Below, piece by piece: positions 1 through 45,294 of a stretch of 45,294 nt of DNA; positions within the stretch are counted from its first letter, which is position 1, and each line of letters starts with the position of its first letter. Made by a program: the position numbers and the translations under genes. Origin of the DNA: Nostoc sp. TH1S01 (GTDB taxonomy: Bacteria > Cyanobacteriota > Cyanobacteriia > Cyanobacteriales > Nostocaceae); assembly GCA_018993265.1 (NCBI GenBank), contig JAGKSW010000184.1, positions 1 to 45,294 of the forward strand. The letters run 5' to 3'. Below the pieces are notes generated by a model. It did not search any database and was not told where the DNA came from. It was given only the letters and a program-made list of their open reading frames with translations.

Positions 1-35
1 CTAACTAATTATCTCTCAAGGATTAAATTAGTTAG
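1..35. repeat. 10-bp perfect inverted repeat at the window edge
   Basis: CTAACTAATT (1-10) is the exact reverse complement of AATTAGTTAG (26-35), with a 15-base spacer. It lies just outside the inferred left end of the IS4-type element. It could be the end of another mobile element or a hairpin downstream of a gene cut off by the window edge. Nothing else supports a choice. Confidence 0.4.
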
Positions 36-40
36 TGTAT

Positions 41-1335
41 CTCATGTGTAAACATTCTTGCGGGGGGACAAAATGGTCTAGAATGCTTATCTTACAAAGA
101 GTGTAGCAATTTGTGGTAAAAGAAAAAGAGCCTTCATTCGCAATAAGCTCTATTTAATGATAATATTACCAGAATTTTACGAAACGAACCTTAAGCGAGA
201 ATTGGGACGTGCAGAATATTTATTACTAAAAATCCTCATAAATTTATTACAATCTATTAAAAGTGTTAGCATTGAAAGATTGGCTACTGCTTTACCTATC
301 CCCATATTATTTGAAAGTAGAAGAAAGAGAATTTCATTGCATTTTTGTCTTTAAATTACATAAATATTGAAGAAATTTGGTTCCCAATTATTAGAAGCTG
401 GCTAGAAATATATTTTCCTTTAAATCAAGTTGTTTATCTAGTAATAGACAGGACTAATTGGGGATGTGTCAATTTATTAATGATCAGCGTAGTTTGGGAT
501 AAAAGGTCTATCCCAATATATTTTGAATTATTAAATAAATTAGGCTCAAGCAATTTTGATGAACAAAAAACTATTTTTAATCAAGCACTGCCGCTTTTTA
601 AAAATTATAAAATCGTTGTGTTAGGAGACCGTGAATTTTGTTCACTTAAATTGGCTAACTGGCTGACAGAGCAGAAAGTATATTTCTGTTTACGTATAAA
701 GAAAGACGCTTTTCTCAAAATAGAATCGGAAATTTGGCTCCAATTAAAAGATTCAGGTTTATCCCCTGGAGTTTCGTTCTTTTATCAAGGTGTTAAATAT
801 ACAAAAGCTACAGGATTTATTAGCTTTAATGTTGCTGGTAAATGGAAACGGAAACGCTTTGGGGTTGCGCCGGAAGAGGGCTGGTTTATTCTCACTAATT
901 TCGATACTTTAGAGTCTACTATTAAAGCTTATAAACAACGGTTTGATATTGAGGAAATGTTTAGAGACTTTAAGAGCGGTGGTTATAACTTAGAAGATAC
1001 TAATGCATCAGGAAAACGGTTAATTTCTCTCATATTATTAATCTCACTCGCCTATACCAGTGCAACTATATCTGGTCAAAAAATTAAACGTATGGGTGTT
1101 CAAAAATATGTCGGTCGAATTAAAGAATCGGGGCGGATAGTTCGCCGTCATAGCAGTTTTTATATCGGGTTATATGGACTTAACTGGGTCAATTTTATCG
1201 AAGAAACAAGCGAGTTAGTAGCTCAGTTATTGACATTAAATCCTAATAAACGTCCTTACTACCAACAAGGTCAAAGGGCTATAAGGCTTATTTTGTCTGC
1301 ATTCTAGCCCTTTTTGTAGCCCCTTAAGACATGAG
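41..1335 (+). mobile_element. IS4-type insertion sequence, about 1.3 kb
   Basis: The element encloses an IS4-type transposase frame. CTCATGT at 41-47 is matched by its reverse complement ACATGAG at 1329-1335. Further in, a G-rich stretch followed by ACAAAA and then CTAGAATGC (about 65-85) is mirrored at the right end (about 1300-1325), giving long imperfect terminal inverted repeats. I saw no target-site duplication outside these ends, so the exact borders are approximate. The transposase reading frame is interrupted, so this copy is probably not autonomous. Confidence 0.6.
157..1307 (+). pseudogene. IS4-family transposase, interrupted by a -1 frameshift
   Basis: This is a DDE transposase in two overlapping frames. 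The first (157-354, 65 aa) carries the N-terminal helical part. The second (345-1307) carries the catalytic core. Visible acidic residues are in VIDRTNWG and VLGDREFCS, and the segment YKQRFDIEEMFRDFK fits the IS4 signature Y-x2-R-x3-E-x6-K exactly. The two parts join in the run of five T at 342-346. One extra T would restore a single protein of about 380 aa, a usual length for this family. This is most simply a one-base deletion. Programmed -1 slippage on TTT is possible, but no proper X XXY YYZ heptamer lies in the correct phase. The start ATG at 157 lies inside the inferred element ends. Confidence 0.7.
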
Positions 1336-1343
1336 AAGGTGCT

Positions 1344-1376
1344 TCTACGCCTGATGAGCAGGCGGCTCCTGTAGAG
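1344..1376. repeat. Small palindromic repeat between the two insertion sequences
   Basis: CGCCTG (1348-1353) and CAGGCG (1359-1364) form a perfect 6-bp stem around ATGAG. CTA (1345-1347) and TAG (1372-1374) flank it at unequal distances, so the pairing does not extend cleanly. The sequence resembles the palindromic intergenic repeats common in Nostocales. It is probably remnant host DNA between the two elements. Confidence 0.35.
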
Positions 1377-1401
1377 ATAGCTAGTTTTTGACGCACTCTA
1401 G

Positions 1402-2499
1402 AGAACTCTTACATAAATATTTTCTGATATAATGAAGGGTTGTTTATTTCTTTTCTAGAGTAAGTTTAAATAGCCAGAGAATACCAATTTTTTCATATTA
1501 ACTGATGCTAAAGAATACAAAATCAAAAATTTAATATAATTAATTGGTTCAGCAATTATTTATTTGCTGAATTAGCATTATTAATTTTGTTTTATTTTAG
1601 GCTTTTAAAGCTAATTCATAATTGTAAATTCCAGCAATCAAATTAGACATTAAACCAAATCTGCGATGACGGTTACGATATTGGTTAGATAAAATGTTGA
1701 AAATCTTTAGACGGCGATTAACGTATTCGACAACGATTCTTAATCGATTGAGTTCTCGATTAGATTGCTTCTGCTCCTTCGTCAACTTTTTACCTTTCAG
1801 TTTCTTAATCGGCGTTTCACTTAATTGATGAATTTTCCTAATTCCTTGATAGCCTTTATCCGCGATAACTTTGAGCAATTCTCCAAACTTTACACCACTT
1901 GTTTTAAATAGCCGAAAATCATGGATTCTTCCTTTGCCATGACCTATACAGATGATTTGACTAGTTTTTTGGTAGATGATTAATTGGGTTTTTAAAGTAT
2001 GCTCTCCTTGTTTACCGCTAAAAAATTTCTTTTGACCTCTCTTGGGTCTTTCTATTGGACTTTCAGTAACATCCATCACAACTAAATCTTCTTGTAATGG
2101 CATCTTTAATAACTCTTTCTTCCCAGGTAAACTAAACTTTTTTGACTTAATTAAAATGTTTTCAATTTTATATACTGTTCGACATACTGTGGATTCTGAA
2201 AGTCCCCAATCTAATCCAATATGATAATAAGTGCGGTATTTTCTCCAATATTGAATCACCATTAAAACTTGGTCTTCAATAATTAATTTAGGACGACGGC
2301 CAGGTTTCTTTTTCTTTTGAGCATCAGCTTTAACTACATCAACCATAGAATCAAAGGTTTGGCGACTTACTCCACTCATGCGCTTAAATTTTCTTGAAGT
2401 AAGCTGTTTGGCTCTCCCGAATTTCACTGCTAAACCCATCTCCTAATCGCAAATTTACAAACCCTTTATTATACCACAGAACGCTTTTGCAAGAGTTCT
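1402..2499 (-). mobile_element. IS5-type insertion sequence, about 1.1 kb
   Basis: AGAACTCTT at 1402-1410 matches the reverse complement of AAGAGTTCT at 2491-2499. Both ends continue with similar sequence reading inwards, including TATAATGAAGGGTT on the left and TATAATAAAGGGTT on the right. This supports imperfect terminal inverted repeats of about 40 bp enclosing an intact transposase gene. The flanking trinucleotides are not identical, so I cannot point to a target-site duplication. The right end stops only 57 bases from the stop codon of the ABC-transporter operon. Confidence 0.65.
1597..2439 (-). CDS. IS5-family transposase (DDE_Tnp_4 type)
   Basis: This 280-aa transposase moves the surrounding element by DDE chemistry. 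The N-terminal third has a basic, helix-turn-helix-like region (VSRQTFDSMVDVV, then a lysine-rich stretch and YHIGLDWGLSESTVCR). The catalytic acidic residues appear to lie in VVMDVTESP, VIADKGYQG and RIVVEYVNRRLK. The last of these is the usual place of the family glutamate, in VEYVNRR. The length is normal and there is no stop or frameshift, so it may be active. The gene has the low GC and lack of HIP1 sites expected of a mobile gene. It points in the same direction as the ABC operon but is separate from it. Confidence 0.85.
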   Translation of the reverse strand: MGLAVKFGRAKQLTSRKFKRMSGVSRQTFDSMVDVVKADAQKKKKPGRRPKLIIEDQVLMVIQYWRKYRTYYHIGLDWGLSESTVCRTVYKIENILIKSKKFSLPGKKELLKMPLQEDLVVMDVTESPIERPKRGQKKFFSGKQGEHTLKTQLIIYQKTSQIICIGHGKGRIHDFRLFKTSGVKFGELLKVIADKGYQGIRKIHQLSETPIKKLKGKKLTKEQKQSNRELNRLRIVVEYVNRRLKIFNILSNQYRNRHRRFGLMSNLIAGIYNYELALKA

Positions 2500-2538
2500 G
2501 TTTAATTTACTATGAAACCAAGATTGTGGTATGAGTCC

Positions 2539-2562
2539 CGTTAATAATGAACTCTATTAACG
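2539..2562 (-). terminator. Possible weak terminator hairpin at the end of the uptake operon
   Basis: CGTTAATA (2539-2546) and TATTAACG (2555-2562) form a perfect 8-bp stem with an 8-base loop, overlapping the stop codon of the last ABC gene. The stem is AT-rich and no clear U-tract follows on the minus strand, so termination here is only a suggestion. Confidence 0.25.
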
Positions 2563-3180
2563 TTGGCTAATGTTATTTACTGTTAAAGTTAAGTCAATCA
2601 TACGATCGCATAAACGCTTGAGCAGCCAGAAGTCATGACTGATAACTAAAATACCTATCTCAGTTTTACGGGCGTAATCGATGACAGCCCTCCAAATTAA
2701 AGCTTGAGTATTGGCATCTAGCATTGCCGTCATCTCATCAGCAATCAAGTAGCGAGTATGCCTTCCTAATGAACGAGCCACAGCAATTCGCTGAAGTTCG
2801 CCTCCACTCAACTCATGAGGCCAGCGATTCAGCCAGTTCTGATTAATATTTAAAGCTTGGAGTAATTCTCCAGAAGGCATTTGCCCTTCTTTTAAAATCT
2901 TGTTAATCCGCCAACGAGAGTTCATAGCCAATTCAGGATTTTGAAAAATCATTTGCACCGGACAATAACCCTGTATTGGTAGAGGTTGATCATCTACACT
3001 GACACTGCCTTTGATAGATTGGAGATATCCAGCTAGAATTTTACCCAAAGTTGTTTTTCCTAACCCGCTAGTTCCACTCAGACCCACGATTTCGCCAGGA
3101 TTTATTTCTATATTAAAGTCCCGCAAAATCCAAGGTTGGTCTTGCCCATAGCGGAAAGACAAATTTTCGCCTTTAAGCAT
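2557..3180 (-). CDS. Opp/Dpp/Nik-type ABC importer, ATP-binding subunit (F/E type)
   Basis: This is the second ATPase of a peptide/nickel-class (type I) importer, working on the cytoplasmic face with the two permeases upstream. Of its 207 residues, the Walker A loop GTSGLGKTT is at 36-44, the Q-loop glutamine is near 80, the signature LSGGE is at 124-128, Walker B YLIADE is at 144-149 and the H-loop histidine is near 182. All the catalytic elements are present. It is shorter than DppF (about 330 aa) or NikE (about 265 aa) and lacks their C-terminal extension. Its start overlaps the end of the preceding ATPase gene by 8 bases, implying coupled translation. It is the last gene of the leftward operon. 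The substrate cannot be read from an ATPase. Confidence 0.88.
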   Translation of the reverse strand: MLKGENLSFRYGQDQPWILRDFNIEINPGEIVGLSGTSGLGKTTLGKILAGYLQSIKGSVSVDDQPLPIQGYCPVQMIFQNPELAMNSRWRINKILKEGQMPSGELLQALNINQNWLNRWPHELSGGELQRIAVARSLGRHTRYLIADEMTAMLDANTQALIWRAVIDYARKTEIGILVISHDFWLLKRLCDRMIDLTLTVNNISQR

Positions 3181-4102
3181 GAATGCACCTCACTAGACCA
3201 TTGCAGACTTCCCGTAGAGGTGGACGATCAGTTAAACAATCTGTAGTAGCTATTGGACATCGTTCAGCAAATAAGCAACCAAGGGGAAGAGCATCAGGAT
3301 TTGGTTGTGTCCCCAACACAGGAATAAATTCATTTTGAGGCAAAGAACGCCAAAGTGCTTGAGTGTAAGGATGACGTAATGCTTTACCTCCATGAGTAAA
3401 ATCAGTTTTATCAGCTATCTCCACAGTTGTACCTGCGTAAAAAACAGCGACTTTATCTGCTACTTGTAATGCGGCTTCTAGTTCGTGGGTAATTAACAAT
3501 ACACCTCTACCTTCGTCGGCTAGTTCGCGTAGATGATTGAGAGTTTCCACTACTACCTCTGGATGCAACCCCGGAGTTGGTTCATCAGCAATGACTAAAT
3601 TAGCTTGCCCAATCACAGCCATTGCTACTAAAATTCGCCTAGCCATCCCACCTGAAAGTTGAAACGGAAACAGCTGCTTGATTGAGGGCGCAAGTTTATA
3701 ACGCGCTAAAACTTGGTCAATAATCTGTTGAGATGCATTTGTTGATAATCCCCTTAGACGTGCAATCCGACTGAGTTGCTTTCCTACACTCATTAAGGGA
3801 TCGAGATAACTAACTGATTGCGGAATTAGTACTATATCTTTTCCCCTCAATTCCACTTGACGTTTATCAGTAAGATATTCATTGTTGTATGTTATCTTAC
3901 CCGTCACCTGGGCATTTTTAGGTAAAATTCCGAGAATTGCGTGTGCCAAAAGGCTTTTACCAGAGCCACTAGAACCAACAACAGCCACAACTTCACCAGC
4001 GTTAATTTGCAAATCCAAATCAGCGATCGCAGTAGTCTGTTTTTGGCTTAAACCCTGGTCATACATTGTAAAGGTGACACTCAGATTTTGTACATAAAGC
4101 AT
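3173..4102 (-). CDS. Opp/Dpp/Nik-type ABC importer, ATP-binding subunit (D type)
   Basis: This is the first of two ATPases of the peptide/nickel-class importer, 309 aa. Walker A GSSGSGKS is at about 43-50, the signature LSGGM at 149-153, Walker B LVIADEPT at 169-176 and the H-loop histidine near 206. The C-terminal 40 residues carry the cysteine-rich oligopeptide-transporter extension, beginning GCLFAERCP and ending in two further cysteines. This extension marks DppD/OppD/NikD-type ATPases. The gene starts 20 bases after the upstream permease stop codon and overlaps the next ATPase. Together with its partner it should form the heterodimeric motor of the importer. The family transports di- and oligopeptides, nickel complexes and some metallophores. 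Confidence 0.9.
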   Translation of the reverse strand: MLYVQNLSVTFTMYDQGLSQKQTTAIADLDLQINAGEVVAVVGSSGSGKSLLAHAILGILPKNAQVTGKITYNNEYLTDKRQVELRGKDIVLIPQSVSYLDPLMSVGKQLSRIARLRGLSTNASQQIIDQVLARYKLAPSIKQLFPFQLSGGMARRILVAMAVIGQANLVIADEPTPGLHPEVVVETLNHLRELADEGRGVLLITHELEAALQVADKVAVFYAGTTVEIADKTDFTHGGKALRHPYTQALWRSLPQNEFIPVLGTQPNPDALPLGCLFAERCPIATTDCLTDRPPLREVCNGLVRCIHA

Positions 4103-4122
4103 TCTGAACGCTCCTTATAGTG

Positions 4123-5013
4123 TTATTCTTGGCTTGTTTTCGGGTCAAGTAGCGATCGCAAACTAGCACCCAAAATATCAAACAGCTTCACAGCCATTAG
4201 CAAAGCTACTCCTGGTAAAACTCCTAGCCACCAGTAACCAGCCGACAGATAACGCATAGCCTCACTTAAAATTACGCCAATTGCTGGCATCTCTGGCGGT
4301 AAACCCAGTCCCAAGAAGGTTAGACCGGCTTCGTGTAAAATCACATGGGGAAATAGTAATACTAGTCCCACCATAAACTGAGGTATCAAATGAGGCAACA
4401 AATGATGACGAGCAATCCAAAGGGAAGAATGTCCTAGTTTATAGGAAAGCTGTACATAGTCTGAGTTTTTAATTTGCAGTACCTCAGCCCGTAAAAGTCG
4501 AGCCAAACCCATCCAGTGGGTGACACTGATGGAAATCAACAAGCCGGGAACTCCACCACCAACTGCAAAGGCAATCAGGATAATTAACACAAGATGAGGT
4601 AAACTTAAGAACACATCAATCAACCATGTGATCGCTGCGTCAACTTTACTATTCATCGTTGCTGATACAGTTCCCAAGACTAACCCGATCGCTGCACTAC
4701 AGATAGCTGTCAACAAACCCACCCACAAGCTTAAACTTAAGCCGTGGAGAGTACGGGCAAACATATCTCTACCTAACCAATCAGTACCGAAAGGATGAGC
4801 GAGTGAGGGTGGTTGGTTGCGATTTTGTAAGGCAATTTCTAACCCTTCTGTGCCAACTAACTGCGCTCCTAGTAAGAGAGTGCTAAAAATTACAAAACAT
4901 AAAAGGGCGATCGCCAGGGTGCGGCTACGGCGATTACCCAAATATACCAAGCCTTTGGGCTTAGTCGGCGGATGATTTGGTAGAGTGGGGATGGCGATCG
5001 CAGGCTTTGTCAT
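4123..5013 (-). CDS. Opp/Dpp/Nik-type ABC importer permease (C type)
   Basis: This 296-aa inner-membrane permease belongs to the DppC/NikC/OppC group. A cytoplasmic N-terminus of about 30 residues precedes the first membrane helix (IALLCFVIFSTLLLGA). The family segment HPFGTDWLGRDMFARTLHG follows, then four or five further hydrophobic segments. The EAA-like coupling loop that contacts the ATPases is seen around KLGHSSLWIARHHLLPHLIP. Its ATG overlaps the stop of the B-type permease by four bases (ATGA), a sign of translational coupling. It forms the transmembrane pore with that permease. The sequence does not show what passes through. Confidence 0.9.
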   Translation of the reverse strand: MTKPAIAIPTLPNHPPTKPKGLVYLGNRRSRTLAIALLCFVIFSTLLLGAQLVGTEGLEIALQNRNQPPSLAHPFGTDWLGRDMFARTLHGLSLSLWVGLLTAICSAAIGLVLGTVSATMNSKVDAAITWLIDVFLSLPHLVLIILIAFAVGGGVPGLLISISVTHWMGLARLLRAEVLQIKNSDYVQLSYKLGHSSLWIARHHLLPHLIPQFMVGLVLLFPHVILHEAGLTFLGLGLPPEMPAIGVILSEAMRYLSAGYWWLGVLPGVALLMAVKLFDILGASLRSLLDPKTSQE

Positions 5014-5996
5014 GCAGATTTTCCAAAACGGATACGGGGATCGATAATCTGGTAACTGAGGTCAGCTAAAGTGTTACCTATAAAAACAAAGGTGGCACTA
5101 AAGAAAACAATACCCAGTAACAACGGGACATCGCTTCGCAATGCCGCCTGTACGGTAGCATTACCCAAACCAGGATAGTTAAATACTTTTTCAATTAGTA
5201 CAGAACCACCAAACAGTTCGCCCAAACTGGCAAATTGCAAGGTAATCGCCGGTAAAGCAACGTTACGCAAACCGTGATGTAGAACTACCCCAGTAGTGGT
5301 TTCACCTTGGGCATAGGCAAATAAAGCATAGTTGCTATGCAAAATTTCAATCAGTTTTTCACGGGTGTGGAGGGCAATATTAGCAACGCCAATCACACTC
5401 AGTGTCAGGGCAGGTAGTAGTAAATGATGCAGCTTTTGCCATAATGTCACATCAGCCCTTAAAATACCGGGCGGCGTTGCACAGCATATCGGGGTAACTT
5501 GCAGCGTTACCGAAAAAATAATTAACAGTAGTAGGGCTATCCAAAAAGCGGGAGCTGATGCCAAAGTATAAGCATAAATCCGAATCACCCGATCTACTAA
5601 AGACCCTTCCTTAGCTCCTGCGACAACACCCAGCAATACACCGAATGCACCAGAAAACAACCACGCCAACCCCATCAATGCTAATGATGCCTCAAAACGT
5701 TCAGCTATCACTTGGGACACCGTTTGGTTGTAGGTCATAGAAGTTCCTAAATTACCTTGCAGTAGTTGTCCTAGCCAAAGAAAAAAACGTGTGGTCATGG
5801 GTTGATCTAATCCCCAACGTTGGGCAATTAATTCTCGTTGTTCTGCACCCACACGCATCACATCAGCCCCAATATAAGCATCTATTGGGTTAACAGGAGA
5901 CAAGCTAACCAGGACAAAACTGATGACTGACAGTGCTATTAATAGCAGCAGAAAGTGTAGGAATTTTTGGAGTAAGAATCGCCAGATATGCTTCAT
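5010..5996 (-). CDS. Opp/Dpp/Nik-type ABC importer permease (B type)
   Basis: This 328-aa permease belongs to the DppB/NikB/OppB group. It starts with a hydrophobic helix (FLLLLIALSVISFVLV) followed by the family region SPVNPIDAYIG. The conserved QRWGLDQPMTTRFFLWLGQLLQGNLGTS region and about five further membrane helices come next. The EAA-like loop lies at about HHGLRNVALPAITL. The start lies 3 bases after the stop of the binding-protein gene, and the end overlaps the partner permease gene. Order and spacing match the A-B-C-D-E order of nik/dpp/opp operons. Confidence 0.9.
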   Translation of the reverse strand: MKHIWRFLLQKFLHFLLLLIALSVISFVLVSLSPVNPIDAYIGADVMRVGAEQRELIAQRWGLDQPMTTRFFLWLGQLLQGNLGTSMTYNQTVSQVIAERFEASLALMGLAWLFSGAFGVLLGVVAGAKEGSLVDRVIRIYAYTLASAPAFWIALLLLIIFSVTLQVTPICCATPPGILRADVTLWQKLHHLLLPALTLSVIGVANIALHTREKLIEILHSNYALFAYAQGETTTGVVLHHGLRNVALPAITLQFASLGELFGGSVLIEKVFNYPGLGNATVQAALRSDVPLLLGIVFFSATFVFIGNTLADLSYQIIDPRIRFGKSA

Positions 5997-5999
5997 AGG

Positions 6000-7664
6000 T
6001 CAATCGCAGTTCCACTTCCAAGAGGTAACGTTGGCTAATATTGAACCTGTGTAGTTGTGAGTTGCCTGCTTTTGTTTGCCAAGGTCTAAACAGCTATTCA
6101 CGAAGTAAGTTTGATCGGGACTAACTAGCCAAGTAGATGCAGCATCGCCTTTAGTAGTGATTCCAGTTTGGCCGTCCCACTGTACCTTTTGCCAAAACAA
6201 TCTTGCTTCTATCTCTGAGGCTGCGGTCATCCCTCTATCAAGATTTTGGTCAACCACAGAGTTCGCATAGTAACCAGGATTTTGCCAATTTCCTTGAGCA
6301 ACTGAACTATGGTAGAGATTGTACAGGATAAGCGGATCGTAAGTGCCTAGTACATAAAGAACTACATCGCTATGCAATCGGTGTTCAATTTCTTTCCAAC
6401 TTCTGCCTTCCGCATTGACTTGAATACCGATTGGTTTGAGCATTTGCCCTACAGCTAAAGCTAGTCCTTGGCGGACACTATCTTTAGCAGGGTAGAGAAT
6501 GCTAAACTCGGCTTTCAATCCTTGTTTTTCTAAAATCCCATCGCCGTTATTATCTTCCCAACCTGCTGCGGCAAGAATCTGTTTAGCTTTGTTAGCATCG
6601 GCATCTTGGATTTTAGCTTTAGCTTCTTCCCAAGGCATACCACTGACTGGAGTATAGGCAGGAGAACCATAGCCTTCGAGAATAGCATCAACCAAAACCT
6701 GCCGATTGATGGCGTAGTTAACGGCTTGACGAATTGCTGAGTCTGCGGTTATGTCATTGCCAATGGAGTATCCTTGAGAAGTTTTCTTGCCTGTGTTGGG
6801 GATATAAGGAAGCATCAATCCTGCATGAACATCGCTTCTGTGGGCGTACAAATTCATCCCAGGAATCTGCTGGATAGCAAGTGATGGCGGTATACGCGCC
6901 ACATCAACTCTACCCGCCTTCGCAGCAGCCAAGCTTGCATCTTCAAGAGTTAAAAGAATTACCAAACGTTGAATATTTGCTGGCGTTCCGTAGTAGTAAG
7001 GGTTGGCTTCAGCAATAATTTGTTCGCCAGGATTCCATTGCACTAAGCGATAGGGGCCAGAACCAATGGGATTACGTAAGTAATTTTTGTTGTGGGCGTG
7101 TTTTGGTACAATTCCCAAGTTTGCTATTTGATTGATAAAAGTAATCCGAGGCTGCTTGAGGTGTAATTCAACTTCGTAATTTCCCTTGACAACTGCTTTG
7201 TCTAACATAGACAAATCTACCAATCCGCCACTTTCTTTAGTGTGGTTGAATGTGTAAGCAACATCTTCGGCTGTGAGGGGTTGACCATCCGAAAAGCGAA
7301 CATCTTCACGGATTTTGAATCTCCAGATTTTGCGATCGCTACTAATAGTGTAGTTTTGGGCAAGGTCATTTACCAGTTCTAGATTTTCGTTACGGCGCAA
7401 CAGTGTACTTTGAAAAATTGGCGGCCCGTAATAATTCCAACCCATAGTTGGGTCGAACCCCTTGTTTTCAAAATCCTCCCATGAAAAAGCCAGCACTATC
7501 TCATCTTTGGATTCACCGCTAACTTTAGTAGCTGGTGGACTTGAAGAAACTTGGCTACAAGCAGCCAATATCTGCACCAGTAATAGACTCGACAACCAGT
7601 GCCACCACTTGATTTTGCAGATTTTCAATCTAGAAATACTTAAATTCACCTTAATTCTTCTCAT
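6000..7664 (-). CDS. Substrate-binding lipoprotein of the ABC importer (SBP_bac_5, NikA/DppA/OppA type)
   Basis: This 554-aa binding protein would capture the ligand in the periplasm. A basic N-terminus and hydrophobic stretch end in the lipobox LAAC at 33-36, so Cys36 should be lipidated. The mature part shows family-5 features: a DP...Y...IFQSTLLRR region, the segment WRFKIREDVRFSDGQPLTAEDVAYTF, and NPIGSGPYRLVQW. Homologues bind peptides, nickel chelates, heme or metallophores, and the ligand cannot be assigned by eye. The gene follows the glycosyltransferase gene after 78 AT-rich bases and directly precedes the permeases. I see no strong ribosome-binding site and no better methionine. Behind a TonB receptor, the natural guess is a metal-peptide complex. 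Confidence 0.88.
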   Translation of the reverse strand: MRRIKVNLSISRLKICKIKWWHWLSSLLLVQILAACSQVSSSPPATKVSGESKDEIVLAFSWEDFENKGFDPTMGWNYYGPPIFQSTLLRRNENLELVNDLAQNYTISSDRKIWRFKIREDVRFSDGQPLTAEDVAYTFNHTKESGGLVDLSMLDKAVVKGNYEVELHLKQPRITFINQIANLGIVPKHAHNKNYLRNPIGSGPYRLVQWNPGEQIIAEANPYYYGTPANIQRLVILLTLEDASLAAAKAGRVDVARIPPSLAIQQIPGMNLYAHRSDVHAGLMLPYIPNTGKKTSQGYSIGNDITADSAIRQAVNYAINRQVLVDAILEGYGSPAYTPVSGMPWEEAKAKIQDADANKAKQILAAAGWEDNNGDGILEKQGLKAEFSILYPAKDSVRQGLALAVGQMLKPIGIQVNAEGRSWKEIEHRLHSDVVLYVLGTYDPLILYNLYHSSVAQGNWQNPGYYANSVVDQNLDRGMTAASEIEARLFWQKVQWDGQTGITTKGDAASTWLVSPDQTYFVNSCLDLGKQKQATHNYTGSILANVTSWKWNCD

Positions 7665-7742
7665 ATTTTGAATAAAAATTGTCGAAATTAATTTTGAAAA
7701 AATATTTGATTTTTTATAAAAGTTAAAATTTTAACAAACAAT

Positions 7743-9062
7743 TTAATTAACCGATTTTGTACTAGCTAAAATTTGAGAAATAATTTTGACAGAAAGTCCA
7801 GAACTTTCTATTTCTCTAAATTTTTTACCCCATGCTTCTACTTGCGGATGCAATGAAGAATTGCTTTCTATTGTTTCAATAAAATTAGTTATTTCCTGGA
7901 CTGTTATATCTTGAATGTCACCCACCAACCCTAATCCATGATATTGAATCCTTTTAGCATTTTCCGGTTGGTCAGCACAAATGGGAAATACTATCATTGG
8001 TGTTCCTGAAAATATGCATTCTTTAATAGTATGTATTCCTCCAGCTATAATTGCTAAACAAGCTTGTTCCAAAAGTGCTAATTGCGGTGCTTTATTAACT
8101 ATGATGACATCATCGGGAATAAAAGTAAAATCTTGAACACAAAGATAATCGCTCACTGAAACCACTAATTGATATTTAGGTTTTTTGGAAATAGCATCAA
8201 TGACGTTTTGAATAAATTGTTTGGCTTTAGCTACAGTTAAAGTTTCTACTGCTCCTACTGTAGTTCCTAAAGCACAATAAATTAGAGCTTTATCTTGCTT
8301 GATTTTTGACCAATTAAAATCAGGTTGTTGCCTTTCTAAATCTATAGAAGCTTCTGCATAATAACATCCTGGTCTTACAGTGCCAGGAAAATCTAATTCT
8401 TCAGGACATAAAAATAAATGTGGTAATTTCAAAGGAATCACCTGCTGAAAATCTAGTAATTCCAGAGGAATTTTACTCTTGATAGCAATTTTTTTGATAA
8501 TATTTTTAATATTTATATCGATACCAATTAACCAACTGAATGCTAATTTAAATTGTTGTATCCAAAACTGAGGAGAAAATTTGATTTGTCGGCTTGAATT
8601 ATGCGGTGGTAGTGCCGTAAACATATCCGTTAAATAAATGCTTGTAATTTGGCATTCATAAGCTATTAAAGCCAGTAAAGTTGAGAACAAAGGTGAGGAT
8701 GTACTAATCAAAAGTAAATCGGGATGAGTTTGTGTGAGTAAAGTATGTACTTCGCAGTTCTCTCCTGTTAGAAAGGAATTAATCATAGATTTAAAATATT
8801 TGATATATTTGATTTGCTCTAAGATGAGCTTAAGCCCACTAGCTTTAAGATGATTATCATCGACTTTTCGTATAAAACCTTTTGGGAACCATCTTTCGAG
8901 AATAGGTAGAAAAGTAAAACCATGATTTTGAGCATTTTCTTCAGAATCTGGTATCCCCAAATAAAGCACTTCATGACCAAAAGATTTTAGAGTTTTCGCC
9001 AATTTCAAAGTGCCATAAAATTCGCCTTGCAATCGCCAAATACAAAATACAATTTTTGCCAT
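7743..9062 (-). CDS. GT1-type (MGT/UGT-like) glycosyltransferase
   Basis: This 439-aa soluble GT-B fold enzyme probably transfers a sugar from a nucleotide donor to a small molecule. The N-terminal half begins with a Rossmann strand and the acceptor-side pattern GTLKLAKTLKSFGHEVLYLG. The C-terminal half has the donor-binding motif near residues 340-370, AGGIHTIKECIFSGTPMIVF followed by PICADQPENAKRI. This corresponds to the family pattern GG-x-T-x-E...G-P-x(3-4)-P-x(3)-D-Q-x-x-N-A. The usual histidine before GG is replaced by Ala. There is no signal peptide or membrane segment. The gene starts 2 bases after the receptor stop codon, so it is almost certainly co-expressed. It may decorate the cluster product, in the way IroB glucosylates enterobactin. 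That role is inferred from position only. Confidence 0.8.
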   Translation of the reverse strand: MAKIVFCIWRLQGEFYGTLKLAKTLKSFGHEVLYLGIPDSEENAQNHGFTFLPILERWFPKGFIRKVDDNHLKASGLKLILEQIKYIKYFKSMINSFLTGENCEVHTLLTQTHPDLLLISTSSPLFSTLLALIAYECQITSIYLTDMFTALPPHNSSRQIKFSPQFWIQQFKLAFSWLIGIDINIKNIIKKIAIKSKIPLELLDFQQVIPLKLPHLFLCPEELDFPGTVRPGCYYAEASIDLERQQPDFNWSKIKQDKALIYCALGTTVGAVETLTVAKAKQFIQNVIDAISKKPKYQLVVSVSDYLCVQDFTFIPDDVIIVNKAPQLALLEQACLAIIAGGIHTIKECIFSGTPMIVFPICADQPENAKRIQYHGLGLVGDIQDITVQEITNFIETIESNSSLHPQVEAWGKKFREIESSGLSVKIISQILASTKSVN

Positions 9063-9064
9063 GA

Positions 9065-11656
9065 CTAAAACTCCACTGCAAATGTACCTAATACCGTCAA
9101 TGGTGCTGCGGGGAGAAGACTAAAACCATCTACTTCGTAATATTTAACGTCAAAGAGATTATTGATATTTAGACCAACTCTATAATTACTGCGACGATAA
9201 AAAACAGATGCGTCAGTTCTTAGATATGAGGAAACTGTGAATGTATTGGGTAAAGATACCTCACGTTCTGCTGCATATACTAACCCCAAGCCAAAACCTA
9301 AACCTTGCAAGTTACCATTTTGAATTTCATAAGTAGACCACAAACTGGCGCTGTGTTCCGGTACGCCTGCTGGTCGGTTTCCGATGGGAATCGCATTGTC
9401 TTCTGTAACAGCAGTATCTATATAGGCATAACTAGCAATTACCTTCCAACCTGATAATATTTCCCCAGCAATATCTAGTTCAATACCACGGCTTCTTTGT
9501 TCGCCTGTTTGAATGCTGAAGTTATTTCTATCAACTGGATCTGGTGTTAAAACATTCTGACGAGTGATTTGATACAATGCTAAAGTTGCTGACACCCGAC
9601 TGTCAAAAAAATCTTGCTTAATTCCTACTTCAAACTGTTCGCCAATTTGTGGTTTGAATTGTTCATTTGTCCGGCTTCTACTAAAGATTTGGGGAACGAA
9701 AGCATTAGTCCAATTGAAATAGACAGATGTAGATTGACTTGGCTGATAAACTATTCCAACTCGTGGCGAAAATCTGCTGTCTGTTTGCTCATTTACTACT
9801 GTATTAGTTGGACGGTCTTTAAAGAAAGAGTCAACCACATCAAAACGACCGCCTGCCAAAATTTTGAGATTAGGCAAAATTTCTATTAAATCTTGGACAT
9901 AAATGCCAATATTGTCTCCACCTTGCTCACCAGCAAAACTGAGAGTAAATTCTCCTGGTCTTGCACCATAAACTGGGTTAAAAATATCAATAGGAGCTAA
10001 AGGAGCTTCAAAAACATCATAGCCATATTTAAATCGAGCTAATTCTACACCAAATAAAACATTGTGACGTAAAGAACCTGTATTAAATTTTCCCGAAATT
10101 TCAGTTTGTGAGGAGTAATTTTCTGTTTTTTGCGCTCCTACAGAAGATGTCCTATCTAGTGTACGACCATCATCTCGTAAGGATATTGAATATATCCGAG
10201 CATTGCCAACTTCAGTATTATTAATAGTTGCATTTAACCCCTGTCTAAATTTCCAATTTTCACTAAACTGATGTTCAAAATTACCAGTAATTGAAGCAAC
10301 ATTTCCGGTAGTGGGATCGAGATTGGGTTCGCCAATAAACCTGTTAACTGGCAGTTGTAAAGATACGGGATTTAAAGGTAAACCTTTGTCAAAAATATAA
10401 CTGTAGTCGAGATATTCAAATTCAGTGGTCAAAGTTGTACGTGGACTCAGTTGCAGAGTCAAAACGGGAGCAATGAAAAAGTTTTCCCTAGAGACAAAAT
10501 CACGATAGCTGTTACTATTTTCATAAGCGACATTTAAGCGGTATAAAGCAGAGCGATCGCTTAACAGTGGCCCTGTAATATCAATACTAGGACGGTAAAA
10601 GTCAAAACTGCCAATGGTCAACTGACCTTGGTAAAAGGGACTGTCAAGCGGCTTTTTCGTGACTGTATTAACTAATCCACTCAAAGCAGAAGAACTACCA
10701 CCACCATAAAGAACTGATGACGGGCCTTTTAGTACTTCTACACGCTCAACGTTGCCAATATCACGAGGATTACCTTGATCCCGAAAGCCGTTGCGGAGGT
10801 TTTCATAACCTGCAAACAAACCGCGAATATTGTAACCGGATGCTGTGCCAAAACCGAATATCCGTTGCACTCCACTGACGTTATCTGTAAATTCGTCTAG
10901 ACGTGTTACTTGTCTATCTTCTAGTACCTGCCGAGGCACAACTTGAATAGATTGGGGAATGTCCCGTAGAGGTACGTCAATTTTTGTAGAACTGGGAGCA
11001 ATTTGTACGTTGTATTCGCCCTTTCTTTCACCTGTTACTACTAATTCAATAGGTTGCTCTTCTTGAGCAGAAGGTTGTTCTGGTGCTGTTTCACTACTAG
11101 GCTGTTCTTCTGTTTCAGGTGTCTGTGGTGGCGGTTGTTGGGATGTAGAAGATATCGCTGGTGTAATCCCGAAAACTAAACCTTCATCGCTGTCAAACAA
11201 TTCAACTTTTGGCGCACCTACTTCACCTGTCACTCTTAAGCGAATAGTCTTGCTATCTAGGTTTGTCACTGTTACTTCTGTAATTCCCGCGATCGCATTT
11301 TCTTGGCGGAAGGAGTCGCCTGTTGCTAGGCGCAGTTGAGTGTTAGGAATATCTGCAATAAAACTATTCCCTTCACTTGTCGTTGAGGTTTGTAGGTTAT
11401 CAGATGCAGAAGTTTCTAAAATGATTTCCAAACCATCATTTGTTGAGGAAAGACGCACTCCTGTTACTTGTATGACTTCAGTTTGTGCAAGCAGCCAGTC
11501 TTTCACACTGGTATAGGGAATCTCAATATCACTGAGTTGGGGGATATCTGTACTAGAAGTACCCTCTTTAACTACTTCCTGCGCCTTTACAGGTGCAATT
11601 GCTAACAAACAAATAGCTCCTACAATTCCCAAATCAAAAAACTGTCTTTGTTTCAA
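9065..11656 (-). CDS. AMIN-domain TonB-dependent siderophore receptor (FhuA type)
   Basis: This outer-membrane receptor would import a metal-siderophore complex using TonB energy. With the TTG start at 11656 it is 863 aa. That start has a GGAG site 7 bases upstream and gives a compact signal peptide ending APVKA. An in-frame GTG at 11686 would add ten residues and spoil the signal. After the signal come an AMIN domain (about 55-165), a Pro/Gln/Glu-rich linker, and a TonB-box-like IELVVTGE. The plug follows (about 225-335, with RDIPQSIQVVPRQVLEDR and VERVEVLKGPSSVLYGGGSS), then a barrel ending in the aromatic signature AVEF. AMIN-TonB receptors are typical of cyanobacteria. It is the first gene of the leftward operon and lies behind a Fur-box promoter, pointing to expression under iron limitation. 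Confidence 0.92.
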   Translation of the reverse strand: MKQRQFFDLGIVGAICLLAIAPVKAQEVVKEGTSSTDIPQLSDIEIPYTSVKDWLLAQTEVIQVTGVRLSSTNDGLEIILETSASDNLQTSTTSEGNSFIADIPNTQLRLATGDSFRQENAIAGITEVTVTNLDSKTIRLRVTGEVGAPKVELFDSDEGLVFGITPAISSTSQQPPPQTPETEEQPSSETAPEQPSAQEEQPIELVVTGERKGEYNVQIAPSSTKIDVPLRDIPQSIQVVPRQVLEDRQVTRLDEFTDNVSGVQRIFGFGTASGYNIRGLFAGYENLRNGFRDQGNPRDIGNVERVEVLKGPSSVLYGGGSSSALSGLVNTVTKKPLDSPFYQGQLTIGSFDFYRPSIDITGPLLSDRSALYRLNVAYENSNSYRDFVSRENFFIAPVLTLQLSPRTTLTTEFEYLDYSYIFDKGLPLNPVSLQLPVNRFIGEPNLDPTTGNVASITGNFEHQFSENWKFRQGLNATINNTEVGNARIYSISLRDDGRTLDRTSSVGAQKTENYSSQTEISGKFNTGSLRHNVLFGVELARFKYGYDVFEAPLAPIDIFNPVYGARPGEFTLSFAGEQGGDNIGIYVQDLIEILPNLKILAGGRFDVVDSFFKDRPTNTVVNEQTDSRFSPRVGIVYQPSQSTSVYFNWTNAFVPQIFSRSRTNEQFKPQIGEQFEVGIKQDFFDSRVSATLALYQITRQNVLTPDPVDRNNFSIQTGEQRSRGIELDIAGEILSGWKVIASYAYIDTAVTEDNAIPIGNRPAGVPEHSASLWSTYEIQNGNLQGLGFGLGLVYAAEREVSLPNTFTVSSYLRTDASVFYRRSNYRVGLNINNLFDVKYYEVDGFSLLPAAPLTVLGTFAVEF

Positions 11657-11832
11657 AATTTTTCTCCACACCACATTGCACACCACTACAACAGGGTATT
11701 ACTTGCGTTTGATCGCAAATAACTCCATGTCTGCTGTTGCAGGATGAAAAAGTAGTAAATCAAACTTTGCCAAGTTCAACCTACTCCGCTTTAAGAATTT
11801 TCAAAGATTTTTGTTGAAGTACTGCTGAGAAC

Positions 11833-11879
11833 TATAACGATAATCATTCTTACAATACCAAGCTTGTAAAAAAAGTCAA
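11833..11879 (-). promoter_or_regulatory. Promoter with overlapping Fur box for the uptake operon
   Basis: On the minus strand TTGACT (11879-11874) is followed after 16 bases by TATTGT (11857-11852), a fair sigma-70-type pair. Directly abutting the -10 box, 11833-11851 reads on the plus strand TATAACGATAATCATTCTT. It matches the Fur consensus GATAATGATAATCATTATC at 15 of 19 positions, including ten consecutive bases. A repressor bound there would cover the transcription start. The leader to the TTG start would be about 190 nt. Confidence 0.6.
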
Positions 11880-12664
11880 GCTCTTTATTGAAAATAAATA
11901 AATACAAATGGCATGAATGTAATTTTGTGGGCAAATTACCTATGAAAATTTAGATAAAATTGGATATATCAATGAAATCTTTGAGTTTCAAAAATATTAC
12001 TGAGCGTACCTAAAGCAGTTGTTTATTTCAAAAGACTGTCCGTCAAACTTGACTGTATGTTAAATAAAAATTAAAAAAATAATTTTTTTATATATTAAGT
12101 ATTAAATATTTACAAATCTACAAAACAATAATAACCAGATTTATTTAATATTATTAATTTATTTAATTGCTATATAAGTAATTAATAGTAATAACTTATT
12201 AATAATTGTATAACCAAGAGAAGCGTGTAATATATTGTTTGTTGAGGATTGCTGAGAATAGTTTTCGATATCAATTAGAAAATTTATCCTCCAAAAAAGT
12301 TTTGAAGGTAATTGCTAATAATCTGACAATGGACGGATTCAACTTTTTTTGCTTTCGTCTGATTCTTTACTGTTTCTCGTCCTAAAAAATAAGGCACAAG
12401 AAAAATATTGCGAGGTAATGTATCTTATCACGCTAAACACATCTTGTTTCTTAAATAAACATTAATTAAGACTAATTGCACCATTATATTTCTTGCAACT
12501 AGCAAGGAAAATCTCATTTTATGCTGTTATAAACATTTCTATTATCAAACTATTAGATAAACATTTTGAGATGATAAAAAATGTGTTTTCTAGTCGTTTA
12601 ACATTGCAACACCTGAATTTCAAGTGATTGATGACCTTGAACGCACAATTGAGAAGGTTCCCAT
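11880..12664. other. AT-rich divergent intergenic region
   Basis: This region separates the leftward uptake operon from the rightward biosynthetic operon. I found no credible gene in it. The stretch 12051-12240 is extremely AT-rich. A weak 12/19 match to the Fur consensus lies at 12254-12272 (GAGAATAGTTTTCGATATC), about 400 bases before the first biosynthetic gene. I do not regard it as established. The first biosynthetic gene has a good ribosome-binding site, GAGAAGG at 12651-12657, 7 bases before its ATG. Confidence 0.5.
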
Positions 12665-15600
12665 ATGAGCAAAAGCTTTTTCGAGTTACCAGTTGAATTT
12701 TCCACTTTGGTTGAACTGCTTCACTGGAGAGCAAGCAAGCAACCCCAACAGCAAGCATATACTTTTCTTGTAGATGGGGAATTGGAGGGTTCTTATTTAA
12801 CCTATGGAGAATTAGATTGGCAAGCTCGGCTTATTGCTACCTTATTTCAAAGCTGTGCAAAAAGGGGAGAAAGAGCATTGTTGCTCTACCCGCCAGGTTT
12901 AGAATTCATCGCTGCATTTTTTGGATGTCTTTATGCCGGAGTAATAGCGGTTCCTGCTTATCCGCCACGCTCAAACCGTTCCATGCCCCGATTACAAGCC
13001 ATCATTGCAGATGCACAGGCAACTATTGTCTTAACAACTACAAACCTTTTAACTGATATCAAGCGTCAGTTTATCCAGTTTCCAGAACTGGCAACTATGC
13101 AATGGCTAGCAACTGATCTGATTAGCAGTCAGGGAGAAAATAAATGGCAACAAGAAGCTACTCTTACCAGTGATACCTTAGCGTTGCTGCAATATACTTC
13201 AGGTTCTACAGCAGCACCAAAGGGAGTAAAGGTCAGTCATGGCAATCTTTTGCATAATCAAAAGCTGATCCAACTGGCAATGGAGCATACCGCAGAAACC
13301 GTTTTTGTCGGGTGGTTGCCTCTATTTCATGATATGGGATTGGTCGGGAATATGCTCCAGCCTTTGTACTTGGGAATACCCTGCATTCTCATGTCTCCTG
13401 TGGCGTTTCTGCAAAAACCTCTTCGTTGGTTACAAGCAATTTCCCGGTATAAAGCCACAACCAGTGGCGGGCCGAATTTTGCCTATGATTTATGCGTTCG
13501 TAAAATTACCCCAGAACAACGAACTACGCTGGATCTCAGTAGTTGGGAAATTGCTTTTAACGGGGCTGAACCGATTCGCAAAGAAACTTTAGAACAGTTT
13601 GCTGCCACCTTTGCTGAGTGCGGATTTCGCCGCGAGGCTTTTTATCCTTGTTATGGGATGGCAGAAACAACATTGATTGTTTCTGGTGGTAGTAAAGCGG
13701 CTCCACCAGTATTACAGTCGGTAAAGTCGTCAGCATTGGCACAAAATCAGATCATTCCAACGAGTACAGAAGAAGCTGATGTAAGGACGTTGGTAGGTTG
13801 TGGTCGTCCTTTGCCAGATTTAAAGATTATCATTGTTAATCCTGATACTTTAACACTTTGTCTACCTAGTGAAGTGGGCGAGATTTGGGTGGCGGGAGGT
13901 AGTGTGACTCAGGGGTATTGGTGTCGGACAGAACAAACTGAGTATACATTCCGAGCTTGCTTGAGAGATACAAAAGAAGGGACGTTTTTGCGTACAGGCG
14001 ACTTGGGATTTTTGTATGAAGGCGAACTCTTCATTACTGGTCGTCTGAAGGATTTGATAATTATCCGGGGGCGCAATCATTATCCGCAAGACATTGAATG
14101 GACGGTAGCTAAGAGCCACCCAGCACTACAAGCAGACGGTGGAGCAGCGTTTTCTGTTGATGTGAACGGCGAAGAAAGGCTAGTTATCGCCCAAGAAGTA
14201 CAGCGCAGTTATCTACGAAATTTAGAGACTGAGGAACTAGTAGGAGCTATCCGTCAGGCGGTTGTAGAAGGACATGAGGTGCAAGTTTATGCGGTGTTAC
14301 TTCTCAAACCAAGTAGTATTCCTAAAACTTCTAGCGGCAAGATTCAACGTCATGCTTGTTGGGCTGGGTTTTTGGCAGAAACTTTGGAAACAATAGCTAG
14401 CAGTATCCTAGAAAATGACCATCAAATAAATAGTCAAGTGGGCTTGAGTCGTGAAGATATTTTGGCATTGGAGCCATCACAGCGCCAGTCAAAACTAGAG
14501 TCTTATCTTCAACAACAAGTCGCTAGGGTGATGAAAGTATCCCTGAAGCAAGCAAATTCAAGGCAGCCTTTAGGTAGTTTGGGTGTTGATTCGTTAATAG
14601 CAATTGAACTTCAGCACACCATTGAAACTGATTTAGGTGTGGTTTTGCCAATGGCTTGTTTTTTAGGAAATGCCAGTATTGAACAACTAGCAATCAAGAT
14701 AATAGCGCAGTTAGAATCAAATTCGGTTAACGAACTCTCATCCCTTAATGCTGTTACCGAATATCCGCTTTCTCATGGGCAACAAGCATTATATTTTTTA
14801 CAGCAATTAGCTCCGGAAAATAGTGCTTACAACATTGCTAGGGCGGTGCTTATCGGGGGCGATTTAAATATTGAAGCGTTACATCGAGCTTTTCAAATAT
14901 TAGTCGATCGCCATCCTGGTCTACGTACTACTTTTATTACTAATCAAGGACAAACTGTACAGCGAGTCCATCAACAGTTACAAGTCTACTGGCAACAGGA
15001 AGATGCTAGCGAATGGGATGAATTATCTTTGAGCGATCGCCTGATTCAACTAGCTTATTCTCCCTTTGATTTGGAACAAGAACCGTTAATCAGAGTAGGT
15101 TTATTTATTCGCTCACCTCAAGAATATATTCTTTTGCTAGTAGTTCATCATATTGTGACAGACCTCTGGAGTTTGACTGTATTAGTGGATGAGTTAGGCA
15201 GGTTGTATGAGGCACAAAAAAACGGTATACCTCTAACTCTTCCTCCCTTGACCAAACAGTATGCTGACTACGTAAATGCTGAAGCACAAATGCTGGCAAG
15301 TCCAGAAGGTAAGCGACTTTGGGCTTACTGGCAAAAGCAATTAGCAGGGGAATTACCTGTATTAAATCTGCACACCGACCGTCCGCGCCCACCTGTGCAA
15401 AGTTACCGAGGGGCAACTTATACTTGTAAATTCAGTGCAGAACTCACACAGAAACTCAAAGACTTCAGCTGCGATCGCCAAGTCACCCTCTACATGACAC
15501 TGCTTGCAGCTTTTCAATCGCTGCTTTACCGCTACACAGGACAAGAGGATATACTCGTCGGTTCTCCTACCAGTGGCAGAAATCGAGCTGCTTGGGCGGG

Positions 15601-18600
15601 AGTTGTAGGTTACTTAGTCAATCCGGTAGTTCTTAGAGCCAGTTTCGCTGACAACCCTAGCTTTGAAACATTTTTACAAAAAGTCCAGCAAACAGTTTTA
15701 GATGCGTTTGCTCATCAAGATTATCCCTTTTCGCTGATAGTAGAACAGCTAGCACCTGTTCGTGATTTGGGGCGATCGCCTTTATTTCAGGTAATGTTTG
15801 TTTTACAAAAAGCCCAAATCGCACAGCAAGCAGGATTGGCAGCCTTAGCACTAGGTGAATCTGGAATAGGCATGAATTTGCGAGATTTACAGTTAGAAAC
15901 TTGGAGACTCGAACAGCAAATAGCGCAGTTTGAGTTAACCCTAATGATGGCTGAAATTGATGGGGTTCTAACAGCTTCTTGGCAATATAACTCTGACCTG
16001 TTTGATAGTAATACTATTACCCGTATGGCAGGTCATTTTCAAAGCTTACTGGAAAGTGCGATCGCCAACCCACTACAACCCATCGCTAAATTACCACTTT
16101 TGACAGATGCAGAACAGCATCAAATATTATCCGAATTTAGCCAACCCCAATCCAAAATCCGTCTTGAAAAGTTTGCTCAACGGGGGGGAACCCCCGCACG
16201 CAACTTTTCGCAAAATCCAAAATCTAAAATTGAGCGATGTCTGCATGAATTGTTTACAACTCAAGTAGAACAAACACCTCATGCTATAGCAATTACCTTT
16301 GCTGATGAACATCTAACTTACCAGCAACTCAACGCACGGGCAAATCAACTCGCGCACTATCTCCAAAACTTGGGTGTAAAGCCAGAAACTAAAGTTGGCT
16401 TATGCGTCGAACGTTCTTTAGAAATGATTGTGGGTATACTTGGTATTCTCAAAGCTGGGGGTGCTTATGTACCCTTAGATCCGAATTATCCCCAAGAGCG
16501 TTTGGCATTCATTTTAGAAGATGCAAATATCACGATAGTAGTAACGCAGAAGCAGCTAATCGAAAAACTTCCTACTTTTACAGGCTCCATTGTCTGCCTA
16601 GATCGAGTTAAACAAGAGAGAGAACACAACCCCATCAGCGAAGTTACAGCCGATAACTTAGGTTATGTAATTTATACTTCTGGTTCCACCGGTCAGCCGA
16701 AAGGCGTTTTGGTGAATCACTTCCATGTTGTGCGGTTATTTAGCTCAACTGACGAGTGGTTTAAATTTAGTAGTGGCGATGTGTGGACGCTGTTCCATTC
16801 CTATGCTTTCGACTTTTCTGTGTGGGAAATGTGGGGGGCGTTGCTGTACGGCGGACGCTTGGTAATCGTTCCCTACTGGATTAGTCGCTCTCCTGAAGCT
16901 TTCTATAATTTACTTTGTCAAGAGCAGGTAACAGTTCTCAATCAAACTCCTTCGGCTTTTCGTCAGTTGATGCGAGTAGAACAACAAGCTTCTAAACTTG
17001 CCTTGCGTCTAGTAATTTTTGGTGGGGAAGCCTTGGAAATCAAAAGCTTAAAGGCTTGGTTTGACCGTCATGGCGATTCACCGCAGTTAGTTAATATGTA
17101 CGGCATTACAGAAACTACTGTACACGTCACCTATTACCCTCTTACCAAAGCCGATATTGAACGCACCAACAGTATAATTGGTCGTCCAATTCCCGACTTA
17201 CAGGTGTATATATTAGATAAACATTGCCAACTCGTACCCATTGGAGTACCAGGAGAAATCTACGTTGGTGGTGCTGGTGTAACGCGGGGTTATTTGAATC
17301 GTCCCGAACTGACTGCTGCGAGGTTTAAACATTGCACCTTTGGAAATTACTCTATAAGGCTTTATCAAACCGGAGATTTAGGACGTTATTTACCTAATGG
17401 CGAACTTGAGTATTTAGGACGCATTGATGAACAAGTAAAAGTTCGCGGTTTCCGCATTGAATTGGGAGAAATTGAGGCGGTATTGCGCCAACATCCAGCT
17501 ATTGAGGAAGCTGTGGTTTTGATGCGAGAAACTGAGTTTGTTGGCGACATTCAGCCTAATACTGCTGTTACGGAACTGCGCCAGTTTATTAAACAAAATA
17601 AATCAGAAAATTTTAGCGATCGCCAATTAATTGCTTATTGCGTTTCTGCCCAACAACCTGCACCAACAATTACTGAATTGCGCCGTTGGCTAAAAAATCA
17701 GTTACCTGAATACATGATACCTGCGGCTTTCGTCATGTTAGATAGTCTACCTTTAACGCCTAATGGGAAAGTAGACAAACGAGCATTACCAAACTGCGAT
17801 CGCATCAGACCAGAACTAGATACAGCTTACATTGCTCCGACTACCTCAGTAGAAAAAGCATTAGCTCAAATCTGGACACAGGTATTGAGGATTGAACGAG
17901 TAGGTATCTACGATAACTTTTTTGAGTTAGGAGGAGATTCTATTCGTAGTATTCAGGTGCTAGCTAAATCTCAGGAAAGAGGCTTAAGTTTTTCTCTACA
18001 ACAACTTTTTCAACATCAAACGATTTATGAATTGGCGCAAGAAGTCAACATTGCAGAACCGAGTTATTTATGGAAGCAGAAAACAGAAAGATTCAGTTTG
18101 ATTGCTGCAAGCGATGGGCTACGCCCCGCCGTAGGCGATCGCCAAAAATTACCATTAGATATAGAAGATGCCTATCCTTTAGCGAGAATCCAGGCGGGAG
18201 TTATTTTTCATTCTCAATACAGCCCTGATTCGCCAATGTATCATGATATATTCTTCTACCAGTTGCGAGTTCGTTTTGATGTCGAATGTTTGCAACAAGC
18301 AATTCAGCAATTAGTAAATCGTCACCCAATTTTACGGACTTCGTTTGATTTAATCAACTTTAGCGAACCATTGCAACTAGTCCATGAGCAAGTGAGTGTA
18401 CCGCTACAGGTAGAAGATTTACGCTCTCTATCGCCAACTCAGCAAAAACAAGCAATTGACACTTGGATAGAAACTGAGAAACAGCGAAATTTTGATTGGA
18501 CTTGTCCACCAATGATTCGCTTCTTCGTTCATCGCCTCACTGACGAGTCTTTTTATCTCGTCTTGAGTTTCCACGACTGCATTTTAGATGGATGGAGTAC

Positions 18601-21139
18601 TGCTTCATTACTAACTGAATTACTACATCGTTATTGGGCTTTACTTCACAACCAGACATATCCTCTTGATTCGTCACCGACAATTACATACCGAGATTTT
18701 GTTGCACTAGAACGTTCAACGCTAGAGTCAGAAAAATGCCGTAACTATTGGACGCAAAAGCTACAAGATTGCATCACAATGCAATTACCGCGTTGGAATC
18801 GTAACAGCCTTAGCAGTACCAATCCTGAAATTGGTATTTTAAATGTTCCTATCTCCTCTGAATTGTCCGATAAACTCAAACAGCTGGCGAAGATAGCGCA
18901 AGTTCCTGTTAAGCACGTTTTATTAGCTGCACATATCAGAGTCATGAGTTTATTAAGTGGTGAGACGGATGTATTAACGGGTTTGGAGTCTAACGGTAGA
19001 TTAGAGACTGAAGACGGAGAACAAACGCTAGGTATTCATTTAAATACTGTGCCATTGCGTTTACATCTGCATGGAGGAACTTGGATAGACTTAATACAAC
19101 AAACTTTTCAAGCAGAAAGTGAATTATTACCTTATAGACGCTATCCCTACGCAGAATTGAAAAAGCTTAATCGTGGAGAACAGTTATTTGAAACTGTTTT
19201 TAATTACACTCACTTTCATATATTCCAGAATCTCCAATCATTACAAGATTTGGAAATTATCGGCGCGCAAGGTTTTGGTGAAACCCATTTTGCTTTAAGA
19301 GTCGAGTTTAACCGAGAGCCATTTTCGGATAATATTCAACTTGATTTAGAATGCGACCTCACCAAGATTAATCAAGTTCAACTAGAAGCCATTGGCGGTT
19401 ACTATTTTGAGACACTAACAGCCATGTCTCACCAACCAAGCGCTCGCTATGAGTCTCAATGTTTGCTTCCTGTTAATGAACAGCATAAGTTATTGGTGGA
19501 GTGGAATGATACAAACAGCAAATATCCCGAAAACTTACTCATTCATCAATGGTTTGTAAATCAGGCATTGCAGACACCAGATGCAACAGCATTAATATTT
19601 GAGGATCAGCAGTTAACTTATCAAGAACTCAACGAACGTTCTGATCAACTTGCTCATTACTTGCAAAATTTAGGGGTAAGTTGTGATGTACCTGTAGGAC
19701 TCTATGTAGAACGTTCTATAGAAATGATCGTAGGGATATTAGGTATTCTCAAAGCTGGTGGCACATACGTACCGCTAGATCCTGCATATCCGCAAGAGCA
19801 TATCAATTTGATACTGCAAGATGCTAGGGTGTCATTGGTCGTTAGTCAAAAGACATTAGTTAATAGCTTAAGTCAAATAAGGGTTATTTGCCTGGATACA
19901 GACTGGAAATTAATAACAAGAAGTAGCCAAGATAAGCTCATTAACTGCACCGAGCAAAACAATTTAGCATATATTATTTATACTTCTGGTTCTACGGGTA
20001 AACCGAAAGGAGTACCAGTTACTCATAAAAATTTAGTGCATTCTACCAGTGCCAGAATTGCTTATTACTCAGAACCCGTTCGCAGTTTTTTATTAATTCC
20101 TTCATTTGCCTTTGATAGTTCGGTGGCAGTGATTTTCTGGACTTTGTGTCAAGGAGGAACTTTAATATTAATTAAGGAAGGTAGACAAAGAGATATTTGG
20201 CATTTAGGACAGGCGATCGCACACCATCAAATTTCTCATTGGTTAAGTGTTCCTTCTTTGTACGCATTGTTGTTAGACCATATCCAACCTGCTGAATTAA
20301 TCTCTCTACGTACTGTGATTATTGCGGGAGAAACTTGTTCACCCGCCTTAGTCAAACATCACCGTCAACTATTACCCCAAGCATCACTTTTCAATGAATA
20401 CGGGCCGACCGAAGCAACCGTCTGGAGTAGTGTCTGCAATTGTCAAGACCATGAATCAAGCCATACTATCCCCATCGGTCGTCCCATTGCTAACACCCAA
20501 ATATATTTGCTAGATACCCACTTACAACCTGTACCAGTCGGAGTTGTCGGAGAAATATATATTGGTGGAGAAGGTGTAGTCAGTGGATATCTAAATCATC
20601 CTGAATTAACCGCCCAAAAATTCATTCCTAACCCCTTTGAGAAGGCAGAAGGTAAGAGGTTGTATAAGACAGGAGATTTAGGGCGTTTTCTTCCTGACGG
20701 CAATATCGAATTCATTGGTCGCCGCGATTATCAAGTCAAAATCAATGGATATCGGATTGAATTAGAAGAGATTGAGACAGTATTAAAACAACGCCCAGAA
20801 GTTAAAAATGCGGTGGTTTTAGCGAGAGAAGAATTAGGAAAAAAATATTTAGTAGCTTATGTTGTAACATCTGATATTGCACCCAGCACCAGCCAATTAC
20901 GAAATTACTTAAAAAAGAAATTGCCAGCTTATAAAATACCTAACAATTTCATAATCTTAGATACCTTGCCTTTGACTCCTAATGGCAAAGTTGACCGTCG
21001 GAATTTACCAGCACCTAATCAAAAACTCATAAATGAGATGAAAATAGCCCATCTTTTACAAAAGCTGGAACAAATTTCTGATGAAGAAGCACAACTTATA
21101 CTTGCTCAAAAGAAAATATTAACTTTACAACCTGAATAA
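12665..21139 (+). CDS. Loading NRPS: FAAL-ACP-C-A(Thr)-PCP-C-A without terminal PCP
   Basis: This 2824-aa first enzyme of the assembly line activates a fatty acid and adds two residues. Domains: fatty-acyl-AMP ligase about 1-590 (YTSGSTAAPKGV near 175); ACP 600-675 (GVDSL, Ser643); C1 698-1150 (HHIVTD near 828); A1 1190-1710; PCP 1720-1800 (LGGDS, Ser1759); C2 1831-2275; A2 2290-2780; then a tail with ISDEEAQLILAQKK. The A1 specificity residues read D-F-W-N-I-G-M-V-H, the classical threonine code. A2 reads D-S-A-L-I-A-E-V-W, which I cannot assign. C2 has HDCILDG (1970-1976) instead of HHxxxDG, so the usual catalytic second His is Asp. The protein ends after A2, and its carrier is the next gene. 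Two linkers contain intergenic-type repeat DNA in frame. The start is supported by GAGAAGG. Confidence 0.93.
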   Translation: MSKSFFELPVEFSTLVELLHWRASKQPQQQAYTFLVDGELEGSYLTYGELDWQARLIATLFQSCAKRGERALLLYPPGLEFIAAFFGCLYAGVIAVPAYPPRSNRSMPRLQAIIADAQATIVLTTTNLLTDIKRQFIQFPELATMQWLATDLISSQGENKWQQEATLTSDTLALLQYTSGSTAAPKGVKVSHGNLLHNQKLIQLAMEHTAETVFVGWLPLFHDMGLVGNMLQPLYLGIPCILMSPVAFLQKPLRWLQAISRYKATTSGGPNFAYDLCVRKITPEQRTTLDLSSWEIAFNGAEPIRKETLEQFAATFAECGFRREAFYPCYGMAETTLIVSGGSKAAPPVLQSVKSSALAQNQIIPTSTEEADVRTLVGCGRPLPDLKIIIVNPDTLTLCLPSEVGEIWVAGGSVTQGYWCRTEQTEYTFRACLRDTKEGTFLRTGDLGFLYEGELFITGRLKDLIIIRGRNHYPQDIEWTVAKSHPALQADGGAAFSVDVNGEERLVIAQEVQRSYLRNLETEELVGAIRQAVVEGHEVQVYAVLLLKPSSIPKTSSGKIQRHACWAGFLAETLETIASSILENDHQINSQVGLSREDILALEPSQRQSKLESYLQQQVARVMKVSLKQANSRQPLGSLGVDSLIAIELQHTIETDLGVVLPMACFLGNASIEQLAIKIIAQLESNSVNELSSLNAVTEYPLSHGQQALYFLQQLAPENSAYNIARAVLIGGDLNIEALHRAFQILVDRHPGLRTTFITNQGQTVQRVHQQLQVYWQQEDASEWDELSLSDRLIQLAYSPFDLEQEPLIRVGLFIRSPQEYILLLVVHHIVTDLWSLTVLVDELGRLYEAQKNGIPLTLPPLTKQYADYVNAEAQMLASPEGKRLWAYWQKQLAGELPVLNLHTDRPRPPVQSYRGATYTCKFSAELTQKLKDFSCDRQVTLYMTLLAAFQSLLYRYTGQEDILVGSPTSGRNRAAWAGVVGYLVNPVVLRASFADNPSFETFLQKVQQTVLDAFAHQDYPFSLIVEQLAPVRDLGRSPLFQVMFVLQKAQIAQQAGLAALALGESGIGMNLRDLQLETWRLEQQIAQFELTLMMAEIDGVLTASWQYNSDLFDSNTITRMAGHFQSLLESAIANPLQPIAKLPLLTDAEQHQILSEFSQPQSKIRLEKFAQRGGTPARNFSQNPKSKIERCLHELFTTQVEQTPHAIAITFADEHLTYQQLNARANQLAHYLQNLGVKPETKVGLCVERSLEMIVGILGILKAGGAYVPLDPNYPQERLAFILEDANITIVVTQKQLIEKLPTFTGSIVCLDRVKQEREHNPISEVTADNLGYVIYTSGSTGQPKGVLVNHFHVVRLFSSTDEWFKFSSGDVWTLFHSYAFDFSVWEMWGALLYGGRLVIVPYWISRSPEAFYNLLCQEQVTVLNQTPSAFRQLMRVEQQASKLALRLVIFGGEALEIKSLKAWFDRHGDSPQLVNMYGITETTVHVTYYPLTKADIERTNSIIGRPIPDLQVYILDKHCQLVPIGVPGEIYVGGAGVTRGYLNRPELTAARFKHCTFGNYSIRLYQTGDLGRYLPNGELEYLGRIDEQVKVRGFRIELGEIEAVLRQHPAIEEAVVLMRETEFVGDIQPNTAVTELRQFIKQNKSENFSDRQLIAYCVSAQQPAPTITELRRWLKNQLPEYMIPAAFVMLDSLPLTPNGKVDKRALPNCDRIRPELDTAYIAPTTSVEKALAQIWTQVLRIERVGIYDNFFELGGDSIRSIQVLAKSQERGLSFSLQQLFQHQTIYELAQEVNIAEPSYLWKQKTERFSLIAASDGLRPAVGDRQKLPLDIEDAYPLARIQAGVIFHSQYSPDSPMYHDIFFYQLRVRFDVECLQQAIQQLVNRHPILRTSFDLINFSEPLQLVHEQVSVPLQVEDLRSLSPTQQKQAIDTWIETEKQRNFDWTCPPMIRFFVHRLTDESFYLVLSFHDCILDGWSTASLLTELLHRYWALLHNQTYPLDSSPTITYRDFVALERSTLESEKCRNYWTQKLQDCITMQLPRWNRNSLSSTNPEIGILNVPISSELSDKLKQLAKIAQVPVKHVLLAAHIRVMSLLSGETDVLTGLESNGRLETEDGEQTLGIHLNTVPLRLHLHGGTWIDLIQQTFQAESELLPYRRYPYAELKKLNRGEQLFETVFNYTHFHIFQNLQSLQDLEIIGAQGFGETHFALRVEFNREPFSDNIQLDLECDLTKINQVQLEAIGGYYFETLTAMSHQPSARYESQCLLPVNEQHKLLVEWNDTNSKYPENLLIHQWFVNQALQTPDATALIFEDQQLTYQELNERSDQLAHYLQNLGVSCDVPVGLYVERSIEMIVGILGILKAGGTYVPLDPAYPQEHINLILQDARVSLVVSQKTLVNSLSQIRVICLDTDWKLITRSSQDKLINCTEQNNLAYIIYTSGSTGKPKGVPVTHKNLVHSTSARIAYYSEPVRSFLLIPSFAFDSSVAVIFWTLCQGGTLILIKEGRQRDIWHLGQAIAHHQISHWLSVPSLYALLLDHIQPAELISLRTVIIAGETCSPALVKHHRQLLPQASLFNEYGPTEATVWSSVCNCQDHESSHTIPIGRPIANTQIYLLDTHLQPVPVGVVGEIYIGGEGVVSGYLNHPELTAQKFIPNPFEKAEGKRLYKTGDLGRFLPDGNIEFIGRRDYQVKINGYRIELEEIETVLKQRPEVKNAVVLAREELGKKYLVAYVVTSDIAPSTSQLRNYLKKKLPAYKIPNNFIILDTLPLTPNGKVDRRNLPAPNQKLINEMKIAHLLQKLEQISDEEAQLILAQKKILTLQPE
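16149..16224. repeat. Hairpin repeat inserted in frame in the C1-A1 linker
   Basis: A hairpin with arms GAAAAGTTTGC (16166-16176) and GCAACTTTTC (16200-16209), and an inner CGGGGG/CCCCCG stem, is flanked by 11-bp direct repeats AATCCAAAATC at 16149-16159 and 16214-16224. This is the look of intergenic repeats in Nostocales. Here it is translated as residues of about 1160-1190, adding roughly 20 residues compared with the other C-A linkers in this cluster. Confidence 0.7.
18111..18142. repeat. Palindromic repeat in frame in the PCP-C2 linker
   Basis: The stretch begins GCGATGGGCTACGCCCCGCC and continues GTAGGCGATCGC. It contains an imperfect palindrome (GCTACG facing CGTAGGC) and resembles the GC-rich interspersed repeats scattered through Nostocales genomes. 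It is translated as about residues 1816-1826 of the loading NRPS, between the carrier and the second condensation domain. Confidence 0.5.
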
Positions 21140-21155
21140 ACTAGAGAAACAAAAA

Positions 21156-21599
21156 ATGAGTGATTTTTTGGAACGCCTTGAACAACTATCACCAGAAAAA
21201 CGTGAACTACTAAATCTCTTCCTCCAAGAAGAAGACCCACAGATAGAAGAAAACTATGTAGAACCTACAACACAAGTTGAAAAAGCACTAGCAAGTATAT
21301 GGAGTCAAGTTCTTGGTATTGAAAGGGTGGGTATTTATGATAACTTCTTCGAGATGGGAGGAGATTCTATTCAGAGCATTCAAATTATTGCCAAAGCAAA
21401 TCAACTAGGTTGGCAACTGACGACTAATCAACTGTTTGATTATCCAACTATTGCTGAATTAGCAAAAATCGCGGAAACAACTTTGCTTACTTCGACGAAC
21501 AGCGAAGAAGCGCAATCTGAAAATTTAACTAGCTTTATACCTTCAGATTTTCCAGAATCCGAATTAAGTCAATCAGAGCTAAACGAGCTTTTCAGCTAA
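21156..21599 (+). CDS. Free-standing peptidyl carrier protein
   Basis: This 147-aa protein carries one PCP domain and nothing else. An N-terminal helix-like stretch (MSDFLERLEQLSPEKRELL) resembles NRPS inter-protein leader sequences. The carrier core spans about 36-115 with the phosphopantetheine site FFEMGGDSIQ, Ser71. The acidic, serine-rich tail (SDFPESELSQSELNELFS) resembles linkers that normally lead from a PCP into a condensation domain. The gene lies 16 bases after the loading NRPS, which ends in an A domain with no carrier, and 1 base before a free-standing C domain. The natural reading is a module split over three proteins, with this one receiving the amino acid from A2. Fission of a longer ancestral gene is likely. 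Confidence 0.9.
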   Translation: MSDFLERLEQLSPEKRELLNLFLQEEDPQIEENYVEPTTQVEKALASIWSQVLGIERVGIYDNFFEMGGDSIQSIQIIAKANQLGWQLTTNQLFDYPTIAELAKIAETTLLTSTNSEEAQSENLTSFIPSDFPESELSQSELNELFS

Positions 21600-21600
21600 C

Positions 21601-23028
21601 ATGAAACTTGAAGATGTTGAAGACATTTATACTCTTTCGCCAACTCAACAAGGGATGCTATTTCACATCCTGGCGGAACCGAATTCAGGAATGTATTTAG
21701 AGCAAATTTTATGTACATTACAAGGAAAGCTGAATTTCTCTGCTTTTAATAAAGCTTGGCAGCAAATTGTAGAACGCCATCCCAGTTTAAGAACAGGTTT
21801 TATTTCCAAGAATTTAGATAAACCAGTTCAAGTAGTATATCGGCGTGTGAAACTGGTAATAGAGCAGTATGATTGGCAGAACTTCTCGAATTATAAGCAG
21901 AAAGAACAATTAAATTCTTTTGTAGAACTAGACCGTCAGCGTGGCTTTCAGCTTTCTGAACCGCCTTTAATGCGCCTAACTTTAATTTGTATTGATGAGG
22001 ACGTTTATCAGCTGATTTGGACTACTTACCATCTGATATTAGATGGTTGGTGTACTGATATTTTACTGAAAGAATTTTTTACTCTTTACGAAGCATTTTG
22101 CCAAGGCGATAGTCTGCAATTACAATCATGTCGTCCCTATAGAGATTATATAGCTTGGTTGAAAAAGCAGGATTTATCAGCAGCAGAAGCATTTTGGCAA
22201 CAAAGCCTTATGGGATTCAAAAAGCCAACTTCTTTGGCAATTAACCGCAGTTTTAACTATGGTAAAAAAGATAACTATGCTCAACAGCAAATTCAACTAT
22301 CTACAACTGTTACAGCAGAACTTAAATCCTTTGCAAAACACCACCATTTAACTTTAAATACTTTATTTCTTGGTGCTTGGGCTTTGTTACTCAGCCACTA
22401 TAGCAAGGAAAAAGATGTAGTATTTGGTACTGTTGTATCTGGTCGTCCTGTAACTTTACCAGGAGTTGAATTAATAGTAGGTCTTTTCGTTAACACTTTA
22501 CCAACGCGAGTGCAAATTTCTCCTCAAGATTCACTCGTACCTTGGTTAAAACAACTCCAGTCTCAATATAAGCAACTACGTCAGTATGAACACACTCCTT
22601 TGATAAACATTCAAAGTTGGAGTGAAGTTTCTGGGGGATTACCATTATTTGAAAGTCTGTTAGCGTGTCAAAACTCGTTAGTAGATATTTCTCGCCTATC
22701 TACAACTAACTTAAAAATTAATAACGTTTCTTTCTTTTCACGCTCTAATTATCCCCTCACACTTATCTTACTACTTGGTTCAAGCTTAGGTCTAGTGGCT
22801 CAATATGATTCATATTTTTACAAATTTATAAACATTACTAGAATTCTAAATTACTTGCAAATATTATTTAATGCTTTCGTGGAAGAACCTAATATACAAC
22901 TGGAAAACTTAGTTAACTTAATTCAGGAATATGAAAACAAAGAAAAAACTGACGATTTAAAAAGAATACGAAATATAGCTGCTAATAAATTAAAAAACAT
23001 TCAACCAAAAACCATTATACTTTCATAA
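21601..23028 (+). CDS. Free-standing condensation domain
   Basis: This 475-aa protein is a single complete C domain. It starts at the first C motif (TLSPTQQGMLFHILAEPNSG), continues through VERHPSLRTGF, and has the active-site motif YHLILDG at 143-149. The first His is Tyr but the catalytic second His (144), Asp148 and Gly149 are kept. Later motifs such as GTVVSGRP and VGLFVNTLPTRV are present. It ends in a Lys/Asn-rich tail of about 40 residues. No A or PCP domain follows. It probably condenses the residue on the preceding free PCP with the serine module downstream, whose own C domain is degenerate. That is inference. Alternatives are ester formation or a non-elongating role. Confidence 0.88.
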   Translation: MKLEDVEDIYTLSPTQQGMLFHILAEPNSGMYLEQILCTLQGKLNFSAFNKAWQQIVERHPSLRTGFISKNLDKPVQVVYRRVKLVIEQYDWQNFSNYKQKEQLNSFVELDRQRGFQLSEPPLMRLTLICIDEDVYQLIWTTYHLILDGWCTDILLKEFFTLYEAFCQGDSLQLQSCRPYRDYIAWLKKQDLSAAEAFWQQSLMGFKKPTSLAINRSFNYGKKDNYAQQQIQLSTTVTAELKSFAKHHHLTLNTLFLGAWALLLSHYSKEKDVVFGTVVSGRPVTLPGVELIVGLFVNTLPTRVQISPQDSLVPWLKQLQSQYKQLRQYEHTPLINIQSWSEVSGGLPLFESLLACQNSLVDISRLSTTNLKINNVSFFSRSNYPLTLILLLGSSLGLVAQYDSYFYKFINITRILNYLQILFNAFVEEPNIQLENLVNLIQEYENKEKTDDLKRIRNIAANKLKNIQPKTIILS

Positions 23029-23032
23029 AATT

Positions 23033-23761
23033 ATGTCTTCTACAATTACTCATCCCGACTACAATCTTATTGCTTCAGTTAATAATCAATATTATAGTCA
23101 AGATTATCTTGACTATAATTTGCCATTTGTTAACGAACTATTTTTACCACAGATGCCTGTTACTTCAAATATTCTTGATGTTTGCTGTGGCGTTGGTCGT
23201 TTAGCACAGATGTTGTTAAACAAAGGATATAAAGTCACAGGAATTGATAGCTCAGAAGCAATGCTGCATTATGCTCGTAAAAATGCCAGCAATGGTGAAT
23301 TTATTTTCAGTGATGCGCGTTCTTTTGAATTACCACCAGTTTTTGAGGGAGCAATTTCTACAGGCGCTTTCAATCATTTTATGTCTTGTGAAGAATTGAG
23401 AAGTGCTTTTGAGAGTGTTTACAAAGCATTACGCTTTAACGGTTTATTTGTATTTAATATTTTGTTAGAACAAGGGTTTCAAGCTGGCTGGAATGACATT
23501 GTTTTAAGTGATGCTAAAGATGATTGTGCCTGGATTGTAAAACACACGTACAATCCAGAAGAAAAGATAGATCAAATAAAAATTACTGGTTTTAAATTTA
23601 TTGAAGAAAGTTGGCGACGTTTTGACGATATCATGTTAGTTAAAAGTTATGCCGCAGATGAAGTTATATCTGCTTTAGAAAATGTAGGTTTTAAGCAAGT
23701 TCGTGTTTATTATAGTGAACCAGATAAACCACGCGAAACCTATTTTGTTGCCTACAAGTAA
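23033..23761 (+). CDS. SAM-dependent class I methyltransferase
   Basis: This 242-aa soluble methyltransferase has the SAM-binding motif I ILDVCCGVGRLAQML near residues 47-60. The acidic residue ending motif II lies in YKVTGIDSSEAMLHYARKNA, and GAISTGAFNHFM occupies the motif IV area. The fold is of the Methyltransf_25 / UbiE-like type, and the acceptor is unknown. The gene begins 4 bases after the free C domain and lies in the middle of the biosynthetic operon. It therefore probably methylates an O or N atom of the peptide or a precursor amino acid. There is no methyltransferase domain within any A domain of the cluster, so this would be the only methylation step in the window. Confidence 0.85.
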   Translation: MSSTITHPDYNLIASVNNQYYSQDYLDYNLPFVNELFLPQMPVTSNILDVCCGVGRLAQMLLNKGYKVTGIDSSEAMLHYARKNASNGEFIFSDARSFELPPVFEGAISTGAFNHFMSCEELRSAFESVYKALRFNGLFVFNILLEQGFQAGWNDIVLSDAKDDCAWIVKHTYNPEEKIDQIKITGFKFIEESWRRFDDIMLVKSYAADEVISALENVGFKQVRVYYSEPDKPRETYFVAYK

Positions 23762-23825
23762 ATAATATCGCAATGTACAAATTAAATGTTGTCCACTAAT
23801 AGTTTCCATAGGAAGTTTTATATAG

Positions 23826-25661
23826 ATGTGTGGTATTGTAGGCATTTTTTCCAGACAAGAACCAATTATAGTAGAGGCTTTAACTAAAGCTACACAACAG
23901 TTGAGCGATCGCGGCCCCGATCGCCAATCACATTGGGTTGCTTCCCACCAAAAAGTCGGATTAGGTCATACTCGACTTAGTATTATTGATTTAGCAACAG
24001 GCAATCAACCAATAACCAATGAAAATGAAAAGTTACACGTTGTCGTGAATGGAGAGTTTTATGATTATGAAAAGATTCAGCATCAATTAAAAAACTCAGG
24101 TCATCGACTGAGAACCCGTTCTGATAGCGAAATTGTACTTCATCTATATGAAGAATTTGGCACTGAATGTCTGCAATATCTCCGGGGTGAATTTGCATTT
24201 ATCTTGTGGGATGAGGCGAAACAGGTTTTGTTTGCAGCACGCGATCGCTTTGGAATTAAACCACTTTTTTACACTACAGTTGGTAATACACTTTATCTAG
24301 CATCAGCAGCCAAAGCTTTATTTGCTGCTGGAGTTCCCGCCAGTTGGGATTATGAATCATATTTTCAGCAGTTATTCATTTATGTCAATCAAGACCGCAC
24401 CTTGTTTGAGGGTGTCAAGCAAATTCCGCCTGGACACTATTTGTTAGCAACGCACAATCAAACTCAGATTACTCGCTATTGGGATCTGGATTATCCAACA
24501 GCTAATCAACAAATACCACAACGTCAAGATCATGAATATATTGAGCTATTCCGCCACAAATTGGAAGAAGCTGTGCAAATTCGGCTGCGGGCTGATGTAC
24601 CTGTAGGTAGTTTCTTGAGTGGTGGTATTGATTCATCAGCTGTTTTGGGAATAGCAGCAAAATCTAGTTGCGATCCAATTCGCGCTTTTACTGTTTCTTT
24701 TGATCGCCCAGCCTATGATGAAGAACCTATCGCTCGTGAAACAGCAAAATATGTTGGTGCTGATTTTCAAGTGATTCGGCTTAATCAATCTGATTTTGCT
24801 GAACATATTGCTGATGCAATTTGGCACGCTGAAACTTTGGGTGTAAATTCACATGGTGTAGCAAGATATATACAAAGTCGTGTAGTCCGACAATCGGGTT
24901 ATAAAGTTGTTTTATCTGGGGAAGGTTCGGACGAAATTTTGGCAGGGTATAGTCACACACGCCAAGATTTACTTTTCAATAATTGTATTCAAAAAACACC
25001 AACCGCTTTAACTAGCGTAGAGCAGAAATTAGGATTTCTCCCTTCATGGTTAAAAGAAATAGCAGTTAAACGTTCTGTTTTTCACCTGCTTCTCAATCCT
25101 GATTATGCCTCTGATTATTCTGACTTAGATGTTTATGGCAAGTTTTTAAACCAATTTCATATTGAGGAACAAATTTTAGGAAGAGAACCAGTTATTCAAT
25201 CTTTATATTTGTGGTCTAAATCCATTTTACCTAACTATATTTTGTTTGCTGAACGTTTAGAAATGGCTAATGCGATCGAGGTACGTTTACCCTTTTTAGA
25301 TCATCATCTTTTTGAATTAGTACGTGAAATGCCAGTTTCTCTATTAATTCGGGGGATGAAAGAAAAATATGTGCTAAGAGAAGCGGCTAGACCTTTTCTG
25401 ACTGATACAGTCTACACTCGTCCAAAACAACCTTTTACTGCTCCACCTGTAACTATTACGACTAATAATTCTCTTTATATTTTAATTCAAGATGTGTTGC
25501 GGAGTTCAGTTATGGCATCTGTACCATTTTTTAACCAATCGGCGATCGCTACACTCTTAGATGGACTTGCAACTATGAAAGAAAGTCAGCGTATTAATTT
25601 AGAGCCAGCTTTACTGATGCTATTAGGTACTTGCTTTTTACAAAGTCGTTTTAATCTTTAG
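23826..25661 (+). CDS. asnB: Asparagine synthetase, glutamine-hydrolysing type
   Basis: This 611-aa enzyme converts a carboxylate to an amide using glutamine and ATP. The N-terminal glutaminase (class II) domain begins with the nucleophile Cys2 in MCGIVGIFS and includes the conserved RDRFGIKPLFY. The C-terminal synthetase domain has the pyrophosphate loop SFLSGGIDSSAV and the later GEGSDEILAGY motif. Length and motifs match family members and nothing is truncated. GGAAG lies about 10 bases before the ATG. Within an NRPS operon such enzymes can be tailoring amidotransferases, acting on a peptide or monomer carboxylate, or can supply asparagine. The A domains I could read do not call for Asn, which favours tailoring. 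This is inference. Confidence 0.88.
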   Translation: MCGIVGIFSRQEPIIVEALTKATQQLSDRGPDRQSHWVASHQKVGLGHTRLSIIDLATGNQPITNENEKLHVVVNGEFYDYEKIQHQLKNSGHRLRTRSDSEIVLHLYEEFGTECLQYLRGEFAFILWDEAKQVLFAARDRFGIKPLFYTTVGNTLYLASAAKALFAAGVPASWDYESYFQQLFIYVNQDRTLFEGVKQIPPGHYLLATHNQTQITRYWDLDYPTANQQIPQRQDHEYIELFRHKLEEAVQIRLRADVPVGSFLSGGIDSSAVLGIAAKSSCDPIRAFTVSFDRPAYDEEPIARETAKYVGADFQVIRLNQSDFAEHIADAIWHAETLGVNSHGVARYIQSRVVRQSGYKVVLSGEGSDEILAGYSHTRQDLLFNNCIQKTPTALTSVEQKLGFLPSWLKEIAVKRSVFHLLLNPDYASDYSDLDVYGKFLNQFHIEEQILGREPVIQSLYLWSKSILPNYILFAERLEMANAIEVRLPFLDHHLFELVREMPVSLLIRGMKEKYVLREAARPFLTDTVYTRPKQPFTAPPVTITTNNSLYILIQDVLRSSVMASVPFFNQSAIATLLDGLATMKESQRINLEPALLMLLGTCFLQSRFNL

Positions 25662-25690
25662 TTGCAAAATATATAAAAAAATTTAAAACG

Positions 25691-25729
25691 CAAAGGTGCG
25701 CTGAGGTAAGCGCAGAGGAACACAGAGGT
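25691..25729 (+). repeat. 10-bp periodic repeat reaching the NRPS start codon
   Basis: Four degenerate 10-base units (CAAAGGTGCG, CTGAGGTAAG, CGCAGAGGAA, CACAGAGGT followed by A of the ATG) run directly into the start codon. The GCGCAGAGG-type repeat is a familiar intergenic sequence in Nostocales. Here AGAGGA at 25714-25719 is the only plausible ribosome-binding site, about 10 bases from the ATG. Confidence 0.6.
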
Positions 25730-28700
25730 ATGATTGAAGGCTTTGAACTATCACCCCAGCAAAAGAATATCTGGCTGTTACAGCAAGATAGTTCAGTTTA
25801 TCGAACACAGATGAGTGTTTTAATTGATGGAAAATTGAATGTGGAAGCTTTACAAGAGGCTTTTCAAGAGTTGATTAATCGGCATGAAATTCTCCGCACG
25901 ACATTCAAAATTTTGCCGGATATGGAGTTTCCTGTTCAGGTTACTAGTAGTACCAGTATTCTAAATTGGCAAGAATTAGATTTGAGTTATCTAAATGCTG
26001 ATGAGCAAGAAAGCCAAATTTTAGAATTTTTAATAACAGATAATAAATGTAAGTCTAATTATTTATTATTTTATGTGTATTTAATTAGATTATTAGAACA
26101 AAAGTATATTTTAATCGTTACGTTACCCAGCCTTTGTGCTGATTCTATAACCCTGGATAATTTATTACATGAACTGACGATTTTATATAGCAATAAATAT
26201 AATTGCTTAAACAATTCTCCTTTACAGTATGTACATTTTTCTGCATGGAAAAATGAGTTATTAACTGATGAAGAGTTAGAATTGGGTAGAGATTATTGGC
26301 ACAACAAGCAAATATCAGATTTTTTAAATCTTCAACTTCCTTTTGAAAAGGATAATTTTAAACATAAAAAATTTCAACCAGCAGTTTTATCTGTTAAATT
26401 GGCTGACGTTTTGGTAAATCAAGTAGAAGAATTTATTCAAAGACATCAAATATCAAAATCTACTTTTTTTCTGACTGCATGGAAAATTTTACTTTGGCAT
26501 CTTACGGATCGGTCTGATATTGTCATCGGAACTAATTACAATGGGCGTTCATACCCTGAATTAGAAACTACATTTGGTTTGTTAGCTCAATATTTACCAA
26601 TTCACTCTCACTTAGAAGCTGAAGACATTTGTACTCAAGTGTTACAACAAGTTGATGCAGCAATTTGTGAGGCTTATTCTTGGCAAGAGTATTTTGCTTG
26701 GGATCAAATCATCAGAACAACAGATAATTCTAATACTTTACCGCCTCATTTATATTGTTTTGATTTTCAAGGTTATCAGCAAGCGTATTTAGCTGATAGT
26801 GTTTTATTTTATGTTAAACAGAAATATGTCTGTTTATCACCTTTTAGAATTAAGCTTAATTGTATTGACAGAAAAAATTTTATTGATATAGAGTTACATT
26901 ATAATTCAAATTTGTTTTCATTGGAAGCTGTCAAAAATTTATCAAAACAATATCAAACATTAATCGAAAGTATATTAAATGAAGAAAAAACAACTATAAG
27001 TAATTTACGAATTATAGATAAAGCAGAACAAGAAAAAGTTTTATTTACCTGGAACAACACCTATAGAGACTATCAAGAAGCATTTCAATGCCTTCATCAA
27101 ATTTTTGAAACTCAAGTAGAACAAACTCCCGATGCAGTTGCTGTTGTCTTTTTAGACCAAAAGATAACATATCGAGAGTTGAACCAACGAGCTAATCAAC
27201 TAGCACATTACCTGCAAAAGTTGGGGGTAGTGCCGGAGGTTTTAGTTGGCATTTGTATGACACGCTCTATAGATTTAATCATTGGGCTGTTAGCTATTTT
27301 CAAGGCTGGAGGAGCTTACATACCACTAGATCCTACCTATCCCCAGGAACGTCTAGGTTTTATGTTAGCTGAAACACAAGCACCAGTTTTATTAACTCAA
27401 CAGCCATTATTAGATTTACTTCCAGAACATGAAGCGCAAGTCATTTGTATAGATAGAGATTGGGAGCAAATTGCCCAGGAAAGTTTAGAAAACCCTGCTA
27501 GTAGGGTAACTCCAGATAATTTAGCCTATGTAATCTATACTTCTGGCTCAACAGGAAAGCCCAAAGGAGTAATGAATAATCATAAGGGTGTAAATAATCG
27601 CTTGTTGTGGATGCAAGAGACTTTTCAATTCACAACCGCAGATAGATTTTTACAAAAAACCCCCTTGAGTTTTGATGTTTCTATTTGGGAAATTTTTTCG
27701 CCTTTTTTAGCAGGTGCAAGTCTAGTATTAGCTAAACCAGATGGTCATCAAGATAGTAATTATTTAGTTCAGTTAATTGCCCAGCAACAAATTACTACTG
27801 TTCATTTTGTGCCATCAATGTTAGCAGTGTTTTTAAATGAGACAGGATTAGAAAAATGCCAAAGTCTCAAACGAGTTTTTTGTAGTGGAGAAGCACTTTC
27901 TTTTGACCTTCAAGAGAGGTTTTTTGCTCGCCTAGATGCAGAATTACATAATCTTTACGGGCCGACGGAAGCATCTATCGAAGTAACTTGGTGGCATTGT
28001 CAACGAGATAGCGATCGCAATATTGTACCCATTGGTCGCCCAATCTCTAATATGCAGACATATATTTTAGATAAGTATTTGCGTCCTGTCCCTATTGGTG
28101 TTCCAGGTGAGTTACACATTGCTGGTGTAGGAGTAGCGCGGGGTTATTTGCATCGACCTGATTTGACTGCACAAAGGTTTATTTTTAATCCTTTCACTTC
28201 TGAGGATAACAAACTGTACAAAACAGGTGATTTAGCTCGTTATTTACCTGATGGCAATATTGAATACTTGGGACGTATAGATGACCAAGTAAAAATTAGA
28301 GGATTTCGCATTGAGTTAGGTGAAATTGAAGCCGTTTTACACCAGCATTATAGTGTTTCGACTGCAATTGTTCAGGCGCAAAATCAAGTTGATGAAAAAC
28401 GCTTGGTTGCTTATATAGTGCCGCACCCACAATCAATGCCTAAAACTTCAGAACTGCGGTATTTTCTCGAACAGAAACTACCTAAATATATGGTTCCGGC
28501 AGAATTTATATTTTTAAAAGTACTGCCCCTTTTATCCAATGGAAAAATAGACCGTCAGGGATTACTAACTGTTGAACGAATACAACGAGAACCGGAAAAT
28601 TATTTTGTCGCCCCGCAAACAGCAACACAGCAAATTGTGACAGACATTTGGCAACAAGTTTTAAATCTAGAGAAGGTAGGCATCTACGATAATTTTTTTG

Positions 28701-31700
28701 AGTTAGGTGGGCATTCACTATTAGCAATTCAGGTTATTTCCCGATTAAATAAAGCTTTTAAAATTGAACTGCCTATACGTAGTTTATTTGATGCACCTAC
28801 TGTTGCAGAATTAGTAGAGATAATTGCCCAAACTAGTACCCCACAAACACAGATTATTCCTCACACAACAAGAAGTGAGCCTTGTCAGCTTTCCTTTGCT
28901 CAACAGCGATTATGGTTTCTCAACCAATTAGAATCAGATGTTTTTGCTTACAATATCTCCACAACTGTCCGCCTGCAAGGGCAACTCAATCAAACTGCAC
29001 TGCATCAGAGTTTTAATGAAATTGTCTGTCGCCACGAAGCTTTAAGAACAAGTTTTACCGTTATTAATGACCAGCCTGTTCAAGTTATAGCTTCTAATTT
29101 AACTTTAAATTTGCCTGTGGTAGACCTACGGCATCTCTGTGAGAATGAACAGGAAGCAGAGGTTCAGCGTTTGGCAATATCTGAAGCACAACACTCTTTT
29201 AATTTGGCTGAAGTGCCATTGCTACGAATTACTTTGATATGTTTAAGCGATGTAGATCGTGTCTTGCTATTTACGGTACATCATATAGTTTTTGATGGCT
29301 GGTCGATAGAAATATTGTTGCGTGAAGTAACTAGTCTTTATCAAGCTTTCTGTGCTGGTAAACCTTCCCCTCTTGCCAAATTACCAATTCAATATGCTGA
29401 CTTTGCTATTTGGCAAAGACAATGGCTTCAAGGCGAGACACTCAAATCTCAATTAGCTTATTGGCAGCAGCAATTAGCCCAAATTCCTCTATTAGAGTTG
29501 CCTACAGATAATCCCCGCCCGCCGATTCAAAGCTTTCGCGGTGCATCAGAGCCTTTTTTCTTGCCTGCAAATTTGACTGAGGCACTTAAAACACTGAGCA
29601 ATCGGGAAGGGGCTACTCTGTTTATGACTTTGCTTGCTGCCTTCAAGACATTGCTTTACCGCTACAGTGGACAGAATGATGTTGTAGTCGGTTCACCTAT
29701 TGCTAATCGCGATCGCACTGAGTTAGAAGGGCTAATTGGCTTTTTTGTCAATACTTTAGTCTTACGTACTGATTTGAGTGGCAATCCTACCTTTCGAGAA
29801 TTGTTGCATAGAGTCCGAGAAGTAACATTAGACGCTTATGCCCACCAAGACTTACCCTTTGAATATTTAGTAGAAAAACTTCAGCCAGAACGAAACTTAA
29901 GCCACAACCCGATATTTCAGATTATGTTTGCCCTTGGAAATAACCCAATGGTAGACTTCAAACTCCCTGGTTTAAATGCCAGTTTCTTGAACATTGAGCG
30001 TCAAGCTGCCACTTTTGATTTAAGTGTGTCACTAGAAGTAGATGCTGAAGAACTGCGGGGTAATTTTGAGTACAACACGAATATATTTAGTGCCGATACA
30101 ATTCGGCAGATGGTAGAACATTTTCAGATATTACTAGCAGGTGTAGTAGATAATCCAGACCAGCATCTAGCAAATTTACCCTTATTAAGTGCCACGGAAG
30201 AACATCAATTATTGGTGGAGTGGAACAACACAGAATTTGAATATCCTCTCAATCAATGTATTCATCATTTATTTGAAGCTCAAGTAGAACTAACACCAAA
30301 TAAAGTTGCTGTTGCCTATCAAGACCAGGAAATTACTTACCACGAACTTAATACTCGCGCCAATCAACTCGCACGTTATCTACAAAAATTAGGTGTAGGA
30401 ACAGAAGTATTAGTAGGTATATATGTTGAGCGATCAATTGAAATGGTAATAGGTTTATTGGGGATTCTTAAAGCTGGGGGGGCTTATGTACCTCTAGACC
30501 CAATATATCCCCAAGAACGCTTGGCTTTAATTCTAGAAGATGCTCAAGTATCAGTGCTATTAACTCAAGAAAAATTGGCAGCAACGCTACCGAAAAATAC
30601 AGCAAAATTAGTATTTTTAGATACTGATTGGCAAGCGATCGCTACAGAAAGTCGATGCAACCTTACTAACCAAACCACCAGTCAAAACTTAGCTTATGTT
30701 ATCTTTACTTCTGGTTCAACAGGACGACCCAAGGGAGTAGAAATTGTTCATAGTGCTGTCGTTAACTTTTTGTACTCTACAGGTCAAACGTTGGGCTTAG
30801 AAGAGCAAGATATTCTTTTATCTGTGACAACTTTAGCTTTTGATATTGCGGTTTTAGAAATTTTTCTGCCTTTAACAGTTGGTGCGCGTGTCATTGTGGT
30901 CAGTCGAGAAGTAGCGACAAATGGTGTGGAATTGTCAGCTTGGTTAAATAAATCTCAAGCAACAATTATGCAAGCTACACCAGCAACTTGGCAACTGCTA
31001 TTAGAAGCAGAATGGCAGGGCAATTCTCAACTAAAAATTCTTTGTGGTGGTGAAGCCTTTCCTAGACATTTAGCCAATCAACTATGCCAAAAATGTGCAT
31101 CTGTATGGAATCTGTACGGCCCTACAGAAACTACCATCTGGTCAGCAGTTTGCAAAGTAGAAATAGAGAACGGTATTGTGCCGATTGGTCGCCCCCTTGC
31201 TAACACACAAATGTACATTCTCGATCAATACGGTCAACTTGTGCCGAGAGGAGTTACAGGTGAATTACACATTGGGGGTGGTGGTTTAGCTAGAGGCTAT
31301 TTAAATCAACCTGAGTTAACTGTCGAGAAATTTATTCCTAATCCTTTTAATAATTATTCAAAATTTAATCGTCTATACAAAACAGGTGATTTAGTTCGCT
31401 ATTTACCAAATGGCAATATTGAATATTTAGGGCGAATTGACGATCAGGTAAAACTCAGGGGTTTTCGGATAGAACTAGGAGAAATTGAAGCAGTACTGAA
31501 TCAATATCTAGGGGTGAAACAGGCTGTAGTTTTGCTCAATCAGCAATTAGTCGCTTATATAGTCTCTACCAATCAGCAAAATCTTACAAATAATGAGTTG
31601 CGGAATTTCTTGAAGCAGAAGTTACCCGACTACATGATACCTAGTGAGTTTATTTTATTAGAAACATTTCCCTTAACCCCTAATGGCAAAGTAGACCGTC

Positions 31701-32059
31701 AGCAGTTGTTACAGTTAACAGGCTTACGTCTAAAAAAAGAAAATACTTACGTTGCGCCGCAATCTGAAATTGAACAAGCGATCGCTGATATTTGGCAAGC
31801 AGTTCTTACTGTGGAAAAAGTGGGAATTTATGACAATTTCTTTGATTTAGGTGGTCACTCTTTATTGTTGGTGCGGGTTTTCAACCAGTTGCAACAATTA
31901 CAATACCAAAACCTATCAATGATGGATTTATTTAACTACCCAACTATCAATTCTTTAGCTCGATATCTCAGTCAAAAACCATCGTTACAACCAACTGGCA
32001 CTCCCACCCATAACCGCAGAGATGCCCTCAGACAACAACGCCAGCGTCGAAGCCATTAG
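25730..32059 (+). CDS. NRPS: degenerate C-A(Ser)-PCP-C-A(Gly)-PCP
   Basis: This 2109-aa enzyme has two modules. C3 spans about 1-430 but its active-site motif is PSLCADS (133-139) in place of HHxxxDG, so both histidines and the glycine are gone. A3 (about 455-945) has specificity residues D-V-W-H-F-S-L-I-E, close to the serine code D-V-W-H-L-S-L-I-D. The first PCP has LGGHS with Ser996. C4 (1052-1490) is normal, with HHIVFDG at 1184-1190. A4 (1510-1990) reads D-I-L-Q-L-G-L-I-W, a classical glycine code. The second PCP has Ser2044. A very basic tail (RRDALRQQRQRR) ends the protein and may dock onto the polyketide synthase that follows. The coding sequence of C3 is visibly more AT-rich than the rest. 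Confidence 0.92.
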   Translation: MIEGFELSPQQKNIWLLQQDSSVYRTQMSVLIDGKLNVEALQEAFQELINRHEILRTTFKILPDMEFPVQVTSSTSILNWQELDLSYLNADEQESQILEFLITDNKCKSNYLLFYVYLIRLLEQKYILIVTLPSLCADSITLDNLLHELTILYSNKYNCLNNSPLQYVHFSAWKNELLTDEELELGRDYWHNKQISDFLNLQLPFEKDNFKHKKFQPAVLSVKLADVLVNQVEEFIQRHQISKSTFFLTAWKILLWHLTDRSDIVIGTNYNGRSYPELETTFGLLAQYLPIHSHLEAEDICTQVLQQVDAAICEAYSWQEYFAWDQIIRTTDNSNTLPPHLYCFDFQGYQQAYLADSVLFYVKQKYVCLSPFRIKLNCIDRKNFIDIELHYNSNLFSLEAVKNLSKQYQTLIESILNEEKTTISNLRIIDKAEQEKVLFTWNNTYRDYQEAFQCLHQIFETQVEQTPDAVAVVFLDQKITYRELNQRANQLAHYLQKLGVVPEVLVGICMTRSIDLIIGLLAIFKAGGAYIPLDPTYPQERLGFMLAETQAPVLLTQQPLLDLLPEHEAQVICIDRDWEQIAQESLENPASRVTPDNLAYVIYTSGSTGKPKGVMNNHKGVNNRLLWMQETFQFTTADRFLQKTPLSFDVSIWEIFSPFLAGASLVLAKPDGHQDSNYLVQLIAQQQITTVHFVPSMLAVFLNETGLEKCQSLKRVFCSGEALSFDLQERFFARLDAELHNLYGPTEASIEVTWWHCQRDSDRNIVPIGRPISNMQTYILDKYLRPVPIGVPGELHIAGVGVARGYLHRPDLTAQRFIFNPFTSEDNKLYKTGDLARYLPDGNIEYLGRIDDQVKIRGFRIELGEIEAVLHQHYSVSTAIVQAQNQVDEKRLVAYIVPHPQSMPKTSELRYFLEQKLPKYMVPAEFIFLKVLPLLSNGKIDRQGLLTVERIQREPENYFVAPQTATQQIVTDIWQQVLNLEKVGIYDNFFELGGHSLLAIQVISRLNKAFKIELPIRSLFDAPTVAELVEIIAQTSTPQTQIIPHTTRSEPCQLSFAQQRLWFLNQLESDVFAYNISTTVRLQGQLNQTALHQSFNEIVCRHEALRTSFTVINDQPVQVIASNLTLNLPVVDLRHLCENEQEAEVQRLAISEAQHSFNLAEVPLLRITLICLSDVDRVLLFTVHHIVFDGWSIEILLREVTSLYQAFCAGKPSPLAKLPIQYADFAIWQRQWLQGETLKSQLAYWQQQLAQIPLLELPTDNPRPPIQSFRGASEPFFLPANLTEALKTLSNREGATLFMTLLAAFKTLLYRYSGQNDVVVGSPIANRDRTELEGLIGFFVNTLVLRTDLSGNPTFRELLHRVREVTLDAYAHQDLPFEYLVEKLQPERNLSHNPIFQIMFALGNNPMVDFKLPGLNASFLNIERQAATFDLSVSLEVDAEELRGNFEYNTNIFSADTIRQMVEHFQILLAGVVDNPDQHLANLPLLSATEEHQLLVEWNNTEFEYPLNQCIHHLFEAQVELTPNKVAVAYQDQEITYHELNTRANQLARYLQKLGVGTEVLVGIYVERSIEMVIGLLGILKAGGAYVPLDPIYPQERLALILEDAQVSVLLTQEKLAATLPKNTAKLVFLDTDWQAIATESRCNLTNQTTSQNLAYVIFTSGSTGRPKGVEIVHSAVVNFLYSTGQTLGLEEQDILLSVTTLAFDIAVLEIFLPLTVGARVIVVSREVATNGVELSAWLNKSQATIMQATPATWQLLLEAEWQGNSQLKILCGGEAFPRHLANQLCQKCASVWNLYGPTETTIWSAVCKVEIENGIVPIGRPLANTQMYILDQYGQLVPRGVTGELHIGGGGLARGYLNQPELTVEKFIPNPFNNYSKFNRLYKTGDLVRYLPNGNIEYLGRIDDQVKLRGFRIELGEIEAVLNQYLGVKQAVVLLNQQLVAYIVSTNQQNLTNNELRNFLKQKLPDYMIPSEFILLETFPLTPNGKVDRQQLLQLTGLRLKKENTYVAPQSEIEQAIADIWQAVLTVEKVGIYDNFFDLGGHSLLLVRVFNQLQQLQYQNLSMMDLFNYPTINSLARYLSQKPSLQPTGTPTHNRRDALRQQRQRRSH

Positions 32060-32063
32060 GAGG
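32057..32063 (+). promoter_or_regulatory. Strong ribosome-binding site overlapping the upstream stop
   Basis: TAGGAGG combines the stop codon of the serine/glycine NRPS with a perfect Shine-Dalgarno core. It lies 4 bases before the ATG of the hybrid synthase, so translation of the two is likely coupled. Confidence 0.75.
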
Positions 32064-32067
32064 TTTT

Positions 32068-35000
32068 ATGAATCAAGCAATATTATCAACTAACCCTGAT
32101 GCGATCGCTGTCATTGGTATGGCAGGTCGGTTTCCTGGAGCTAACAACATCAATAAGTTTTGGGAGAATTTACGTAATGGCGTTGAGTCAATTACTGCTT
32201 TATCTGATGCAGAACTCATGGCAATGGGTGTTGCTCCTTCGATGTTGCAAAATAATAATTATGTGAAAGCCAAAGGTGTCTTAGAAGACATCGAACTATT
32301 TGATGCGCCCTTTTTTGGTATCAATCCGAAAGAAGCCACAATTACAGATCCGCAACACCGAATTTTCTTAGAGTGTGCCTGGGAAAGTTTAGAAAACGCT
32401 GGTTACAACAGTGAAATTTACCCTGGTCGAATTGGGGTTTATGCTGGTTTAAGCCAGAGTACGTATCTATTAAATAATATCCTTGCCAATCGAGAATTGA
32501 TTGATTCGGTAGGCAGCTATCAAATTTGGTTGGGTAACGATCGCGATTTTCTTTCCACGCTTATTTCCTATAAATTAAATTTGACTGGCCCCAGTGTTGT
32601 GGTGCAAACTGCTTGTTCTACTTCCTTAGTTGCCATTCATTATGCTTGCCAAAGTTTGATTGCTGGTGAAAGCGATATCGCCTTAGCTGGTGGTGTTTCC
32701 ATTGCCGTACCCCATCGAGTTGGCTATACCTATCAGCCAGGAGGAATCTTTGCTCCTGATGGTCACTGTCGCGCCTTTGATGCCAAAGCTAACGGCACGG
32801 TAAGCGGTAGTGGTGTGGGAATTGTAGTATTAAAACGGCTAGAAGAAGCCCTTGCCGATAGAGATTATATTTATGCAGTCATTCAAGGATCAGCCATCAA
32901 CAACGATGGTGCTGTGAAAGTAGGTTACACAGCTCCCAGTATGGCAGGACAAGCCAAAGCGATCGCCGAGAGCTATACTATAGCTGGCGTAGAACCGCAA
33001 AGTATCACTTACATCGAAACTCACGGTACAGGAACAGTTTTAGGCGATCCCATCGAGATTGCTGCCCTTAATCAAGTGTTTTGTGCTAATACCGAAAAAA
33101 AAGGTTTCTGTGCCATTGGTTCAGTCAAAACTAACATTGGTCATTTAGATACGGCTGCTAGTGTGGCAGGATTTATCAAAACCGTCCTTGCTCTCAAACA
33201 TAGGCAAATTCCGCCCAGCTTGAACTTTCAGGAACCGAACCCGCAAATTGATTTTGCCAATAGCCCCTTCTACGTCAACACTACTCTTTCTGCTTGGGAA
33301 CCTCATGCTATTCCTCGCCGTGCCGGGGTTAGTTCTTTTGGTATTGGCGGCACAAATGCTCACATCGTTGTGGAAGAAGCCCCATCTTTAAGAAAGCAGG
33401 GGAGCAGGGGAGCAGGGGAGCAGGGGAGCGGGGGAGATGGGGAGATGGGGGGAAGTTATCAATTGCTAGTAATATCGGCTAAAACTACCTCTGCCTTAGA
33501 GACAGCAACGCTAAATCTGGTTCAACATCTCACACTACATTCTGACCTGAATCTGGTGGATGTTGCTTATACTTTGGGCATTGGTCGCCGGGCTTTCAAC
33601 TATCGTCGGATGGTAGTTTGTCAAAACTTAGAAGATGCAATCATCACTCTGACAAACCCAGATTCACCACGAGTTTTATCAAGTTATCAAGAACGCCACA
33701 ATCCGCCTGTAGTTTTTATGTTTCCTGGTCAGGGTACGCAGTATGTAAATATGGGTCGGGAATTGTATCAAACAGAGCCAATTTTCCAAGCAGCAGTTGA
33801 CCAGTGTGCAGAAATTCTACAACCACATCTAGGGCTAGACTTGCGCTGTGTACTGTATCCTGCTCAGACAGAGATTGAAATTGCTACCCAGCAGTTACAA
33901 CAAACTGCAATTACCCAACCAGCACTGTTTACAATTGAGTACGCTTTGACCCAATTATTGCAAGCATGGGGCATTCAACCGCAAGCAATGATTGGTCATA
34001 GTATTGGGGAATATGTAGCAGCCCATTTTGCTGGTGTTTTCTCCTTAACAGAGGCTTTGGCATTAGTAGCAGCGCGAGGACGGCTGATGCAACAAACGTC
34101 TCCAGGAGCAATGTTAGCTGTTTCCTTGTCTGCGTTGGAAATACAACCCTTTTTGAATGAGCATTGTTCTCTAGCGGCAATCAACGCTCCTTCATTGTGT
34201 GTTGTTTCTGGTAATGTAGAGGCGATCGCACAACTAGAACATCATTTAAATCACAACGGTGTCAAAACTCGTCATCTCCATACTTCCCATGCTTTTCATT
34301 CTGCAATGATGGATTCTATTTTGCCAGCGTTCGCAGAAGAAGTAAAAAAGATTAGCTTCCAGCCTCCCCAAATTCCGTATATTTCTAATGTAACTGGTAC
34401 GTGGATTACGGCTACTCAAGCCACAGATCCCAATTACTGGTTACAGCACTTACGCCAAACTGTGCTTTTTGCTGAGGGTGTGGAATTGTTGTTACAGGAA
34501 CCAGAACAGGTTTTGCTGGAGGTTGGTGCTGGTCATACTTTGAGTACGTTTGCAAGAATGATTGGGGAAAAACTTTCTTTTCATCCGAACGTTATACTTA
34601 CCACTCTTCCCCATCCCCAAAAGCGTCAGTCAGATACGGAGTGTTTGTTAGACGCACTTGGTCAGCTTTGGCTAACAGGTGTTGAGGTTAATTGGTCTGG
34701 TTTTTATCAGCATCAGCAATGTTACCGCGTTCCCTTACCAACGTATCCCTTTGAACGCCAACGTTATTGGATTGAGCCTGAAAAAACAGCTAAAATTACA
34801 GATATTTCTCCAGCGAACTTGACTAAAAAGCCGGATATTACCGATTGGTTTTATGTACCTTGTTGGCAGCAAACTAGATTACTTCAGCCTTTCTCCAATG
34901 CCAGAATAGAAGAACAAAACTTGTGTTGGCTGGTATTCGTCAATGAATGTGGTTTTGGTTCTCGACTGGTAAACAGGCTGGTGACAGGAAATCAGGATGT

Positions 35001-38000
35001 AATAACTGTGAAACTGGGACAGCAGTTTACCCAGATTGATAATTGCACCTATGTTATAAACCCGCAAAAATCCGAAGATTATCAGGCATTGTTTGATACA
35101 CTCCGCACCTTGGGCAAAATCCCTCAAACAATCTTGCATTTGTGGAGTATCACAACAAATGAAAGCCCATCTTCAGAAATTGAGTTGTTTAATCAAACAC
35201 AAGATTTAGGCTTTTACAGCTTGCTATTTATTGTTCAAGCACTAGGTAAACAACATCTAGGCAAACAAATCAAAATTGGGGTTGTGTCTAGCAATATCCA
35301 AATGGTGACGGGAGAAGAAACTCTTTCTCCAGAAAAGGCTACTGTGCTAGGGGCTTGTTTAGTAATTCCTCAAGAATATCCTTATATAACTTGTCAAAAT
35401 ATAGATATTGGTAGTCTTATTTCGCCTAGTTGGCATAAGGAAAAGCTTATAGATTTTGTTCTAGCAGAAATAATGGCAGAAGTGCCTAACTCAATTGTTG
35501 CCTATCGTGGGAATCGGCGATGGATACAAACTTTTGCACCTGCACCATTGACAACGCCTGATGCAGAAAAACCTGGGTTACGAGAACAAGGTGTATATTT
35601 AATTATCGGTGGCTTGGGTGGTATTGGCTTTGCGTTGGCAGAATATTTAGCAAAGACTGTACAAGCAAGATTAATTTTGATTGGACGTTCGCTGTTACCA
35701 GCTATAGAAGATTGGCAGCAATGGTTAGACACTCACGATCCTGAAGATAAAATTAGCCAGTACATACTAAAAGTGCAAGCTCTAAAAGCACTCGGCGCAG
35801 AGGTTATGGTCAAAAGTGCTGATATTGCTAATTTAGAACAAATGCAAGCAGTAATTAATCAAGCTAGCGATCGCTTTGGTGAAATTCATGGTGTCATCCA
35901 TGCGGCGGGAATTTTCAATCCAGAATGCTTTCGGGGGATTAAACAAATAACTCAAGCCCAATGCGAACAACAATTTCATGCCAAGGTACACGGGCTTTCT
36001 GTATTGCAAAAAATATTACAAGGTAAAAAACCTGATTTTTGTTTGCTCACTTCTTCTTTATCTTCTGTACTAGGAGGATTGGGGTTTGTTGCTTATTCTG
36101 CGGCTAATTTGTTTATGGATGCTTTTGCCCACAAGTGTAACCAATCTAACGAAATTCCTTGGTTAAGCATAAATTGGGATGGCTGGAAAATCAATCTAGA
36201 AAAAGAAACAAATAATTTAGGTGCGACTTTGGCAGAATTAGCGATCGCACCCCATGAAGGTTTAGAAGTTTTTCAGCGTGTTTTATCTAATACTTCAAAT
36301 CAAGTAATTATTTCTACCGCAGATTTAAAAACTCGGATTGAGCAATGGATTCAGCCACAATTCTCAGTAATTACAACCTCGCTACACTCTCGCCCAAATT
36401 TAAGAAATGCCTATGTTGCACCGCAAAATCAGCTAGAACAAACCATTACTGATATCTGGCAAGAACTCCTGGGTCTCGAATCTATCGGTGTCCACGATGA
36501 TTTTTTTGAACTCGGTGGACATTCCTTACTGGCAACTCAGGTCATCGCTCAAATGTGCAAAGCTTTCCAGGTAGAGTTATCTTTGAGTAGCCTGTTTGAA
36601 TCGCCTTCTATTAAAGCCCAAGCAGATGCAATTACCCAAATTCAGAAAGAACAAAATCCAGAGAAAGTTATACCTAACTTACCTGTAATTACACCTGACT
36701 TTGAGCAACGCTATCAACCTTTTCCCTTAACAGATGTCCAACAAGCATACTGGATTGGGCGTAGTGAAGCATTTGAATTAGGGAATGTGGCAACTCACGG
36801 TTATATTGAGTTGGAAAGCGATCGCCTGGATTTAGAACGGTTAAATTTGGCTATACAAAGGCTGATTGCCCATCATGATATGTTACGTGCGATCGTCTTA
36901 CCAAATGGACAGCAGCGAACCATACCACAAATAGAGAATTATCAAATAGAAATCCTCGATTTACGCGGACAAAACCCTACAGATATTGCATATCAGTTGG
37001 AAGCTGTACGAGAGAGGATGTCCCATCAAGTATTAGCAGCCGATCAAGCACCTTTATTTGAGATCCGTGCTTCTCGTCTAGATGATTGCCGTATTCGTCT
37101 ACATCTGAGTTTTGATTACTTAATCGTCGATGCTTGGAGTTTGGGTGAAATTCTCGCACCACAGTTGTATCAGCTTTATCAAAATCCTCAGGTAGTATTA
37201 ACACCATTGCAAGTTTCTTTTCGAGATTATGTTTTAGCAGAAATAGCCCTCAAAAATACAGAACTTTATCGACGTTCCCAAAATTATTGGTTTCAACGAC
37301 TTGCCACATTACCACCTGCACCAGAATTACCTTTAGCAAAACATCCCAGTACCATCAAACAGCCCCGCTTTGTCCGTCGCAGCGCCCAATTGCAGCCAAG
37401 CACTTGGCAACAATTAAAAACCCGTGCTATTAAAGCAGGAATCACACCTTCGGGAGTTTTATTAGCTGCCTTTGCCGAAGTTTTGAGTTTATGGAGTAAA
37501 AACCCTCAATTTACACTTAATCTGACATTATTTAATCGTCTCCCCCTCCATCCCCAAGTTAACGAAATTGTCGGAGACTTCACTTCACTGACGTTGTTAG
37601 CTGTGGATTATTCCACTCCAGAACCTTTTTTATCCAAAGCCCGACGTTTGCAAAAACAGCTTTGGCAAGACTTGGAACATCGTTATATCAGTGGTGTGGA
37701 AGTTCTACGAGAATTAGCCCGAACCCAAGGAGGAACAACGAAAGCAGCAATACCGATTGTGTTTACCAGTACCTTAACTCAAGATACTTCCAAATCAGAC
37801 ACTTTAGGGTTGGAAAAAATAGGAAAGGTAATTTACAGCATTTCTCAGACACCCCAAGTTTGGCTAGATCATCAAGTTTCCGAAAGAGACGGGGCTTTAG
37901 TATGGAGTTGGGATGCAGTGGAAGAACTTTTTCCAGTGGGGCTATTAGACGATATGTTTACAGCTTATTGTCGCCTTTTGGATTCTTTAGCTACTGAAGA

Positions 38001-40617
38001 AACAATCTGGCAAACGGTAACACAGCAAAAGCCACTGACAACCCGCAAGGATACTGCATCACCAATATCTGAGGCATTACTTCACACACTCTTTGCTGCC
38101 CAAGTACCCCAACAACAACACCAGCCAGCAGTCATTACCCCAAACCGGACTTTAACTTATCAACAGTTGGATTGTTTAGCCAATCAACTGGCCGATCAAC
38201 TACGGCGCTTATGTGTGCAACCTAATACATTGGTAGCAGTCGTTATGGATAAAGGTTGGGAACAAGTTGTAGCTGTGCTGGGGATTCTCCAGTCTGGTGC
38301 TGCCTACTTGCCCATTGCCCCGGATTTGCCGAGTGAACGTCAATGGCATCTACTTCAAGAAGGAAAAGTCCAGATAGTCTTAACTCAGTCCTGGCTAGAT
38401 GCGACTTTAACGTGGCCGGACTCGATTCAACGTCTTTGTGTAGATACTTTCACGCTGGTTGATGACATTCCCCCCTTAAAAACAGTGCAATCATCTACTG
38501 ACCTTGCTTATGTTATCTACACTTCTGGTTCCACGGGTTTACCCAAAGGGGTCACGATCGACCATCGCGGGGCTGTAAATACCATCTTGGACATTAACAA
38601 ACGCTTTGCTATTGGATCGGGCGATCGCGTTTTAGCTCTTTCTTCTCTCAGCTTCGATTTATCAGTCTATGACATTTTTGGTACGTTAGCGGCTGGCGCG
38701 ACAATTATCATTCCAGAAGCGACAAGTGCTAAAGATCCAGCCCACTGGTTAACACTTATACAGCAATACCAAGTCACCGTTTGGAATTCCGTCCCTGCTT
38801 TAATGCAGATGTTGATTAAGTATACAAATAATCAAGCCTATATACTTCAATCGTTGCGTTTGGTGTTATTGAGTGGTGATTGGTTACCTTTGAATTTACC
38901 ATCGCAAATTCAGTCTGTTTGTGAAAATGTCCAAGTTGTTAGTTTAGGCGGCGCGACAGAAGCTTCCATTTGGTCAATTATCTATCCTGTAACAACAGTT
39001 GATCCCAATTGGAAGAGTATTCCCTACGGTCGTCCTATGACTAACCAGCAGTTTTATGTGCTTAATCAAATGTTGGTAGAGTGTCCCGTGTGGGTAGTGG
39101 GAGAACTTTATATTGGTGGTGTTGGACTTGCCCAAGGCTACTGGCAAGACCAAAATAAAACTGATGCTAGTTTTATCATTCATCCCCAAACTCAAGAACG
39201 GTTGTACAAAACTGGCGACTTGGGGCGGTATTTACCAGATAGCAATATTGAGTTTTTAGGACGGGAAGATTTTCAAGTTAAGGTTAATGGTTATCGCATC
39301 GAACTAGGTGAAATTGAAGCTACCTTACAACAACATCCTAGTGTTAAAGAGGTGCTAGTGGCTGCTGTGGGCGAGTCACTGGAGAATCAGCAATTAGTAG
39401 CTTATATAGTGCCAACCAATCATCAACAACCTGAAGCCTACAAACCTAGTCAACTTCCTGATGTATTGCTCGATCCTATAGAAAGGATTGAATTTAAGCT
39501 CAAACAATCAGGATTGCGACAAACCAGAGTTGATGATTCCATTGTTAAATTACCAGATGCCTCTTTTGATGAAGTTCTCAAGCAAGCTTATTTACAGCGT
39601 CAGAGTTATCGTCACTTTCAAAACGAACTTATTTCCTTAGAACTGTTTAGCCAGTTTCTTGGTTGTTTGCGACAAATACAGCTAGATGGTTTTCCTTTAC
39701 CCAAGTATCGCTATCCTTCTGCTGGTAGTCTTTATCCAGTCCAAACTTACCTGTATGTCAAACCACATCGCATAGCAGGATTGACTGCTGGTTTTTACTA
39801 TTATCATCCTGCCGAACATAATTTAGTGTTGCTAAATCTAGAATCGGCGATCGCCAGCCGTATTTATGGTAGCAATCAACCCATTTTTGAACAATCCGCT
39901 TTTTCAGTATTTTTGATTGGACAATTGAATGCGATCGCTCCCATGTATGGCGAATTGGCGAAAGATTTTTGTTTGCTGGAAGCTGGTTATATCGGTCAAT
40001 TGCTAATGAGCAATGCACCAGAATATCATCTTGGTCTTTGTCCTATTGGCTACTTAGATTTTGTGGGATTACGTGAATTTTTCACCCTAGAATCCAATCA
40101 AATTTTACTCCACAGCTTTATCGGCGGCAAAATAGACCATACTCAAACTCAACAATGGTTACAGCCTCAACCTATCCAGAAGACAAAGATAATTACCGAG
40201 CAATTACGTACTCTTGTACAACAAAAATTACCAGAATACATGAAGCCTTCAGCTTATGTTTTACTTGATACTTTACCATTAACAGCAAATGGCAAAGTAG
40301 ATAGAAAAGCTCTACCATTACCAACTCAGGAAAAAAATCAAGCAGATAGTGTTGCACCGCGCAATTCTATTGAAACTGCTTTAGTTGCTATTTTTACTGA
40401 AGTTACCAAGATGACACAAATCGGAATCGACGATAATTTCTTTGAATTAGGGGGCGATTCTTTGAGAGCAACCCAAGCCATCGCTCGTGTACGCGAAGAA
40501 TTGCAAATTGAACTACCCTTAGCCAGTTTATTTGAGCAACCAACAGTAGCTAGTTTGGCAAGTTATATCGCAGATATGGTTAGCGATAACTCAGATCGCG
40601 AACAAGGAATTTTATGA
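32068..40617 (+). CDS. Hybrid PKS-NRPS: KS-AT(malonyl)-KR-ACP-Cy-A(Cys)/Ox-PCP
   Basis: This 2849-aa enzyme adds a reduced malonate unit and then a cysteine-derived thiazole. KS about 10-440 (TACSTS, Cys183; HGTGT; NIGH). AT 545-850 (GHSIGEY, Ser645; HAFH 741-744, the malonyl-CoA type). KR about 1175-1400 (GGLGGIG; YSAAN, Tyr1343). ACP Ser1486. A Cy domain starts at about 1549 (FPLTDVQQAYWIGR) with the cyclisation motif DxxxxD as DYLIVD, 1683-1688. The A domain starts at about 2005 with code D-L-Y-N-L-S-L-I-W, classical cysteine. A SagB-like FMN oxidase (Ox, about 2462-2690; RQSYRHF, YPSAGSLYPVQTY) is inserted between A8 and A10. PCP Ser2798. There is no DH or ER, so the ketide keeps a hydroxyl. 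The KS-AT linker contains a tandem repeat. Confidence 0.94.
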   Translation: MNQAILSTNPDAIAVIGMAGRFPGANNINKFWENLRNGVESITALSDAELMAMGVAPSMLQNNNYVKAKGVLEDIELFDAPFFGINPKEATITDPQHRIFLECAWESLENAGYNSEIYPGRIGVYAGLSQSTYLLNNILANRELIDSVGSYQIWLGNDRDFLSTLISYKLNLTGPSVVVQTACSTSLVAIHYACQSLIAGESDIALAGGVSIAVPHRVGYTYQPGGIFAPDGHCRAFDAKANGTVSGSGVGIVVLKRLEEALADRDYIYAVIQGSAINNDGAVKVGYTAPSMAGQAKAIAESYTIAGVEPQSITYIETHGTGTVLGDPIEIAALNQVFCANTEKKGFCAIGSVKTNIGHLDTAASVAGFIKTVLALKHRQIPPSLNFQEPNPQIDFANSPFYVNTTLSAWEPHAIPRRAGVSSFGIGGTNAHIVVEEAPSLRKQGSRGAGEQGSGGDGEMGGSYQLLVISAKTTSALETATLNLVQHLTLHSDLNLVDVAYTLGIGRRAFNYRRMVVCQNLEDAIITLTNPDSPRVLSSYQERHNPPVVFMFPGQGTQYVNMGRELYQTEPIFQAAVDQCAEILQPHLGLDLRCVLYPAQTEIEIATQQLQQTAITQPALFTIEYALTQLLQAWGIQPQAMIGHSIGEYVAAHFAGVFSLTEALALVAARGRLMQQTSPGAMLAVSLSALEIQPFLNEHCSLAAINAPSLCVVSGNVEAIAQLEHHLNHNGVKTRHLHTSHAFHSAMMDSILPAFAEEVKKISFQPPQIPYISNVTGTWITATQATDPNYWLQHLRQTVLFAEGVELLLQEPEQVLLEVGAGHTLSTFARMIGEKLSFHPNVILTTLPHPQKRQSDTECLLDALGQLWLTGVEVNWSGFYQHQQCYRVPLPTYPFERQRYWIEPEKTAKITDISPANLTKKPDITDWFYVPCWQQTRLLQPFSNARIEEQNLCWLVFVNECGFGSRLVNRLVTGNQDVITVKLGQQFTQIDNCTYVINPQKSEDYQALFDTLRTLGKIPQTILHLWSITTNESPSSEIELFNQTQDLGFYSLLFIVQALGKQHLGKQIKIGVVSSNIQMVTGEETLSPEKATVLGACLVIPQEYPYITCQNIDIGSLISPSWHKEKLIDFVLAEIMAEVPNSIVAYRGNRRWIQTFAPAPLTTPDAEKPGLREQGVYLIIGGLGGIGFALAEYLAKTVQARLILIGRSLLPAIEDWQQWLDTHDPEDKISQYILKVQALKALGAEVMVKSADIANLEQMQAVINQASDRFGEIHGVIHAAGIFNPECFRGIKQITQAQCEQQFHAKVHGLSVLQKILQGKKPDFCLLTSSLSSVLGGLGFVAYSAANLFMDAFAHKCNQSNEIPWLSINWDGWKINLEKETNNLGATLAELAIAPHEGLEVFQRVLSNTSNQVIISTADLKTRIEQWIQPQFSVITTSLHSRPNLRNAYVAPQNQLEQTITDIWQELLGLESIGVHDDFFELGGHSLLATQVIAQMCKAFQVELSLSSLFESPSIKAQADAITQIQKEQNPEKVIPNLPVITPDFEQRYQPFPLTDVQQAYWIGRSEAFELGNVATHGYIELESDRLDLERLNLAIQRLIAHHDMLRAIVLPNGQQRTIPQIENYQIEILDLRGQNPTDIAYQLEAVRERMSHQVLAADQAPLFEIRASRLDDCRIRLHLSFDYLIVDAWSLGEILAPQLYQLYQNPQVVLTPLQVSFRDYVLAEIALKNTELYRRSQNYWFQRLATLPPAPELPLAKHPSTIKQPRFVRRSAQLQPSTWQQLKTRAIKAGITPSGVLLAAFAEVLSLWSKNPQFTLNLTLFNRLPLHPQVNEIVGDFTSLTLLAVDYSTPEPFLSKARRLQKQLWQDLEHRYISGVEVLRELARTQGGTTKAAIPIVFTSTLTQDTSKSDTLGLEKIGKVIYSISQTPQVWLDHQVSERDGALVWSWDAVEELFPVGLLDDMFTAYCRLLDSLATEETIWQTVTQQKPLTTRKDTASPISEALLHTLFAAQVPQQQHQPAVITPNRTLTYQQLDCLANQLADQLRRLCVQPNTLVAVVMDKGWEQVVAVLGILQSGAAYLPIAPDLPSERQWHLLQEGKVQIVLTQSWLDATLTWPDSIQRLCVDTFTLVDDIPPLKTVQSSTDLAYVIYTSGSTGLPKGVTIDHRGAVNTILDINKRFAIGSGDRVLALSSLSFDLSVYDIFGTLAAGATIIIPEATSAKDPAHWLTLIQQYQVTVWNSVPALMQMLIKYTNNQAYILQSLRLVLLSGDWLPLNLPSQIQSVCENVQVVSLGGATEASIWSIIYPVTTVDPNWKSIPYGRPMTNQQFYVLNQMLVECPVWVVGELYIGGVGLAQGYWQDQNKTDASFIIHPQTQERLYKTGDLGRYLPDSNIEFLGREDFQVKVNGYRIELGEIEATLQQHPSVKEVLVAAVGESLENQQLVAYIVPTNHQQPEAYKPSQLPDVLLDPIERIEFKLKQSGLRQTRVDDSIVKLPDASFDEVLKQAYLQRQSYRHFQNELISLELFSQFLGCLRQIQLDGFPLPKYRYPSAGSLYPVQTYLYVKPHRIAGLTAGFYYYHPAEHNLVLLNLESAIASRIYGSNQPIFEQSAFSVFLIGQLNAIAPMYGELAKDFCLLEAGYIGQLLMSNAPEYHLGLCPIGYLDFVGLREFFTLESNQILLHSFIGGKIDHTQTQQWLQPQPIQKTKIITEQLRTLVQQKLPEYMKPSAYVLLDTLPLTANGKVDRKALPLPTQEKNQADSVAPRNSIETALVAIFTEVTKMTQIGIDDNFFELGGDSLRATQAIARVREELQIELPLASLFEQPTVASLASYIADMVSDNSDREQGIL
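33397..33452 (+). repeat. Seven 8-bp tandem repeats inside the PKS coding sequence
   Basis: CAGGGGAG is repeated four times perfectly (33397-33428). CGGGGGAG, ATGGGGAG and ATGGGGGG follow, making seven contiguous 8-base units. They are translated in frame as a Gly/Ser/Gln/Glu-rich segment of about residues 444-462 in the KS-AT linker. This is the typical form of cyanobacterial short tandemly repeated repetitive sequences, which are normally intergenic. Confidence 0.9.
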
Positions 40618-40629
40618 ATCTTTATCTCA

Positions 40630-40730
40630 AACTCTCACTCTCTGCGCCTCCCTTCGGGTTCACCAGTCGCCTGCGGAGGGAAACCCTCCCGCAGCGCTGG
40701 TTCACTGCGTCTCTGCGTGAGAAAAAATCA
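40630..40730. repeat. Intergenic palindromic repeat between the last two synthase genes
   Basis: The 137-base gap between the hybrid synthase and the last NRPS holds CTCTCTGCGCCTC near its left end and CTGCGTCTCTGCGTGAG near its right end. This is the same GCGCAGAG family as at 25691, here in reverse orientation. In the middle, GCCTGCGGAGGG and CCCTCCCGCAGCGC form a strong GC hairpin around AAA. No gene is present. A transcript crossing it would fold strongly, so it might lower expression of the last gene. Confidence 0.55.
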
Positions 40731-40754
40731 TCCCCAAATTGAGCAACACCTATT

Positions 40755-43700
40755 ATGAAACCTATCGAAGAACTCTTATCTGAGTTGAAACGCTTAGACA
40801 TCAAAATTTGGGCAGAAGGTGATTATTTACGTTATGACGCACCCAAAGGTAAATTGTCATCCGTCGTGCGATCGCAATTAGTAGAACGCAAACAAGAAAT
40901 TCTCGCATTCCTTCGTCAAGTCAATCTTAAAATTACATTTATTCAGCCTGTTTCACGAAATCAAGAAATTCCTTTATCCTTTGCCCAACAAAGACTGTGG
41001 TTTCTCAATCAGTGGGAAGGTGAAAACGTTTCTTACAACGAATCTGTAGCTGTGCGACTAAAAGGTTTACTCAACTTATCTGCACTGCAACACAGCCTCA
41101 ATGAAATAGTGCGTCGTCATGAGATTTTACGCACAAGTTTTGTTTGTGTTGACGGAAAACCTACTCAAGTCATTTCTCCTGATTTACCTCTATCCTTGTC
41201 AGTCATTGATTTACGAGAAATACCCCAATGGAATCAACGCCAAGCCGAAGCGTTGAGGTTGCTTGCACAGACAGCAAACAGTCCTTTTGGGCTAACTGAA
41301 GCACCATTGCTGCGAACCACCTTAATAAAATTAGACGAAATAGAACACATACTCTCGTTTACAATCCACCACATTATTTGTGATAACTGGTCGATGGGTA
41401 TTCTCTTGCAAGAGGTAGCAGTATTATACACAGCCTTTTGTAATAACAAGCCTTTACCTTTACCAGAATTACCCATCCAGTATGCTGACTTTGCTATTTG
41501 GCAGCGACAGTGGCTAACTGGCGATCGCCTCCAATCTCAACTCAATTACTGGCAACAGCAATTAATTAACTATCCTCCCATACTACAATTACCCACAGAC
41601 CGTCCTCGACCTGCGCTACAAAGCTTCTGTGGAAAAACGCAATCCTTTTATTTATCTTCAGACTTGACTAAAGCACTCAAGGCACTAAGTCGTCAGGAGG
41701 AAGTGACATTATTCATGATGCTACTAGCAGCTTTTGTCACCTTGCTTTATCGCTACAGTCAGCAGGATGATATTTTGATTGGGACTGCGATCGCCAATCG
41801 TAACTATAAAGAACAAGAAAGATTAATAGGACTTTTTGCCAATACCCTAGTGCTACGTACTAATTGTGCGGGCAATCCTACTTTTCGAGAACTGCTTCAT
41901 CAGGTGCGGGAGTGTACTTTGTCTGCATATACCCATCAGGATTTACCTTTTGAGTATTTAGTAGAACAAATCCAGCCTGAACGCAACCCCAGCTACAATC
42001 CATTATTCCAGGTAATGTTTGTTCTCCAAAATTCTCCGATGGAGGAATTACAGCTTCCTGGTTTGGATTTGAATTTACTCCCCCTAGAAAATCAAACAGC
42101 CAAATTCGATTTAAGTTTAGTGATGCAAGAAAAGGAATGTGGATTGTATGGGGAATTAGAATACAACACCGATTTATTTAACGCTGACACTATCTGTCGG
42201 ATGGTGGAACATTTACAGAATGTGTTAACAGGTATTGTGGCTAATCCAGAACAACGCCTTGGAGACTTACCAATATTGAGTCCAGCCGAACAGCAGCAGT
42301 TGTTGGTGAACTGGAATCATACTCAAGCCGATTATCCCCAGGATATCTGCATTCACCAATTATTTGCAGATCAAGTAGAGAAAACACCGAATGCTGTGGC
42401 AGTTGTTTTTGCAGATCAGCAGTTAACTTACCAACAATTGAACCAGCAAGCCGATGCTTTAGCCCATTACCTCAAGCAACTTGGTGTTAAACCAGAAGTA
42501 ATCGTAGGAATTTGCTTAGAAAAATCATTAGAAATGGTAATTGGCATCCTAGCAATTTTGAAAGCAGGCGGCACATATCTGCCATTAGATCCATCTTATC
42601 CCCAGGAAAGATTGGCCTTCATATTAGAAGATGCCAAGCCTTTAGTATTGCTTACCCAAACGCGACTAATTACAGAATTACCGTTACACAAAGTTCAGAT
42701 TGTAAGTCTAGATACATCATGGCAAAATAATATTTCTGAAACAATTACGCAACAATATCCAACTGAGGTTAAATCAGAAAATTTAGCCTATGTAATTTAT
42801 ACCTCCGGTTCTACAGGCACACCGAAGGGAGTAATGATTGCCCATCAAGCTTTGGTAAACCATAGTCTTGCTGTTGCTAAAATCTATCAACTCCAGTCAA
42901 ATGATAGAGTTTTGCAATTTGCCTCTATTAGCTTTGATGTTGCCGCAGAAGAACTTTTTCCATCTTGGTTATGCGGTTCAACAGTTGTGATTCGCCCTAA
43001 TTGGATACTATCTTTTTCAAATTTCCAGCAATTCCTAAAGTCAGCAAAAATCACGGTTTTAAATCTACCTACTGTCTACTGGCATCAGTGGGTATCTGAA
43101 TTATCTAATTCAAACATTGCATTGCCCCCTACATTGCGCTTGATAATTGTGGGAACAGAACAAGCACAACCCGAAAAACTAGCACTGTGGCAGCAACAGG
43201 TAGGCACTAAAGTTCGCTGGCTGAATGCCTACGGCCCAACAGAGGCGACTATTGGCGCAACAATATACGAACCTGTTGATGTGCTAGAAAACTTCCAAAC
43301 TGCTAGTGTACCTATTGGTCGCCCCATAGACAACAACCAAATCTATATACTAGACAAACACCTCAAACCTACACCTATTGGTATACCTGGCGAATTGTAT
43401 ATTAGTGGTCTTGGTTTAGCACGAGGCTACCTGAATCGACCTGATTTAACGGCTGAGAAATTTATTCCTAACCCCTTTGAGAAGGCAGTCCCGATGAAAC
43501 AAGTTTCACCACCAAGTATGAAAGTGGTCTTTCCCCTACTCCCCACTTACAAGCCAGGAGGTGATAAGTTGTATAAAACTGGTGATTTAGCCCGTTATTT
43601 ACCAAATGGCAATATTGAATACTTAGGTAGAATAGATAATCAAGTAAAAATACGGGGTTATCGCGTAGAGTTGGAGGAAATTGAAGTTACACTAACACAA

Positions 43701-45053
43701 CACCCAGATGTGCAAGAAACAGTTGTAATAACTCATCTAAATGATGCAAGGGATACGCAATTAATTGCCTATGTAGTCCTTAACAACAAGCAGCAACCTA
43801 CTGCTAAAGAACTGCGGAACTTCTTGAAACAACAGTTACCTGATTACATGATTCCGTCAGCTTTTATACTGATGGAAAACTTACCACAGATGCCTAATGG
43901 TAAAGTAGACCGCCAAGCACTTTTAGCACTAGAATTCAAGCAACCAAGGTTAGAGAAAGATTTTGTAGCACCTCGTGATGACTTAGAATTTCAACTTACA
44001 CAAATATGGGAAGAGGTTTTGGGTATTTCTCCCATTGGTGTTACAGATAACTTCTTTGAACTTGGAGGTCATTCACTTTTAGCTGTGCGCTTGATGGCTA
44101 AAATTGAAAAATTTTTTGGATCTAGATTATCACTTGTTCAACTTTTTCAAGAGGCTACTATTGAAAAACTTAAAAGTCTTCTGAGCCAAAATATTTATTC
44201 TTCTCAAAATCCATCTCCACTAGTAGCTATTCAACCTCGCGGTTCAAAAAAACCTTTATTTTTTGTTCATCCTGTGGGGGGAAATATTTTTTGTTACTAC
44301 GAATTAGCCAATTCTTTTGGTTTAGATAGACCATTTTATGGTTTGCGATCGCTTGGTCTTGATGGAGAATGTAAGCCTTATACTAGCATCGAAGATATGG
44401 CATCTGCATATATCTCAGCTATACGCGTTATTCAACCAGAAGGTTCATATCTTTTAGGAGGCTGGTCGATGGGAGGTGTAATAGCTTTTGAGATGGCAAC
44501 TCAATTACAAAAGCAAGGACAAAGAGTTGACTTACTCGCCTTACTAGATAGTCAAGCACCAATTTTAAACTCACAATCTATAGATACCAATTATTCCGAT
44601 CAAGATAAGGTATTAATTGATTTAGCTCAAGATATAGCTAGTTCTACGCAAGATGAAAACTTAAATCTAAATCATCTTAATACTTTATATACAAATCTCA
44701 CAAAGCTTAAGCCAGAAGAAAAACTTGATTATTTTTGGCAACAAGCAAGGATGTTTAAATTTTTACCTCAATACCTTGAACGTCAACATTTTCAATATCT
44801 ATGGCAAGTTTTCCAGAATAATACCCAAGCCTTAATTGACTATAATCCCAAAAAAACTGTTAACAGAATTTTATTAATATGTGCAAATGCAAATGTTAAT
44901 TATAATAATTTAAATTCAAATTGGCAAAAATTTTCAATACAACCAGTAGAAATTATTAATATTTCTAGCGATCACTACACAATACTTAAAAAACCTTGTA
45001 TTTATAAGCTACAAGTTGAAATAGATAAATATTTAGAAAAGATTGAGAAATAA
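40755..45053 (+). CDS. Terminal NRPS: docking-C-A-PCP-thioesterase
   Basis: This 1432-aa enzyme adds the last residue and releases the product. A TubC-type N-terminal docking domain (about 1-55, IEELLSELKRLDIKIWAEGD) precedes C5 (73-515), whose active site is HHIICDN at 205-211 with Asn for the usual Gly. A6 (530-1055) has specificity residues D-V-E-N-I-G-A-I-G, which I cannot assign. The glutamate at position 239 suggests a polar or basic substrate. PCP: LGGHS, Ser1107. The type I thioesterase (about 1150-1432) has GWSMG with Ser1238, Asp1265 and His1407 as a plausible triad. It hydrolyses or cyclises the chain. A 25-residue insertion (912-936) lies in A6 near the YKTGDL motif. No obvious ribosome-binding site precedes the ATG. 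Confidence 0.93.
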   Translation: MKPIEELLSELKRLDIKIWAEGDYLRYDAPKGKLSSVVRSQLVERKQEILAFLRQVNLKITFIQPVSRNQEIPLSFAQQRLWFLNQWEGENVSYNESVAVRLKGLLNLSALQHSLNEIVRRHEILRTSFVCVDGKPTQVISPDLPLSLSVIDLREIPQWNQRQAEALRLLAQTANSPFGLTEAPLLRTTLIKLDEIEHILSFTIHHIICDNWSMGILLQEVAVLYTAFCNNKPLPLPELPIQYADFAIWQRQWLTGDRLQSQLNYWQQQLINYPPILQLPTDRPRPALQSFCGKTQSFYLSSDLTKALKALSRQEEVTLFMMLLAAFVTLLYRYSQQDDILIGTAIANRNYKEQERLIGLFANTLVLRTNCAGNPTFRELLHQVRECTLSAYTHQDLPFEYLVEQIQPERNPSYNPLFQVMFVLQNSPMEELQLPGLDLNLLPLENQTAKFDLSLVMQEKECGLYGELEYNTDLFNADTICRMVEHLQNVLTGIVANPEQRLGDLPILSPAEQQQLLVNWNHTQADYPQDICIHQLFADQVEKTPNAVAVVFADQQLTYQQLNQQADALAHYLKQLGVKPEVIVGICLEKSLEMVIGILAILKAGGTYLPLDPSYPQERLAFILEDAKPLVLLTQTRLITELPLHKVQIVSLDTSWQNNISETITQQYPTEVKSENLAYVIYTSGSTGTPKGVMIAHQALVNHSLAVAKIYQLQSNDRVLQFASISFDVAAEELFPSWLCGSTVVIRPNWILSFSNFQQFLKSAKITVLNLPTVYWHQWVSELSNSNIALPPTLRLIIVGTEQAQPEKLALWQQQVGTKVRWLNAYGPTEATIGATIYEPVDVLENFQTASVPIGRPIDNNQIYILDKHLKPTPIGIPGELYISGLGLARGYLNRPDLTAEKFIPNPFEKAVPMKQVSPPSMKVVFPLLPTYKPGGDKLYKTGDLARYLPNGNIEYLGRIDNQVKIRGYRVELEEIEVTLTQHPDVQETVVITHLNDARDTQLIAYVVLNNKQQPTAKELRNFLKQQLPDYMIPSAFILMENLPQMPNGKVDRQALLALEFKQPRLEKDFVAPRDDLEFQLTQIWEEVLGISPIGVTDNFFELGGHSLLAVRLMAKIEKFFGSRLSLVQLFQEATIEKLKSLLSQNIYSSQNPSPLVAIQPRGSKKPLFFVHPVGGNIFCYYELANSFGLDRPFYGLRSLGLDGECKPYTSIEDMASAYISAIRVIQPEGSYLLGGWSMGGVIAFEMATQLQKQGQRVDLLALLDSQAPILNSQSIDTNYSDQDKVLIDLAQDIASSTQDENLNLNHLNTLYTNLTKLKPEEKLDYFWQQARMFKFLPQYLERQHFQYLWQVFQNNTQALIDYNPKKTVNRILLICANANVNYNNLNSNWQKFSIQPVEIINISSDHYTILKKPCIYKLQVEIDKYLEKIEK
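43488..43562 (+). repeat. In-frame insertion in the last A domain
   Basis: The second A domain of the loading NRPS goes from IPNPFEKA to LYKTGDL with only four residues between. This A domain has about 25 extra residues (912-936), encoded by a stretch containing CCCCTACTCCCCAC, which looks like intergenic repeat DNA. The frame is kept. I could not identify a matching copy elsewhere in the window. Confidence 0.45.
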
Positions 45054-45294
45054 AGAGTTTGAATTTCGTGTATTGATTTTCTTAACTTACAAGTGAAATT
45101 TGTTTACTCCTGACGAGCAGAAATCACAGCCATATAAACAAAATTCGTACACCTAAAGCATTTCATCAACTATATATTTATGCTACCTTCGCCTGACATT
45201 GTGTTTTGTTTCAATGACATTGTTCTCTACGCACAAAATAGTATGCTTTCACGAAAAGGTTTTGAACTAATTTGAACCCACATTCCGCACTTCA
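45054..45294. other. Non-coding right edge
   Basis: No gene, tRNA or convincing terminator is visible after the last stop codon. The final bases, ending AACCCACATTCCGCACTTCA, resemble from memory a sequence found at mobile-element ends in Nostocales. The window stops before this can be judged. Confidence 0.35.

Follow-up and report, generated by a model that had tools for sequence, protein, structure and literature searches.

In the 45,294-nucleotide stretch of Nostoc sp. TH1S01 DNA analysed here (the window), NRPS2 opens with a His-less C-superfamily domain, C*, of a clade that is usually found with a hydroxylase. Unusually, C* is retained in four related clusters in which no hydroxylase was found and the A domain behind it is Ser-type; these clusters are close relatives and probably reflect one event. 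We consider it quite likely that the bond between the A2 residue and Ser is made by the free C domain encoded upstream, and that C* is a non-catalytic, interface-type domain that was kept after loss of an E domain and a TauD domain and still acts as a scaffold. The window offers a natural experiment on the role of interface domains, in that the clade is kept where no hydroxylase was found. A second role of such domains, as scaffold or docking site, may be approached by comparing clusters of the window type with their TauD-bearing relatives.

The assembly line of the window

The features of the cluster are listed in Table 1. The transport genes resemble a set annotated as siderophore transport in the NRPS cluster of Trichormus variabilis ATCC 29413 plasmid C (L039). 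A FAAL start and a TonB receptor are both present, and the assembly line probably makes an iron-binding lipopeptide. Its six C-type domains other than C* equal the six C-type bonds expected. The A3 pocket is taken by us to be Ser-type and the A2 pocket to be His-like; all substrate labels are putative ones, and no paper with three of the six A-domain codes was found.

Table 1. Features of the NRPS cluster in the window (nt, nucleotide positions)
Feature	Position	Strand	Basis
Transport genes: two ABC ATPases, two permeases, SBP_bac_5 binding protein, glycosyltransferase-like gene, TonB-dependent receptor	2557..11686	-	
NRPS1: FAAL-ACP-C1-A1(Thr-like)-PCP1-C2-A2	12665..21139	+	Pfam and own HMMs; pocket codes
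C2 of NRPS1, with HDCILDG (nt 18572-18592) in which the second His is replaced	18155..19510	+	
A2, pocket DSALIAEVW	19553..20989	+	His-like by code DSELTAEVC
Free PCP, Ser71 in GGDS (nt 21357-21368)	21156..21599	+	Aligned with relatives' PCP-E proteins
Free C domain, 475 aa, YHLILDG with His144 (nt 22027-22047)	21601..23028	+	
Class I SAM methyltransferase	23033..23761	+	
AsnB-like glutamine amidotransferase with Cys2 and SGGIDSS	23826..25661	+	
NRPS2, starting with C*	25730..32059	+	
C*, interface-type (by likeness) C-superfamily domain; PSLCADS at nt 26126-26146	25730..27058	+	
A3 (pocket DVWHFSLIE, Ser-like) and PCP3	27104..28834	+	
C4 (HHIVFDG)-A4 (DILQLGLIW, Gly-like)-PCP4 of NRPS2	28871..32059	+	
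KS-AT-KR-PCP-Cy-A5 (Cys-like, with nitroreductase-type Ox)-PCP	32068..40617	+	
Last NRPS: TubC_N docking-C6-A6-PCP-TE	40755..45053	+	

The first-pass annotation described NRPS1 as a loading NRPS that ends in an A domain with no carrier. The ending is as described, with two PP-binding matches by Pfam and none past the last A domain, but the label is too narrow for a protein whose full make-up is FAAL-ACP-C-A-PCP-C-A. The free PCP and the free C domain with its catalytic His, both named in that annotation, were found again. The free PCP matches the PCP-E proteins of relatives on both sides of the missing E domain, and it retains the post-E linker. (The domain after the PCP in the relatives of 586-588 aa was considered as a second C domain; this was rejected, as these are E domains by motif.) The proposed partnership of A2 and the free PCP is consistent with the relative G370, in which A2, PCP and E lie within one protein.

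The free C domain is a discrete protein that keeps the second His of HHxxxDG and has Tyr in place of the first. Its orthologues are fused to TauD in four relatives (L039, L040, G263 and G006), and its C-terminus stops at the point where the TauD of these relatives begins. A TauD remnant behind it was rejected, since the next gene begins after just 4 bases. In G370 the orthologue is fused to a following PCP. By eye, the tail of the free PCP and the head of the free C domain resemble a split PCP-C linker. VibH and SgcC5 are free-standing C domains, and like them the free C domain is discrete with a catalytic His. It differs from them in that its orthologues are C-TauD fusions, in its position upstream of a C* module, and in its expected acceptor, a carrier-bound Ser.

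It was also observed that C2, internal to NRPS1, has no second His (HDCILDG), a point absent from the earlier annotation. The second His of C2 is lost in all ten clusters compared, the window included, and yet C2 is strongly conserved (dN/dS 0.09-0.28). The bond assigned to C2 has no spare C domain in the cluster. Therefore, a missing motif alone is no proof of a dead domain. The earlier equation of 'no His' with 'dead' is weakened as a rule by C2. Calls of dead domains from HHxxxDG only would merge C*, a member of a specialised clade, with C2, which is His-less and must account for a bond.

The C* clade and its usual partner

As previously described, the NRPS that opens with the PSLCADS domain lies two genes downstream of the free C domain, with the methyltransferase and AsnB-like genes between. 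C* belongs to the C superfamily: PF00668 matches NRPS2 in two stretches, and the match to our own C profile starts at residue 1. In one alignment none of 63 C* domains keeps the second His, as against 203 of the 226 remaining C-superfamily domains whose motif could be read. The 23 exceptions, with types assigned by motif and position, comprise nine C2 of the window's family, six Cy, five proteobacterial C*-like domains and three others. A chance loss confined to a single domain was rejected on this count. In HMM scores the 63 C* (≥ 393) are separated from the next domains (≤ 294), and they form one clade, whose support is 1.0 when 236 domains are placed in the tree and 0.874 in a larger tree. 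The C* counts are lower bounds (at least 63 in the clade), because no more than four candidates of each genome were scored in the phylum survey.

The surroundings of C* are similarly uniform. All 63 are at the N-terminus of their protein, and in 62 of the 63 loci a separate His-bearing C domain lies upstream. The pairing of a His-bearing C with a His-less C* at the start of the next protein, proposed earlier as a check, is thus kept in homologous clusters. In 56 loci at least one of the four domain-bearing ORFs that precede C* encodes a TauD dioxygenase; TauD stands directly before C* in 50 and is fused to C in 27. With the AspH-type hydroxylases of two loci, 58/63 have a hydroxylase gene. Consequently, the earlier view of C* as a cis domain that went dead in this cluster is not upheld, as the whole clade is without the second His and nearly always has a hydroxylase gene alongside. 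For the latter reason the inherited partner of C* is more likely to be the hydroxylase than the free C domain.

The cluster for cyanochelin B, a product of determined structure, in Leptolyngbya sp. NIES-3755 (AP017310) allows the C domains to be counted against bonds. Its His-bearing C domains number six, as do the peptide bonds of the product; the two C* are surplus, and each stands at the start of a module whose place corresponds to beta-OH-Asp. Like the window, it has a FAAL start, a TonB-type receptor, and an upstream C followed by C*-A-PCP at the opening of the next protein, the cyanochelin arrangement being C-TauD, or C and then TauD. In contrast, the window is without TauD and Asp-type pockets, its A2 and PCP are split, and it carries AsnB and methyltransferase genes. 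L039 resembles the window in its transport genes and in having NRPS1, PCP, C, methyltransferase and C*-A in this order; it differs in that TauD is still attached to its free C, C*-A-PCP is in two ORFs, the downstream genes are others, and AsnB was not detected.

Interface (I) domains of beta-hydroxylating siderophore NRPSs have reportedly been described by Reitz et al. 2019. That work is cited in PMC12230676 and PMC10212144. C* resembles the I domains, as described, in belonging to the C superfamily, lacking the catalytic His, adjoining the A domain of its module, following a separate active C domain (predicted to be active in the window) and occurring in a siderophore-type cluster. It differs in that no hydroxylase was found in the cluster of the window and the A domain is Ser-type, not for Asp or His. 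From the features of the clade and the surplus C* of the cyanochelin B cluster, C* would thus be of the interface type found in beta-hydroxylating siderophore lines.

Related arrangements occur in Proteobacteria. In eight regions hand-picked among the matches listed (60 of 83 matching plasmid records), a His-less domain came after C-TauD or TauD in five and not in three. In the tree, C* falls together with C*-like domains from Variovorax and Methylocystis at a support of 0.998; three further proteobacterial domains of this kind lie outside that group or are too incomplete.

C* in clusters with no hydroxylase found

No match of the TauD, AspH, JmjC or PhyH type was found among the ORFs of the window, and no TauD on its contig. 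None of the six A domains of the window has an Asp-type pocket, so that a beta-OH-Asp module of the cyanochelin type is missing; nor is A3, Ser-like by its pocket code, an A domain for beta-hydroxylated Asp or His. A3 is Ser-like in all four clusters without a hydroxylase. In contrast, no Ser or Thr code was read among the 56 TauD-bearing loci, with five codes missing or incomplete.

In the explanation that we favour, A2 would load the free PCP, and the free C domain would join the bound residue to Ser on PCP3. This role of the free C domain, which had been proposed before, is well supported as an inference from the His-bearing C upstream of C* in 62/63 loci and the C count of the cyanochelin B cluster. 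In beta-hydroxylating siderophore lines an interface-type, non-catalytic C* would follow an active C and the hydroxylase and open an A-PCP module. The ancestral gene order was probably PCP-E, then C-TauD, then C*-A-PCP, and the E and TauD domains would have been lost in the lineage of the window. The residue of A3 being presumably Ser, it would already bear a beta-hydroxyl. C* would have been retained within the C*-A-PCP unit, still as a scaffold and possibly touching the free C domain. More tentatively, and somewhat short of an even chance, the interface domain may have outlived its hydroxylase by taking a new job, that of a non-catalytic C-fold scaffold bringing the free C domain (or AsnB) to Ser-PCP. 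If the scaffold reading is true, an interface domain works without a hydroxylase, and catalysis and docking are divided between two C-fold proteins.

Selection on C* bears on its present role. In the five hydroxylase-free pairs compared, out of six, C* has a dN/dS of 0.32-0.53. It is 0.41 in the single AspH pair, and those TauD pairs that gave a value lie at 0.13-0.33. The rate of C* relative to A is 1.74-2.20 in hydroxylase-free and 0.46-3.78 in TauD-bearing pairs, and the dN of C* relative to the upstream C is 1.63-2.00 and 0.27-5.06, respectively. Because these relative rates overlap, relaxed selection on C* after TauD loss is not claimed. C* is under purifying selection and therefore has some function.

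It was suggested earlier that the free C domain may dock on C* and catalyse in trans in its place. This putative role is rather doubtful as the whole explanation. The purifying selection that persists with no hydroxylase in the cluster, the position of the relative dN to the upstream C inside the TauD-bearing range, and the lack of a covalent link between the free C domain and its acceptor module are in its favour; the hydroxylase gene beside C* in 58/63 loci is, however, enough to explain the existence of C*.

Alternatively, C* may still function as the interface to a hydroxylase that is encoded at another locus of the genome and acts in trans. TauD proteins resembling the cyanochelin hydroxylases do occur elsewhere in the genomes of the window (two on contig C45, 48-52% identical to a cyanochelin-type hydroxylase), L042 and L043 (one strong match each). 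This role is nevertheless improbable: both C45 proteins precede C* domains of their own, and the A3 pocket is Ser-type.

That C* catalyses without the His, the free C domain doing other work such as helping C2 to form the bond before A2, has a similarly low probability. C2 is without the second His in 10/10 clusters and is conserved all the same, which suggests that a His-less domain may be functional in this cluster, but C* is surplus by the cyanochelin B count, and the free C domain comes after PCP2 in gene order, with the apparent split PCP-C linker and the fusion to a following PCP in G370 pointing the same way.

That C* has been re-used to dock either the AsnB-like protein or the methyltransferase is just as unlikely. 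AsnB lies between the free C domain and C* in eight clusters of the window's family, with or without a hydroxylase, but for the other 55 C* it was not seen among the four ORFs upstream. The methyltransferase was not detected in G006, G381 and G305 C142 and is a remnant in L043 (4/8 clusters).

Least probable is that C* is a decaying relic without a role. In favour of this, C* ranks first in dN out of 13 domains or genes in three pairs out of four, and second in the remaining pair, and in four of the five hydroxylase-free pairs its dN/dS (0.35-0.53) is above all values obtained for TauD pairs (≤ 0.33). Against it, three pairs have low dS (0.10-0.18) and hence noisy ratios, neighbouring domains are also somewhat raised in three of these pairs, and C* keeps an open frame with dN/dS well below 1.

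The His-less domain opening NRPS2

The motifs reported in the first-pass annotation (Ser71, His144 and PSLCADS) are correct when re-read in the window sequence, and the arrangement of the free PCP, the discrete 475-aa C domain (free C; YHLILDG) and the PSLCADS domain (C*) is confirmed from that sequence and the domain maps. The window is contig C152 of a 7.65 Mb genome (G000:C152:1-45294).

Genes and adenylation pockets of the window, with the two AspH-type hydroxylases of related clusters
Feature	Position	Strand	Content
NRPS1	12665-21139	+	FAAL-ACP-C1-A1-PCP1-C2-A2, no carrier after A2
C2 motif	18572-18592		HDCILDG
Free PCP	21156-21599	+
Free C	21601-23028	+
Methyltransferase	23033-23761	+
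AsnB-like amidotransferase	23826-25661	+	active-site motifs both present; 8 family clusters have it between free C and C*
NRPS2	25730-32059	+	C*-A3-PCP3-C4-A4-PCP4
PKS-NRPS	32068-40617	+
Last NRPS	40755-45053	+	with TE
Transport genes		-	including TonB-dependent receptor
A1 pocket			DFWNIGMVH
A2 pocket			DSALIAEVW
A3 pocket			DVWHFSLIE
A4 pocket			DILQLGLIW
A5 pocket			DLYNLSLIW
A6 pocket			DVENIGAIG
AspH-type hydroxylase (PF05118), G381 contig C113	L078 14351-15130		before C*
AspH-type hydroxylase (PF05118), G305 contig C142	L075 7473-8252		before C*

A C* profile built from 13 domains was searched against 386 genomes of the phylum and gave at least 54 matches of 397 bits or more, well separated from the next-best ones (≤307 bits); the counts are lower bounds, because at most four candidates were scored per genome. 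With nine domains from other searches, the comparison set comprises 63 domains. All 63 stand at the protein N-terminus and keep the motif Asp, and none keeps the second His of HHxxxDG, which is replaced by A (44), S (16), T (2) or G (1). They form one clade, with a support of 1.0 in a tree of 236 domains and 0.874 in a larger tree. The earlier view of a cis domain that had died and was bypassed gives way to that of an interface-type domain that was inherited and now lacks its partner hydroxylase.

A His-bearing C domain lies upstream of C* in 62 of the 63 cases. In 56 a TauD-type hydroxylase is encoded within the four domain-bearing ORFs that precede C*, and in 50 of these it is in the nearest one; 27 of the TauD domains are fused to a C domain and 29 are separate. 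In two related clusters (G381 and G305 contig C142) an AspH-type protein stands in the place of TauD, and in the cluster of L168 a C domain followed by TauD lies about 20 kb off on the opposite strand. No hydroxylase was found at the remaining four, namely the window, Nostoc sp. ATCC 43529, Westiellopsis prolifica (both covered for about 10 kb either side of free C) and G305 contig C39.

The cyanochelin B cluster (AP017310) serves as a reference. Here BAU16012 opens with C* (PALCADT) after BAU16013, which ends in C-TauD, and BAU16061 opens with C* (PSLCADA) and is preceded by a protein with a terminal E-C and by a free TauD; one NRPS gene spans the origin of the record and, when joined, reads C-A-PCP-E-C. 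According to the main text of PMC12628792, in which the term 'interface' is absent, the product consists of an acylated thiazoline, Phe, Gly, beta-OH-Asp, Ser, beta-OH-Asp and ethanolamine, and its hydroxyl groups are ascribed to two hydroxylases, one fused to an NRPS and one self-standing, which we match by position to BAU16013 and BAU16062. On that structure, six His-bearing C domains correspond to the six peptide bonds after the thiazoline, and the two C* domains, both opening modules placed for beta-OH-Asp, are surplus. From this bond count we infer that condensation is catalysed not by C*, but by the C domain upstream.

Related TauD proteins occur on 83 plasmid records, from which eight proteobacterial regions were taken. 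In five of these the gene after C-TauD or TauD opens with a His-less domain (SPLVCDR, SALRADA, NPLAADR, PALVADR and SPFCCDY), followed by an A domain that is Asp-type or reads DSALIAEVW; the arrangement is absent in the other three. Two of the five domains cluster with cyanobacterial C* (support 0.998); the other three are not seen there, in a tree that excluded short rows. The arrangement agrees with the interface domain reportedly described by Reitz and colleagues in 2019. An interface subtype is recognised in antiSMASH 8 (PMC12230676) and in PMC10212144, and cyanobacterial hydroxylase clades are named in PMC12971057. Judged by its sequence relationships, C* may be called interface-type by descent, and not a proven member, because neither a partner hydroxylase nor an Asp or His pocket at A3 was found in the window. 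Among the open-licence papers listed under queries not worded for exactly these subjects, none dealt with a hydroxylase-less interface domain or with this cluster.

Hydroxylases, substrate pockets and selection

A hydroxylase from elsewhere in the genome might conceivably act in trans. In the window's genome, contig C45 has two TauD matches and contigs C86 and C103 have others, whereas the contig of the window itself has none. A cyanochelin-type query matched only the two C45 proteins, each of which is followed by its own C*. In searches that took in the TauD family across four genomes, the Nostoc sp. ATCC 43529 and W. prolifica genomes have one strong cyanochelin-type match each, and G381 has a 28% match only. 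Contig C45 (L150, L151) carries another cyanochelin-type NRPS cluster, with two TauD and two C*.

The window's pockets are presumably specific for Thr (A1), a His-like residue (A2), Ser (A3), Gly (A4) and Cys (A5). Behind C* in TauD-bearing clusters, Asp-type codes (DLTK...) and DSALIAEVW predominate; Nostoc carneum has DAHITTHVV, and DATK codes occur twice. None of the 56 TauD-bearing loci gave a Ser or Thr code, five codes being missing or incomplete. A3 is Ser-type in all four hydroxylase-free clusters, and the corresponding domain of G381 (AspH type) is Thr-like. Because the four clusters are closely related, their shared state is probably a single event. Loss of the hydroxylase paired with a residue already bearing a beta-hydroxyl would be a simple account.

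The dN values of 13 domains or genes were compared in four pairs among these four clusters. C* ranks highest in three pairs (0.063, 0.063 and 0.358) and second (0.055) behind A1 (0.060) between the window and W. prolifica. Among the window, Nostoc sp. ATCC 43529 and W. prolifica, the dN/dS of C* is 0.35, 0.53 and 0.42; the other maxima are 0.44 (A3), 0.41 (methyltransferase) and 0.36 (PCP2), and most lie at 0.13-0.31. C* is under purifying selection, and apparently has a function even with no hydroxylase beside it. Its dN/dS is 0.13-0.33 in TauD-bearing pairs, where computable, and 0.32-0.53 in five hydroxylase-free pairs, four of them above the TauD range, as is the AspH pair (0.41). The evidence leans towards some relaxation without the hydroxylase, although the rates of C* relative to neighbouring domains overlap between hydroxylase-free and TauD-bearing pairs.

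A second His-less domain in NRPS1

C2, the internal C domain of NRPS1, also has its second His replaced, which the first-pass annotation did not record. The motif is HDCILDG, HDAILDG, HDSILDG, HNSILDG or HTSILDG in all ten clusters including the window, with D, N or T at the second His. The nine C2 domains included in the tree form one clade (support 0.98), and C2 is conserved (dN/dS 0.09-0.28). Since the bond count leaves no other C domain free to make the bond of C2, either C2 works without the His or free C serves twice. C2 is a caution against declaring domains dead on the motif alone.

Related clusters and the origin of the free PCP and free C

The relatives of the window are cyanobacteria. 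Free C is 93% identical in Nostoc sp. ATCC 43529 (L042) and W. prolifica (L043), 69% in G305 contig C39 and 60% in G370; G381, G305 contig C142 and G263 (52%) are further relatives by free C, and G006 was picked up via the PCP. A related cluster also lies on Trichormus variabilis plasmid C (L039) and N. carneum plasmid 3 (L040). By their domain maps the clusters belong to a single family, whose common order is NRPS1, PCP or PCP-E, free C or C with an extension, small enzymes and a C*-first NRPS; C* was not found in the 24 kb region examined of G370.

The free PCP of the window can be aligned at both ends with PCP-E proteins (G263, G381 and G006); the E domain between them is absent and the linker behind E is still present. 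The extension behind free C is TauD in L039, L040, G263 and G006, and the C-terminus of the window's free C corresponds to the linker preceding the TauD start in L039, G263 and G006, with similar ends in L042, L043, G305 contigs C39 and C142, and G381. In G370 a single protein carries A2, PCP and E. A2, PCP2 and free C may be read as successive parts of one assembly line. The division of labour proposed earlier, in which A2 loads the free PCP and free C condenses onto the Ser-PCP, is likely right.

In G370 (contig C511, L076) a 580-aa protein lying immediately upstream of a PKS joins the free C orthologue to a PCP that has no A domain. In Nostoc sp. ATCC 43529 the free PCP (L042 9556-9999) has QGDS for GGDS, with the Ser retained, and a short stretch between the free C and AsnB genes of W. 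prolifica (L043 11425-11735) seems to be all that remains of the methyltransferase gene. The N. carneum cluster appears broken, with a shortened NRPS1 adjoining an integrase gene and other ORFs within the cluster; in T. variabilis ATCC 29413 two ORFs (722 and 314 aa; L039 23314-26553) share the C*-A-PCP stretch. Two transposase genes (345-1307 and 1597-2439) adjoin the transport genes at the window's left end. Among the transport genes is a glycosyltransferase-like gene (7743-9062, minus strand; UDPGT and related Pfam matches), given which the product may be glycosylated.
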